Source of the DNA: Azonexaceae bacterium
GTDB lineage: Bacteria; Pseudomonadota; Gammaproteobacteria; Burkholderiales; Rhodocyclaceae
Direction of reading: 5' to 3'
Length of the DNA stretch: 64,000 bases
NCBI GenBank assembly: GCA_013335535.1
Contig: JAAXVL010000002.1
Span: 310,001 to 374,000 of the forward strand
A program made the translations under genes and the position numbers. Below, piece by piece: positions 1 through 64,000 of the stretch; within the stretch, counting starts at the first letter, position 1, and the number at the start of each line of letters is the position of its first letter. The notes under the pieces are model-generated. The model had not been told where the DNA came from. It saw only the letters and a program-made list of their open reading frames with translations, and made no database searches.

Positions 1-471
1 AAGAGCCGCGACCTGGCCTACAAGAATCGCTACCCCGACCTCACCGTGGGCGTTGTGCCCAATCAAATGCAGAACGAAGTGAAGCAGTGGGACTTGATGT
101 TTGAAATCAACATTCCCCTGCAGCAATCGAGCCGACGCGCCCAGGAGCGCGAGGCAGAAGCGATGGTGTCGGCGAGTCGCGCCAAGCGTGACGGAACCTC
201 CAACCAGCTCCTGGCCGACCTTTCGGCCAATCTTTCCGAGTTGGAAGCGGCCCGGCGGACCGAACGACTCACTACCGACAGCCTACTGCCCCAGGCCGAA
301 CTGACCATGAAGGCTGCGTTGGCCGGCTATGAAACCGGGAAGGTCGACTTTGCGACCCTCCTGGACGCACAACGCCAGATTCGCCAAGCAAAGCTCAACC
401 AAATCAAATCGCGTGCCGAGGCCCAAGTCCGCCTAGCCGAAATCGAACGAATTCTCGGAGAAGACCTATGA
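1..471 (+). CDS. TolC-family outer membrane efflux protein (CusC/CzcC-like), 5' truncated by window edge
   Basis: Frame is open from base 1; coiled-coil OEP C-terminus (ETGKVDFATLLDAQRQIRQAKLNQIKSRAEAQVRLAEIERILG); followed by RND adaptor and pump genes. Confidence 0.85.
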   Translation, partial: KSRDLAYKNRYPDLTVGVVPNQMQNEVKQWDLMFEINIPLQQSSRRAQEREAEAMVSASRAKRDGTSNQLLADLSANLSELEAARRTERLTTDSLLPQAELTMKAALAGYETGKVDFATLLDAQRQIRQAKLNQIKSRAEAQVRLAEIERILGEDL

Positions 472-2051
472 ACAAGGGAGTGATTGCCGCCGCCGTGGTG
501 GCCGCATTGGCTGCTGGTGGTGGCTATTGGGCTGGACAGAAAAGCACCCCGGCCCCGAACGCGGATGGCGGTACCAGTGTTGCTGCTGATACGGGCAAGA
601 AGGAACGAAAGATTCTTTTCTACCGCAATCCAATGGGCCTTCCTGATACGTCGCCGACCCCGAAGAAAGACCCGATGGGTATGGACTACATCGCAGTCTA
701 CGAGGGAGAGCAGGATGACGAGCCGGCCTCCGCCAACCAAATCAAAATCAGCACCGAGAAGATTCAGAAACTCGGCGTGCGCACCGAAGCCGCCACCCTG
801 CGCAATCTGGACAAGGTTGTCCGTGCGGCAGGCCGCATCGAACCGGATGAGCGTCGAACCTATACCATCTCCCCGAAATTCGAAGGTTATGTTGAGCGTC
901 TGCACGTCAATGTCACCGGCCAGCCAGTCAGCAAGGGGCAGCCGCTGTTTGAGGTTTACAGCCCGGAGCTGGTTTCTGCCCAGCGTGAATACGCTATCGC
1001 TGTCCAGGGGCAAGAAAGCCTGAAGGGCGCAGAAAGCTACACCCAGGACAGCATGCGCCAACTGGCTGAGTCCAGCCTGGCCCGCCTACGCAACTGGGAC
1101 ATCTCCGAAGAACAGGTGAAGTCCCTAGCCAAGTCCGGTGAAACCCGGCGCACGCTGACCTTCCGTTCACCAGTTAACGGCATCATCACCGAGAAGAAAG
1201 CTGTCCAAGGCATGCGCTTCATGCCGGGCGAGGCTCTGTATCAAGTCGCTGACTTGTCCTCGGTCTGGGCGGTTGCCGACGTCTTCGAACAGGACATCGG
1301 TTTGGTGAAGTCTGGTGCCAAGGCCAAAGTCAAAATCAACGCCTATCCTGACAAGACCTTCGAAGGGACCATCAGCTACGTCTATCCGACTCTGAAGGCT
1401 GAGACCCGAACCATCCAGGTTCGCATCGACTTGCCGAACACGAACAACCTGCTGAAGCCCGGTATGTTCGCCCAGCTTGAATTGCCAACTACCGCCAAGG
1501 GAGCGGTCGTCACCGTACCAAACTCGGCGGTGATTGATAGCGGCACGCGCCAAATCGTTCTGGTTCAGGCCAAGGAAGGCCGATTCGAACCCCGCGAGGT
1601 CAAGCTCGGCGCTCGCAGCGATGACCGGGTAGAAGTCATTGATGGTGTCCGTGACGGCGAGCAGGTGGTCGTTGCCGCCAATTTCCTGATTGATGCCGAG
1701 AGCAATCTGAAAGCGGCTATCGGTGGCTTTGGCCACTCAGGCCACGGTACAGCAGCACCCTCCGATAAGCCGGCAGCTGCAACAGTCGGCAACAAGGCCG
1801 AAGGCAAAGTCGAAGAGGTCGATGCCAAGGCGGGTACGGTCAGCATCACGCATGGTCCAGTGCCCAGTTTGAAATGGCCCGGCATGACCATGGAGTTCAA
1901 ACCCGCCAACGAAGCCATCATGAAGCAGTTGAAACCAGGGGCTGCGATTGACTTCGAGTTTGTCGAACGTGGCCAAGGCGAATGGGTCATCACGTCCGTT
2001 CAACCTGCTAGCCAGCCTGCTGGCAAAGCCAACCCGCACGCCGGTCACTGA
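468..2051 (+). CDS. cusB: Heavy-metal efflux RND periplasmic adaptor (CusB-like) with metal-binding N-terminal domain and CusF-like C-terminal domain
   Basis: KILFYRNPMGLPDTSPTPKKDPMGMDY motif; HlyD-type core; C-terminal GKVEEVDAKAGTVSITHGPVPSLKWPGMTMEF CusF-like; ATGA overlap with upstream gene. Confidence 0.9.
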   Translation: MNKGVIAAAVVAALAAGGGYWAGQKSTPAPNADGGTSVAADTGKKERKILFYRNPMGLPDTSPTPKKDPMGMDYIAVYEGEQDDEPASANQIKISTEKIQKLGVRTEAATLRNLDKVVRAAGRIEPDERRTYTISPKFEGYVERLHVNVTGQPVSKGQPLFEVYSPELVSAQREYAIAVQGQESLKGAESYTQDSMRQLAESSLARLRNWDISEEQVKSLAKSGETRRTLTFRSPVNGIITEKKAVQGMRFMPGEALYQVADLSSVWAVADVFEQDIGLVKSGAKAKVKINAYPDKTFEGTISYVYPTLKAETRTIQVRIDLPNTNNLLKPGMFAQLELPTTAKGAVVTVPNSAVIDSGTRQIVLVQAKEGRFEPREVKLGARSDDRVEVIDGVRDGEQVVVAANFLIDAESNLKAAIGGFGHSGHGTAAPSDKPAAATVGNKAEGKVEEVDAKAGTVSITHGPVPSLKWPGMTMEFKPANEAIMKQLKPGAAIDFEFVERGQGEWVITSVQPASQPAGKANPHAGH

Positions 2052-2062
2052 GGAACAGCGCG

Positions 2063-5000
2063 ATGTTGGCAAAAATCATTGAATGGTCAGGACGCAACCG
2101 CTTCCTGGTCTTGCTAGCCACCTTGTTCATCATTGTGGCCGGCGTCGTGGCGGTCATTCGAACACCGCTTGACGCACTTCCCGACCTGTCCGACGTCCAG
2201 GTTATCGTCTATACCGAGTACCCCGGCCAGGCACCTCAGGTTGTTGAAGACCAGGTGACCTATCCGCTGACGACCTCGATGTTGTCAGTACCCAAATCCA
2301 AGGTGGTCCGCGGTTTTTCTTTCTTCGGTGCGTCCTTCGTCTACATCATTTTCGAGGATGGCACAGATATCTACTGGGCCCGTTCGCGGGTTCTGGAATA
2401 CCTCAACTTTGCCGCCGGACGTATGCCTAAAGGCGTCACGCCACAGATAGGGCCGGATGCGACGGGTGTGGGCTGGGTCTATCAATACGTCCTCCTGGCC
2501 AAGGACAAGACGCTGGCCGAACTGCGCACCCTGCAAGACTGGTACGTGCGTTATCAGCTGACCAAAGCGCATGGAGTTGCCGAAGTTGCCTCGATTGGTG
2601 GTTTCGTCCAGACCTACCAGGTCACCGTCGACCCCGTGAAGCTTCGTTCCTACGGCATTCCGCTGGCCAAGGTCTCTCAAGTCATTCGTGACTCAAACCG
2701 CGACGTTGGTGGCCGTGTCATCGAGATGGCCGAGACCGAGTACATGGTGCGCGGCAAGGGTTACCTGCGCGGCATAGGCGACATCGAAAACCTCGTCGTC
2801 AAGGCCGACAAGGGCACGCCGGTCCTGGTGCGCGACATCGCCCGCGTCGAACTGGCGCCCGACGAGCGTCGTGGCCTGACCGAACTCAATGGTGAAGGCG
2901 AAGTGGTCTCGGGCATCGCCATGGCCCGGTATGGCCAGAACGCGCTTGAGGTCATCCACAACCTCAAGGAGAAAATCGGCGAAATCTCTGCCGGCCTCCC
3001 CGAAGGGGTGACCATCGAGTCGGTCTATGACCGCTCCGAGTTGATTCACCGGGCTATCGATACGCTGAAGCGCACACTGATTGAGGAAAGCATCATCGTG
3101 GCTCTGGTCTGCGTCGTATTCCTCCTCCACCTACGTAGTGCACTGGTGGCCATCCTGATGCTGCCCGTTGGCGTCTTGATTTCCTTTATTGCCATGCGCC
3201 TTCTTGGCATGAACTCGAACTTGATGAGCTTGGGTGGCATCGCCATCGCCATCGGCGCGATGATTGATGCAGCCATTGTGATGATTGAGAACGCCCACAA
3301 GCATATCGAGCGCTTGCCTGAGAATCACACGCACGCCGAGCGGACGGAAGCCATGATTACCGCCTGCAGGGAAGTCGGGCCGGCGCTGTTCTTCTCGCTC
3401 CTCATCATCACCGTTTCATTCCTGCCGGTATTTACGCTGGAAGACCAGGAGGGCCGTCTGTTCTCACCGCTGGCCTACACCAAGACCTTCTCGATGGCCG
3501 GCGCAGCACTGCTCTCCGTCACGCTGGTGCCAGTCCTGATGATGCTGTTCATTCGCGGCAAAATCATGCCCGAGGCCAAAAACCCGGTGAATCGTTTCCT
3601 CATTTGGGTCTACCGGCCCATCATCGCCTGGGTCATGCGCTGGAAGAAGACCACTATCGTGGCCGCCATCGCTGCACTCGTGGTCTCCATCTATCCGGCC
3701 AGCCAGTTGGGTTCGGAGTTCATGCCCACACTGAACGAAGGCACCTTGTTCTACATGCCGGCCTCCCTGCCCGGGATGTCGATTACCAAGGCAGCCGAGC
3801 TACTGCAAACGCAGAACAAAATCATCAAGAGTTTCCCGGAAGTCGCCTCGGTGTATGGCAAGGCGGGTCGTGCCAATACGGCCACTGACCCGGCACCAAC
3901 TGAGATGTTCGAGACGGTCATCAACCTCAAGCCGGAGTCCGAATGGCGCCCGGGATTGACGACCGACAAGCTCATTGCCGAGATGGACAAGGCGTTGCAG
4001 TTCCCGGGTGTATCGAACGCCTGGACGATGCCTATCAAGGCCCGTATTGACATGCTCTCCACCGGTATCCGGACCCCCATCGGTATCAAGGTGTTCGGCA
4101 AGGACCTCAACGAGATGGAGCGCCTGGCCCGGGAAATCGAGACAGTGGTGAAGGAGGTTCCGGGAACCACATCAGCGTTTGCCGAGCGGATTACCGGAGG
4201 CTATTACCTGAACATCGAACCGGACCGTACTCAGTTGGCCCGCTACGGCCTTACAGTTGGCGACGTCCAAGAGGTCATTGGGCAGGCATTGGGCGGCGAG
4301 ATGGTGACCACGACCGTCGAGGGCCGTGAGCGTTTTGGGGTGACTGTGCGTTACCCACGAGAACTCCGCTCAGACCCGCAGCAGATTGCCCAGCAGGTGC
4401 TGGTGCCGACCATGGACGGTGCGATGATTCCGCTGGGGCAACTGGCAAAGATTGAGGTGGCCAAGGGCACACCCGGTATCCGAACCGAAAATGCGCTGCT
4501 CTCTGCCTACATCTTTGTGGACATCCGGGAACGTGACATCGGCGGTTATGTGGCTGACGCCAAGAAAGCGGTCGCTGCGAAGGTCAAGTTCCCGCCGGGC
4601 TACTACGCGACCTGGAGTGGTCAGTTCGAGTCGATGGAACGCGCTATCGAGAAAATGAAGGTTGTCGTACCGGTCACGCTGCTCCTTATCTTCCTGCTGC
4701 TTTACCTCAACTTCAGGCGCCTGACCGAGACCATCATTGTGATGCTGTCCGTACCGTTTGCCCTGGTGGGTGGTGTCTGGTTGATGTGGCTCCTGAGTTA
4801 CAACCTCTCGGTCGCCGTCGCAGTCGGGTTCATCGCCCTTGCCGGCGTGGCAGCCGAGACAGGCGTCGTGATGCTGATTTACCTGGACCATGCATGGGAA
4901 ACGCTCAAGGCCACGCGCAAAGCTGAAGGGAAGGAGCCCAGCGTGGGCGACCTCTACGAAGCCATCATGGAAGGTGCCGTAGAACGGGTTCGCCCCAAGA

Positions 5001-5197
5001 TGATGACCGTGGTGGCCATCATGGCAGGCCTGCTCCCCATCATGTGGGGTACCGGGACGGGGTCTGAAGTCATGAGCCGGATTGCAGCCCCGATGGTCGG
5101 CGGGATGATTTCTTCCACGGTTCTGACCTTGGCGGTTATTCCGGCTATCTACGCCCTGGTTAAGCAGTGGCGACTCACCAAAAAGTTGGAATCTTGA
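2063..5197 (+). CDS. cusA: Heavy-metal efflux RND pump (CusA/CzcA family)
   Basis: 1044 aa; starts MLAKIIEWSGRNRFLVLLATLFII; typical HME-RND motifs. Confidence 0.93.
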   Translation: MLAKIIEWSGRNRFLVLLATLFIIVAGVVAVIRTPLDALPDLSDVQVIVYTEYPGQAPQVVEDQVTYPLTTSMLSVPKSKVVRGFSFFGASFVYIIFEDGTDIYWARSRVLEYLNFAAGRMPKGVTPQIGPDATGVGWVYQYVLLAKDKTLAELRTLQDWYVRYQLTKAHGVAEVASIGGFVQTYQVTVDPVKLRSYGIPLAKVSQVIRDSNRDVGGRVIEMAETEYMVRGKGYLRGIGDIENLVVKADKGTPVLVRDIARVELAPDERRGLTELNGEGEVVSGIAMARYGQNALEVIHNLKEKIGEISAGLPEGVTIESVYDRSELIHRAIDTLKRTLIEESIIVALVCVVFLLHLRSALVAILMLPVGVLISFIAMRLLGMNSNLMSLGGIAIAIGAMIDAAIVMIENAHKHIERLPENHTHAERTEAMITACREVGPALFFSLLIITVSFLPVFTLEDQEGRLFSPLAYTKTFSMAGAALLSVTLVPVLMMLFIRGKIMPEAKNPVNRFLIWVYRPIIAWVMRWKKTTIVAAIAALVVSIYPASQLGSEFMPTLNEGTLFYMPASLPGMSITKAAELLQTQNKIIKSFPEVASVYGKAGRANTATDPAPTEMFETVINLKPESEWRPGLTTDKLIAEMDKALQFPGVSNAWTMPIKARIDMLSTGIRTPIGIKVFGKDLNEMERLAREIETVVKEVPGTTSAFAERITGGYYLNIEPDRTQLARYGLTVGDVQEVIGQALGGEMVTTTVEGRERFGVTVRYPRELRSDPQQIAQQVLVPTMDGAMIPLGQLAKIEVAKGTPGIRTENALLSAYIFVDIRERDIGGYVADAKKAVAAKVKFPPGYYATWSGQFESMERAIEKMKVVVPVTLLLIFLLLYLNFRRLTETIIVMLSVPFALVGGVWLMWLLSYNLSVAVAVGFIALAGVAAETGVVMLIYLDHAWETLKATRKAEGKEPSVGDLYEAIMEGAVERVRPKMMTVVAIMAGLLPIMWGTGTGSEVMSRIAAPMVGGMISSTVLTLAVIPAIYALVKQWRLTKKLES

Positions 5198-5207
5198 AGA
5201 GCGAGTC

Positions 5208-5957
5208 ATGACTACCTTTGGTACAGCCTCTCCAACCTGCGCCCATTGCGGAAGTAGCGATAAGGAGAGACTGTACCTTAAGGAGGACCACTGCCATTGT
5301 TGCGAGGGTTGCCTGCTGGACCGGTGTATCGGTCTGAAGCCGGCACTCGACTTGGCAGGGCTGTACTCTGGGTTCGTTGAGGCCCTTGTCCGCACATTGG
5401 ACATGCGAGAGCTGGAGACCGGGCTGCACTCCCGGCGAAGCGCCTGTCACACGCTGGTTCTGGCCCGAAGAATCACTTCCGATGCCGAAGAACTTCGCCA
5501 AATCTACTGGGGCGCCTTGCTTCACGACATCGGGAAAATCGGAATCCCCGAGCAGATTCTTCTGAAGACGGACGCATTGACGAACGAGGAATGGCTCACC
5601 ATGCGTACCCATGTTGAATTGGGGTACTCAATCGTCAGTCAATTGCCCGGCCTTGAAAGAGCGGCCGAAGTAGTTCGAAGCCATGAAGAGCGCTTTGATG
5701 GCACAGGGTATCCACATGGACTGAAGGGCGAAGAAATACCTGTGGGGTCCAGGCTGTTCGCAGTGATTGACACCCTGGACGCCATGACATCTGACCGCTC
5801 CTATCGCCGTGGCCTCCGGTTTGACGAGGCGAAAGAAGAAATTTTGAGGATGTCTGGCAGCCAATTTGACCCCATGGCCGTGGACCTCTTTTTGGCCGAA
5901 GAAGAGGTTTTGAGGGATATGGTTGCACTCAAATGCGGCCAGCCACAATCGGTGTAG
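5208..5957 (+). CDS. HD-GYP domain phosphodiesterase with Cys-rich N-terminus
   Basis: LLHDIGKIGIPEQILLK and SHEERFDGTGYPHGLKGEEIP motifs; N-terminal CAHCGSS...HCHCCEGCLLDRC cluster. Confidence 0.88.
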   Translation: MTTFGTASPTCAHCGSSDKERLYLKEDHCHCCEGCLLDRCIGLKPALDLAGLYSGFVEALVRTLDMRELETGLHSRRSACHTLVLARRITSDAEELRQIYWGALLHDIGKIGIPEQILLKTDALTNEEWLTMRTHVELGYSIVSQLPGLERAAEVVRSHEERFDGTGYPHGLKGEEIPVGSRLFAVIDTLDAMTSDRSYRRGLRFDEAKEEILRMSGSQFDPMAVDLFLAEEEVLRDMVALKCGQPQSV

Positions 5958-5981
5958 CTCCACGCAACAACAAGATGAAGG

Positions 5982-8264
5982 ATGACGACCATGTTCATTG
6001 ACCCCGTATGCGGGATGACGGTCAAGCCCGAATCCCCCCATGAAACCGTCCTGGAGGGTGTGACCCATCGGTTTTGCAGTGCCAAGTGCAAGGCAAAATT
6101 TGAAGCAGACCCGGCGCACTACTTAGCCCCGAAACCAGAACCCCAACCAGTATCCGAAGAAGAGCAGCAACGGGAATACACCTGCCCGATGCACCCGGAG
6201 GTTCGCCAATTCGGGCCGGGCGATTGCCCAAAATGTGGCATGGCCCTAGAACCGATGGTTCCGGATATCGATGCCAGCGAGGACAACTCGGAATATCTGG
6301 ATTTCCGTCGCCGCTTCTGGGGAAGTTTGCCTTTGAGTGTGGTCGTGACCGTGCTGGCGATGGCGGGTCATTACTTTGAGAGCCTCTCTGCTGCAAACCG
6401 GACTTGGCTTGAACTGGTACTCAGTGCCCCCGTGGTTCTCTGGGCGGGGGCACCATTCTTTGTCCGTGGCTGGAAGTCCATCGTCACCCGTAGCCCCAAC
6501 ATGTGGACGCTCATCAGCATCGGCACTGGCGCGGCGTTTCTCTACAGCCTTGTAGCCGCCGTGGCTCCCGGCCTTTTTCCCGCCTCCTTTGAGTCGCACG
6601 GGCGTATCGGCGTCTATTTCGAGGCGGCAGCGGTCATTATCTCGCTGACTCTCCTGGGGCAAATGCTGGAGCTTAGTGCTCGCTCGCAAACCTCTGCCGC
6701 CATCAAGTCTTTGCTCGGCCTGGCCCCCAAAACGGCCAGGCGCATCAATGCCGACGGTTCGGAAGAGGATGTGCCGTTGAACCATGTCCATGTCGGCGAC
6801 CTGCTGCGTGTCAGGCCGGGGGAAAAGGTTCCAGTCGATGGCTCGGTAGTCGAGGGCCGAAGCACAATCGACGAGTCGATGCTGACTGGGGAGCCAATCC
6901 CGGTAAGCAAGGAAGCTCAGGACAAGGTGATTGGCGCAACCCTGAATGGCTCAGGCAGTCTGGTTATTCGGTCCGAGAGCGTGGGTTCGCATACTGTGCT
7001 AGCCCAAATCATTCAGATGGTGGCCCAGGCACAGCGTTCGAAGGCTCCGATGCAACGCCTGGCTGACGTCGTGGCCGGCTACTTTGTTGTTGCCGTGGTC
7101 TCAATCGCGCTCTTGAGTCTCCTCGGTTGGGGATTCTTCGGTGGTGAGCGCGGCTGGCTCTTTGGCATCATCAGCGCCGTCTCGGTACTCATCATTGCCT
7201 GTCCGTGCGCACTGGGTCTGGCAACGCCGATGGCCATCATGGTAGCCACCGGAAAGGCAGCAACACAGGGTATTCTCTTCCGGGATGCTGCGGCCATCGA
7301 GCGCATGCGGGAAATCGACACCATCATCGTCGACAAGACCGGAACGCTGACCGAGGGCCACCCTGCATTCGAGCAGGTCATCCCCGTCACGGGTGTAACA
7401 GGTGATGAAGTCTTGCGTCTGGCGGCAAGTCTGGACCAGGGAAGTGAGCATCCTTTGGCCGAGGCCATTGTCCGCGCCGCCAAGGAGAAAAACCTGACCC
7501 TCGAGAAGGCGGAGAACTTCGAATCCTCCAGCGGTATCGGGGTGCACGGACAAGTTGGCGGCCGGCGACTTTCCTTGGGAAATTCGACCCTCATGCTTCA
7601 GGAGAACATCGACCTGAGCCCCCTTGTCACCCAAGCAGAAGAACTGAGGCGAACCGGTGCAAGCGTGATGTATCTGGCCGCAGATGGCTTGCTGGTAGGT
7701 TTACTCGCCGTCTCCGACCCAATTAAGGCAAGCACACCCGAAGCGCTCAAAATGCTTAAAGATGCAGGCATTCGCGTGGTGATGGCGACGGGCGACGGTG
7801 AACTGACTGCCAAGGCGGTCGGGCAGCGACTGGGCATCGACGAAGTCCATGGCGAAGTGAAGCCTGCCGACAAGTTGGCACTCGTCGAACGACTTCAGGC
7901 TGAAGGGCGGGTAGTCGCCATGGCCGGTGATGGTATCAATGATGCGCCAGCCCTAGCGCGTGCCGATGTCGGCGTTGCCATGGGGACGGGGACCGATGTC
8001 GCCATGAACAGTGCCCAGGTCACCCTGGTCAAAGGGGACTTGCGCGGCATTGCCCGGGCCCAAGCCCTATCCAGAGCCACGGTACGCAACATGCGACAGA
8101 ACCTTTGGTTTGCGTTCGCCTACAACGCCCTTGGCATTCCTATTGCGGCTGGCCTGCTGTACCCATTCTTCGGTTTGGTCCTGTCGCCAATGATTGCCGC
8201 TGCCGCAATGAGCCTATCGTCGGTCAGCGTCGTCGGAAACTCGCTTCGCTTAAAGGGCGCTTGA
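5982..8264 (+). CDS. copA: Copper-translocating P1B-type ATPase with YHS and heavy-metal-binding N-terminal domains
   Basis: [14 protein letters not shown] (YHS), [29 protein letters not shown] motif ([13 protein letters not shown]), [19 protein letters not shown]. Confidence 0.94.
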
Positions 8265-8468
8265 TGCCACACAAAGTCTTCATTGCCTGAATCTGATTTC
8301 TAATTTTCGAGCGCTGAAGGCAAGCTCCGGCCACTTTCATTTCAGCGTGCGCTGCTTCGAAGAAATGAGGCTCAGAGAATGGCTACAACCGTCCCTTTGC
8401 GGTCGGTCAGCCGCGCGTACCACTATGACTGCTTTCTGAGCCGAATCAGCCCTATCCAATCCGCAAAA

Positions 8469-9515
8469 TTAGTGCGGATGGCTTACGTGGTGCACATCTG
8501 GAAAGTGCGCATGGGTATGAGAGATGGGCTGGTGCCGATGGGTGTGTGAATGCTTAACCCCTGGCGCTACCGAATAATCGTGGTCGTGCTGATGATGGCC
8601 ATCATGGATGTGTTCATGGGTATGCTCCATGGCTTCATGGGTATGCTCATGCTCATGTTTTTCCGTCAGGTGCAGCCAAATTCCAATGGCCATTAACGTG
8701 CCCGCTACGGAAAGTCTTGTCGTCAGAGGCTCCCCCATGGCCAGCGCAATAAGCGCACCACAGAAAGGAGCGACAGAGAAATAGGCACCGGCGCGTGCGG
8801 TGCCTAGATGGCGCAGCCCAACGACGAACAGGACCAGGCTGACGCCGTAAGCCAGCAGACCAACTACCATTGCAGCAGCCAGTATCGGCCAAGTCGGTAA
8901 CTGGTCACCAAGCACGAACGCAATTGCAAGGTTTACCGTTCCTGCGACCATTCCCTTCATGGCTGCAATCCAAGTCGCATCAGCCAGCGAGACTTTTCGG
9001 GTCAGGTTGTTATCGACGGCCCATGCTAGACAGGCACCCAGCACCGCCAGTGCAGGCAGTGCGCCCGCAAATTGCATTTCTCCCGGCCAACTGAGCACGA
9101 CTGCGCCAGCTGCAATGGCAAACATGCCCAAGGCGATGCGGTGGTCGAAATTCTCCTTGAAGACGACCCAGGCGAGCAGTGCGGTCAGAACGCCTTCTGC
9201 ATTCAACAGTAATGCGGTTCCCGAGGCCGGCATTCCCGACAGACCATACATCAACAGAACTGGGCCAATCACACCGCCGGCCAGGATGGCCCCGGCAAAC
9301 CATCCCGCCTCGGTTCTAGGCAGCCTGACAGGTTCAGCTTTGCTAACAAGCCGATAAAGCGACAGCCCGGCCCCGGAGCCCAGATAAAAGAGGCCAGCCA
9401 AAAGCCATGGACTCACGTCTTGTAGCAACAGTTTTGCCAACGGCGTTCCCGCCCCAAAGAGCAGCGCTGCACCCAGTGCAGACGAAATGCCAGGCGAGAT
9501 GAATGGATGATTCAT
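8469..9515 (-). CDS. EamA/DMT-family transporter with His-rich C-terminal tail
   Basis: Multi-TM DMT protein; tail HEHEHTHEAMEHTHEHIHDGHHQHDHDY...HSHTHRHQPISHTHAHFPDVHHVSHPH. Confidence 0.85.
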   Translation of the reverse strand: MNHPFISPGISSALGAALLFGAGTPLAKLLLQDVSPWLLAGLFYLGSGAGLSLYRLVSKAEPVRLPRTEAGWFAGAILAGGVIGPVLLMYGLSGMPASGTALLLNAEGVLTALLAWVVFKENFDHRIALGMFAIAAGAVVLSWPGEMQFAGALPALAVLGACLAWAVDNNLTRKVSLADATWIAAMKGMVAGTVNLAIAFVLGDQLPTWPILAAAMVVGLLAYGVSLVLFVVGLRHLGTARAGAYFSVAPFCGALIALAMGEPLTTRLSVAGTLMAIGIWLHLTEKHEHEHTHEAMEHTHEHIHDGHHQHDHDYSVAPGVKHSHTHRHQPISHTHAHFPDVHHVSHPH

Positions 9516-9521
9516 ATTGAT

Positions 9522-10097
9522 TTAGAACCCTAAGGCTTCTCCAGCCCCCAGAAGTGTGGCGACACCGAGGATAGCGAAGATGGCGGCTGCAATGCGATGA
9601 ACCAGCTTGACCGGCATTTTGTCTGCAATTTTGTCACCCATGATGACCGCCGGTACATTCGCTAGCATCATGCCTAGCGTTGTACCAGCGACCACCACGA
9701 CCAGATTCTGATACTGAGCGGCCAGGGCAACGGTGGCAACCTGAGTCTTGTCACCCATTTCGGCGAGGAAGAAGGCAATCAGCGTGGTCGTAAAGACACC
9801 AAAGCGAGCCAGCTTGGCATCCTCTTCGTCGAACTTGTCGGGTATCAGTGTCCATCCGGCCATGGCAATAAATGAAACGCCAAGGACCCAGCGCAGTGTC
9901 TCCGGTCCCATCAGCGTTGTAATCCAGGAGCCCACTGCGCCTGCAAAACCATGATTGGCCAGTGTGGCGACCAAAATACCGAGAACGATAGGGACAGGCT
10001 TGCGGAATTTCGCCGCGAGAATGAATGCCAGGAGTTGGGTCTTGTCACCGATTTCGGCGAGGGCAACGATGCCGGTGGAGATGAGAAAGGCTTCCAT
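9522..10097 (-). CDS. TMEM165/GDT1 (UPF0016) family putative Mn2+ exporter; start corrected from ORF-track 10229 to 10097
   Basis: MEAFLISTGIVALAEIGDKTQLLAFILAAKF and FFLAEMGDKTQVATVALAA duplicated E-x-G-D-K-T motifs; upstream yybP-ykoY-like element. Confidence 0.9.
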   Translation of the reverse strand: MEAFLISTGIVALAEIGDKTQLLAFILAAKFRKPVPIVLGILVATLANHGFAGAVGSWITTLMGPETLRWVLGVSFIAMAGWTLIPDKFDEEDAKLARFGVFTTTLIAFFLAEMGDKTQVATVALAAQYQNLVVVVAGTTLGMMLANVPAVIMGDKIADKMPVKLVHRIAAAIFAILGVATLLGAGEALGF

Positions 10098-10169
10098 GAT
10101 GTTTCCTTGGCCGGAATTCGACGAATGACCACGCCACCTCTCCGGCCAATCGGAAGGCAGTGTGGTCAA

Positions 10170-10265
10170 AGGTCTTGCCAAGCAGAAACCGCTTACGCCA
10201 TGGTCGAATGACCAAGTATGTTGACGCAAGCCTCTTCAGGCTGAAGAGAGGCTACTCCCCAATGA
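10170..10265 (-). promoter_or_regulatory. yybP-ykoY family Mn2+ riboswitch
   Basis: Minus strand reads ATTGGGGAGTAGCCTCTCTTCAGCCTGAAGAGGCTTGCGTCAACATACTTGGTCATTCGACCATGGCGTAAGCGGTTTCTGCTTGGCAAGACC, matching the conserved GGGGAGTAGC...CGTCAACATACT...CAAGACC core known from E. coli mntP/alx leaders; upstream of a TMEM165-type Mn exporter. Confidence 0.9.
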
Positions 10266-10420
10266 CTCGGCGGCATTCTAACGATTGCGTCGTTACCCGT
10301 CTATCACGATAGTTAGTCAAACTCCCCGGCGTTACCAAAGCCCTCCTGAAAACATAAGGGCTTTAGGTAAGCATGCCGACTGCCTAAACATGAAAAATCA
10401 GGCAGGCCGGCGCGGTAGGA

Positions 10421-10807
10421 TTATTGAACAACAAAACGCACGGTCGCCACTTTCTTGCCGGGCAGGTTCACTACTGCAACGGCTTTAGCACCAGCGGCAA
10501 TGCCAAATGTACCTTTGGCCTCAAGCGCTTCTCCGGTGGGCGCCAAGGTGACTTCGGTTTTGTTCGCGCCGCTGAGCAATGTGACCTTGGCGGAAGCATC
10601 TTTCACACTCAACGGTTTGTCGTGGTCACGAATATAGAGTTTGATGGTATCCGGCTTGGCAACCAGTTCGAAGTCGAGGTGATTGGCCTCGACAACGACT
10701 CCACCCTGCAAGCCTTTGTGTTCGTGGGCATGGCTATGGCTGTCAGCGGCAAATGCAGCTCCAGAGAGAGCAAGGGAGACAGCGGTAAACAGTTGAATCA
10801 GCTTCAT
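10421..10807 (-). CDS. Small secreted His-rich hypothetical protein
   Basis: Signal peptide MKLIQLFTAVSLALSGAAFAADSHSHAHEHKG; directly downstream of czcA-like gene. Confidence 0.7.
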   Translation of the reverse strand: MKLIQLFTAVSLALSGAAFAADSHSHAHEHKGLQGGVVVEANHLDFELVAKPDTIKLYIRDHDKPLSVKDASAKVTLLSGANKTEVTLAPTGEALEAKGTFGIAAGAKAVAVVNLPGKKVATVRFVVQ

Positions 10808-10831
10808 GGGGATTCCTTTCAGGAAAAGAGG

Positions 10832-13800
10832 TTAAAAGGCTTCGGCATTGGTTTCGTCGAGCAGGCGCTCGGCATCACGACGACCGAACAACCAGAACAT
10901 GGCCGGGGTCAGGAAGGTGTCGAGCAAGGTCGAACTGACAAGACCAGAGAAAATGACAACCGCAACGGGATTCAGAATTTCTGTGCCTGGACGCTCGGCT
11001 TCAAACAGCAGCGGCGCCAAGGCAAAGGCAGTCACCAGAGCAGTCATCAGCACCGGGCTCAGGCGTTCCATCGAGCCACGCACAATCATGTCCGGCGTGA
11101 AACGCTCGCCCTCGATGCGCATCAGGTTCAGGTAGTGGCTGACCTTCAGAATGCCATTACGCACTGAAATACCGGCTAGCGTGATGAAGCCAACCAGGGC
11201 CGCAACGGATAGCGGCTGCCCCGACAGCCAAAGCCCGACCACCGCCCCAACCAGTGCCAGCGGAATATTGGCCATGATGAGCACCGACAGCGTTGTGGAC
11301 TTGTAGCGGCTATAGAGCACGACGAACATCAGGACCAGCGAGACCAAGGCCAGCATGCTGACCAGTCGACTGGCCTCTTCCTGGGCCTGGAATTGCCCCC
11401 CCAGCGTCACGAAGTACCCTTCGGGCAGCTTAGACTCCGATACCACTTTGCGGATGTCCGCCACCACATCAGATAACGCACGCCCCTGAGCATTGGCTGA
11501 TAACACTATCCGGCGTTTGCCATCATCCCGGCTGATTTGGTTGGGACCGTCGCCATCCTCGATAGTGGCCAACAGGGACAGAGGCACTCTTCCTTTCGGT
11601 GTTTCCAGCAGAATCTGGCCCAATCCATCCAGCGAACGTGCGGTTTCCGGCAGGCGAACAACCAACGCAAATCGACGATTGCCCTCAACGATTTGGGTGA
11701 CCTTCTCGCCTTCGACCAAACTCTGAAGCACCGAGAGAATCTGAGTAACCGGGACGCCGTACTGTGCAGCTGCCGCATGGTTAACATGAATCTTAATTTG
11801 CGGCGCCAACACCTGCTTTTCGATTTCCAGGTCAGCCAGACCAGGAATCCCGGCCAGTTTCGAGCGCAAGGCGTCTGCCTGTCCACGCAAGGTATCCAGG
11901 TCGTCACCAAACAGCTTGATGGCGATTTGCGAGCGTACGCCCGAAAGCATGTGGTCAATCCGGTGCGAAATCGGCTGACCAATGGAAATGGCTGCCGGCA
12001 AATTGACGAGTCGCGCCCGAATGTCCGCCTGAACCTCGGCCACGCTGCGCTTCATCTCTGAGGCGGGAATCAAACCGACGTCCAGTTCGCTGACATGCAC
12101 ACCTTCCGCATGTTCGTCGAGTTCCGCACGCCCACTACGTCGGCCGACGTGGGTCACTTCCGGAACCTGACGAACGAGAACTTCGGCTTGGCGGGCAAGA
12201 ACCGTGGACTCTGCCAGCGTCACGCCAGGATTAAGGCGCATGCCGATGAGGAAAGTGCCCTCATTGAAAGGAGGCAGGAAGGTCGTCGGGAAGAACGGTA
12301 CCGCCACCGCAGCCAATACGACTGCGACCAAGCCAGCAGCCACAGCCGCTTTAGGGCGCTCGAGAATCCGCTCAAGTGATGTCCGGTAGCCTGATTTGAG
12401 CCAGGCCAGCAGACGGGTATCGCCGTGCTCCAGCGACTTCATCCGGGGTAGCAGATAGAAGGCCAGCACAGGCGTCACCGTAACCGAAACGACCAAGGAA
12501 GCCAGAGTCGAGACGATGAAGGCAATACCGAGCGGGACAAACAGACGCCCTTCCATACCAGGTAGAGCGAACAGAGGCAGGAAAACCAGCACGATGATAA
12601 TCGTCGCGTAAAGGATGGCCGAACGGACTTCAACCGTTGCCGCCTTGACCAGTTCCATAGGGTGCAGCCGGTGTTGTGGATGCTTTTCCCGGTCGACTTT
12701 CAGGCGTCGCAGGACGTTCTCAATCCCGACCACAGCGTCGTCGACCAGCCCACCGATGGCAATGGCGAGGCCCCCCAGCGTCATCGTATTGATGGACATT
12801 CCGAAGTAGTGGAAGACCAAGGCTGTGATGAAGATAGATACGGGTATCGCCGTCAGGGCAATGATGGTCGGACGCAGGGTGCCGAGGAAGGCAAACAGGA
12901 TGACGGCGACAAACACCGAAGCGCCAATCAGCTTGCCTTGCAGGGTTGAAATCGAGGATTCGATGAAACTCGCCTGCCGGAAAGTGACACGCGGTTCTTC
13001 CATGCCGGGCGGCAGGGTTTTCTTGAGGTCTTCCAGAGCAGACTCAATCTTTCGCGTCAGGTTGATGGTATCCGCCGTCGGTTGCTTCTGAATGCCCAGA
13101 ATCACGGCCGGTTTGCCCTCGAAACCGGCATCGCCCCGCTTGATGGCCGGGGCAAACGTAACCTCGGCAATCTGGCGCAGCAGAATCGACTGACCATTCC
13201 TGGCGGTCAGCGCCAGGTTCATCAGGTCGTCCAGCCGCGAGGTGCGCCCAATGTTGCGGATGAGGTATTCACGGCTGTTCAGCTCCAGGAAGCCGCCAGA
13301 GGTGTTCGACGAGAAACCTTTCAGCGCATTCTCCAGTTGGTCATGCGTAATGCCCAATTCGGCCATGCGGACAGTGCTGGGTTGGACCTGGAACTGGCGC
13401 ACCTCGCCACCGATGGGAATCACTTGGGCAACGCCTGAGATAGCCATAAAGCGTGGACGCAGCACCCAGTCGGCGTACTCTCGAACGGCCATGGGCGACA
13501 TTTTCTGGATGTCGATGGGAATGGCGACTTGCATGATTTCGCCCATCACTGAACTTATGGGCCCCATGCGCGGCACCACATTACTTGGTAGCTCCTGCTC
13601 CATCGAGGACAGCCGCTCTGACACCATCTGGCGGGCCCGGTAGATGTCCGTGCTCCAGTCAAAGGTGACGTAGATGAACGACAGGCCGGCACTGGAAACC
13701 GAACGCACGCTATCCACCCCGGGCAGGCCATTCATCGTTGTTTCCAGGGGGAACGAGATAAGCTGCTCAACTTCTTCGGCCGCCATGCCGCCGGATTCGG

Positions 13801-13951
13801 TCATGATGGTGACCGTTGGTCGGTTCAGGTCAGGAAAGACGTCAACGGGGGTTCGGGAGAGCGTGAACGCCCCATAGGCGACCAACACGAGACTGGCGAT
13901 GAGCACCAGCAGCCGGTTGGCCATGCTGTTATCGAGTAGCCACTTGAACAT
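10832..13951 (-). CDS. czcA: Heavy-metal efflux RND pump (CzcA family)
   Basis: 1039 aa; MFKWLLDNSMANRLLVLIASLVLVAYGAFTLSRTPVDVFPDLNRPTVTIMTE. Confidence 0.93.
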   Translation of the reverse strand: MFKWLLDNSMANRLLVLIASLVLVAYGAFTLSRTPVDVFPDLNRPTVTIMTESGGMAAEEVEQLISFPLETTMNGLPGVDSVRSVSSAGLSFIYVTFDWSTDIYRARQMVSERLSSMEQELPSNVVPRMGPISSVMGEIMQVAIPIDIQKMSPMAVREYADWVLRPRFMAISGVAQVIPIGGEVRQFQVQPSTVRMAELGITHDQLENALKGFSSNTSGGFLELNSREYLIRNIGRTSRLDDLMNLALTARNGQSILLRQIAEVTFAPAIKRGDAGFEGKPAVILGIQKQPTADTINLTRKIESALEDLKKTLPPGMEEPRVTFRQASFIESSISTLQGKLIGASVFVAVILFAFLGTLRPTIIALTAIPVSIFITALVFHYFGMSINTMTLGGLAIAIGGLVDDAVVGIENVLRRLKVDREKHPQHRLHPMELVKAATVEVRSAILYATIIIVLVFLPLFALPGMEGRLFVPLGIAFIVSTLASLVVSVTVTPVLAFYLLPRMKSLEHGDTRLLAWLKSGYRTSLERILERPKAAVAAGLVAVVLAAVAVPFFPTTFLPPFNEGTFLIGMRLNPGVTLAESTVLARQAEVLVRQVPEVTHVGRRSGRAELDEHAEGVHVSELDVGLIPASEMKRSVAEVQADIRARLVNLPAAISIGQPISHRIDHMLSGVRSQIAIKLFGDDLDTLRGQADALRSKLAGIPGLADLEIEKQVLAPQIKIHVNHAAAAQYGVPVTQILSVLQSLVEGEKVTQIVEGNRRFALVVRLPETARSLDGLGQILLETPKGRVPLSLLATIEDGDGPNQISRDDGKRRIVLSANAQGRALSDVVADIRKVVSESKLPEGYFVTLGGQFQAQEEASRLVSMLALVSLVLMFVVLYSRYKSTTLSVLIMANIPLALVGAVVGLWLSGQPLSVAALVGFITLAGISVRNGILKVSHYLNLMRIEGERFTPDMIVRGSMERLSPVLMTALVTAFALAPLLFEAERPGTEILNPVAVVIFSGLVSSTLLDTFLTPAMFWLFGRRDAERLLDETNAEAF

Positions 13952-13963
13952 ATGCGCTACTCC

Positions 13964-15091
13964 TCAGCGGACCTGATTGATGAACGAGGCACCCTGCGTC
14001 GCCACCCGCTCGCCGGCCTTGATGCCGGAGGTGATGGTCACTGAGGTGCCGTCCAGGGGGTCATAGGTGACGAGACGCGGCTCGAACACCTCCGGTGCCT
14101 CCTTGACCCAGACAATGGCTTGGTTCGCCGGATTCTTGAGCACCGAACCGAGCGGAACCTGTAGTCCCTTGATGCGTTGAGCGGTCTGGGCAAAAACCTT
14201 AACCGGCTGACCAACGGCCAGCTTTGCTAAGGCATCCGACTGGCCGGCGAAGGTCATCGGCAAAGCCTGGTCGCGCAGGCTCTTGGCAACCCCCAGAAGC
14301 TTGAGGTCGATACGTTCAGAACCGATAGCGACGGCGGCATTGGCAATACTTTGGGCTTGGACAGCATCGTAAGCCAGTGCCTCAATCTGGAGGCGCGACG
14401 GGTCAACCACCTCAAAGACCAGCTCCCGGGCTTCCAGTACCTGACCGGCCACTGCATTGGCCGAGGCAATAACGCCGGAAACTGGCGCCACCAACGCGTC
14501 CCGATTGGAGAGGCCGGCACCGACCGCTTGCAGTCGGCCAGTCAAGCTGGCTAGCTCGCTCTCCGCGGCTTCAATATCCTTGCGTGGCACCGTATCCGAG
14601 AGCTCTTTGAGGCGTGCCAGACGTTTTTCTGCAAGGGAGCGAGCCGCCTGCAACTCTGCCTGTTGAGCTACTTGATTCGAGCGCTCAATGGCGCCTGAGG
14701 TCGGAACTACGTAGGCCAGAACGTCCCCTTTGCGGACGCGTTGTCCGAGCACCGGAAGCCCTTGCGGCCCGGCCGCAAGCCGACCGGCCAAAGCCGCCTG
14801 GACCTTGCCACCTGCGTTAGGGTCCATCATCACTTTGCCGGCCAGTTCAAAGACCTTCGGCTGTTCGGACTCGGTCACGGTCAGTGTGCGAATGGCCAAC
14901 TGATGCTGGGCTGGTTTCGGTAGGAACACGCGACCATCTGGCTGACGTTTGGGGCCATTGCTAGTCACTGCGGCCGGTGCATCACCATGGTCATGGCCAT
15001 CACCTGCGTAGGCCGCGTTGCCGGAGAGAGCCAACAACATGGCCACTAGGGAAAGACTGACAGCGGGCTTCAGGTTGCGATAGGCGTTCAT
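13964..15091 (-). CDS. czcB: Efflux RND periplasmic adaptor (CzcB family)
   Basis: Signal peptide, GDGHDHGDAPAA metal-binding-like N-terminus, HlyD/RND adaptor core; between pump and TolC-type genes. Confidence 0.9.
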   Translation of the reverse strand: MNAYRNLKPAVSLSLVAMLLALSGNAAYAGDGHDHGDAPAAVTSNGPKRQPDGRVFLPKPAQHQLAIRTLTVTESEQPKVFELAGKVMMDPNAGGKVQAALAGRLAAGPQGLPVLGQRVRKGDVLAYVVPTSGAIERSNQVAQQAELQAARSLAEKRLARLKELSDTVPRKDIEAAESELASLTGRLQAVGAGLSNRDALVAPVSGVIASANAVAGQVLEARELVFEVVDPSRLQIEALAYDAVQAQSIANAAVAIGSERIDLKLLGVAKSLRDQALPMTFAGQSDALAKLAVGQPVKVFAQTAQRIKGLQVPLGSVLKNPANQAIVWVKEAPEVFEPRLVTYDPLDGTSVTITSGIKAGERVATQGASFINQVR

Positions 15092-15663
15092 GCTGCACCT
15101 CCCAACTGACGTGCGCGCTTAACGCGAATGAAGCCAGCTACGGCCAGCAATAGGGCGGCGCCACCGGCCAAGGGTTTCCAGGGAATGCCGGCCTTGCTGT
15201 CTTCCGCGTGATTTTCAGGGTGGATGGCCAACTCGCTGGCCAGGAGGTCCGAGTCGTTACCGGCCACGACGGTCGCCGTGATGGTGATTTCTCCCGATTC
15301 TGGTTTCGTGTCGAGCGTAGCCTCGAATTCGCCTTCACCCACGCTGCTGACCGGGACAGCCTTGCCGCCAAGTTCAAGCTCGAGCTTCGCATCCTTGGCC
15401 GGGCTGTTATCGGCAGCACGGTCCAGATAAAGCGATAGCTTCCTGTCGTTCAGGATGCCAACCAGCTCGTAGGTTTCCGAGATAGCAGTGAAGCGTGGCA
15501 ATGCCGCACCGCTGGCAGCTGCCGGTGCTTCGCCATGGTCGTGGCCATCACCCGCATAGGTGGGCAGGCTAAAGGCGCACAAGAGGAGGACTCCCGCCAG
15601 CGCCTTGTTCAGTTGGGTCATGTTCATGGTGGTTCTCAATTGGAATTTGTTCAGTGGGCTCAT
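15088..15663 (-). CDS. Hypothetical periplasmic protein with C-terminal TM, co-encoded with czcB; true start possibly 15627
   Basis: TYAGDGHDHGEAPAAASGAALPRFTAISETYELVGIL; C-terminal TM AGGAALLLAVAGFIRVKRARQ; 4-bp overlaps on both sides. Confidence 0.72.
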   Translation of the reverse strand: MSPLNKFQLRTTMNMTQLNKALAGVLLLCAFSLPTYAGDGHDHGEAPAAASGAALPRFTAISETYELVGILNDRKLSLYLDRAADNSPAKDAKLELELGGKAVPVSSVGEGEFEATLDTKPESGEITITATVVAGNDSDLLASELAIHPENHAEDSKAGIPWKPLAGGAALLLAVAGFIRVKRARQLGGAA

Positions 15664-16991
15664 TCGGGGAGCAATCCCAGGGATTGGCGAAGGGCCGAAA
15701 TCCCGGCGGCAACGTCGATACGTGCCCGGGTCAGTTGCCGTCCGGCCTCAGTGGCTTCAAGTTCAATACGTAGTCGGGTCGGCAGGTCGGTCTCGCCCAA
15801 ACGGAATGACTTTTCGAAGAAGCTCTGGGATTCCTGGGCAAAGCGAGCACGTTTTTCTGCGGCGCTAAGGCGGCTCTGGGCAGCCAGGACCTGGGCTCGG
15901 GCCGACTCGATGCCGGAGATGATGCGCGTTCGCTCCAATTCAGCAGACGATTCGGCATCCAGTGCTTCGGCTCGGGCAGTGGCGCGCCGTGCCTCGGCAC
16001 GAGGGCCGGCGCCAAAGGGAAAGCGGATACCAAGGGTGTAGGTCTGGTCGGTATCGGCGCCAGCCTGGGCGCGCGTATGCGTCGTGGCAATCAGGATTTC
16101 AGGATTCGCCCGCGTCCGCACACTCGCCAGTTCCGCAGCACGCCAAGCCACAGTTGCCCGGTCCAGCAATTCGACCAAGGCGGGATGGGTTGCCGGCTCA
16201 TTTAGGGCTTTCGCGTCCGGCATCGGCTCAAGGGCGATGGCTTGCGTATGAGGGGGCAGTAACGCCTGGCCGATTAGGCTGCGCATTGCATTGAGCGCAA
16301 TAGCACGGTTACCTTGCGCCTCGGCCATCCCGGCTTCAGCCTGGGCCAGCAGCCCGTTGGCCTGATGCTGGTCCGCCCGGGAAAGGTCGCCGGCCTTGAA
16401 GCGCCGGGTAACATCATCCGCGAGCTTCTGAGCGTTGGCTTGGCGTTCCGTGGCCAACGCCAATTCGCCTTCGGCACGGTAGTAGTTCCACCACCGCTCA
16501 CGAACGACTTCAGTCACTCGCAGTTTGGCACCCAGGAACCGACTATCCAGGGCCTTGGCTGTTGCCTCGGCGAGGTCGCCAGAACGGCTACGTTCGCCAG
16601 GTAACCACATGGGAATGGCCACGCCGATTTCGTATTCGCGGCTGCCGTTGTTGGAGCCCATCTTGTCCGATTTGCCCTGAAGCTCCAGGGCGGCGGGTTC
16701 GACTGTCCAACTGGAGGCTGCGGCACGTGCTGCGTTAACCGCCTCCTGACGAACGGATTGAGAGCGCGCCTCCGGCTGGCGACTCCAGGCAAGCTCAAAG
16801 GCTTCCTTGAGCGACAGCGGTGCTTTTTCTGTCTGAGCCGTTTCTGGTGACGGCTGCCTGACTATGGTCGGAGCCTGCGCCCAGGCAGTCGGCGTAAGCG
16901 CTAGCCAGGATGAAACGAGGGCTGGCAGTAGCCTATTAAGCCAGGATGAAACGAGGGCTGGCAGTAGCCTATTAAGTTTGTTTCGGTACAT
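15660..16991 (-). CDS. czcC: TolC-family outer membrane efflux protein (CzcC family)
   Basis: OEP domain; signal peptide contains a duplicated 12-aa block. Confidence 0.88.
   Translation of the reverse strand: MYRNKLNRLLPALVSSWLNRLLPALVSSWLALTPTAWAQAPTIVRQPSPETAQTEKAPLSLKEAFELAWSRQPEARSQSVRQEAVNAARAAASSWTVEPAALELQGKSDKMGSNNGSREYEIGVAIPMWLPGERSRSGDLAEATAKALDSRFLGAKLRVTEVVRERWWNYYRAEGELALATERQANAQKLADDVTRRFKAGDLSRADQHQANGLLAQAEAGMAEAQGNRAIALNAMRSLIGQALLPPHTQAIALEPMPDAKALNEPATHPALVELLDRATVAWRAAELASVRTRANPEILIATTHTRAQAGADTDQTYTLGIRFPFGAGPRAEARRATARAEALDAESSAELERTRIISGIESARAQVLAAQSRLSAAEKRARFAQESQSFFEKSFRLGETDLPTRLRIELEATEAGRQLTRARIDVAAGISALRQSLGLLPE
16904..16975. repeat. Exact 36-bp tandem duplication within czcC signal-peptide coding region
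   Basis: gccaggatgaaacgagggctggcagtagcctattaa occurs twice head-to-tail. Confidence 0.97.
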
Positions 16992-17121
16992 CCGATTCTT
17001 CTCCAGTAAAACATTGGGGATGGAATCGGCGAGGAGCCGTCTCTGAAGACCACGCGCAAGGACGTAGTTACGCCTAGTGGGCGTTCAGTCGGAATGAGGG
17101 GTGCCTAAACCCGCCTCGCCG

Positions 17122-17475
17122 TTAGGCGAAGGCGTGCCAGTTGGGGCGTTCTGGCTGAGTCTGAGGTGGCGTGGGAAGGGCGAAGTTCGGTGTTGTCACC
17201 GACACAGTAGCCAATGTCAGCGGTTCTCTACGCTGGATGTCGCTGTACAAGGCACCGCAGAATGCATGGCATGCTTGGCAATCATTATCGCCCATGCCTG
17301 GTAGCTGATTGTCAGTGTTGTCTGACGAATCGCCCGCACCATGATGCTCATGTGTGTGATGGCCAATATGGAAGGTTGCGGGTGTTTTCTCGTGCTCGCA
17401 ATACGGCGCCGCCGCAGCCCAAACGGCTTGCAGCGGAAACAGCACCAGGAAGAAGATGGCAATCCAGCGACGCAT
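17122..17475 (-). CDS. czcI: CzcI-like / DUF2946-like small secreted His/Cys protein
   Basis: MRRWIAIFFLVLFPLQAVWAAAAPYCEHEKTPATFHIGHHTHEHHG...CQACHAFCGAL; located just upstream of czcCBA. Confidence 0.65.
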   Translation of the reverse strand: MRRWIAIFFLVLFPLQAVWAAAAPYCEHEKTPATFHIGHHTHEHHGAGDSSDNTDNQLPGMGDNDCQACHAFCGALYSDIQRREPLTLATVSVTTPNFALPTPPQTQPERPNWHAFA

Positions 17476-17541
17476 AAGTCTGGAGTATAGCGTATGGCGT
17501 TTTATATCTTGCTTAAGGGCAGATTATTGTGGCGAGGGTCA

Positions 17542-17874
17542 CTAGGACGTTTCCGGCTGCAAGGCGATGACTGTCATGCCGACCAAGGCAATTGCTGCTC
17601 CCAGTATGTCCCAGCGGGTCAAGGAAATGCCGTCGACAACGCGTAACCATGCCAAGGCAACCACGATGTACATGCCACCGTAGGCAGCATAGGTTCTGCC
17701 TGCGGCAGTCGGATGCAAGGTCAATAGCCAGGCGAACGCCGCCAACGAAAGCGCTGCCGGTATCAGCAAGAGCGCAGTCTTCCCCTGTTTAAGAACAAGC
17801 CAAGGCAAATAGCAGCCCACGATTTCGGCAACTGCCGTGACAGCGAAGAGCAACGCGAGACGAAAAATATCCAC
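17542..17874 (-). CDS. YnfA/UPF0060 family small membrane protein
   Basis: [19 protein letters not shown]...[24 protein letters not shown]. Confidence 0.9.
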
Positions 17875-17899
17875 TTTTCGAAGTCCAATCAGAAAACGG

Positions 17900-20140
17900 T
17901 TATTTCGCCTGTTTCACGCCTTTCAGCAGGCGCAGTCCGTTGAACACAACCAGCAAGCTGGCCCCCATGTCGGCGAAGACCGCCATCCACATCGTGGCGT
18001 TGTCGAAAACGGCCAGGACCAAGAAGACAAGCTTGATGCCCAAGGCCAGGGTGATATTCTGCCAGAGCACGGTATGGGTACGCTGCGACAAGCGGATTGT
18101 TTCCGGCACCCGCCGCAGGTCATCGTTCATGATGACCACATCAGCAGCCTCCATGGCGGTATGCGTACCCGCACTACCCATGGCAAAACCAATGCTTGCG
18201 GTTGCCAATGCCGGCGCGTCATTGATGCCGTCCCCAACCATGGCAACCTGTTTGCCTTCGCTGGCCATTTCACGAATGGCATCCAGTTTTTCCTGGGGGA
18301 GTAGATTGGCACGGACCTCCGCAATACCGGCCTGGGTAGCGATACTGGATGCAGTCGCCGGATTGTCACCCGTCAGCATGACCGGGGTTACGCCCAGCGC
18401 CAACAACTCACGGATGGCCTCCTGGGAGCTGGCTTTGATGGTGTCTGCCACCGCAAACAGGGCCAGGACTCTCTCCTTGTCGGCCAGAACGGCGACGGTA
18501 CGTCCCTGACGTTCGTGCTCGAACATCAAGGCTTCCAGTTCGGTCGAGCATTGATTGCGGTCGTGAATCCAGCGGTGGTTGCCGAGGACATAATCCTGCC
18601 CTGCTACGCTCCCTTGGACGCCGCGCCCGGCTTCTGCCGCAAAGCCATCGACGTCCAATGGCTCAGAAGCCCCAAGGCCGGCTGCGACAGCCTTGGATAC
18701 CGGATGGTCAGAACGGGCGGCCAGAGCGCTGGCAATACGCAGAATCTCGGTTTCTGGCAGAGCGTGAGCAAGAACAACTTGGGCGACGAGCTTGGGCCGG
18801 CCTTCGGTGACTGTGCCCGTCTTGTCCAAGGCAACGGTCGTCAGCTTGCGAGCCTCTTCAAGGTACGCACCGCCTTTAATCAGGATACCTCGCCGGGCAG
18901 CAGCAGCCAGTCCACTGACCACGGTGACGGGCGTCGAGATAACAAGGGCGCACGGGCAAGCAATTACGAGCATGACCAGTGCCTTGTACAGGCTGGCCAT
19001 CCATGTCCAGCCGAGCATCAGGGGGCCACCGATAGCCACACCTATCGCCAAGACAAATACGGCCGGGGTGTAGATGGCGGCGAACCGGTCAACAAACCGC
19101 TGCGTGGGCGCCCGGGAGCCTTGGGCTTCTTCGACGGCATGAATGATGCGGGCCAGTACGGTATCGCTCGACGGCGCAGTCACTTCGAATTCCAGTGCGC
19201 CGTTTTGGTTGATGGTGCCCGCGAATACATCATCACCCGGGCCCTTCTCCACGGGCATGCTTTCACCAGTAACCGGTGACTGGTCGACGGCGCTGTTGCC
19301 GGTTTTGACGATGCCATCTAATGCGAAGCGCTCGCCAGGGCGGACCCGGACCCGGGCACCCACCAGAATTTCCTTGGCGGGAACTTGAATCCAGGCGCCG
19401 TCTGGCTGAAGCACCTCGGCTTGCTGTGGCGACAATTCAAGGAGGCTCTTGATGGCGTTTCGAGCACGGTCAACAGCCCGTGCCTCAATGAGTTCAGCCA
19501 GAGCGTAGAGCGCCATCACCATAGCCGCTTCCGGCCATTCGCCGAGAAAGAAGGCACCGGCAACGGCAACCGACATTAGGGCATTGATGTTGAGTTTCCC
19601 ACTCAGCAGAGAGGAAAGACCTTTGCGAAACACCGAGAATCCAGAAAGGGCGATGGCAATCGCTGCAACGCCCATCCCAAGCACTTTCCAGAAAAATGTT
19701 TCAGGGGCCGCGAATGCGAGGAGCTCAGCTACCGTCGCCACAACCAGTGCTGCAACAAGACGGATGGCTTCATTCTTGAGGCGCTGCCGTCCTTCCTCCG
19801 GTGCCACGGGTTGCACGAGGCTTTCCGATTTGAATCCAGCTTTGCCGATGGCAGCCACGACATCGGCCCATAGCTCTTTCGGGGCCTCGATGCTCAACAC
19901 CCGACCAGGCAGGTCAAAGACCAGGCGACGAATTGCAGAAAACTGTTCGAGGGCGGCACGAATCTGACCTTCCTCGGTCGGGCAATCCATCGCCGGAATA
20001 CGCAGCAGTAAAGTATCGCCATCCGGTGCCGGCAAAGTCATGCTCTGGGCCTCTATGTTTGGGGAAGAACTTGCGTGGGGACAACTGCACGAATGGGGTT
20101 CTGCATCCTGACGCTCATTGGGTAAATGGTGTTCGGTCAT
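17900..20140 (-). CDS. cadA: Zn/Cd/Pb-translocating P1B-type ATPase (CadA/ZntA)
   Basis: HMA-like N-terminus ([15 protein letters not shown]), CPC motif ([12 protein letters not shown]), [19 protein letters not shown]. Confidence 0.92.
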
Positions 20141-20187
20141 GAACTATCTCGCGTCCTGTGATTGCCATATAGATAGGCATATTAGAA

Positions 20188-20208
20188 ACCCTGTAGCTAC
20201 TATAGAGT
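20188..20208 (-). promoter_or_regulatory. MerR/CadR-type operator and long-spacer promoter for cadA
   Basis: Minus strand TTGACTCTATAGTAGCTACAGGGTTTCTAATAT: dyad ACTCTATAGTAGCTACAGGGT inside a ~19-21 bp spacer between -35 TTGACT and a -10. Confidence 0.85.
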
Positions 20209-20246
20209 CAACAACAACTGTAATTGCCTCTATCCAGGAGAAATTC

Positions 20247-20705
20247 ATGAAGATTGGCGAGCTTGCCATGACTGCCCTGACACCGGTTGAGACCATTCGC
20301 TACTACGAGCGGGAAGGGCTGCTACCCAAGCCAGGGCGCAGTGACGGCAACTATCGTATTTACGAAGCCCAGCATTTGGAGCACCTTCAATTCATTCGCC
20401 ACTGCCGAAGCCTCGACATGTCGTTGGCTGAAGTCCGGGAGCTACTAATGCTGAAGAACTCCCCGCTGGAAAGCTGTGGCAACGTGAATCGGCTGCTGGA
20501 CGAGCACATTAGTCACGTTTCGCGGCGCATCCGCGAGCTTCGGCAGCTGGAGAAGCAGCTTAAGGTTTTGCGGCGGCAATGTGGGGACGGAGGTGCCGTA
20601 AACGATTGTGGCATTTTGGCAGAGTTGGCACATGCATCGCAGGACGGGGTTGGTGAGACGAAAAAACGCAAATCCCACCTCAAGGCTGTTCACCATCCAA
20701 CTTGA
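20247..20705 (+). CDS. cadR: MerR-family transcriptional regulator (CadR-like); start corrected to 20247
   Basis: MKIGELAMTALTPVETIRYYEREGLLPKPGRSDGNYRIY; divergent from cadA. Confidence 0.9.
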   Translation: MKIGELAMTALTPVETIRYYEREGLLPKPGRSDGNYRIYEAQHLEHLQFIRHCRSLDMSLAEVRELLMLKNSPLESCGNVNRLLDEHISHVSRRIRELRQLEKQLKVLRRQCGDGGAVNDCGILAELAHASQDGVGETKKRKSHLKAVHHPT

Positions 20706-21618
20706 ATATTGCTCAATCTTGGTCATTTAATGAGGCGTTGTGAATCAGAAGTACCGCTGCAAATGAGGAAATAATACTTGCTGAATACCAGTTTGGTACC
20801 GATGCCCGATGAGCTTTCCAGAATGCTCGCCCAGAGGCGCTGGCGTTAGCTTTCGGCAGGTTGCAGACTTGAGCGGCCATATAGATGACCGCTTTTGCAG
20901 ATAGGCGACCGTCGGCATCTGGCCGAGTCGAGGCAGTGAGGGTGTCCAATTGGCAGCCGAATACCGGACACTCAGGCACCTCAGTTGAAGCCCCAACTAT
21001 CGAAATTGGATGGTCACCTCGACCGGCGGCTCCTGGCCGTTTGGGTGAGGTGGCCAACGTCCGCTTTGTAGCGCTCCAGTCGGTACGAAGCGGTTTTGGC
21101 TAAGTGACCGGTTTGGAGAAAGCTATCTGAACGGAATGGGTCGGGACACGACAGCCCACTTTTCAACTTCGCTGCCGGAAAGCGGACGTTGAGATTTCGC
21201 TTCTCCGAAGCAGCCGTTCGTCACCGAGTGCTGACGACCCTGAGCGGAACTACCGACTTCGGTAAAGCGGCCGTTCAAGGTAAAAGTAAGCGTTCTGGGC
21301 GACTTTTTACGCTGGTCAGTTCGACTGCCGGTTTTGGCATAGGCTGTTTGAATGAAAATTGTATTTACGACGAGGATTCATCGCCGAAATCATCGTGTAG
21401 CGGAAAGCTAGAGAAACGTCCACCTTCTCGAATAGAATAGTTGTGACCTCTAGAGTCAGAGGCAAAGCTTCCAAGCCCACTGGGTTTTTTCGCTGAACTA
21501 CTTCTAGTGTTTGAGGAGTCAAAAGGCGGCGTCACAAGTATTTCTTTGTCGTAGAACCCGGTGCCGAAACATTTGAAGCAATTTTCATTTTCACCACCGC
21601 AGGTGCAAGCAGCCCGAA

Positions 21619-21912
21619 TCAGCTTTGTTTTCGTTTTTTTTGGTGTTGTCTTGGGGCAATCCCGCTATGCAAACGGTCATTATGACGGTCAAGGTTTCGC
21701 GCCTTTAAACTAGCATTGCAGATGCTGCAGGTTACAAGCTGATTGCCTTCATTGAGCCTTGCACGCAACAAAGCTTTCTTTTCTTCGGCTGCTGGGCCGT
21801 GTTGCATCGCCAAGTGCCGTACATATCGGTCGGCCCGGAGTATGCAACCGCAGTGAGGGCATTCCTTTTTGCTTAGGTTGTCCATTCGTAGCACTATCGC
21901 TATTTGGCCCAA
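21619..21912 (-). CDS. Small protein with two tandem C2H2-type zinc-finger-like motifs
   Basis: CPHCGCILRADRYVRHLAMQH and CSICNASLKARNLDRHNDRLH, both C-X2-C-X11-H-X4-H; plausible internal start MDNLSKKECPHC. Confidence 0.55.
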   Translation of the reverse strand: MGQIAIVLRMDNLSKKECPHCGCILRADRYVRHLAMQHGPAAEEKKALLRARLNEGNQLVTCSICNASLKARNLDRHNDRLHSGIAPRQHQKKRKQS

Positions 21913-22441
21913 CAGCTATTAAACGGACCGACTCGGTCCGTAAATGAAATGGTACTGACGCTTTCATTATGACTTCAGAATGGCCGTCAGACAAGGAAGT
22001 GGCGTTGGCTGTGTCCGCAAAAATAGTCCAATAATTGCACCCAAAGGATTCTGGCTTGGATGTCTTCTACCGGGCCCAATTCTCAATGGTCGGTTGTGTG
22101 AGGTCGCTTGGGGCGGCTTTGTAGCATCCAAGTTCGCAGAACCTGGGTTTGGCTGAACGGCCGCTGTGTAGAAAACTGGCTGACCGCAAAAGTGCACTAT
22201 TAGTGCACTTTTCATCAGGCTCGATACGCTGCCCACTTGTAGCTGGGCAGTTAGCAATGCATTGGCGCGAATTGTCTAATTTGCCAAGGTGTCGAGAACT
22301 TGCTTATAGTCATCGCTCCCTACTCAAGGACGCCATCATGTTCTATCTCGCCGCGCTTGTCCCTAGCCATGACAAGCTTGAGCACTACACCTATGGGACT
22401 GTCCACACAGAAGCGGATACACAAAACTCGGGACACCCTCA

Positions 22442-22651
22442 TCAAACGTGGCACTTAGGTGGCTCCACATCATTCCCCGCTTCCAGTTTTTCGAGCCAAG
22501 CATCTGCTTCCACATGGGTCACTAGCAGACCTGTCGCCTGATAGGCCTCCCAGGCACGGGTGCCATCTTGCCGGAATGCCTCCCTTGAATTCCCCTTCAA
22601 AGTAACAGTATGGTCATTTAAATGTCCATTTTTCTGCGGAAATGATTCCAT
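22442..22651 (-). pseudogene. Possible orphan/decayed type II antitoxin-like ORF
   Basis: TRAWEAYQATGLLVTHVEADAWLEKLEAGNDVEPPKCHV resembles C-termini of small CopG-type antitoxins as recalled; no recognisable partner toxin ORF beside it. Confidence 0.35.
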
Positions 22652-23273
22652 TTGCGCGAGCTACTCCATACGAAAGAATTGAAGCCGCCATGCTTTGCAC
22701 CGCACTCAAGTTCCCACGTGCAGTAATCATTAGCTCAATGTGTCCTGTTGAAGTTAGGCAAAGATTGGCAGGTTCAACATCGATGTACTGCTCAATACAG
22801 TTCATTAGGAACGCTGCTTCCATGCCTAGCGGTATCGTTTGAACGACAGTAACTGTATGAATACATTCATCGGTTTTCATGAGCTGCTGCTCAAGGGTCT
22901 GAATGGAAGTAACCAACTCTTGCGAAGTAGTTGAATTTTTTGCCAGCATAAGCGCCGTAGCCAGCTGTGAATGCCAATCCCCATCATAAAATAGGTTGCG
23001 AAAGCGATTTGGGCGATGCCCGAAGAGTTTGCGTTCCAAATTCCCCTCCCAATGTCTACAGGCCAGCCAGCTCCAGCCAGTTATTGTTGCGCTCAATAAT
23101 TGTGACCACTTTACGGTGGAACAGTTTAGTGTGTAGATTCTAGCAGGAAAGCGCCTGAAACTCGGCCAAAACCGGTGAGCAGGCATGACACGAACTGAAG
23201 CTTTGGGAGTTGTAATACGGGAGGCACGTAAGCGTCTCAACATTTCGCAGGAGAAGTTGGCTGAATCAGCCAA
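22614..23273 (-). CDS. Hypothetical protein; annotated start overlaps the divergent HTH gene, so the true start is probably downstream
   Basis: Open frame; C-terminal half looks protein-like (TVVQTIPLGMEAAFLMNCIEQYIDVEPANLCLTSTGHIELMITARGNLSAVQSM). Confidence 0.4.
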   Translation of the reverse strand: MADSANFSCEMLRRLRASRITTPKASVRVMPAHRFWPSFRRFPARIYTLNCSTVKWSQLLSATITGWSWLACRHWEGNLERKLFGHRPNRFRNLFYDGDWHSQLATALMLAKNSTTSQELVTSIQTLEQQLMKTDECIHTVTVVQTIPLGMEAAFLMNCIEQYIDVEPANLCLTSTGHIELMITARGNLSAVQSMAASILSYGVARANGIISAEKWTFK

Positions 23274-23466
23274 GCTTCATCGCAATGCATTAGGTCGCAT
23301 TGAACGAAGCGAAGTTGGGCTGAACCTCAGCACGCTATGGCTTATTGCTGACGCAATGGAGATAACGGCATCCGAACTTGTCCAGAAGGCTGAAATTTTG
23401 GCTACAACTAAAGAAAATCAAGCCTTAACAGCGCTTCCATCCCGACGTGGCGATAATGCACCTTAG
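23185..23466 (+). CDS. XRE-family HTH transcriptional regulator
   Basis: LGVVIREARKRLNISQEKLAESAKLHRNALGRIERSEVGLNLSTLWLIADAM. Confidence 0.8.
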   Translation: MTRTEALGVVIREARKRLNISQEKLAESAKLHRNALGRIERSEVGLNLSTLWLIADAMEITASELVQKAEILATTKENQALTALPSRRGDNAP

Positions 23467-23830
23467 GTAAGTATTGAACTGCACGGCGGGCCGCAGCAAT
23501 ATCGCCGACCATGAGGACTTGGATTTGCGTGCATGCATGCCTGCCGTATAGCTAAAGGTCCAGTCGGGTCGGCGATTACCGGAGAGAGCCTCGATAACCA
23601 GTGGACACTATGAGCCTTGGCTCTTGTGCCCCGTAATTGCATCACCAAGAGCCAAATCGTCCAGCATTTTCTCCAGAATTGGCCGGCGCTCACGGTCGTC
23701 CCCTTTCTCCCTGGTGAGGGTCTTACCAATAGGGGCTCCTCTCTATTGGTGAAACTCAGGGGTGTGACCTCGATATCAAGGGTGCGTCTCAGCGAGTCGT
23801 TCGGAATCCCATGCTTCCATAGGTTGGCTT
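23440..23830 (-). pseudogene. Decayed duplicate of the 3' end of the adjacent RecD-like helicase gene
   Basis: Collinear similarity to 24335-24725 (e.g. ctgcacggcgggccgcagc, gagccttggctcttgtg, accaagagccaaatcgtccagcatt); reading frame broken. Confidence 0.88.
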
Positions 23831-24293
23831 TGCCCGACCATCAAGCAGCTCGCCAGCTCCGCGAAAGAAAGCCCGCTATCTCGCAGTCTTAAGCGCTAAA
23901 TATCGTCTAGCGGACGCCCCTTAAATTCTCTCAGGGTGTCCTCCATTCAACGGGAGGCATGCCCTTATGGTATAGCGAACCCATGAGGTCGAATCGTCAG
24001 GCTCTAAACTTTGTTGGCAAAACCAATTTCTGGCAGTACAGAAATGTTGCTATGAGGGATAACCATTGCTCCCCCGCATCATTGGTCGAAGAGTTCGAAA
24101 AATCTCCCTAAGCCCTTCTGCCCAAAGCCATTACCTAAGCCGCATAGATTTTGAATTGTATGATGTCTGCCCCTCGGATAGCATTGCCGTCGGATGCCTT
24201 CTGGCGCCTTGAGGCGCTAAAACGAGAATAAAGCAGGAAATTCAGAGAGGTGACGCCTTCCCCTTCGGCCACTCATTTCAATATCTGTGTCAC

Positions 24294-26564
24294 TTATGTC
24301 ACACGGTTAATGCTAAGGGCGTTCCTCAAAAGTGCTCCCAGACCAACGTGGCGATGATGTGCCTTAGGCAAGGCTTCCACTGCACGGCGGGCCGCAGCGA
24401 TGTCGCCGACCAGAAGGACTTGGGCTTGAGCGCGCGTGACTGCGGTATAGATTAGGGTTCTGTCGAGCAGGCGACTACCGGAAAGAGCTACGATGACCCG
24501 TGGCCACTGAGAGCCTTGGCTCTTGTGCACCGTAATGGCGTAACCAAGAGCCAAATCGTCCAGCATTTCCTCCAGAATCGGCCGGCGCTCACCGTCGTCC
24601 CATTCCACCCAGGCGAGGGCCTGGCCAATCGGGGCGCCTACATCGTTGGTGAGATTCTGGGGTATTGCCTCGATTTCAATTATGCGTCCCAGCGAACCAT
24701 TCTGAATCCCGCGCTCCCATAGGTTGCGGGTGCATATAACAGGGTCTCCCAATCGAAATCCGGTATCAACAGCTTGGTCGAATTCGTCGTTCCATATCAG
24801 TAGTGGCTGTGCATCTTCGGCCAGGTCGAGCTGGCAAATGCTATTCAAATAGTGGATGCCATCAGGTCCGGCACGGCGTGCCGACAGGATTTGGGTGTCG
24901 TCCGGCGCTTCTCGGTAGAGGCGAAGAACTGTATCCGCCAAGGGACAGACCTGTTCTCCATCTCGCATGAACGCGCCGGTTTTTGTGGGGATAAACGCTA
25001 TAGGTGCGCGCTCATCGTCTGTCAGTGCTGGCCAGATGCCTTCTCGAATAGAAAGGGCGGCGGCGGCAATTTGCCCGCCATGTCGCTTCACTGTAGTCAG
25101 TTCGATACGGGGAATGGCTCGCTCAGCGACCAGTGTATGCAAAACAAGGCCCGGGCCAACAGGCATGAGTTGCGCTGGGTCGCCGACCAGCACCAGCCGA
25201 ACGTGCTCGGGAATTAGCTCACAAAGCCTATACATCGTGATGATATCGACCATGCTGGCTTCATCTACAACTACGACAGTCGGGCCATTTAGGTCATTAT
25301 CTGAGGTTTTCTGGATGAAGGATGCAAGGGTGTTTGCCGGGCGGTCAGTGGCTTCTTGAAGTCTCTTGGCAGCGCGACCGGCCAAGGCTACCTGGAGTAT
25401 CCGGATACCAGCCGCATCATAGGTTTTGTATAAGGCCTTTAAGACGGTGGTCTTGCCCACGCCGGCGCCGCCAGTAATGAGCATCAACGGGTGCATTACT
25501 GCGTCAATGACAGCCGCTCGTTGTTCATCATTCAGTGAGTAGCCTTCCTCTCCTTCAAAGTCGTGCAGTATTCCTTCTATCTGATAGCTGTCTAGCAATG
25601 GTGGCGCGGTGTAGGTCAATCGGTTCGCTAATGCTTTGGCGACAGCGGCTTCCATGACATAGGGGCCAAGTGAATGGACTGTGTGGTCGGCGCTGACCAA
25701 GTAACTACCGTTGCTGAGTCCGGCGGCCAAAGCCTCCGCGACCAAAGGGCGCCAGCGCAGCCCTGTTGCTTGGCTACCCAAGACAGAAGCCAAGCGTACC
25801 GTCAGCATGGGTAAGGTTGCAACGGTGTGGCCATCGCCAAATAAACGGTACAGCGCTTCTTCAATGGCACCTTGAAGCCTGCGCGGGTCGTTCTCCGCGA
25901 TGTGGAAATGCTCTTGGGCAATCTTGTCAGTTTCTGCCCATCCAGAACAGAAGCTGAGCAGGCGATAGGGGTCCTGCCCGATGCCTTCAGCCGTTTCTGG
26001 GCCGAAGAAAGCTAGCAACTTTCTACCAATTGAGGCACTAAAGCCATAGGTTTGAAGCCAATGTAATGTTCGGGCGTCGCCATAGGTTCGCCAGGCTTCA
26101 ACCACTTGGCGTGCGCTCTCTTGGCTGAGCACTGTGGCAAGCCCATTGATGTCGCCGGCGTCCAGTACGTCATATAGTTGGTCCTGAAAGGTCTCCCATA
26201 AGCGACGCGCCTTCACGCGGCCGATGCCGCGAAATGCTTCACATTCGGCCATCAAGGTAATGATGTGCTCGCCGGAAGGTAGTGCGAGAAGGAGGGAGTC
26301 CGCTTCAATCTGCTCCTCGGTGACCCGGTAGCCATTGACCGTAATCTCGTTGGAGTGTTGATTCCCGGTGACGCGCCACCATTGGCCGACCTGGACGGCC
26401 GTGGCTCCTAGGAGGTTTCCTTTTGCGCGAACCACGTAATGACGGCGGGCATCTAGGACCTCGCCTGTCTCAGTAATTGGGGCTGCCGAGAAGATGCAGC
26501 CTCCCAGTCCTGTCGGGTTCTGGCTCCGAATGCTGGTGACGCGCAGAAGCAGGTCTGGACTCAA
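24294..26564 (-). CDS. RecD2-like AAA ATP-dependent DNA helicase
   Basis: Walker A LMLITGGAGVGKTTVLKALY, Walker B TVVVVDEASMVD, HhH-like GIGRVKARRLWE, C-terminal LGYAITVHKSQGSQWPRVIV. Confidence 0.88.
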   Translation of the reverse strand: MSPDLLLRVTSIRSQNPTGLGGCIFSAAPITETGEVLDARRHYVVRAKGNLLGATAVQVGQWWRVTGNQHSNEITVNGYRVTEEQIEADSLLLALPSGEHIITLMAECEAFRGIGRVKARRLWETFQDQLYDVLDAGDINGLATVLSQESARQVVEAWRTYGDARTLHWLQTYGFSASIGRKLLAFFGPETAEGIGQDPYRLLSFCSGWAETDKIAQEHFHIAENDPRRLQGAIEEALYRLFGDGHTVATLPMLTVRLASVLGSQATGLRWRPLVAEALAAGLSNGSYLVSADHTVHSLGPYVMEAAVAKALANRLTYTAPPLLDSYQIEGILHDFEGEEGYSLNDEQRAAVIDAVMHPLMLITGGAGVGKTTVLKALYKTYDAAGIRILQVALAGRAAKRLQEATDRPANTLASFIQKTSDNDLNGPTVVVVDEASMVDIITMYRLCELIPEHVRLVLVGDPAQLMPVGPGLVLHTLVAERAIPRIELTTVKRHGGQIAAAALSIREGIWPALTDDERAPIAFIPTKTGAFMRDGEQVCPLADTVLRLYREAPDDTQILSARRAGPDGIHYLNSICQLDLAEDAQPLLIWNDEFDQAVDTGFRLGDPVICTRNLWERGIQNGSLGRIIEIEAIPQNLTNDVGAPIGQALAWVEWDDGERRPILEEMLDDLALGYAITVHKSQGSQWPRVIVALSGSRLLDRTLIYTAVTRAQAQVLLVGDIAAARRAVEALPKAHHRHVGLGALLRNALSINRVT

Positions 26565-26992
26565 CGCGGTAGCCGTCCGGTCATTGAAAGTGCATCACGC
26601 AACAGGGTAAATTTGCTGAGTTGTCGCTTCAATTCTTCAGTCTCGGCCCGCAGGCTGGCGTTCTCCTGCTCCATGCGTTTTAGCCGCTCAGAATCCAGGG
26701 TCGCCCTCAGATTTCCCTGCTCGCGCATAGGTATTGCTGCCGAGAGTGATGGCTCGGCAGAGGGAGGGAGAACGCCTTTCTCTCGCAGGTCGGCTTCTAG
26801 CTTGTGAAGCGCGGCCTTGATGCGCGGGTTCTGCGTTAGGGCCGACTTGGAAAAACCGCACTCCTTGGCGACTTCGGTACGAGAGAGGACTCCCCGGCTG
26901 GTCATCGCTCGAAAGTCGCCATCAGATTTGCCGGCGACCCAAGTGAAAAACGTATTGGCATTCAACTCTGCCAACTGTTGACCGTTTGCCAT
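26561..26992 (-). CDS. Small HTH plus coiled-coil protein of the recombinase operon (VPA1267-like, tentative)
   Basis: VLSRTEVAKECGFSKSALTQNPRIKAALHKLEADLREKG then heptad-like ERLKRMEQENASLRAETEELKRQLS; overlapped with neighbours. Confidence 0.6.
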   Translation of the reverse strand: MANGQQLAELNANTFFTWVAGKSDGDFRAMTSRGVLSRTEVAKECGFSKSALTQNPRIKAALHKLEADLREKGVLPPSAEPSLSAAIPMREQGNLRATLDSERLKRMEQENASLRAETEELKRQLSKFTLLRDALSMTGRLPR

Positions 26993-27471
26993 CAGGGTTT
27001 CCCGGGAAGCACAAATATATTGGTGGGCGTATTGTTCCGCGAGCGAGCGTTCGCTCTCTTCAGTTTGTTAAGTTCGGCATTGAGCTCCAGAATGCGCGCA
27101 AGGAGCGTGGCATTTTTGGTTTGGGCAAGAGCAAGTTCCCTCCGGAGCTTGGCGGCTTCCTCTCGCCGTTTGGTCAAGACGTCTTGAAGTCGCGTAGGTA
27201 TGTCTGGGTCGCTCTTCAAGGCCAGAATGCGGTCGCGGACGTTCGGGTACTTGCAGCCTTTGTGGCCAATCAGCGTTCGGGAGTGACCAGCCTCTTTGGC
27301 TACGCTCGAGATGGTGATTCGCAGGGTGCCCTGTTTTGCTTGGGTCTGTAGGCTTTTGTCCTTTGGTTTGCCAGATTGAAGGCGTGCAAAGGCATCAATG
27401 AAATGCTGTTCAATTTCGTCCTCGGCGGGAACTCCCGCGCCCATTTTGTTTCGACTTGCGGGCTTAACCAT
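26992..27471 (-). CDS. Small HTH plus coiled-coil protein (GinD/GmtX-like, tentative); start corrected from 27564 to 27471
   Basis: TISSVAKEAGHSRTLIGHKGCKYPNVRDRIL HTH-like, then TRLQDVLTKRREEAAKLRRELALAQTKNATLLARILELNAELNKLK coiled coil. Confidence 0.65.
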   Translation of the reverse strand: MVKPASRNKMGAGVPAEDEIEQHFIDAFARLQSGKPKDKSLQTQAKQGTLRITISSVAKEAGHSRTLIGHKGCKYPNVRDRILALKSDPDIPTRLQDVLTKRREEAAKLRRELALAQTKNATLLARILELNAELNKLKRANARSRNNTPTNIFVLPGKP

Positions 27472-29530
27472 TCTCTTGGGCTCCTTCGTCAGGAATAGGT
27501 AAGCCGAGAGTCCGCAGGATTGAGGCTGATTGCCGCATGCGTTCCCGAGCAACCATGAACTCATTAAAATGGTCTTTGCCAGCAGCCTTCAGAATGCTCG
27601 CGTTTTTCTGGTGGCGGGCTTGCCAGAACTCGATGTGCTCGTGGTCCACGGCGAAGCATTTGCAGCCACTACACACTGTAGGATTGCGCTGTGCATAGTT
27701 CGGCTCTCCCTTTAACCAGGGGCTGGTTTGTCCCATAGTGTGGCACCGTGATTCACTTGGATTTATGGTCATGAAGCATTTTCCATGGTCGGCAAACCAT
27801 ATGCGCAAATCGCCTTGGGTGACCCAGGCTTCCATTTTTTGATAGGAGGTAGCTTCGTCGCTATCACCAATGACGCTGCGAAGCTTTTCTCGGTGCTCAC
27901 GAACAAGGTCAGCCATGCCGCCGGCAATGATGGTGCTGCTTCTGGCCTGTTCGAGGAGAAACTTTACGGTTCTTTGGCGACGGACTGATTCGATACTGTC
28001 GAGAAGTTCGGGGTCGTTGCCGATATAGCCTTCCTCGGTCATGGCCAAAGACATGTGTTTGAAGTGCTGAGAAATTGCTGGCAACATCTTAGGGTCGGTA
28101 CGCAGGATGTACAGAGCATAAGTCTTGCGCCACTGGTGGGTTCGTATACCTTCGCCCGATTTGTAGGGAGCCAAGTCTATCGAGCCAGAGGCAGTACGTA
28201 AGGTTTCGGGCAAGTCGGATAATCCACCATACACCCCCACGAAGTTCTTCATTTGCTTGGCAATGGTTTCCCGCGTGGTCGTGCTGGTCATGTCCAGGTG
28301 GCGTGACAAACAACTGCTGCCTGCTGGCTTGACCAGCAGCCACGGCAAGTTGCTACCCTTACGCCATGGCTCGAAGAGCCGTTCCAGGCCCAACAGTGCG
28401 CTAACTGCCGGCGGTAGATAGGAGGACCCCACCGGTCGCATCCCAATCACCCAACTCATCATTGCGCCATCATGAATCTTGGTAACCTGTGAGTTTAGAA
28501 AGAACAGTTCGTTGAGCCCGGTTTTTGACTGTTGGATTGAGACGCACGAGGGCAACCCAGTGGCAGCGTCAATGCCGCTCCTCAGTGCTGCTACTTCGCT
28601 AAGTCGAATGCCGGTGGTGCCTTGGATTAACGTCACACAGGCTGATGAGGCGTGCGCAACCAGTGCTCGCAAAGCGGAATCCAATCGAGTGCGTACCCCG
28701 CCCGTATTTCGAGAGTAATCAGCCTCCGTGCCAAGGCCGTCGCGCCAAGGTTTACTTTCGTTTGGGATGACCGTGAACCGAAATTCGCGGAGCGCGGTCT
28801 CGATAGCTCGAACGCCAACTTCCTTGGACGTCTCAAGGTTCAGATATAAATCGCGTAGTCGAATGACGTCGTCAATCGGGTGGCCCATCCAGCGGATGCA
28901 CTGAGCGAGTATTCGCAAGGCCACGCAGTCAGGTAACGGCTCAATCCAGCCGTTTTCTACCGTTGCAGCTTCCTTGGCAACCTTATCGACGCTGTTGCCG
29001 TCATAAGGAGGCTCCGGCATAGGTGTGACATTTGCCTCGCTCAGCGCGGCCGATTGTCGATAGATTGTGCCGAGAATTTGCAGAGAAAATTGAAATGACC
29101 CGGAGGCAACCTCTCCTGATTTCTTTATTCGAATCAGTCCCAGTAGGTGGTCGTGAAATTCCCAACTTGCTTCAGTATCGAGCTGCGAGAATGATTCATA
29201 GTTGCTTGCAACCATCCATCGGAGCAGCGTACTGAGTTGCTGCCGAAATCCGCGCGAGATGGTTACAGGGTCAAGCCCTCTGCCGGAGCGAGAGTCCGTA
29301 AGCAAGGACCAAGTGAGTTTCCGGCAGTCTTCCAATAAAGTGCTCCACTGAGGTGAAAGCAGTGTACTTTCGCCGTCTATGCGCAGGTTCCAGTCGAACA
29401 TCAATTCATAGTCAGCTAATCCGATTTTTATGTTTTCGAACCACCATTTATCGTCATGCCAAAGACTTCTGGGCGAAACTCGAGCCACCGCCCTCTCTGA
29501 ATCTGGTAGTAAATGTAAGCGTGCCAGCAT
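27464..29530 (-). CDS. Large tyrosine recombinase-like protein (688 aa; third recombinase of trio)
   Basis: TTGIRLSEVAALRSG (Arg I), RTHQWRKTYALYILR (HxxR), ISQHFKHMSLAMTEEGYIG (His...Tyr); Cys-rich C-terminal segment CSGCKCFAVDHEHIEFW. Confidence 0.8.
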   Translation of the reverse strand: MLARLHLLPDSERAVARVSPRSLWHDDKWWFENIKIGLADYELMFDWNLRIDGESTLLSPQWSTLLEDCRKLTWSLLTDSRSGRGLDPVTISRGFRQQLSTLLRWMVASNYESFSQLDTEASWEFHDHLLGLIRIKKSGEVASGSFQFSLQILGTIYRQSAALSEANVTPMPEPPYDGNSVDKVAKEAATVENGWIEPLPDCVALRILAQCIRWMGHPIDDVIRLRDLYLNLETSKEVGVRAIETALREFRFTVIPNESKPWRDGLGTEADYSRNTGGVRTRLDSALRALVAHASSACVTLIQGTTGIRLSEVAALRSGIDAATGLPSCVSIQQSKTGLNELFFLNSQVTKIHDGAMMSWVIGMRPVGSSYLPPAVSALLGLERLFEPWRKGSNLPWLLVKPAGSSCLSRHLDMTSTTTRETIAKQMKNFVGVYGGLSDLPETLRTASGSIDLAPYKSGEGIRTHQWRKTYALYILRTDPKMLPAISQHFKHMSLAMTEEGYIGNDPELLDSIESVRRQRTVKFLLEQARSSTIIAGGMADLVREHREKLRSVIGDSDEATSYQKMEAWVTQGDLRIWFADHGKCFMTINPSESRCHTMGQTSPWLKGEPNYAQRNPTVCSGCKCFAVDHEHIEFWQARHQKNASILKAAGKDHFNEFMVARERMRQSASILRTLGLPIPDEGAQENG

Positions 29531-29533
29531 TCG

Positions 29534-31396
29534 TTACTCCAGGTCAGGAAGGGGCGACAAAGTCAGCTCGCTGGCGGCAGTCAGTACGTGATGGTCATTG
29601 AATAGTGGAAGCCAGTAGTCATCCAGTCGTTTGGCGACGTGCGCCCAACAGTCAAGCCAGCGCCGTGGTGGTAACGTAGTCTGTGCCGCTATGACCGCAT
29701 CACGCAATTGAATGGCGCGAGCCGCCGCGTATGGTGATTGTGTATTTATGCATGCAAGAGGGCAGCGTGGGCACTGACCAAAGGCTTGGCAAAGCCGGCC
29801 GTCAATCTCACTCGGCATCGGAGAGCTAAAGGGGTCCAGGCAGTAATAACCGGGCGTCGCGCACCCTTTGTCGGCTTCAAACGGTTCCTTACGAGGGTCA
29901 GGAGCAGTACCTTCCGTGCGAACGAGTCGCTCTCGAGTGAGCATGATTGCGGCAAGTGCCTCGTTGTTGCGCGTTCGGGCTGCATCCGAGGTGTAGTGCT
30001 CAAGTAAAACTTGAGGCGAACGTTGGCCACCTGCAGTTTGAACAGCCTTGAGGTCGCCTCCCGTCATCTCATGAATTTTGTCCAGAGATGTTGTGCGTAG
30101 CTGCGCCAGTGCCAAGTGAGGGATTCCATGGTCTTCAAGAAAACGCGTTAATGAGGCATACCAGAGCGAGCCTGCCTTGTGAGAGCCTCCGCTATAATCC
30201 ATTGCACGCATTGTTGTATCTTCAGAGTGGTCAGCGCTGCGAGTTAGCATCAAGAACAGCCGGTCCTGGTATTTCACAGTGGCTATAACCCGTAATGTTT
30301 TGGCCCATTCCGTAATAAATGAAACCAACACGTCCGGCCCAATGGGGTTTCCCACGGCAAATGTCCGCATCTGCTTTCTCAAGGAGCGGCATTTGGGTGG
30401 CCGGAACTGAATGCGTTTGCCGCCAAAATGGTCGGGGTATTCAATATCTTTAAGATTCAATTCGCGCAATACATCAGGATTGAAGGCTGTCTGAAACGCC
30501 ATGAGAATTACAAATGGGATAAGTTCCCGAGCAGAGGGAGCGAGTGGTTGACGAAGCTCAGTGAACGTCATCTGTAGGCTCCGATGAGCCAACCACAACT
30601 GTCGGTCGTTTTCACGAATCCAGTCGGAGTTTGGTATCCAGGTTTGATATCGGTTCTCATATAACCAGCGCCACTCATCCGGTGTTTTTGGCATTTTGGT
30701 TGGGTGCGGTGGTGATTCGTCTAGGGCATTCTTGGTAGCCCACGCGGCCTTAACTTTGCCCATCGTGTTCAGGACTTCGTCTTGGGACGCTAATAACAAG
30801 TGCAGCAAGCTGTTGTCGTCGATAATTTGACGTGGCGTTATTTTCCGTGAGCAACCAGTCCAAACATGGGTCGGAATGGAAATGCTTGGCGTCAGTCGAG
30901 GCTTCCAGCTTTTTGAGGATTTAAGGATTTTTATTAGGATACGTAGTGCAGTAAGTAACATGGTGCGCGTTGTCTGGCTGACAGGGGTGCCATCCACATT
31001 TCTTTTCAGGTCGAGCCACCTAATAAAACCATCAACCCAAGCAGTGTCAATGCTCTTTAAATCCGACTCACCTTTTGGGTCGGTGAGCCGTAGATAGGCA
31101 AACAATCCGCGGTCTAGGTCGCCGATGCGACAAGATACGCTGTTGCTTGCGGCCTTCTTGGCGTATTCCGAAAGGGCAAAGACAAATGCTTCAGCAATAT
31201 GCGGGTAGTCAAGCCAGTGCGAGCAGTCCTTTTTCCAACCGTCACCAGCAAAATCAAGAGTATTATCAGTATGCTCAATGCGTAAATTTTGCAAGAGAGG
31301 GTGCTTGGTTGGACCGAGTGGAATTACGTTTCTCTTTCCGTCCGCTCCAAGCTGGTCGTAACGGCTTGGCATCTTGCTGCTTTTGATTTCATCCAT
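29534..31396 (-). CDS. Tyrosine recombinase-like protein (620 aa; second recombinase; GmtZ/GinB-like, tentative)
   Basis: Integrase-like C-terminal fold: LALAQLRTTSLDKIHEMTGGDLKAVQTAGGQRSPQVLLEHYTSD; Cys-rich C-terminus CLDPFSS...LCQAFGQCPRCPLACINTQSPY. Confidence 0.78.
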   Translation of the reverse strand: MDEIKSSKMPSRYDQLGADGKRNVIPLGPTKHPLLQNLRIEHTDNTLDFAGDGWKKDCSHWLDYPHIAEAFVFALSEYAKKAASNSVSCRIGDLDRGLFAYLRLTDPKGESDLKSIDTAWVDGFIRWLDLKRNVDGTPVSQTTRTMLLTALRILIKILKSSKSWKPRLTPSISIPTHVWTGCSRKITPRQIIDDNSLLHLLLASQDEVLNTMGKVKAAWATKNALDESPPHPTKMPKTPDEWRWLYENRYQTWIPNSDWIRENDRQLWLAHRSLQMTFTELRQPLAPSARELIPFVILMAFQTAFNPDVLRELNLKDIEYPDHFGGKRIQFRPPKCRSLRKQMRTFAVGNPIGPDVLVSFITEWAKTLRVIATVKYQDRLFLMLTRSADHSEDTTMRAMDYSGGSHKAGSLWYASLTRFLEDHGIPHLALAQLRTTSLDKIHEMTGGDLKAVQTAGGQRSPQVLLEHYTSDAARTRNNEALAAIMLTRERLVRTEGTAPDPRKEPFEADKGCATPGYYCLDPFSSPMPSEIDGRLCQAFGQCPRCPLACINTQSPYAAARAIQLRDAVIAAQTTLPPRRWLDCWAHVAKRLDDYWLPLFNDHHVLTAASELTLSPLPDLE

Positions 31397-31632
31397 TATT
31401 TTTGATTCGCGATGAGTATGTCGGCTAGCTCTCTGGCTGCTCGTTCTGACATCTGAGCTTCAAATTCGCGGGTGACTTGCAGGTGAGTATTAGTCGTGGT
31501 TTCCATGTTTATATGGCCAAGACGTACTTGAAGGTTCTTCCACGGTTCGGAATTGCCACTCTGTTTTTCGGCTAGGTATTTCCCTATGCTAACGGGGAGG
31601 CGCTGCATGTTGCTCTCTCCTTTAATTGTCAT
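31396..31632 (-). pseudogene. Tandem C-terminal fragment duplicate of the 445-aa integrase (78 aa ORF)
   Basis: YLAEKQSGNSEPWKNLQVRLGHINMETTTNTHLQVTREFEAQMSERAA vs YLAEKQSGNSEPWKNLQVRLGHSSLETTINTYLRVASEFEAQLSDRAA. Confidence 0.88.
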
Positions 31633-32966
31633 TTCGGCCTTACGCTAAGCATGTCAGTAAGAAAGCCGGCGGCTCGGTCTGAGAGCTGCGCTTCAAATTC
31701 GCTGGCGACCCGAAGGTAGGTGTTAATCGTGGTCTCTAACGAAGAATGCCCAAGGCGTACTTGAAGGTTCTTCCAAGGTTCGGAATTGCCACTCTGTTTT
31801 TCGGCTAGGTAGCTCCATACGGTATAGGTGTGTCTCAAGCAGTGTGGAGAGAATGCTGGTACTTGTTCAACGTAGCTTTGCTGAGTTTCGGGGTTAACCT
31901 TCGTCACTGTTCGCAGTAGTCCGGCCGATTGGCCTTCGCCGGCCGCAGCGGCAATTACAGCCTGGTGAAACGCATCATGAAAGCTTCCGTATTGCGCGGG
32001 CTTTCCCGCGTTATGTCGAGAAGCAGTGCTATTCACAAAAAGCGCTACAGGGTCTCGACCTGTGATAATCCCTCTGCGGCGCCCCTCGGCAATATCCGTC
32101 TTTCGCTCGTGGTTTATGTACCAGTGCAACCAATTTAGGACGGCGTTGGGCAGCTCAACCTTGCGCACTTTATTTCCTTTGCCAACGATTCGCAGGAAGG
32201 TCAAGCCTGCAGGGTTGCCGGGGTCCTCTGGGCTTAGCTCCATAATGCTGTGGATAGTTAATTGGGTGGGTTCGTCGGGCCGCATACCGGTATGAAGACA
32301 AACTTCGGCCCAGAGCCGATTTCTCACTGGTCTTAGGTCATTTTTGTCTTGTCCTGGGAGCGGGCCTAGTGCTTGCGCTACTAGACGGTATTGGCGCTTG
32401 TTAAAGCCACGAACCTCATCGTCGATGGCAACTTGGCCCTTTGGCATTAGTTCGTTTCTTCGCGCTGTCCGCTTTTTCCGGATATGAGCAAGTGCGTTTT
32501 GGTCTATCGCATATCGCCCATCCGTTTCGACATCGCCGACGTCGACTGCCGTACAACCCCTTGAATTAAAGTAGCGGTAAAACTCCAGCACTGTTCCAAT
32601 ACGGCGCCGAATGGTCTTATTGGCATATGCCTCATTAGTGCGAGGACTTACCAGGGTTTGCATTAAGTAAACGTAATTTTCAAGGTCACCGCGCTCCACT
32701 TGGTCCCAAGCTAAATTGAAGTGCCATAAATACTGATACCAGTCACGAAGGTCGTCGGCCTCCGCAAGAGCGGTATTTGCCACGTAGCGCCTGCTGTGGT
32801 TACGGTGCTGCTCCCATAAAAACTGAAAAACAGGCTCAAGGATTTCCTGCGTTTCACCTGATACTAGGAAGGGATAACCAACTGGTAATTGGGACTGTTT
32901 TAGCTCCGATTCGCTAAGTCCAGTAAGGCTTTCGAGCGATACGGCGCGTACAACTGAAATGTTCAT
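31629..32966 (-). CDS. Site-specific tyrosine integrase/recombinase (445 aa; first recombinase; GmtY/GinA-like, tentative)
   Basis: HTGMRPDEPTQL, SPHCLRHTYTVW, VRLGHSSLETTINTYLRV = R...HxLRH...H...Y catalytic set. Confidence 0.9.
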   Translation of the reverse strand: MNISVVRAVSLESLTGLSESELKQSQLPVGYPFLVSGETQEILEPVFQFLWEQHRNHSRRYVANTALAEADDLRDWYQYLWHFNLAWDQVERGDLENYVYLMQTLVSPRTNEAYANKTIRRRIGTVLEFYRYFNSRGCTAVDVGDVETDGRYAIDQNALAHIRKKRTARRNELMPKGQVAIDDEVRGFNKRQYRLVAQALGPLPGQDKNDLRPVRNRLWAEVCLHTGMRPDEPTQLTIHSIMELSPEDPGNPAGLTFLRIVGKGNKVRKVELPNAVLNWLHWYINHERKTDIAEGRRRGIITGRDPVALFVNSTASRHNAGKPAQYGSFHDAFHQAVIAAAAGEGQSAGLLRTVTKVNPETQQSYVEQVPAFSPHCLRHTYTVWSYLAEKQSGNSEPWKNLQVRLGHSSLETTINTYLRVASEFEAQLSDRAAGFLTDMLSVRPK

Positions 32967-33021
32967 TCTGATAGAGGCTCGGGGTTAGTGTAGAGAACAG
33001 CAACTTGCAAAATATTTTTTT

Positions 33022-33047
33022 TGATGTATAATTAACGTTTATAATCA
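33022..33047. promoter_or_regulatory. AT-rich inverted repeat upstream of recombinase operon (candidate operator/promoter)
   Basis: TGAT-g-TATAA ttaacgt TTATAATCA, followed by palindrome AACATGTT (33047-33054); ~55-80 bp upstream of integrase start codon. Confidence 0.5.
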
Positions 33048-33243
33048 ACATGTTACGATGGATTATAGGCGTATTCTTCAGGATTGGGAACAAATTTGCG
33101 CCTGCGAAATGGATTCGCTGATTTTCAGAAATGAATAGATGTAATTTGCCCTACTCGGTGCAAACTCATGAGTTATCAGGTGCGGGGAGGTTGCCCTCTG
33201 TCACGAGGGATTCCTAAGAGAACGGTTTAACCACCGGATATAA

Positions 33244-35040
33244 CTGTTCAAGAACGCGCTGGTTGTTCTGCTGACTTTCCAGGCGGCGCAATGGACGGCG
33301 CTCAAGCCCGAACTGCTGGCCAACCTGGCGGCGGGCGTGTTCATCCTGCCCTTCTTCCTGTTCTCGGCGACGGCCGGGCAACTGGCCGACAAGTACGACA
33401 AGGCGACACTGGCGCGGCTGGTCAAAGTACTCGAAATGGTCATCATGGGCGTCGCTGCCGCCGGGTTCTTCATGCACAGCCTGCCCGTGTTGATGGGCGC
33501 GCTGTTCCTGCTCGGCTGCCATTCGACGCTGTTCGGGCCGGTCAAGTACGCGATCATGCCGCAGCATCTGCACAGCGATGAACTGGTCGGCGGCAACGCG
33601 CTGATCGAGGCCGGGACGTTTGTCGCCATCCTGATCGGTACGCTGGCCGGCGGCCTGCTCGCCGGTTCGGTCGAGCATCCGGCCTGGATTGCGGTCGGCG
33701 GTTTTGTCGTGGCCTTCGCCGGCTATCTGACCAGCCGGGGCATTCCAACCGCGCCGCCGCCGGTGCCGGAACTCACGATCAACCTTAACCCGCTGTCCGA
33801 AACCTGGCGCAACATCGCTTTCGCCAAGCAAAACCGCACGGTTTTCCTGTCCATCCTTGGCATCTCGTGGTTCTGGCTCTACGGGGCGCTCTTCCTCGCC
33901 CAGTTCCCGGCCTACGCCAAGTTTGTGCTCGGCGGCGGCGAGTCGGCGGTAACCATGCTGCTGGCGATTTTTACGGTCGGTATCGGCATCGGCTCGATGC
34001 TTTGCGAGCGGATGTCCGGCAAGCATGTCGAAATTGGCCTGGTGCCTTTCGGCTCGATCGGCCTGACGCTGTTCGGCCTCGACCTCTACTTCGCCTCGCC
34101 GGTCGGCCTGCCTGGTACGACGCCGCATGAACTCCTCGCATTGCTCAGTATCCCGGCCATCTGGCGCGTGCTGTTCGACCTCATGATGCTCGGCGTCTTC
34201 GGGGGCTTCTTTATCGTGCCGCTCTACGCGCTGGTCCAGCTGCGCAGTTCGCCGGAACACCGGGCGCGCATCATCGCCGCCAACAATATCCTCAATGCCT
34301 TGTTCATGGTCGTCGGTGCCCTCGGGGCAGCCAGCCTGCTCGGCGCCGGGCTGTCGATGCCGGCCTTGTTCGGCCTGGCAGCGCTGCTCAATGCGCTGGT
34401 GGCGATCTACATCTACGGGCTGGTGCCGGAATTCCTGCTGCGTTTCGTCGCTTGGCTACTGGTCAAGGCGGTGTACCGGCTGCGCGCGGAGGGCATCGAG
34501 CATATCCCGCAGGAAGGCGCCGCCGTGCTCGTCGCCAACCATGTCAGCTTCGTCGATGCGGTGGTGATCATGGGCGCGTCGCCCCGGCCGGTACGCTTCG
34601 TCATGGACCATCGCATTTTCAGAACGCCGTTGCTCGGTTTCATCTTCCGCCATTGCGGGGCGATTCCCATCGCCTCGGCCAAGGACGACCCGGCGCTGCT
34701 CGAAGCGGCTTTCGCCGCGGTCGGCAAGGCGCTGGCCGAGGGCGATCTGGTTGGCATCTTCCCCGAAGGCCACATCACCCGCGACGGCCAGTTGCAGACC
34801 TTCCGCCCCGGTATCAGTCGCATCCTCGCTGCCAATCCGGTTCCGGTCGTGCCGATGGCGCTCAGTGGCCTGTGGGGGAGTTATTTTTCGCGCGTGGACG
34901 GCGAGGCGATGAAGACACCGTTCCGGCGCGGTGTGTTCTCGTCGATCAGCCTCCAGGTCGGGGCGCCGCTTTCGCCGGAAGACGCTAGCACGGGGCATTT
35001 GCACAATGTCGTGGCAGCGTTGCGTGGCATGCGGTTGTGA
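33244..35040 (+). pseudogene. 5'-truncated MFS transporter / 1-acyl-glycerol-3-phosphate acyltransferase fusion (LplT-Aas-like)
   Basis: Frame LFKNALVVLLTFQAAQWTALKPELLANLAAGVFILPFFLFSATAG continues upstream of the ORF-track start (33337 is GTG) until a TAA at 33241-33243; C-terminal acyltransferase NHVSFVDAVVI and FPEGHITRDG. Confidence 0.85.
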
Positions 35041-35055
35041 GGGGGAACTGAACGA

Positions 35056-35430
35056 ATGAGTCTGGTCGGCAAAAAAGTGCTGGTGGTGGATGACATGACG
35101 GCGATTCGGCAGGTCATCATGGCCCATCTCAAAAACGTCGGTTGCGAGCCGCTAGGCGTCAGCAACGGGCGCGTCGCGCTGGATCTGCTTGCCCGTCGTC
35201 AGTTCGACCTAGTCTTGTCCGACTGGAACATGCCTGGCATGGATGGAACCCAGCTGGTCACCGCGATTCGCGCCATGAACGAGACCATCCCCATCGTCAT
35301 GGTGACGGCCGAAGGTGACCCCAAGCTGTTGGAAACCCTGCGCGAGCTTGGTATCAGCGGCTACATCATCAAGCCGTTCAGGCCGCAGGCATTGCTGAAA
35401 CTGCTAGGGAAGATCTTCCCCGGGCGTTGA
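35056..35430 (+). CDS. CheY-like single-domain response regulator
   Basis: KVLVVDDMTAIRQVI...LVLSDWNMPGMDG...MVTAEG...GYIIKPF. Confidence 0.9.
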   Translation: MSLVGKKVLVVDDMTAIRQVIMAHLKNVGCEPLGVSNGRVALDLLARRQFDLVLSDWNMPGMDGTQLVTAIRAMNETIPIVMVTAEGDPKLLETLRELGISGYIIKPFRPQALLKLLGKIFPGR

Positions 35431-35465
35431 GTGGACAGCCTGGCGCAAGGCCGGGCGGCGCGCCG

Positions 35466-37472
<2,007 letters not shown>

Positions 37473-37699
37473 GCCGGCCCCGCCATTGCGCTGCCGGCTG
37501 CCCGCTGGCCGGGAGCTTGCGACCCATGATGCGCCGTCGCGTCGGCGCCGGCCGGGTTAACACCGGCTGTAGGCGTGGCAAATGGGTTGATATTCATGCA
37601 TTTATTATGTGGTCAGAATGAAGCTGGCTGCAACGAAAGCGTGCTGGCCAGCGCGCGTCGCTCTGTATTCATCCTGTCCAGTTGCCTGCAGTATTTCAA

Positions 37700-37728
37700 T
37701 TTTGGCCATTTTTTCCGGTTGACCGTGG
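37700..37728 (+). repeat. Dispersed 29-bp repeat copy 1
   Basis: TTTTGGCCATTTTTTCCGGTTGACCGTGG. Confidence 0.93.
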
Positions 37729-37790
37729 CATTCGGCATCAGTGCTCTGGCCTCCCGTTAAAATGGCGGCTTTCCCTTATTTCGATTCGCC

Positions 37791-38564
37791 ATGACGACAG
37801 CCGCCCAGATTCCCGCCGATCAACTTGCCAAACTGGCCAGCGCTGACATCCAGCGGTTGGCTGCGCGCATGGCACAGGACGTTTTTGCCGGGGCTTTCCG
37901 GCAGGCGGCGACGGTCGATGCAGCACCGGATGTGGCCGTGCTTGGCGAGGTGGCAGCGCATTGCTTCGACTGGTGTCAGTCGGCTGCCAGCGACGAGGCG
38001 CGGGCCTTGCGGCTGGCCATGCTGATCAGCGGCCTCGACCAGTGGGGGCTGGCCTACACGCAGGCCTTCAATCTGGAGGCGATCCATTCGCTGACGGCGC
38101 TGATCGGCGGCTTGCGCACCCGGCTCGATGCACGCGAGGACACCTTGTTCCAGCAGTATTTCGAGCAGATTAACGACGTCGAATCGGATGCCATCGATTT
38201 CAAGGTCGACCTGCGGCGCGGCATTCATCTCGCGCTGTGGCACGCCATGGCTGCCTGCGAAACCGCCGAGCAGGTGCAGGGCATCGTCCAGCCGCTGGGC
38301 AGCATGATGGTCGCCCTCAACGGACAGATGCCCGAACTGGGCTGGCGCCTGCTGGCCGATGCGCTGGCCAATATCCAGATTTCGCTGCTTTCCGATCTGG
38401 CGCCGAAATCGCCGCTCGCTCAAGACGGCACGCAACAGCTTTTCGCCTCGCTACGCCACGCCCTGCCGGCGGAGCGCTACCAGTCCATCCTCGCCCATGC
38501 CGGACAGGCCGTGGTGGCGTGGCAACAGGCGGTGCGCGTCAACGGGGCCGAACAGCGCCACTGA
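37791..38564 (+). CDS. Hypothetical protein
   Basis: 257-aa ORF with consistent coding character. Confidence 0.7.
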   Translation: MTTAAQIPADQLAKLASADIQRLAARMAQDVFAGAFRQAATVDAAPDVAVLGEVAAHCFDWCQSAASDEARALRLAMLISGLDQWGLAYTQAFNLEAIHSLTALIGGLRTRLDAREDTLFQQYFEQINDVESDAIDFKVDLRRGIHLALWHAMAACETAEQVQGIVQPLGSMMVALNGQMPELGWRLLADALANIQISLLSDLAPKSPLAQDGTQQLFASLRHALPAERYQSILAHAGQAVVAWQQAVRVNGAEQRH

Positions 38565-38728
38565 ACGTGACACCGGGCGGCGGTTAACGGCCGCTGCGAT
38601 CCCGGGGCTGCCGTATTCATCCTCTTTACAAACGGGAGGCTGATGCTCGATGAATACAGCTATGGCATAATGCTGGCCGCATGCGCTGCGGGCGCGTCTT
38701 CCATCAGCTAACTTCCCCGAGGACGTAC

Positions 38729-39688
38729 ATGTTGGGCAAAAAAATTCTGGCTGCCGCCTTGGTAGCCCTAGCGGCCGGCGCCGCACAGGCCGAAACGACT
38801 TTTTTCTATTCCGCCGGGGCCGAGGAAATCTCGACCTGGACGTTGAATGATCGCGAACCGGTCGTGATCACCAGCGGCCCGTTCACCACCGGTGGGTTGC
38901 AGACAGTGACTGCCGGCGCCGTTTCCGCCTCGGTCAATGCCTGGGCCGATCCGGTGAGTGGCCTGTTCAAGTCCTACACCGGGATCAACATGAGCGGCAC
39001 CCAGGCTACCAATATCGCCTATGCCTCGGTGCGCCTCGATGTGGTCGACACACTCCGTTTTTCCGGCCCGGGGAGCACGGTCGATGTCACGTTCACGATG
39101 AACTACGACACCACGTTTTCCGGCCTGGGCATGACGCCGTTTCAACGCGTCGGCCAGATTGAACACTTCATGCAGGTTTCGTCCGACCGCAGCGTGAACC
39201 TGACCTATCAGGTGGCCAACCCGACCTACGATCCGACGGCGACCTGTCCGGGGGGCGAAATGGGTTGTCCGCCGGAAACGCAGCAGTTCAACACGGTGAC
39301 CGAATATGCCGGCAAGACGCTGTTCAAGGAAGTCGCGCTGGGCGGTCCGAACGGGACTTACACCAATGGTGATGCCGATAATAGCCATTACTCGGGTGTC
39401 GTCACCCTGACCGCCACCGTGCCGACCAACATCGATATCACGATGAGCTACTACGGTGGCAACTACAGCACCTGTTTTCATCTAGCCAGCTGTGCCCTGG
39501 AAACCAACGCCCTGCATTCGGACTACCTCGGCCTCAAGGTCGATGGCGGCACTTACGTTTCGGCCAGCGGCTATCAGTACCAGGGCATGGCGGCAGCCGT
39601 TCCCGAGCCTGAATCCTATGCCATGCTCGTCGCCGGCCTCGGTCTGATCAGCCTGGTTGCCCGGCGTCGCTCGCGCCACCAGCGCTGA
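38729..39688 (+). CDS. PEP-CTERM sorting-domain protein
   Basis: Signal peptide MLGKKILAAALVALAAGAAQA; C-terminal VPEPESYAMLVAGLGLISLVARRRSRHQR. Confidence 0.92.
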   Translation: MLGKKILAAALVALAAGAAQAETTFFYSAGAEEISTWTLNDREPVVITSGPFTTGGLQTVTAGAVSASVNAWADPVSGLFKSYTGINMSGTQATNIAYASVRLDVVDTLRFSGPGSTVDVTFTMNYDTTFSGLGMTPFQRVGQIEHFMQVSSDRSVNLTYQVANPTYDPTATCPGGEMGCPPETQQFNTVTEYAGKTLFKEVALGGPNGTYTNGDADNSHYSGVVTLTATVPTNIDITMSYYGGNYSTCFHLASCALETNALHSDYLGLKVDGGTYVSASGYQYQGMAAAVPEPESYAMLVAGLGLISLVARRRSRHQR

Positions 39689-39818
39689 AGCGCGACATTC
39701 GACGGCATGAACGGGAACTGCGGTTCCCGTTTTTTTACGTCTGGAATTCGTGCATCCGGTTATTCCGGTGGGCGCGGGAGTCGACGAATGTGCCCAGCAT
39801 GCAAGGTAAAATGGCGCG

Positions 39819-40709
39819 ATGAACTGGGCTGCCCTCAAGGAAAAACTCGACCTCTACGAAAAGCTGATGCGGCTCGACAAGCCGATCGGCATCCTGCTCC
39901 TGCTCTGGCCGACGCTGTGGGCGTTGTGGCTGTCGGCGCTAGGTCGGCCGAACTGGTGGATCGTCTGGATTTTCATTCTCGGTACCGTGCTCATGCGCTC
40001 GGCCGGTTGCGTCATCAATGACTACGCCGACCGCGACTTCGACAAGCATGTCGAGCGGACCCGGGAGCGTCCGCTGACCGCCGGCAAGGTGACGACCAAA
40101 GAAGCGCTGGCGCTCTTTGCCGGGCTGTCGCTGCTCTCCTTCGCGCTGGTCCTGTTGCTCGGCAACACGCTGGTCATCTGGCTGTCGGTGCCGGCCCTGT
40201 TTCTGGCGGCGAGCTATCCGTTTACCAAACGCTTCCTGGCCATTCCGCAGGCTTACCTCGGCATTGCCTTCGGCTTCGGCATCCCGATGGCCTACGCGGC
40301 GCAGGTCGGCGGTGTGCCGGCCGAAGCCTGGTGGCTGCTCCTCGCCAACGTTTTCTGGGCGGTCGCCTACGATACCGAATACGCCATGGTCGATCGCGAC
40401 GACGACCTCAAGATCGGCATCAAGACCTCGGCCATCACCTTCGGCCGCTGCGACGTGGCGGCGGTCATGGCGTGTTACGCGGCAACGCTGGCGATCATCG
40501 GCTGGATAGGCTGGACGCTGCATCTCGGCCTCGCCTTCTATGCCGGTCTGGCCGTCGCCGCCGGCATCATGGCCGTGCATTACACCTGGATTCGCGGCCG
40601 CGAACGGATGCCCTGTTTCAAGGCTTTTCTGCACAACAACTGGGTTGGCCTGGTGATTTTCATCGGCATCGTTGTTGATTTCCTGATTTCCGGAAAAGCC
40701 TTGTGGTGA
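39819..40709 (+). CDS. ubiA: 4-hydroxybenzoate polyprenyltransferase
   Basis: [57 protein letters not shown]. Confidence 0.95.
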
Positions 40710-40719
40710 AGGATTCGGT

Positions 40720-40748
40720 TTTTGGCCGTTTTTTCCGGTTGACCGTGG
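40720..40748 (+). repeat. Dispersed 29-bp repeat copy 2
   Basis: TTTTGGCCGTTTTTTCCGGTTGACCGTGG. Confidence 0.93.
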
Positions 40749-40752
40749 CGAA

Positions 40753-41349
40753 ATGAAAGCGGCCGCGCTCCTGCTCGGTCTGGCCTGCGCTGTCCTGGTG
40801 ACGAGGGCGGCGGCAGCGACCTCGCCGGCCAGGAAGGGCGTTGGCGCCCAGAAAGTGATCATCAAGAAAGCCTCGCCGGTGAAAAAAACGGTGCCAGCGC
40901 CCGTGCGCGCCAGATTGCCCGCAGCGAAGACGGTGCAACCCGCCACCGCGCCGGCCCCGGCGACGCCGGATGCCAGTTACGACGAGCGCGAACTGATCAA
41001 GATGCCGTCGCCGGCCCGTCTGGCTCTGCGCGCCGAAATGCGCGACCGGATGGTGGCGCTCGATGCCGTGCTGCAGCGCCTCAGCGAGGGCAAGGTCGAG
41101 GAGGCCGGGCAGATCGCCCAGCTGCGCCTTGGCGTCGCGGTGTGGTGGAATCACACCCAGCTGCCGGCCGTGGCGCAGCCCGAACAATACATGCCGCCGG
41201 CCATGCAGACGCTGGCCCTCGACGGCTACAAGGCGGCGACCGATTTCGCCACCGTCGCGCTGACCGGCGACCGCCACACCGCTACCGCCATGCTGCCGCA
41301 ATTGACCGGCAGTTGTACTCAATGTCACCAGGCCTACCGAATCCGATGA
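40753..41349 (+). CDS. Hypothetical secreted protein with C-terminal CxxCH heme-binding motif
   Basis: N-terminal signal-like segment; ends [17 protein letters not shown] overlap with ubiD. Confidence 0.7.
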
Positions 41350-42809
41350 AATACCACGACTTGCGCGACTTCATGTCGCAACTGGAAAAGACCGGCGAAT
41401 TGAAGCGCGTCGGCGTCGAGGTCGATACCCGCCTCGAAATGACCGAAATCTGCGACCGCGTGCTGCGCGCCGAAGGGCCGGCCATCCTGTTCGAGAAGCC
41501 CAAGGGACATAGCATTCCCGTGCTCGCCAACCTGTTCGGCACGCCGAAGCGCGTCGCGCTCGGCATGGGCGAGGAATCGGTGAGCGCATTGCGCGAAGTC
41601 GGCAAGCTGCTGGCGTACCTGAAGGAACCCGAGCCGCCCAAGGGACTCAAGGATGCCTGGGACAAGCTGCCCATCCTCAAGCAGGTGCTCAACATGACGC
41701 CGAAAAAGGTGTCAAGCGCGCCCTGCCAGGAAATCGTCTGGGAAGGCAAGGATGTCGATCTGAGCCGCCTGCCGATCCAGCACTGCTGGCCGGGCGACAT
41801 CGCGCCGCTCATCACCTGGGGCCTCGTCGTCACGCGCGGGCCGCACAAGACCCGGCAGAACCTCGGCATCTACCGCCAGCAGGTGCTTGGGCCGAACAAG
41901 GTCATCATGCGCTGGCTGGCGCATCGCGGCGGGGCGCTGGATTTTCGCGAATTTCAGTTGGCCAATCCGGGCCAGCCGTTCCCGGTCGCCGTCGTGCTCG
42001 GCTGCGATCCGGCGACCATCCTTGGCGCCGTGACGCCGGTGCCCGATTCACTGTCCGAATACCAGTTCGCCGGCCTGCTGCGCGGCGGCAAGACCGAACT
42101 GACGCAATGTCTCGGCTCGACGCTGCAGGTGCCGGCCTCGGCCGAGATCGTGCTCGAAGGCGTGATCCACCCGGGCGAAATGGCGCTCGAAGGCCCTTAC
42201 GGCGACCACACCGGCTACTACAACGAGCAGGCCGAGTTCCCCGTCTTCACCATCGAGCGCATGACCATGCGCAAGAATCCGATCTACCACAGCACCTACA
42301 CCGGCAAGCCGCCCGACGAGCCGGCCGTACTCGGCGTCGCGCTCAACGAGGTCTTCGTGCCGCTGCTCCAGAAGCAGTACCCGGAAATCGTCGATTTCTA
42401 CCTGCCGCCCGAAGGCTGCTCGTACCGCATGGCTATCGTCAGCATCAAGAAGGCTTACCCCGGCCACGCCAAGCGCATCATGTTCGGCATCTGGAGCTTC
42501 CTGCGCCAGTTCATGTACACCAAGACGATCATCGTCGTGGACGACGACATCGACATCCGCGACTGGAAGGAAGTGATCTGGGCGATGACGACGCGCATGG
42601 ACGCCACGCGCGACACGACGCTGGTCGACAACACGCCGATCGACTACCTCGACTTCGCTTCGCCGGTGGCCGGGCTCGGTTCCAAAATGGGGCTCGATGC
42701 GACCAACAAGTGGCCCGGCGAAACAACGCGCGAATGGGGGCGGCCGATTGTCATGGACGACGGCGTCAAGAAACGCGTTGATGCCATGTGGCAAGAGTTG
42801 GGGCTTTGA
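41346..42809 (+). CDS. ubiD: UbiD family decarboxylase (start corrected to 41346)
   Basis: [22 protein letters not shown]...[11 protein letters not shown]... Confidence 0.94.
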
Positions 42810-42820
42810 GTCCGCGGCCT

Positions 42821-43312
42821 ATGACCGTCAAGGTCGTTCCGCTCGATCTGTCGGACCTCGGCCAGGCTGAAATCTGGCTCGGCCTGCTCGACCACTACGC
42901 GCAGGATCCGATGGGGGGCGGTGACGGCCTGTCCGACTATGCCAAGCTCAATCTCGTGCGCACCATGCGCGAGGTGCCCGGCTTTCATGGCGCGCTGGCC
43001 TGGCTCGACGGCGAGGCGGTGGGCCTGATCGACTGCTTCGCCGGCTTTTCCACCTTCGCCGCGCTGCCGCTGCTCAATGTGCACGACATCGTGGTGCGCC
43101 AGGGGCTGCGCGGCCAGGGCATCGGTCAGGCCTTGCTGGCCTGGGCCGAAGAACGCGCCCGCCAGCTCGGTTGCTGCAAGCTGACCCTCGAAGTGCTGTC
43201 CAATAATACGCGAGCCATGACGTCCTACCGACAAGCCGGCTACGCGCCCTACATGCTCGACCCGGCAGCCGGCAATGCGCTGCTCATGCAGAAAGTCCTT
43301 CCGGAGGAATAA
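42821..43312 (+). CDS. GNAT family N-acetyltransferase
   Basis: VHDIVVRQGLRGQGIGQALLAWAEERARQLGCCKLTLEVLSNN. Confidence 0.9.
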   Translation: MTVKVVPLDLSDLGQAEIWLGLLDHYAQDPMGGGDGLSDYAKLNLVRTMREVPGFHGALAWLDGEAVGLIDCFAGFSTFAALPLLNVHDIVVRQGLRGQGIGQALLAWAEERARQLGCCKLTLEVLSNNTRAMTSYRQAGYAPYMLDPAAGNALLMQKVLPEE

Positions 43313-43315
43313 GCC

Positions 43316-43723
43316 ATGCAGGAACCCATCCCCGCGCCAGATCTGCACGGCGTCCGCCCTTCGCTGGTCCAGCTCACGCATTTCATCTACGGCCTGCACG
43401 CCATCGCCGTCTTCATCGGCATCACCTCGGCGGCCACGGTCGCCGGCGGTTTCGTTTTCGGCCTGCCGTCGCTGTGCGCCGTCTTCCTCAATTACCTGAA
43501 GCGTGGCGACGTGCGCGGTACCTGGCTGGAAAGCCATTTCCTCTGGCAGATCCGCACCTTCTGGTTCACCTTCCTCGGGCTCGTTTTTTACGGCTTGCTG
43601 CTCATCACCATCATCGGCATACCGCTGGCCTGGATACTGATCGCCTTGCTCGGCCTGTGGGTCGGCTATCGGGTCATCCGCGGCTGGGTCGCGCTTTTCG
43701 GCGTGCGGCCGGTCGGCGCCTAG
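43316..43723 (+). CDS. Small membrane protein (DUF4870-like)
   Basis: LVQLTHFIYGLHAIAVFIG...WQIRTFWFTFLG. Confidence 0.7.
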   Translation: MQEPIPAPDLHGVRPSLVQLTHFIYGLHAIAVFIGITSAATVAGGFVFGLPSLCAVFLNYLKRGDVRGTWLESHFLWQIRTFWFTFLGLVFYGLLLITIIGIPLAWILIALLGLWVGYRVIRGWVALFGVRPVGA

Positions 43724-44172
43724 AAGCCGAGGCCGAAGCAGGCGATGGCCACGGTCGCCATGCCCAGGCCCAGATTGAGTGCGACGCGCTGGCGGATGGT
43801 GTTCATCGCTGCTCCAGCCGCCGGCCAGTCCTGAGCGGCCACCCTGGCCTGCAGTCTGACGAAATGGCGCAAGGCGATGTCGACGAAGATGATCGCCATG
43901 ACGAGGCCGCTGCTCAGCATGAGATGCCAGTGCACCGGTGCGTTGGCGAAGCCGACGTTGAGCATGCGTCCGATGCCGGAGAGCAGGATCAGGGCAAGGG
44001 CGACGGCAACGATCCGGAAGAAACGACCGAGAACCCCGGCCAGTAGCGGAAGGCGTTGCGGTGGCGGCAACTGCTCGGCAGCGACCGGGCGCAGGCAGAA
44101 ATGGGCGAAGAACATGCCGCCAACCCAGACGATGACGCCGGCAAGGTGAAGGAAAAGCAGGGTGGAGCGCAT
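43720..44172 (-). CDS. CopD-like integral membrane protein (start corrected to 44172)
   Basis: MRSTLLFLHLAGVIVWVGGMFFAHFCLRP. Confidence 0.75.
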   Translation of the reverse strand: MRSTLLFLHLAGVIVWVGGMFFAHFCLRPVAAEQLPPPQRLPLLAGVLGRFFRIVAVALALILLSGIGRMLNVGFANAPVHWHLMLSSGLVMAIIFVDIALRHFVRLQARVAAQDWPAAGAAMNTIRQRVALNLGLGMATVAIACFGLGF

Positions 44173-44189
44173 CGGGAAATCCTCAGGGG

Positions 44190-44897
44190 TCAGGGTTGGT
44201 TCAGGTAGTGCCGCAGCATGGCCAGCGAGCGGCGGTAACTGTGGGCGATCTGGGTCGCCTCGTAACGATGTTCGGCGCCGACCGGGCAAGCCTGGCGGGC
44301 CAGGCAGCCTTCGGCGCAAGGCGAAGCGGGTTGCAGGCGAAAGCCGCTGCAGGCTTGCAGATTGAACACGCCGCCGGCCAGCGCGTCGGCCGGGCAGGCC
44401 GTGATGCAGGGCGTCGTTGCGCAGTCCAGGCAGGGATTGCCACGGTCAACCGGAAAAAAGGCCGAAAATTGAAAATCGACCAGCACGGCCGCCCGGTAGG
44501 CGTACCAGCTGCCCCATTCGGCATCGACGCCGACCATGAACGGCGAGGTGTGGTGCCAGCCGGCCAGTTTGCCGAGCGCCTGCAGGCCGACGGGTTGGTC
44601 GCCCGGATAGACGATGCGGTAGGCCCGGCCGGGGAGCTGGGTGGCCAGCCAGCACTCGACGGTGCGCACCGTGTAGTCGTCGATCGGGTGCTCGCTGGCG
44701 ATGCCGCTGGCCTGTACGCATTCCCAAAGCCGCCGGCCGCCGTGGCCGAGCAGGATGAGCTGGCAAAAACCGGTCGTGTCGCCGAGCGTTTGCCGAACTT
44801 TCGCCGGCAGGTCGTCCAGATCGAAGACGAACTGCCGGTTCAGCCCGGCTTCGGCCAGCGAGTCGCCGGGGAAGGATGGGCGTTCACTCATTTTCAA
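44190..44897 (-). CDS. 4Fe-4S dicluster protein, QueG-like
   Basis: GNPCLDCATTPCITACPADAL...CSGFRL...CAEGCLARQACPVG. Confidence 0.75.
   Translation of the reverse strand: MKMSERPSFPGDSLAEAGLNRQFVFDLDDLPAKVRQTLGDTTGFCQLILLGHGGRRLWECVQASGIASEHPIDDYTVRTVECWLATQLPGRAYRIVYPGDQPVGLQALGKLAGWHHTSPFMVGVDAEWGSWYAYRAAVLVDFQFSAFFPVDRGNPCLDCATTPCITACPADALAGGVFNLQACSGFRLQPASPCAEGCLARQACPVGAEHRYEATQIAHSYRRSLAMLRHYLNQP
44440..44468 (-). repeat. Dispersed 29-bp repeat copy 3 (inside QueG-like CDS)
   Basis: minus strand TTTTCGGCCTTTTTTCCGGTTGACCGTGG. Confidence 0.93.
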
Positions 44898-46323
44898 GGA
44901 CCGGTGCCTTCTCGCCGACGCGGCGCTGGGCGACCCAGACGAGCAGGGCGTCGATGGCCGCGCTGCCGGCCTGGGCGCGCGGGTGGTTGATCAGGAAGGT
45001 CACGGCGTAACGGCGGCCCTGGGCGTCGAGCGCGTAGCCGGACGCCGCCTTGACGCCGTCGAGCGTGCCGGTCTTGATGTGGGCGCGGCCGGTGGCGTCG
45101 GAGCCGTTGAGGCGTTTCTTCATCGTGCCGTCGATGCCGACGATGGGCATGCTCGACACGAATTCCGGCATGACCGGGCTCTTCCAGGCGTCGAGCAGCA
45201 GGCGGTTGAGGCTGTCGGCGCTGATCCGCTCGATGCGCGACAGGCCGGAGCCGTTGTCGAGGATCAGTTCGGCAAAGCGCAGATTGCGCCCGGCCAGCCA
45301 GTCGGTCACGCGCTGGCGGGCGCGCTCGGCGGTGGCCGGTGCGGTGTCATTGCCCAGGGTCAGGAATACCTGGCGGGCCATGACGTTGTTGCTGAACTTG
45401 TTGATGTCGCGCACGGCGTCGGCCAGCGGGGGCGATTCATGCTGGGTCAGCAGCCGGGCGCCGACCGGCACGGCGCCGCCCCGCACCTGCCCGCTCAGGC
45501 TGCCGCCGAGTTCCTTCCAGATGGCGCGGATCAGGCCGTCGGCCTGGGCATCGGCCGCCAGCGGCGACAGGCTCAGCGTCTTCTCGCCGCACAGGGCGGC
45601 GAAGGTGCCGGTGAATTCCAGGCGCTGGCCATTGCCCTCGGGAATCAGGCGGACAGTGATCAGGTCCGTCCAGTTGCTGCCGCAGCCGCCTTCGCCGGAA
45701 CGCAACTGGTTGTCAATGCGCAGTCCTTCGCTCGGTGTTTCAAGCAGCACGCGCGGTTTGCCGTTGTCCGGCAGCAGCGTGAAACGCAGGGCGCGGAAAT
45801 TGAGCAGCAGGCCGTCCGGCCCGACGTTGTAGGGGCGCATCGGTTTGTCGTCGAAGGCGCCGGGGTCGATGGCCGGGACGTTGAAGACGCCGCGGTCGAG
45901 CACGATGTCGCCGCCAATCTGGCGAATGCCCCGCGCCTGAACCTGGCGGAGCAGGGCGGTCAGGTGTTCGATGGCAAAGCGCGGGTCGCCGCTGCCGCGC
46001 AGGTACAAATTTCCGTCCAGATTCCCGTTCACCGTGGAAGTCTCGGTCCACGCCGTCGTTTTCCAGGTGTAGGCCGGGCCGAGCAGGTCAAGCGCGGCGT
46101 AGGTTGTTACCAGCTTCATCACCGAAGCCGGGTTCATCGGGCGGCTGGCATTGTGGGCAACCAGGGGCGCCGCGGCGTCGACAGGCTGGACAAGCACGGC
46201 GACATTGGTCGCCGGAATCTGCACCGTCTTGAGGGCCTTCAGTACCTCGGGCGGCAGGCCGTCGGCTAGCGTGCCCAGGCTGAAAGCGGCGCAGGCGAGT
46301 GCCGCGAAAATTTTATGAAGCAT
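44884..46323 (-). CDS. dacB: D-alanyl-D-alanine carboxypeptidase/endopeptidase (PBP4 family)
   Basis: NPASVMKLVTTYAALDLLGP (SxxK), SDN-like KFSNNVMARQV, HIKTGTLDGVKAASGY (KTG). Confidence 0.9.
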   Translation of the reverse strand: MLHKIFAALACAAFSLGTLADGLPPEVLKALKTVQIPATNVAVLVQPVDAAAPLVAHNASRPMNPASVMKLVTTYAALDLLGPAYTWKTTAWTETSTVNGNLDGNLYLRGSGDPRFAIEHLTALLRQVQARGIRQIGGDIVLDRGVFNVPAIDPGAFDDKPMRPYNVGPDGLLLNFRALRFTLLPDNGKPRVLLETPSEGLRIDNQLRSGEGGCGSNWTDLITVRLIPEGNGQRLEFTGTFAALCGEKTLSLSPLAADAQADGLIRAIWKELGGSLSGQVRGGAVPVGARLLTQHESPPLADAVRDINKFSNNVMARQVFLTLGNDTAPATAERARQRVTDWLAGRNLRFAELILDNGSGLSRIERISADSLNRLLLDAWKSPVMPEFVSSMPIVGIDGTMKKRLNGSDATGRAHIKTGTLDGVKAASGYALDAQGRRYAVTFLINHPRAQAGSAAIDALLVWVAQRRVGEKAPVLENE

Positions 46324-46491
46324 TGGAGTCCAGCGATGAAATGGCGCAAGCGTCCATTTTAGCCGGCCCCGTACCCTGGGGGCTGGTTGATTGGTTTTGT
46401 TAATGAATTCATATGGATATGCATTTTTAACGGATTTTTTTGGCTTGTCTCTTTCGTCCGCCCTTGAAATAGCCGTTCCTCGCCCCTATTA

Positions 46492-46518
46492 TTAGCACTC
46501 ACCGGAGACGAGTGCTAA
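46492..46518. promoter_or_regulatory. CIRCE element (HrcA operator)
   Basis: TTAGCACTC-ACCGGAGAC-GAGTGCTAA, perfect 9-9-9 inverted repeat upstream of groES. Confidence 0.97.
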
Positions 46519-46604
46519 CAACCCGCCCGCTCCGTTCCCGAATCCGCGTTTGACGCGGTAGGCCAATTTTTGTTTGTTGCAACTCATTTTCAGGAGTCTG
46601 ATTT

Positions 46605-46895
46605 ATGAATATCCGTCCTTTGCACGACCGAGTGATCGTCAAGCGCGTTGAAGCCGAGCGCACCACTGCATCCGGCATCGTCATTCCCGATTCCGCTGGC
46701 GAAAAGCCGGATCAGGGCGAAGTTCTGGCCGTCGGCCCGGGCAAGCGCGACGACAACGGCAAGTACATCGCTCTCGACGTCAAGGTTGGTGATCGCGTGC
46801 TGTTCGGCAAGTATGCCGGCCAGGGCGTCAAGGTTGATGGTCAGGAAGTCCTGGTCATGCGTGAAGAAGACATCATGGGCGTTCTGCAGAAGTAA
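46605..46895 (+). CDS. groES: Co-chaperonin GroES
   Basis: [29 protein letters not shown]. Confidence 0.98.
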
Positions 46896-46925
46896 TTTCT
46901 GCCCGCCTCGAAATGACGGCTGACC

Positions 46926-46953
46926 CCACGGTCAACCGGAAAAATGATCAAAA
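46926..46953 (-). repeat. Dispersed repeat copy 4 (groES-groEL intergenic)
   Basis: minus strand TTTTGATCATTTTTCCGGTTGACCGTGG. Confidence 0.92.
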
Positions 46954-46968
46954 TTCAGGAGCTATTAA

Positions 46969-48621
<1,653 letters not shown>

Positions 48622-48650
48622 TCCTCCGCCAAGCCTGCTTTACTGCTTGA

Positions 48651-48681
48651 AGAGCCCCGCCTTGTGCGGGGCTTTTTGCTT
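48651..48681 (+). terminator. Rho-independent terminator after groEL
   Basis: agccccgccttgtgcggggctttttgct. Confidence 0.9.
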
Positions 48682-48826
48682 TTCAGGCTCGCCCTGAATC
48701 GCTGTCAGGGATTGCTTTGATCTGCCTCATGGGTTTTGTAACGGACTGTAAGTTAGCTGTAAGACGTCAAGCCTAAATTACGCTTCGCAGCAATGCCTCT
48801 ATAAACAAAATCTGAGGAGCAAATCA

Positions 48827-49135
48827 ATGCAAGACACACTGGATCGGATTACAGCCAATCCGAAATTCCTGGAGTTTGTTGCCATGCGCAGCAAGTACTC
48901 CATCATTATGGCCATCGTCAGTGCCGCCGCTTACTACGGCTTCATCATTCTGGTTGCTTTCGACAAGGAATTCCTGGCCAAGAAAATTGGCGAGGGTTAC
49001 ACGATGAGTATCGGCGTGCCGCTCGGCGTCGGTGTTATCGCTTTCACCATCCTTTTGACCTGGATCTACGTTCGCCGCGCCAACACCGAGTTTGACGCGA
49101 TCAACGAAGCCCTCATCAAGGAGGCACAGAAGTAA
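48827..49135 (+). CDS. DUF485 family membrane protein
   Basis: [42 protein letters not shown]; precedes actP-like gene. Confidence 0.9.
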
Positions 49136-49136
49136 G

Positions 49137-50816
49137 ATGACCAAATTCACCAAGATCCTCGCCGGCCTTCTGGCTCTGGCCGTTGCCGGTGGCGCCATCG
49201 CCGCTGGTGCCGACCTCGGCAATACCCAAAAGCAGGCCACCAACTGGACGGCCATCGTCATGTTCGCCATCTTCGTCGGCGGCACGCTCTACATCACCAA
49301 GTGGGCGGCTTCCAAGACCAAGTCGGCTGCTGACTTCTACACCGGCGGTGGCGGCATCACCGGCTTCCAGAACGGCCTGGCAATCGCCGGCGACTACATG
49401 TCCGCCGCGTCCTTCCTGGGTATTTCCGGTCTCGTGTTCGCCAACGGCTTCGACGGCCTGATCTTCTCGATCGGCTGGCTGGTCGGCTGGCCGGTCATCA
49501 CCTTCCTGATGGCCGAACGTCTGCGCAACCTCGGCAAGTTCACGTTCGCTGACGTGGCTTCCTACCGTTTCGCCCAGACCCCGGTTCGTATCTTCGCCGC
49601 TTCCGCTTCCCTGGTTATCGTCGCTTTCTACATGATTGCGCAGATGGTCGGTGCCGGTCAGCTGATCAAGGTGCTCTTCGGCATGGAATACATGTACGCA
49701 GAAATCCTCGTCGGCGTTGTCATGATGATGTACGTGCTCTTCGGCGGCATGACTGCCACGACCTGGGTGCAGATCATCAAGGCTTGCATGCTTCTCGGCG
49801 GTGCTACCTTCATGGCTGTCTCGGTTCTGCTGCAATTCGGCTTCTCGCCGGAAGCACTGTTCACCAAGGCTGTTGAAGTTCACTCCAAGCATGACGCCCT
49901 GATGTCGCCGGGTGCCCTGATCAAGGATCCGGTCTCCGCCATCTCCGTCGGTATGGCCCTGATGTTCGGTACCGCTGGTCTGCCGCACATCCTGATGCGC
50001 TTCTTCACCGTGCCGAACGCCAAGGAAGCCCGCAAGTCGGTTGCCTGGGCAACCACCTGGATCGGTTACTTCTACATCCTGACCTTCATCATCGGCTTCG
50101 GTGCTATCACCAACCTGATCCAGAATCCGGGCGACTTCTACGTCGGCGGCGAACTGGCCAAGGGTCTGAAGGGCGGCGGCAACATGGCTGCTGTGCATCT
50201 GGCCAAGGCTGTCGGTGGCGACCTGTTCCTCGGCTTCATCTCGGCCGTGGCCTTCGCAACCATTCTGGCTGTTGTGGCTGGTCTGACGCTGTCCGGCGCT
50301 TCTGCCGTGTCGCATGACCTGTACGCTTCCGTCTTCGCCAAGGGCTGCTCTTCCGAGTCCGAACTGCGCGTTTCCAAGATCACGACCGTTGCCCTGGGCA
50401 TCCTGGCCATGGTTCTGGGTATCGCCTTCGAAAAGGAAAACGTTGCCTACATGGTGATGCTGGCCTTCGTCATCGCCTGTTCCTCCAACTTCCCGGTCCT
50501 CTTCATGTCCGTGCTGTGGAAGAACTGCACCACCCGTGGTGCCGTGGTCGGTGGCTTCGTCGGTCTGGCCTCTGCCGTGATCCTGACCATCGGTTCGGCC
50601 AGCGTCTGGGAAGCCGTCATGTTGAATCCGAAGGGTTCGGCCTGGTTCCCGTACAACTCTGCTGCCATCTTCTCAATGTCCGCCGCGTTCTTCACGATCT
50701 GGCTGGTGTCCATTCTGGACAACTCCGCTCAGGCCCAGAAGGAACGTGCCCTGTATCCGTCGCAGCAACTGCGTTCGGAAACCGGTCTGGGTGCTTCTGG
50801 CGCCAGCGGTCACTAA
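49137..50816 (+). CDS. actP: Sodium/solute (acetate-type) symporter
   Basis: [36 protein letters not shown]; start corrected to 49137. Confidence 0.92.
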
Positions 50817-50835
50817 TCAGACGAGCAATCGTCAG

Positions 50836-50869
50836 CAAAAAGCCCGGGCATGCCCGGGCTTTTTTTCGT
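50836..50869 (+). terminator. Rho-independent terminator after actP-like gene
   Basis: aaaagcccgggcatgcccgggctttttttc. Confidence 0.92.
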
Positions 50870-50875
50870 CTTCAA

Positions 50876-50904
50876 TTTTGTGCGTTTTTTCTGGTTGACC
50901 GTGG
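50876..50904 (+). repeat. Dispersed repeat copy 5
   Basis: TTTTGTGCGTTTTTTCTGGTTGACCGTGG. Confidence 0.9.
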
Positions 50905-51162
50905 ATAAGCATGATCCGGATCCGCCAACGTGAAAACGTGGACGTGCTTGTGCACTGCGGAAAGCGCAGGGCGGATTATTTGATAGACTGTGGGGCTTGG
51001 GCGAGGAAAAAAACGGTAGGGGGTTGACCAGTGCAGGTCGGGCAACCCCCTGAGTAGCGGTCTTGACCGCGTACTCCAAAGACCATAAAAGGAGAACAGC
51101 CCGAACAGAATAATGCGACAGGCTTACAGAAATCTTACGCGGCCATAGGCCCAAACGGATAC

Positions 51163-51834
51163 ATGCGAATCCTTATTGCTGAAGACGACACCATCATCGC
51201 CGATGGTCTTTCCCGCTCGCTGCGTCAAGGTGGATACGCCGTAGACTGGGCCCCCAATGGTCTGGATGCGGACAACGCGTTGCTGACGGTTTCCTACGAT
51301 CTGCTCATTCTCGATCTCGGCTTGCCGAAGCTCTCGGGGCTTGAGGTCCTCAAGCGCATTCGGGCCCGCAATTCGCAACTGCCCGTGCTCATTCTCACCG
51401 CCCTCGACGGCACCGGCGACCGCGTCAAGGGCCTCGATCTCGGCGCCGACGACTACATGGTCAAGCCCTTCGAACTTCCCGAACTGGAAGCGCGGGTGCG
51501 CGCCCTGACCCGTCGCTCGGCCGGTACTTCGCCGACCATCCAGTGCGGTGCGCTGAGCTACGACCAAGTCGGCCGGGTGGCGCAGATCAACGGCGAAGTC
51601 CTCGATCTTTCGGCGCGCGAGGTCGGCCTGCTCGAAGTTCTGCTCAGTCGCATGGGACGCCTGGTCAGCAAGGACCAGTTGGTCGACCACCTTTGCGGCT
51701 GGGGCGAAGAAGTCAGCCACAACGCCATCGAGGTCTACGTCCATCGGCTGCGCAAGAAAATCGAAACCGGCGGCGTGAAGATCGCCACTGTACGCGGCCT
51801 GGGTTACTGCCTTGAGCGACCCCAGACCGAATAG
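51163..51834 (+). CDS. OmpR-family response regulator
   Basis: MRILIAEDDTIIADGLSRSL; winged-helix C-terminus VSHNAIEVYVHRLRKKIE. Confidence 0.93.
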   Translation: MRILIAEDDTIIADGLSRSLRQGGYAVDWAPNGLDADNALLTVSYDLLILDLGLPKLSGLEVLKRIRARNSQLPVLILTALDGTGDRVKGLDLGADDYMVKPFELPELEARVRALTRRSAGTSPTIQCGALSYDQVGRVAQINGEVLDLSAREVGLLEVLLSRMGRLVSKDQLVDHLCGWGEEVSHNAIEVYVHRLRKKIETGGVKIATVRGLGYCLERPQTE

Positions 51835-53317
51835 TCCGTCCTCGCCGGTGTCCGAAACCGAGCGCTCGCTGTTTGGCGAGATTCTCGACTGGATGCTGGC
51901 GCCCTTGCTGTTCGTCTGGCCGCTCAGCATTGCCTTTACCCATTACTTTGCCAACAACGTCGCCAACTACCCCTACGATCAGGCCCTGCGCGAGCATGTC
52001 ACGGCCATTGCGCGACAGGTCAAACTGGTCAATGGCAAGCCGTTGCTATCGCTGCCCGCTTCGGCCCGCGCCATGTTGCGAGCCGACGAGACCGACAGCG
52101 TCTATTTCCACGTGCTGGCCGGGGGCGGAAAACTGCTGGCGGGCGACAAGGACCTGCCTGTTTCGGAAGTGCTGCCGGATGACGAAATCATGCCGGGCGA
52201 GGTCTATATGCGCGACGCCGATTTCAAGGGTCAGGATCTGCGCATGGCCTACACTTACCTGGCCGAGCCACAAATGGCCAAATCCCAGTGGGTGCTCATC
52301 GAGGTCGGCGAGACCACTGAAAAGCGCAGCCAGCTCGCCAACAAGATCGTGGCCAGCGTCATCCTGCCGCAGTTCATCATCATTCCGCTCGCCGTCATGC
52401 TCGTCTGGTTCGGCCTGTCGCGCGGTCTGCGGCCGCTGACCCGTCTGCGTCAGACCATCGAGGCGCGCGAGCCGGACGATCTTTCGCCGATTGCCACACG
52501 GCGCGTGCCCGAAGAGCTGGAGCCGCTGGTCGAAGCCTTCAACGAAATGCTCGATCGCATGAAACGCAGCGTTTCGGCCCAGCAACGCTTCGTCGCCGAT
52601 GCCGCCCACCAGATGCGCACCCCGCTCACCGGCCTCAAGACACAGGCCCAGTTTGCCATCCGCGAAACTGATCCCGAGGCGCTGCGCCATGCCCTGCGCC
52701 AGATTGCAACTGGCGTTGACCGGGCGGGCCGACTGATCAACCAGTTGTTGACCCTGGCGCGCACCGAAGGCGGTGAAGTGACCCAGCAAAAGCACGAACC
52801 GCTCGACCTCGCAGCGTTGATCCGCGACGTCGTCACCGACTGGGTGCCTGTCGCCATCGAGAAAAACATCGACCTTGGCTTTGAATCTGACAAGCCCGCG
52901 ATGATCGTCGGCAACTCCTTCCTGTTGCGGGAATTGGCCAAGAACCTGCTCGACAACGCGCTGCGCTATACCCCGAGCGGAGGGCACGTCACTTGCCGGA
53001 TCCTGGCCAATCAAGCCACCGTGCTGCTGGAAGTCGAGGATAACGGGGTAGGTATCAGCGAAGAGCAGGCCGAACTCGTCTTCGAGCGCTTCTATCGGGT
53101 AGACGATGCCACCACCGAGGGCAGCGGCCTTGGCCTGTCCATCGTTCAGGAAATCGCCATGCAGCACGACTCGCGGGCCAGCCTGCGACCCAATCCCAAC
53201 CGCCGCGGCGCGGTTGCGCGGGTGGCCTTCGCCGCCTGGCATCCGCCACTTCCCCCGCTGCCACCGCCGGACGACTTTTCCGAGCTCTACCGCCAATCGC
53301 CGCCAATCGGCACTTGA
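51812..53317 (+). CDS. Sensor histidine kinase
   Basis: HAMP, FVADAAHQMRTPLTGLKTQ H-box, NLLDNALRYTPSGG N-box, GSGLGLSIV. Confidence 0.93.
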   Translation: MSDPRPNSPSSPVSETERSLFGEILDWMLAPLLFVWPLSIAFTHYFANNVANYPYDQALREHVTAIARQVKLVNGKPLLSLPASARAMLRADETDSVYFHVLAGGGKLLAGDKDLPVSEVLPDDEIMPGEVYMRDADFKGQDLRMAYTYLAEPQMAKSQWVLIEVGETTEKRSQLANKIVASVILPQFIIIPLAVMLVWFGLSRGLRPLTRLRQTIEAREPDDLSPIATRRVPEELEPLVEAFNEMLDRMKRSVSAQQRFVADAAHQMRTPLTGLKTQAQFAIRETDPEALRHALRQIATGVDRAGRLINQLLTLARTEGGEVTQQKHEPLDLAALIRDVVTDWVPVAIEKNIDLGFESDKPAMIVGNSFLLRELAKNLLDNALRYTPSGGHVTCRILANQATVLLEVEDNGVGISEEQAELVFERFYRVDDATTEGSGLGLSIVQEIAMQHDSRASLRPNPNRRGAVARVAFAAWHPPLPPLPPPDDFSELYRQSPPIGT

Positions 53318-53381
53318 GTCCTCAAAAACGCCGCTTCGGGTTGCAGAGCAGCGGCGACATGGCTATAATGCGCCCTCGTTT

Positions 53382-53457
53382 GGCCAATTAGCTCAGTTGG
53401 TAGAGCAGCGGATTGAAAATCCGCGTGTCCGTGGTTCGATTCCGCGATTGGCCACCA
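53382..53457 (+). tRNA. tRNA-Phe (anticodon GAA)
   Basis: GGCCAAT...ATTGGCC acceptor stem, TAGCTCAGTTGGTAGAGCA D-arm, GGATTGAAAATCC anticodon arm, GGTTCGATTCC T-arm, CCA encoded. Confidence 0.96.
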
Positions 53458-53481
53458 AATTCATCCTTGGAACTCAAGGAA

Positions 53482-53514
53482 AAAACGCCAACCCTTAGCG
53501 GTTGGCGTTTTGCA
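53482..53514 (+). terminator. Terminator-like hairpin
   Basis: aaaaacgccaacccttagcggttggcgttttgc. Confidence 0.8.
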
Positions 53515-53622
53515 TTGTGGAATGTGGTTCTGGCGCCGGGTATGATCATGGTGCTGACTAATTTCTTCTCCCGTTTTCTCCATCTGCATTCCACGCCATT
53601 TTGGGCGATTAGAGGAGGCCTC

Positions 53623-53805
53623 TTGGCCAAACCAAACTACCAGTTCGAAAAGCGCCAAAGAGACCTCGCCAAGAAAAACAAGCAGGAAGAAAAACGTCGC
53701 CAGAAGCTGGCCGACAAGGCTGGCAATGCGGCGGAAGAGGCGTTGCCATTGAACTCGCCGGAGGCTGCCCGGGCGCCTTCTGAGCCTGAGATTCCCAAGG
53801 GCTGA
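53623..53805 (+). CDS. Small basic hypothetical protein (TTG start)
   Basis: agaggagg RBS, then (M)[33 protein letters not shown]. Confidence 0.65.
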
Positions 53806-53813
53806 GGACGGCC

Positions 53814-54587
53814 TTGAGTCCTGCAGTAAACGTTCGCATCGAGGCGCTGGCGCCGGAGTTTTTGGGCCAGGTTGGCGTGCTGGCCGAGGCGTTGGGTTTG
53901 CCGCAGGAGGGTGAGGCTGAGTTTGCCTTGCAATTGGGCGTGGATGGCTTGCAGTTGCAGGAGCTGGGGCCGGATGTGGCGGGCCCCGTGCGGGTCGACT
54001 TCCTCGAGGGGGCGGTGGCGCATCGCCGTCAGCATGGCGGCGGGAGCGGTCAAATGATCGCCAAGGCGGTCGGCATCCAGTCCGGGATTCGTCCGACGAT
54101 TCTTGATGCGACGGCCGGTTTGGGGCGCGATGCGTTTTTGCTGGCGCAACTGGGCTGTCCTGTCACGCTGATCGAGCGCCATCCGCTGATCGGTGCCTTG
54201 CTGGCTGACGGTTTGGGGCGGGCGCTGGTCGATGTGGAGGTTGCGCCGATCATTCAGCGCATGGATCTGCGGTTTGGCAATGCGATCGAGTTGATCGGGG
54301 ATTGGGCGGATGAGCCGCCTCAGGTCATCTACCTTGATCCGATGTTTCCGCACCGGGAAAAGAGTTCGCTGGTCAAAAAGGAAATGCGTGTCTTTCGTCC
54401 ACTGGTCGGTGGTGATGACGATGCGGCACAACTGTTACAGGCTGCGCTGACGTTGGCGACGCATCGCGTCGTCGTCAAACGGCCCCGCAAGGCGCCGAGC
54501 GTTGATGGAGCGTCGCCAGGTTATGTGCTGGAGGGAAAATCCAGCCGCTATGATATTTATCCCAAGAAGGCTTTGAAGGTGCGGTAG
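53814..54587 (+). CDS. rsmJ: 16S rRNA (guanine-1516-N2)-methyltransferase
   Basis: [60 protein letters not shown]. Confidence 0.93.
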
Positions 54588-54701
54588 CGACCATTCCATG
54601 ATTTTTCCTGCCGCAGGCCGCGCAGCTGGAATGCCCGCTATAGTGAAATCAGGCGGTAACACTTGATGAGCATACTGCAGCCTTTTGAAGAGGAGGCGAT
54701 C

Positions 54702-55157
54702 ATGGAACTGCTGCTGTGGCGCCATGCCGAGGCGGAAGATGGCGATGACGACATGAAACGGCGTCTGACTGCGCGCGGTGAAAAACAGGCGCGGAGCATG
54801 GCGGCATGGATCTTTGCGCATCAGCCCAAGGATCTGCGCATCATCGCCAGCCCCTCCGTTCGTACCCAGCAGACGGTTGAAGCCTTGAAGCTGCCTTTCG
54901 AAACGATACGCAAGATCGGCCCGGAGGCCTGTGTTTCCGAACTGATTGCGGCATCCGGCTGGCCTTCAACCAAAGGATCGGTGCTGATCGTCGGCCATCA
55001 GCCTTCGCTCGGGCGCATGGCGTCGCTGCTTCTGGCGGGGCATGAGTCCGCCTGGAGCATCAAGAAAGGCGCCTTGTGGTGGTTGAGCAATCGCGTTCGT
55101 CGGGGCGAGACGCAGACTGTGCTGCGCGCGGTCATTCCGGTTGAAATGCTGGACTAG
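54702..55157 (+). CDS. sixA: SixA-type phosphohistidine phosphatase
   Basis: MELLLWRHAEAEDG...LTARGEKQARSMAAW...VGHQPSLGRMASLLL; start corrected to 54702. Confidence 0.87.
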   Translation: MELLLWRHAEAEDGDDDMKRRLTARGEKQARSMAAWIFAHQPKDLRIIASPSVRTQQTVEALKLPFETIRKIGPEACVSELIAASGWPSTKGSVLIVGHQPSLGRMASLLLAGHESAWSIKKGALWWLSNRVRRGETQTVLRAVIPVEMLD

Positions 55158-55203
55158 ACAACGCACTGCCTTTGCCGTGAAATAGACTCTTTCGCATCGA
55201 TGG

Positions 55204-56340
55204 ATGGAGAGAGAGATGGTCACCAGAAAAAAGACGACGGCATCCCCCGAAAATAAAGCGCCTGCAGCCGCTGTCCCTGATACGTCTCGCGCCGTCCGCC
55301 GCCGCAAGGTGGCGAGCGGCGATGTGCCACCTGTGTTGACGCCAGCGGGGATCGAGGGTTTCGCTGTCCGGGCGGCGGTTGATGGTGCCCAGGAGTCGAA
55401 AATGGGCGCCATGCGTGATGTGATTTCCGGCATGCCACTGGATGAATCGGTCGCCCTGTTGCGTGGCTTGCTCAAGCAGCAAGGCGTCAAGAGCGAAAAC
55501 CTGTCGGTCAGCCCCGACGATGAACTGGTCAAAGACTGGCGCGACGGTGGCTATCCGTACAAGAATCTCATGCAGCGCAAGAATTACGAGCGCCAGAAAT
55601 ATCGTCTGCAGGTGGAGTTGCTCAAGTTGCAGGCGTGGGTCAAGGAAACCGGGCAGAAGGTGGTCATCCTTTTCGAAGGCCGCGATGCGGCGGGCAAGGG
55701 GGGGACCATCAAGCGTTTCATGGAACACCTGAACCCGCGCGGTGCACGTGTCGTGGCCCTGGAAAAGCCCAGCGACATGGAGCGCGGTCAGTGGTATTTC
55801 CAGCGTTATGTGCAGCATCTGCCGACCAATGGCGAGATCGTGCTGTTTGACCGCTCCTGGTATAACCGGGCTGGTGTCGAGCGGGTCATGGGGTTTTGTA
55901 CGGACCAGGAGTATGCCGAGTTTGTCCGTCAGGCGCCGGAATTCGAGCGCATGCTGGCGCGCAATGGCACGCACCTGATCAAGTTCTGGTTCTCGGTCAG
56001 CCAGGAGGAGCAGCGCCGCCGTTTCGGCGAACGCAAGGTGCACCCGCTCAAGCAATGGAAGTTGTCGCCGATCGACATGGCGTCGCTCGACAAGTGGGGT
56101 GACTACACCAAGGCCAAGGAGGCGATGTTCTTCCACACGGATACCGCCGATGCACCGTGGACGGTGATCAAGTCGAATTGCAAGAAACGGGCGCGGCTCA
56201 ATGCCATGCGCTACGTGCTGCACAAGCTGCCGTATGCCAACAAGGACACTGACCGGATCGGCAATCTGGACCCGCTGATCGTCGGACGTGCCAACGTGGT
56301 TTACGAGCGTGGCGAGCAGCAGGGCGTGCCGATTCTGTGA
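55204..56340 (+). CDS. ppk2: Polyphosphate kinase 2
   Basis: VVILFEGRDAAGKGGTIKRFMEHLNPRGARVVAL...FDRSWYNRAGVERVMGFC. Confidence 0.94.
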   Translation: MEREMVTRKKTTASPENKAPAAAVPDTSRAVRRRKVASGDVPPVLTPAGIEGFAVRAAVDGAQESKMGAMRDVISGMPLDESVALLRGLLKQQGVKSENLSVSPDDELVKDWRDGGYPYKNLMQRKNYERQKYRLQVELLKLQAWVKETGQKVVILFEGRDAAGKGGTIKRFMEHLNPRGARVVALEKPSDMERGQWYFQRYVQHLPTNGEIVLFDRSWYNRAGVERVMGFCTDQEYAEFVRQAPEFERMLARNGTHLIKFWFSVSQEEQRRRFGERKVHPLKQWKLSPIDMASLDKWGDYTKAKEAMFFHTDTADAPWTVIKSNCKKRARLNAMRYVLHKLPYANKDTDRIGNLDPLIVGRANVVYERGEQQGVPIL

Positions 56341-56358
56341 GGTTTCCGGTGTTTTCGT

Positions 56359-56387
56359 TTTTGGCCGATTTTTCCGGTTGACCGTGG
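56359..56387 (+). repeat. Dispersed repeat copy 6
   Basis: TTTTGGCCGATTTTTCCGGTTGACCGTGG. Confidence 0.93.
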
Positions 56388-56403
56388 AAGTCGGCTTGCG
56401 GAC

Positions 56404-56889
56404 CTAGCTGATGACGTAGGATGCGCCGCCGGTGGCGATGAGCAAACCGGTTTCGTTTTCCAGCGTCATCTGCACCGAGGCAATGCGGCCGCCGAGACGG
56501 GTAATCCGTCCGGTGGCCGTAAATTTTTTGCCGACGCCCTGGTGCAGGTAGTCGGTGCGCAGGTCGATGGTGCCGATGCGGCCGAAGCGATGGCCGACCT
56601 GTTCCGTTGTTTCGCTGTTGAATTTCTCGGCGATGGCGACCGTGGCGGCCAGGCCGCCTACCGTATCGAGTACGGTGGCGATTACGCCGCCGTGCAGGCG
56701 GCCATGCAGAAAATGTCCGATGAGGTCGGGGCGCATGGCGAAGCTGATCTGCGGTGCGGCCGGGTCGAGCGACTCGACCTTGAAACCGAGCAGTTCGTTG
56801 AAGCAGAGCTTGTGTTCAAAAACGTCGCGTAGCGTGGCTTCGAGACGGGTTTGCTCCTCGGGGGAGCGGCGGGGCAGTGTGGGGGTCAT
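56404..56889 (-). CDS. PaaI-type thioesterase (hotdog fold)
   Basis: LIGHFLHGRLHGGVIATVLDTVGGLAATVAIA. Confidence 0.88.
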   Translation of the reverse strand: MTPTLPRRSPEEQTRLEATLRDVFEHKLCFNELLGFKVESLDPAAPQISFAMRPDLIGHFLHGRLHGGVIATVLDTVGGLAATVAIAEKFNSETTEQVGHRFGRIGTIDLRTDYLHQGVGKKFTATGRITRLGGRIASVQMTLENETGLLIATGGASYVIS

Positions 56890-56959
56890 TGGGTCCGATA
56901 GACATTAAAAAGGGCGACGGGGTTGCCGTCGCCCAAGTCGAACGCAATTTTAACGCAGC

Positions 56960-58744
56960 TTACTTTTTGCGCGGAGCCGGTACGTCGGTACAGGTGCCGT
57001 GCGCCACTTCGGCCGCCATGCCGACCGTTTCGCCCAGCGTCGGGTGCGGGTGGATGGTCTTGCCGATATCGACCGAATCACAGCCCATTTCGATGGCCAG
57101 GCAGACTTCGCCGATCATGTCGCCGGCGTTGGGGCCGACAATCGCCCCGCCGATGACGCGATGCGTTTCGGCATCGAAGATCAGCTTGGTGAAGCCGTAA
57201 TCGGCACCGTTGGCGATGGCGCGACCGGAAGCGGCCCACGGGAACTTGGCGGCTTCGATCTTGCGCCCGTCCTTCTTGGCCTGGTCTTCGGTGACGCCGA
57301 CCCACGCGACTTCCGGGTGGGTGTAGGCGACACTCGGAATGACCGAGGCGTCGAAGGCTGACTTCTGACCGGCTGCCGCTTCCGCCGCGACGTGCGACTC
57401 ATGCACCGCCTTGTGGGCCAGCATGGGCTGGCCGACGAGGTCACCGATGGCGAAGATGTGCGGCACGTTGGTGCGCATCTGGGCATCGACGTTGATGAAG
57501 CCACGGTCGGTGACCGCCACGCCCGCCTTGTCGGCACCGATCTTGTTGCCGTTCGGCGTGCGGCCGGCGGCTTGCAGGATCATGTCGTACTTGACCGGTT
57601 CGGGCGAGACGCCTTCGCCTTCGAACTTGACGTAGAGGCCATCATCCTTGGCCTCGACGGCGACCGTCTTGGTCTTCAGCATGATCTTGTCGAAACGCTT
57701 GGCGTTCTGCTTTTCCCAGACCTTGACCGCGTCGCGGTCCGGGCCTTGCATCAGGCCATCCATCATTTCGACAACATCGACCTTGGCGCCCAGCGTCGAA
57801 TAGACGGTGGCCATTTCGAGGCCGATGATGCCGCCACCGATGACCAGCATCTTCTCCGGCACGAAGCGCAGTTCGAGCGCCCCGGTCGAATCAACGATGC
57901 GCGGATCCTTCGGGATGAAGGGCAGATGCATGGCGGCCGAACCGGCGGCGATGATGCATTTCTGGAACTTGATGATCTTCTTGGCGCCGGTCTTGTCCTG
58001 GCCGGTGCCTTCGGTCACTTCCACCTCGATGTGGTGCGGGTCGATGAAGGTGCCGACACCGCGCACGATGTCGACCTTGCGGCCCTTGGCCATGCCGGCC
58101 AGACCACCGGTCAGCTTGCCGACGACCTTGTCCTTGTGGGCGCGCAGCTTGTCGATATCGACCGTCGGGGCGGCAAAGGTGACGCCGAGGTCGGCCGCAT
58201 GCTGGGCTTCTTCCATGACCGCGGCAACGTGCAGCAGCGCCTTGGACGGAATGCAGCCGACGTTGAGGCAGACGCCGCCGAGGGTTGCGTAGCGCTCGAC
58301 GATGACCGTCTTCATGCCGAGGTCGGCCGAACGGAAGGCGGCGGAATAACCACCGGGGCCGGCGCCGAGAACGAGCATCTCGCACTCGATGTCGGCACCG
58401 CCGGCATGGCTGCCGGCGACCGGAGCGGCCACCGGGGCGGCGGCTGGCGCCGCAGCCGGGGTTTCCGTTTTTGGCGCATTTTCCGGGTTGACCGCAGCAG
58501 ATGCGCCGCTTTCAACCTTGATCAGCAAGGAGCCTTCGGCCACCTTGGCACCGAGCTGGACGAGCACTTCCTTGACCACGCCGGCGACCGGCGACGGCAC
58601 ATCCATCGTTGCCTTGTCCGACTCCAGCGTACAGATCGCGTCGTCCACCTTGATGCTGTCGCCGACCTTGACGAACAGGTCGATGATCGGCACCTCGGCG
58701 AAATCGCCGATATCGGGGACTTTGACTTCTACCAGATTGCTCAT
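56960..58744 (-). CDS. lpdA: Dihydrolipoyl dehydrogenase with N-terminal lipoyl domain
   Basis: N-terminal lipoyl domain (ESDKATMDVPSP), GGVCLNVGCIPSKALLH redox motif, C-terminal HPHPTLGE. Confidence 0.95.
   Translation of the reverse strand: MSNLVEVKVPDIGDFAEVPIIDLFVKVGDSIKVDDAICTLESDKATMDVPSPVAGVVKEVLVQLGAKVAEGSLLIKVESGASAAVNPENAPKTETPAAAPAAAPVAAPVAGSHAGGADIECEMLVLGAGPGGYSAAFRSADLGMKTVIVERYATLGGVCLNVGCIPSKALLHVAAVMEEAQHAADLGVTFAAPTVDIDKLRAHKDKVVGKLTGGLAGMAKGRKVDIVRGVGTFIDPHHIEVEVTEGTGQDKTGAKKIIKFQKCIIAAGSAAMHLPFIPKDPRIVDSTGALELRFVPEKMLVIGGGIIGLEMATVYSTLGAKVDVVEMMDGLMQGPDRDAVKVWEKQNAKRFDKIMLKTKTVAVEAKDDGLYVKFEGEGVSPEPVKYDMILQAAGRTPNGNKIGADKAGVAVTDRGFINVDAQMRTNVPHIFAIGDLVGQPMLAHKAVHESHVAAEAAAGQKSAFDASVIPSVAYTHPEVAWVGVTEDQAKKDGRKIEAAKFPWAASGRAIANGADYGFTKLIFDAETHRVIGGAIVGPNAGDMIGEVCLAIEMGCDSVDIGKTIHPHPTLGETVGMAAEVAHGTCTDVPAPRKK
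58469..58497 (+). repeat. Dispersed repeat copy 7, diverged (inside lpdA linker)
   Basis: TTTTGGCGCATTTTCCGGGTTGACCGCAG. Confidence 0.8.
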
Positions 58745-58756
58745 GGTCTTCTCCCC

Positions 58757-60394
58757 TTACAGCGCGACGCGACGGAAGTCGGCCAGCAGCTGCGCGATAT
58801 AGACGTTGAAGCGGGTCGCCAGTGCGCCGTCGATAACGCGATGGTCAGCGGTCAGCGACAGTGGCAGGACGAGGCGCGGCACGAAAGCCTTGCCGTCCCA
58901 GACCGGCTTCATGGCCGACTTGTTGACGCCGAGAATGGCGACTTCCGGCGCATTGACGATCGGCGCGAAGTAAGTGCCGCCGATGCCGCCCAGGCTGGAA
59001 ATCGTGAAGCAGGCGCCGGACATGTCGGCCGGCTTCAACTTGCCGTCGCGCGCCAGCTTGGCCATTTCGCCGGATTCCTGGGCCAGTTCGAAGACCGACT
59101 TCTTGTCGACATTCTTGACCACCGGGACGACCAGGCCGTTCGGCGTGTCGGCCGCAAAGCCGATGTTGAAATACTTCTTCAGCACCAGGTTGTCGCCGTC
59201 GAGCGAGGAATTGAATTCCGGGAATTTCTGCAGACCCTTGACGCACGCCTTCATGAGGAAAGCCAGCATGGTCAGCTTGGCGCCGCCACCCTTTTCATTT
59301 TCCTTGTTGAGCAGCACGCGGAAGGCCTCGATGTCGGTGATGTCGGCATCTTCGTGATAGGTCACGGCCGGGATCATGACCCAGTTGCGCGACAGATTCT
59401 GGCCGGAAATCTTCTTGATGCGCGACAGCGGCTTGACCTCGATCTCGCCGAACTTGGCGAAATCGACCTTCGGCCAGGGCAGCAGATCGAGCCCGCCGCC
59501 GAGGCTGGCGCCGCCAGCGGCTGCAGCCGGGCCGGCAACAGCACCGGACATGACGCCCTTGACGTACTTGGTCAGGTCTTCCTTGACGATGCGGTTCTTC
59601 GGGCCGGTGGCCGGGACCTTGTTCAGATCGACGCCGAGTTCGCGGGCATAGGCACGGACCGACGGCGAGGCGTGAACCTTGCTGCCAGCGGCCAGCACCG
59701 GCGCCAATGCAGCAGGCGCGGCAGCAGCCGGTGCTGCCGTGGGCGCTGCAACCGGAGCCGATGCGGCGGCAGGCGCCGGAGCAGCGGTTTGCGGCGCGGC
59801 AGCCGGGGCCGAAGCGCCGGTTTCAACCTTGATCAGAACCGTGCCTTCGCCCACCTTGGAACCGAGCTGAACGAGTACTTCCTTGACCGTGCCGGCGACG
59901 GTGGATGGAACGTCCATCGTTGCCTTGTCGGATTCCAGCGTGGCGATCGCATCGTCAACCTTGATGCTGTCGCCGACCTTGACGTAGAGCTCGATGACCG
60001 GCACTTCGGAAAAATCGCCGATATCCGGAACCTTGACTTCAAGCACGCCACCGCCAGCCGCAGGGGCGGCGGCAACCGGAGCCGGAGCCGCCGCGGGGGC
60101 GGTGGCCGGCGCAGCAGCTTGCGCAGCCGGGGCCGGGGCGGCCGCAGCGGCGCCACCCGTTTCAACCTTGATCAGCAGCGCGCCTTCGCCGACCTTGGAG
60201 CCGAGCGAGACGAGCACTTCCTTGACCACGCCTTCAACGGTGGACGGGACGTCCATCGTGGCCTTGTCGGATTCCAGCGTGACGATCGCGTCGTCAACCT
60301 TGATGGTGTCGCCGACCTTCACAAACAGCTCGATGACCGGAACGCTTTCGAAATCGCCGATATCGGGGACTTTGACTTCAATGATTTGGCTCAT
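58757..60394 (-). CDS. aceF: Dihydrolipoamide acetyltransferase (PDH E2), two lipoyl domains
   Basis: Two ESDKATMDVPST lipoyl motifs, E3-binding domain, DHRVIDGA catalytic motif. Confidence 0.96.
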   Translation of the reverse strand: MSQIIEVKVPDIGDFESVPVIELFVKVGDTIKVDDAIVTLESDKATMDVPSTVEGVVKEVLVSLGSKVGEGALLIKVETGGAAAAAPAPAAQAAAPATAPAAAPAPVAAAPAAGGGVLEVKVPDIGDFSEVPVIELYVKVGDSIKVDDAIATLESDKATMDVPSTVAGTVKEVLVQLGSKVGEGTVLIKVETGASAPAAAPQTAAPAPAAASAPVAAPTAAPAAAAPAALAPVLAAGSKVHASPSVRAYARELGVDLNKVPATGPKNRIVKEDLTKYVKGVMSGAVAGPAAAAGGASLGGGLDLLPWPKVDFAKFGEIEVKPLSRIKKISGQNLSRNWVMIPAVTYHEDADITDIEAFRVLLNKENEKGGGAKLTMLAFLMKACVKGLQKFPEFNSSLDGDNLVLKKYFNIGFAADTPNGLVVPVVKNVDKKSVFELAQESGEMAKLARDGKLKPADMSGACFTISSLGGIGGTYFAPIVNAPEVAILGVNKSAMKPVWDGKAFVPRLVLPLSLTADHRVIDGALATRFNVYIAQLLADFRRVAL

Positions 60395-60409
60395 GTTGTC
60401 TCTCCCTGA

Positions 60410-63085
60410 TTAAACCGACATCGGGTTGGGTTTGTTCGGGTCAAGGTTGTACTTGACCAGGGCGGCAGCAACCTTCTCGCGACCGATTTCGCCGTTGTCG
60501 GCCAGTGCCTTGAGGGCGGCCAGCGTCACCCAGTGACGATCGACTTCGAAGAAATGACGGAGTTTTTCGCGGGTGTCCGAACGGCCGAAACCATCGGTGC
60601 CCAGCGTGACGTACGGTGCCTTGACGAAGGGGCGGATCTGCTCGGAGAACAGCTTGATGTAGTCGGTCGAGGCGATGACCGGGCCCTTGGCGCCCGCCAG
60701 CTTTTCCTCAACGTGCGACAGCTTCGGTTCTTCGAGCGGGTGCAGCAGGTTCCAGCGCTGGACGTCCTGACCGTTGCGGGCCAGTTCGTTCATGCTGGTA
60801 CAGCCCCACAGGTCGGCCTCGACACCCCAGTCCTGCTTGAGCAGGTCGGCGGCGGCGATGACTTCGCGGAAGATGGTGCCGGAGCCGAGCAGTTGAACGC
60901 GCGGGCCAGCCGATTCGCCACCCTTCTTGAACAGGTACATGCCCTTGATGATATCGGCTTCGGCGCCGACCGGCATCTCGGGATGCTCGTAGTTCTCGTT
61001 CATTACCGTCAGGTAATAGAAGACGTCTTCCTGCTCCTGGAACATGCGGCGCATGCCGTCCTGCGCCACGACGGCGACTTCGTACTGGAAGGTCGGGTCG
61101 TAGGAGATGCAGTTCGGGATCAGGTTGGAGAGGATCAGGCTGTGGCCATCTTCGTGCTGCAGGCCTTCGCCGTTCAGCGTCGTGCGACCGGCGGTGCCGC
61201 CGATCAGGAAGCCGCGGGCGCGCTGGTCGCCAGCTGCCCAGCACAGGTCGAGGACGCGCTGCATGCCGAACATCGAGTAGCAGATATAGAACGGAATGGT
61301 CTGGACGTTATGGACCGAGTAGGACGTGGCGGCGGCGATCCAGTCGCTCATCGCGCCCGATTCGTTGATGCCTTCCTGCAGGACCTGGCCGGTCTTCGAT
61401 TCCTTGTAGAACATGAGCTGGTCATGGTCTTCCGGCACATAGTTCTGGCCTTCCTGGTTCCAGATGCCGACCGAGCGGAACATGCCTTCCATGCCGAAGG
61501 TGCGGGACTCGTCCGGCACGATGGGCACGACGTTCTTGCCGACATTCTTGTCCTTCAACATCATGTTCATGATGCGGACGATGGCCATGGTCGTAGACAG
61601 TTCGCGACCTTCGCCGGAAGCCTTGAGCAGGGCGGCGAAGCTGTCGAGCGCCGGGATCTGCAGCGGTTCGGCCTTGCGGCGACGTTGCGGCAGGAAACCG
61701 CCGAGGTCCATGCGACGCTGGCGCATGTACTTGTATTCCTCGGAATCTTCCGGGAAAGTCAGGTACGGCAGTTCTTCCAGTTGATCGTCGGCAACCGGCA
61801 GATTGAAACGGTCACGGAAGCGGCCGATCTGCTCCTTGTCCATCTTCTTCTGCTGGTGCGAAATGTTCATCGCTTCGCCGGCCTGGCCCATGCCGAAGCC
61901 CTTGATGGTCTTGGCGAGGATCAGGGTCGGGGCGCCCTTGTGGGTGACGGCGGCGTTGTAGGCAGCGAAGATCTTGAAGATGTCGTGGCCACCACGGTTC
62001 AGTTGCCAAACTTGATCGTCGGTCCAGTCGGAGACGAGTTCGCGCAGTTCGGGCGTGTTGAAGAAATGCTCGCGAACGTAGGCGCCGTCCTTGGCCTTGA
62101 AGGTCTGGTACTGGCCGTCGCACAGTTCCATCATGCGCTTCTTGAGGATGCCCTTCTTGTCGCGGTTGAACAGGGTGTCCCACTGCGTGCCCCAGATCAG
62201 TTTGACGACATTCCAGCCGGCACCGCGGAATTCGGATTCGAGTTCCTGGATGATCTTGCCGTTGCCGCGCACCGGGCCATCGAGGCGCTGCAGGTTGCAG
62301 TTGATGACGAAAATCAGGTTGTCGAGCTTTTCGCGACCGGCCATGCCGATGGCGCCGAGCGATTCGACTTCGTCGGTCTCGCCGTCGCCGAGGAAGGCCC
62401 ACACCTTGCGATCACCGGCCTTGGCCAGCCCGCGCGAATCGAGGTACTTCATGAAACGGGCCTGATAGATGGCCTGGATCGGGCCGAGGCCCATGGAGAC
62501 GGTCGGGAACTGCCAGAAGTCCGGCATCAGCCACGGATGCGGGTAGGACGAAATGCCCTTGCCGTCGGTTTCCTGGCGGAAGTTGTCCATTTGCTCGGCG
62601 GTCAGGCGGCCGAGCATGAAGGCGCGGGAATAAACGCCCGGCACGGAGTGGCCCTGGAAGAAGATCAGGTCGCCGCCGGACGGGTCATTGATGCTGCGCC
62701 AGAAATGCGAGAAGCCGACGTCGTAAAGCGCGGCAGCGGAAGCGAAGGAGGCGATGTGGCCGCCGACGTTGGTGTCCTTGTTGGCGCGCACGACCATGGC
62801 CATCGCGTTCCAGCGGATGTAGCTGTGAATCTTGATTTCCAGGTCGGCATTGCCCGGGTACTTGGGCTGTTTGTCGGCCGGAATGGTGTTGATGTATTCG
62901 GTGTTGGCCGAGTAGGGCAGATCGATCCCGTCTTCGCGGGCCTGGCCGATCAGCTTTTCGATCAGGAAATGGGCGCGGTCGGCGCCTTCGTTGGCGAGGA
63001 CGCCACCGAGGGCATCAGTCCATTCTTTGGTTTCCTGCGGATCTACGTCAGCAGGGTCAGGCAAGTTGTTCGGTTGTTCGGCCAT
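60410..63085 (-). CDS. aceE: Pyruvate dehydrogenase E1 (homodimeric type); start corrected to 63085
   Basis: GDGETDEVESLGAIGMAGREKLDNLIFVINCNLQRLDGPVRGNGKIIQELE. Confidence 0.97.
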   Translation of the reverse strand: MAEQPNNLPDPADVDPQETKEWTDALGGVLANEGADRAHFLIEKLIGQAREDGIDLPYSANTEYINTIPADKQPKYPGNADLEIKIHSYIRWNAMAMVVRANKDTNVGGHIASFASAAALYDVGFSHFWRSINDPSGGDLIFFQGHSVPGVYSRAFMLGRLTAEQMDNFRQETDGKGISSYPHPWLMPDFWQFPTVSMGLGPIQAIYQARFMKYLDSRGLAKAGDRKVWAFLGDGETDEVESLGAIGMAGREKLDNLIFVINCNLQRLDGPVRGNGKIIQELESEFRGAGWNVVKLIWGTQWDTLFNRDKKGILKKRMMELCDGQYQTFKAKDGAYVREHFFNTPELRELVSDWTDDQVWQLNRGGHDIFKIFAAYNAAVTHKGAPTLILAKTIKGFGMGQAGEAMNISHQQKKMDKEQIGRFRDRFNLPVADDQLEELPYLTFPEDSEEYKYMRQRRMDLGGFLPQRRRKAEPLQIPALDSFAALLKASGEGRELSTTMAIVRIMNMMLKDKNVGKNVVPIVPDESRTFGMEGMFRSVGIWNQEGQNYVPEDHDQLMFYKESKTGQVLQEGINESGAMSDWIAAATSYSVHNVQTIPFYICYSMFGMQRVLDLCWAAGDQRARGFLIGGTAGRTTLNGEGLQHEDGHSLILSNLIPNCISYDPTFQYEVAVVAQDGMRRMFQEQEDVFYYLTVMNENYEHPEMPVGAEADIIKGMYLFKKGGESAGPRVQLLGSGTIFREVIAAADLLKQDWGVEADLWGCTSMNELARNGQDVQRWNLLHPLEEPKLSHVEEKLAGAKGPVIASTDYIKLFSEQIRPFVKAPYVTLGTDGFGRSDTREKLRHFFEVDRHWVTLAALKALADNGEIGREKVAAALVKYNLDPNKPNPMSV

Positions 63086-63275
63086 GGTTTGTCTCCTGGG
63101 TTTGAATGTCATTCTGTTTTGCCCGTTTAGCAAAACTACTTTAACTGCTTCCAGCGCACTTCGCGAGTCCGTACTTTCCCTAATTCGCGTTTCGCATTGT
63201 AAAAACAAAATTCGCATCGTGCAATAAGGACAAACCCGTACCGCGGGTTTTTTTGCATATTTACAACGGGGGAGC

Positions 63276-63572
63276 TTAGAGCGTGGCCCAGCGGGCCAGC
63301 GTGCCGCCGAAGAAGGCGGTGGCGATCAGGGCGAGCGGCGAAACGGCGATGAAGACCTTGAGCACGCGGGCAATGAACGGATGGGCGATGTGCGATTCGA
63401 TGAAGCAGCGGGCGACCAGCGCGCCCTTGATCCAGATGATGGCGGCGACCAGCAAGGGTAGCCAGTTGGCTGCCCGGAACCATTCGCTGAGGCCGAGGCT
63501 GGCCAGCGTCAGCGCGACCAGAACCAGCCATGCCACGGTCAACCGGGAAAAATGGTCATTTTTGCAATGCAT
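63276..63572 (-). CDS. Cytochrome c oxidase subunit IV-like membrane protein
   Basis: Three TM segments, LPLLVAAIIWIKGALVARCFIESH; next to subunit III-like gene. Confidence 0.65.
   Translation of the reverse strand: MHCKNDHFSRLTVAWLVLVALTLASLGLSEWFRAANWLPLLVAAIIWIKGALVARCFIESHIAHPFIARVLKVFIAVSPLALIATAFFGGTLARWATL
63533..63561 (-). repeat. Dispersed repeat copy 8 (N-terminus of oxidase subunit IV-like CDS)
   Basis: minus strand AAATGACCATTTTTCCCGGTTGACCGTGG. Confidence 0.88.
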
Positions 63573-63575
63573 CGC

Positions 63576-64000
63576 TCAGGCCAGAACGTAGAACAAGGGG
63601 AAAATGACGAGCCAGATGATGTCCGTGGCGTGCCAGTAGCAGGCCAGCGCTTCGAGGCCGGCGTAGTCCTCGGACGAATAGCCGCGGAAAGCCAGTCGGG
63701 CCAGCACCCACAGAATGCCGAGGATGCCCCAGGTAGCGTGCACCAGATGCGTGAAGGTCAGGTAATAGTAGACCGTGAAGAAAATGCCCGACTCGCCGTT
63801 GATGCCGTGCGCCAGGTTCCAGGTGATTTCCAGTCCCTTGGTCACCGGGTAGCCGAGGGCAATGACGAGGCCGGCGACCAGCCAGATGACGGCCGAGCGG
63901 TGTTTGTCCTGGCGGATGGCGTTGACCGAGCAGGCGATGAAATAACTGCTCGTGATCATGAGCAGCGTGATGGTCGTTCCGGCCAGTACCGACAAGCGCT
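63576..64000 (-). CDS. Heme-copper oxidase subunit III-like protein, 5' end beyond window
   Basis: VYYYLTFTHLVHATWGILGILWVLARLA...ALACYWHATDIIWLVIFPLFYVLA. Confidence 0.85.
   Translation of the reverse strand, partial: RLSVLAGTTITLLMITSSYFIACSVNAIRQDKHRSAVIWLVAGLVIALGYPVTKGLEITWNLAHGINGESGIFFTVYYYLTFTHLVHATWGILGILWVLARLAFRGYSSEDYAGLEALACYWHATDIIWLVIFPLFYVLA

Follow-up and report, generated by a model that had tools for sequence, protein, structure and literature searches.

Which kind of mobile element carries the compact minus-strand operon of this Azonexaceae bacterium, and does the RecD-like helicase encoded in it belong to the element's machinery? In the window (the whole analysed stretch of 64,000 nucleotides), the original prediction had placed seven packed open reading frames (ORFs) with junctions of a few base pairs at the edge of a mobile island, compared their organisation with that of GInts and Gamma-Mobile-Trio (GMT) islands, and regarded the helicase as an addition. 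All seven ORFs are present at the predicted places, and their tight junctions were confirmed. They follow the order intA, a 78-aa ORF, tfp, intB, srap, VPA1267 and recD (Table 1), and are joined by ATGA (intA/78-aa ORF), TAATG (78-aa ORF/tfp), a 3-bp gap (tfp/intB), an 8-bp overlap (intB/srap), TGATG (srap/VPA1267) and TTGA (VPA1267/recD), where the TTG start of recD overlaps the VPA1267 stop codon. The srap ORF, listed as 190 aa (26992-27564), likely starts at 27471, giving 159 aa.

Table 1. Features of the island and its host flank, in window coordinates.
Feature	Position	Strand	Evidence or content
Cargo region	1..20705	.	Two RND metal-efflux clusters, two P-type ATPases, CadR
RND metal-efflux cluster, CusBA/CzcA-like	468-5197		Cargo
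CopA-like P-type ATPase	5982-8264		Cargo
Second RND metal-efflux cluster	10832-16991		Cargo
ZntA/CadA-like P-type ATPase	17900-20140		Cargo
CadR	20118-20705		Cargo
Broken remnant of a second RecD C-terminus	23423..23755	-	44-64% identity to RecD 642-747, with stops
RecD2-like SF1B helicase, 756 aa	24294..26564	-	TTG start; 377 bits to TIGR01448, short of its equivalog cut-off (500)
VPA1267-family protein, 143 aa	26561..26992	-	NCBIfam NF040697, 174 bits (cut-off 90); 2e-51
Srap-like helix-turn-helix/coiled-coil accessory protein, 159 aa	26992..27471	-	BLASTP to Srap of the pAQU1 SE
IntB, large tyrosine recombinase, 688 aa	27464..29530	-	R309, H465, R468, H492 and Y502 invariant; C-terminal Cys cluster
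Tfp-like degenerate recombinase, 620 aa	29534..31396	-	Tyrosine-recombinase fold; alignments, AlphaFold model, profile match
78-aa ORF, diverged tandem duplicate of the 3' end of intA	31396..31632	-	125/151 aligned nt identical
IntA, tyrosine recombinase, 445 aa	31629..32966	-	R-H-R-H-Y intact; Pfam Phage_integrase 6e-12; profile match to SE IntA 96.9%
Promoter-like site towards intA	33062..33090	-	Consensus scan only
intA-proximal terminal repeat (motif C), TTATATCCGGTGGTTAAACCGTTCTC	33218..33243	-	Matches TTATGTCGGGTAAAACTGTTCTC of the distal end in inverted orientation
Host 3' part of the interrupted aas-type gene	33244..35040	+	From codon 29; empty-site alignments; MFS_1 and Acyltransferase Pfam matches

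Among the recombinases, Tfp has lost Arg I and His II and kept Arg II and Tyr across 12 relatives, and its alignment contains four invariant cysteines. The best PDB match of its AlphaFold model (mean pLDDT 70) is XerH (5jjv, E = 7e-5), which is also the entry reported for the CDS2 protein of SE-6945 (PMC10214605). Searches with padloc and phrogs returned nothing informative for the two large recombinases. The Srap-like protein is 34% identical over 139 aa to Srap of the pAQU1 SE (E = 3e-5), and the predicted membership of the 143-aa protein in the VPA1267 family held. Its predicted model comprises a helical domain and a 50-residue helix, for which the fold search gave no significant PDB match. 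The 78-aa ORF is a repeat of the C-terminal 64 residues of IntA (66% aa identity) with the catalytic Tyr changed to His, is absent from a sister island described below, and is probably a remnant rather than a distinct gene family. The duplicated intA 3' end on one side, together with the broken RecD C-terminus on the other, suggests past recombination with a related island. An outward promoter-like site at 33005-33032 (+) faces the host gene fragment and recalls the outward promoter reported for a GInt.

Alignment to the empty sites of relatives, from which the junction positions are taken, delimits an island of 50,576 bp (C32:292668-343243). Its left end lies 17.3 kb (17,332 bp) to the left of the window, at the junction C32:292667/292668, and its last base is position 33243, exactly the edge predicted. 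The island interrupts an aas-type gene, encoding a lysophospholipid transporter/acyltransferase, after codon 28 at GACAAC|CTGTTC. The host fragment to the right of 33243 continues in frame without the first 28 codons; a search for the 5' end of the gene inside the window found none, as the left end of the island lies outside it, and the missing part is on the same contig, 50.6 kb upstream, ending at C32:292667. Judged by the empty site in 19 congeners, where the intact gene reads ...GGCGCCTTCAACGACAAC|CTGTTCAAGAACGCG... or a close variant, the two host halves join exactly across the island. A blastn search with the ends of the island against relatives gave no match. Beyond the junction, the host flank at 35828-37500 contains long, low-complexity Ala/Arg/Ser-rich repetitive reading frames, and a yybP-ykoY manganese riboswitch (107.7 bits) lies at 10101-10273 (-) amid the metal-resistance cargo.

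A full-length homologue of the large recombinase occurs in 2 of 150 genomes, namely the window's own and one congener (G803). Since 19 congeners carry the gene intact and cargo differs between the two islands, comparison between genomes indicates that the island is real and very probably mobile, in line with the original prediction, rather than a gene order fixed at one locus in all relatives. The G803 island, of about 17.4 kb, occupies the same aas codon and contains these six genes, identically ordered (IntA, Tfp, IntB, Srap, VPA1267 and RecD being 83, 80, 83, 78, 91 and 91% identical at the amino acid level, respectively). With dN/dS values of 0.12-0.17, all six genes are under purifying selection, and such recurrence of six of the seven genes argues that the operon is not a product of chance. 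The dS values of recD and VPA1267 (0.25-0.37) are lower than those of the other four genes (0.70-0.90), so this pair was probably exchanged more recently. An ORF at 22614-23273 (-) without a family match, 78% identical over 144 aa in G803, perhaps also belongs to a conserved core. Congeners nearer to the window's genome than G803 (93-94% versus 82% identity in the host protein) lack an insertion at this site, a pattern that speaks for two independent insertions rather than vertical inheritance. The distal 6-mer of G803 is ATATTC as against TGCTTT here, with host flank and motif C' identical; this difference alone would not prove independent insertion, as dS of the host aas gene between the two island genomes is itself 0.81.

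The ends of the island are imperfect inverted repeats. Read inwards, the distal end begins with TGCTTT followed by TTATGTCGGGTAAAACTGTTCTC, and the two ends align from the first base once this 6-mer is skipped; in an anchored null, 20,000 randomly drawn segments of the island all scored lower. The same geometry recurs elsewhere. A scan with an IntB alignment yielded 43 related loci, and the named relatives of the operon belong to Massilia, Janthinobacterium and Duganella (Betaproteobacteria), to Alphaproteobacteria and to a Methylomonas plasmid. In Massilia aurea (L046), Massilia sp. Bi118 (L047), M. kyonggiensis (L049) and Janthinobacterium lividum (L050), the island splits a PA0069-family radical-SAM gene at one and the same codon (NPYRGCEH), directly upstream of intA; the boundary was set where the bases agree with the uninterrupted reading frame. 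In each of the six islands examined, the terminal repeats align best at a distal offset of 6 bp, and the 6-bp footprint lies on the C' side only. An inverted-repeat search of the Methylomonas element found no clear ends. In Duganella lactea (L051) and Massilia rhizosphaerae (L052), operons of the window's type lie by DnaE2-like and DNA-glycosylase-like genes, both named from their translations.

Taken as a whole, these features are best explained by a site-specific integrative element of the SE/Tn554 mechanistic class, an assignment we consider very likely from sequence comparison. The known SEs (SE-6283, SE-6945 and SE-Pda04Ya311 on pAQU1) share the intA-tfp-intB-srap order, the inverted terminal repeats (imperfect, 13-19 bp) and insertion into a target gene, and in SEs the donor's 6 bp likewise end up beside motif C' (PMC10214605). 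As in SEs, the operon stands at one end of the island, IntA and the large IntB retain RHRY, and the second protein is degenerate. In profile comparisons, the SE-like operon of a Pseudomonas (L115) was matched by IntA (99.7), Tfp (97.4), IntB (99.5) and Srap (96.3), with controls in the wrong position reaching at most 36. The authentic SE used, that of pAQU1, was matched by IntA (96.9), IntB (96.6) and Srap (78.7); since the SE profiles are single sequences, these probabilities are indicative. Tfp did not match this one authentic SE (5.4), and its link to SEs runs through the Pseudomonas SE-like operons. The proteins described here are nevertheless very divergent from those of SEs, Srap alone giving a significant BLAST match. 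The island further differs in its additional VPA1267 and RecD genes, in its new target aas with a translational overlap, and in having relatives in Betaproteobacteria, where, as in Alphaproteobacteria, the published survey found no Tfp or Srap homologues (PMC10214605).

Based on this geometry, we propose the following hypothetical mechanism, in which (i) a single-strand exchange by IntA and IntB would connect the two terminal repeats, with Tfp and Srap serving as structural or directionality factors; (ii) a circle would form that holds the 6 bp flanking motif C in the donor, the donor copy probably remaining where it was (copy-out); (iii) upon insertion into GACAAC|CTGTTC, the carried 6 bp would be laid beside motif C' as a footprint; (iv) from the host promoter and start codon, a stub of 48 codons would then be expressed, ending in a TGA that overlaps the ATG of a spare target gene. 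The frame would survive whatever 6 bp come in, unless they bring a stop codon, since the footprint is 6 bp long. The ends, the target, the geometry of the footprint, the spare gene and the conservation are read directly from sequence; the strand bias and the copy-out step are inferred, as are expression of the spare gene and the role of the helicase. Tyrosine recombinases usually excise and reinsert their elements conservatively, and the island might likewise be cut out and pasted in like an ICE or a phage, the 6-bp difference reflecting ordinary heterology in the crossover region. In GInts, cuts are indeed staggered by 6 nt, and the empty site is restored by some of these elements (PMC5385486). 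We consider this unlikely, as the extra 6 bp are distal to intA in every one of the six islands, as reported for SEs and Tn554, and no Xis-like gene was recognised.

The spare gene that the stub overlaps lies at the distal end of the island, to the left of the window (C32:292727-294688), and was thus not seen in the original prediction. It is a complete aas-type gene of 653 aa with its ATG at island position 60, 59 bp inside the end. Its identity to the host gene that the island interrupts is about 50%, and no other gene found in 229 genomes of the class exceeds 50% identity to it. The first search, of 24 congeners, revealed no further full-length aas copy. The frame of the host stub, 48 codons long, crosses the 6-mer and ends in a TGA that overlaps the spare ATG (ATGA), an overlap present in both aas islands, and a ribosome-binding-like sequence, GGAGAG, stands just 5' of this ATG. 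No promoter-like site was found near the start of the spare gene, which is therefore likely driven by the host promoter. In G803, one G fewer in a G-run (around codon 112) breaks the frame of the spare gene, which may reflect real decay or a sequencing error. Three of the four radical-SAM genomes carry a complete spare radical-SAM copy besides the two host fragments; it adjoins srap in M. aurea, and in the other two genomes 4-5 kb separate it from the distal end. A paralogue screen with 10-kb flanks had detected only the M. aurea copy; the whole-genome search added those of Massilia sp. Bi118 and M. kyonggiensis, and found none in J. lividum despite the same ends.

This last island, the one of the six that lacks a spare gene and a natural test case for the need of one, would be expected if the spare aas were accidental cargo and VPA1267-RecD a passenger module or one for defence; candidate defence systems, too, include RecD-like proteins, and most related operons lack RecD. 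Such a reading appears distinctly improbable to us. The spare gene matches the broken one in five of the six islands, across two different targets, and in the window's genome it sits immediately inside the junction in translational overlap with the stub. VPA1267 and RecD, for their part, lie inside the operon and are conserved even though the islands differ in cargo. A spare target gene is not in itself a new idea, given the precedents of SE-6283, which is inserted in bcp and carries bcp (PMC9345347), as the present island carries aas, and of Tn552-II with its target-gene-like ORF tgl (PMC12486829).

The survey of RecD co-occurrence that the original prediction had called for gives a divided answer. 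The helicase is found in the operons of the window, G803 and M. rhizosphaerae (in the last, window-type recombinases are followed by another helix-turn-helix/coiled-coil protein and RecD), and the other operons of the window's type lack it. To this extent it is an addition, and it is not required for the class, since VPA1267 and RecD are missing from four related islands that share the geometry. It did not arise here, as a RecD-like gene regularly follows VPA1267 (NF040697) in GMT plasmid islands, whose VPA1267-linked helicases are about 31% identical to the present RecD, and also does so in the SE-like Photobacterium operon L032 and in all six other genomes of the same class that gave a clear match. 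By these comparisons, VPA1267-RecD is an accessory of this recombinase type and a module common to island families. Derived from the copy-out model, its most likely role would be that of a conserved helper that unwinds DNA at a single-strand bridge or at a nicked intermediate while the element replicates or is resolved; the helicase may also have a defence or stability role.

The shared module raises the question of whether the island is itself a GMT island or a GInt, as originally suggested. GMT plasmid islands carry VPA1267 and then the RecD-like helicase in one operon with the same 1-bp and 4-bp overlaps, one of them (L030) with Czc-type metal-efflux cargo as here, and GInts occur in Betaproteobacteria (PMC10214605) and share three recombinase-like genes and a small coiled-coil protein at one end, with variable cargo. 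Even so, we regard either membership as highly unlikely. GmtX, GmtY and GmtZ had no NCBIfam or profile match in the operon (profile values of at most 2), which holds the four-gene SE-type recombinase set instead. In GInts (ginABCD), the degenerate recombinase is the third (GinC), whereas it is the second here, as in SEs (PMC5385486, PMC10214605), and their ends are direct imperfect repeats of 10-11 nt (PMC5385486) rather than inverted repeats with an offset of 6 and a one-sided 6-bp footprint. Neither a helicase nor a target-gene copy was found in the text of the GInt description (PMC5385486). Compared with these published descriptions, gene order and end repeats do not fit a GInt. Tn554-type transposons resemble the island in bringing a donor flank of 6-7 bp into one end of the new copy and, in Tn552-II, in the tgl gene, but have three genes (TnpABC) without the Tfp present here and reside in Gram-positive hosts. 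A RIT, which needs three active recombinases of 315-410 aa, does not agree with proteins of 445, 620 and 688 aa of which one is degenerate.

SEs have been reported as restricted to a subset of Gammaproteobacteria (PMC10214605). The six islands analysed here, whose ends are exactly placed and bear the diagnostic footprint, fall outside the protein families described so far, and four of them are in named Betaproteobacteria. The helicase module common with GMT islands would be tied to a mode of transposition whose replication step is the main open question. Replacement of the target gene, published for one SE (bcp) and one Tn554-type element, looks to be a recurring arrangement, and one that can be tested. 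We tentatively suggest, as a possibility short of an expectation, that these islands form a class that takes over its target gene instead of destroying it, in which the two-codon footprint keeps the frame, the stub overlaps a divergent replacement, and a subset uses VPA1267-RecD2 to power replicative copy-out. If so, each insertion would swap a housekeeping gene of the host for a foreign allele.
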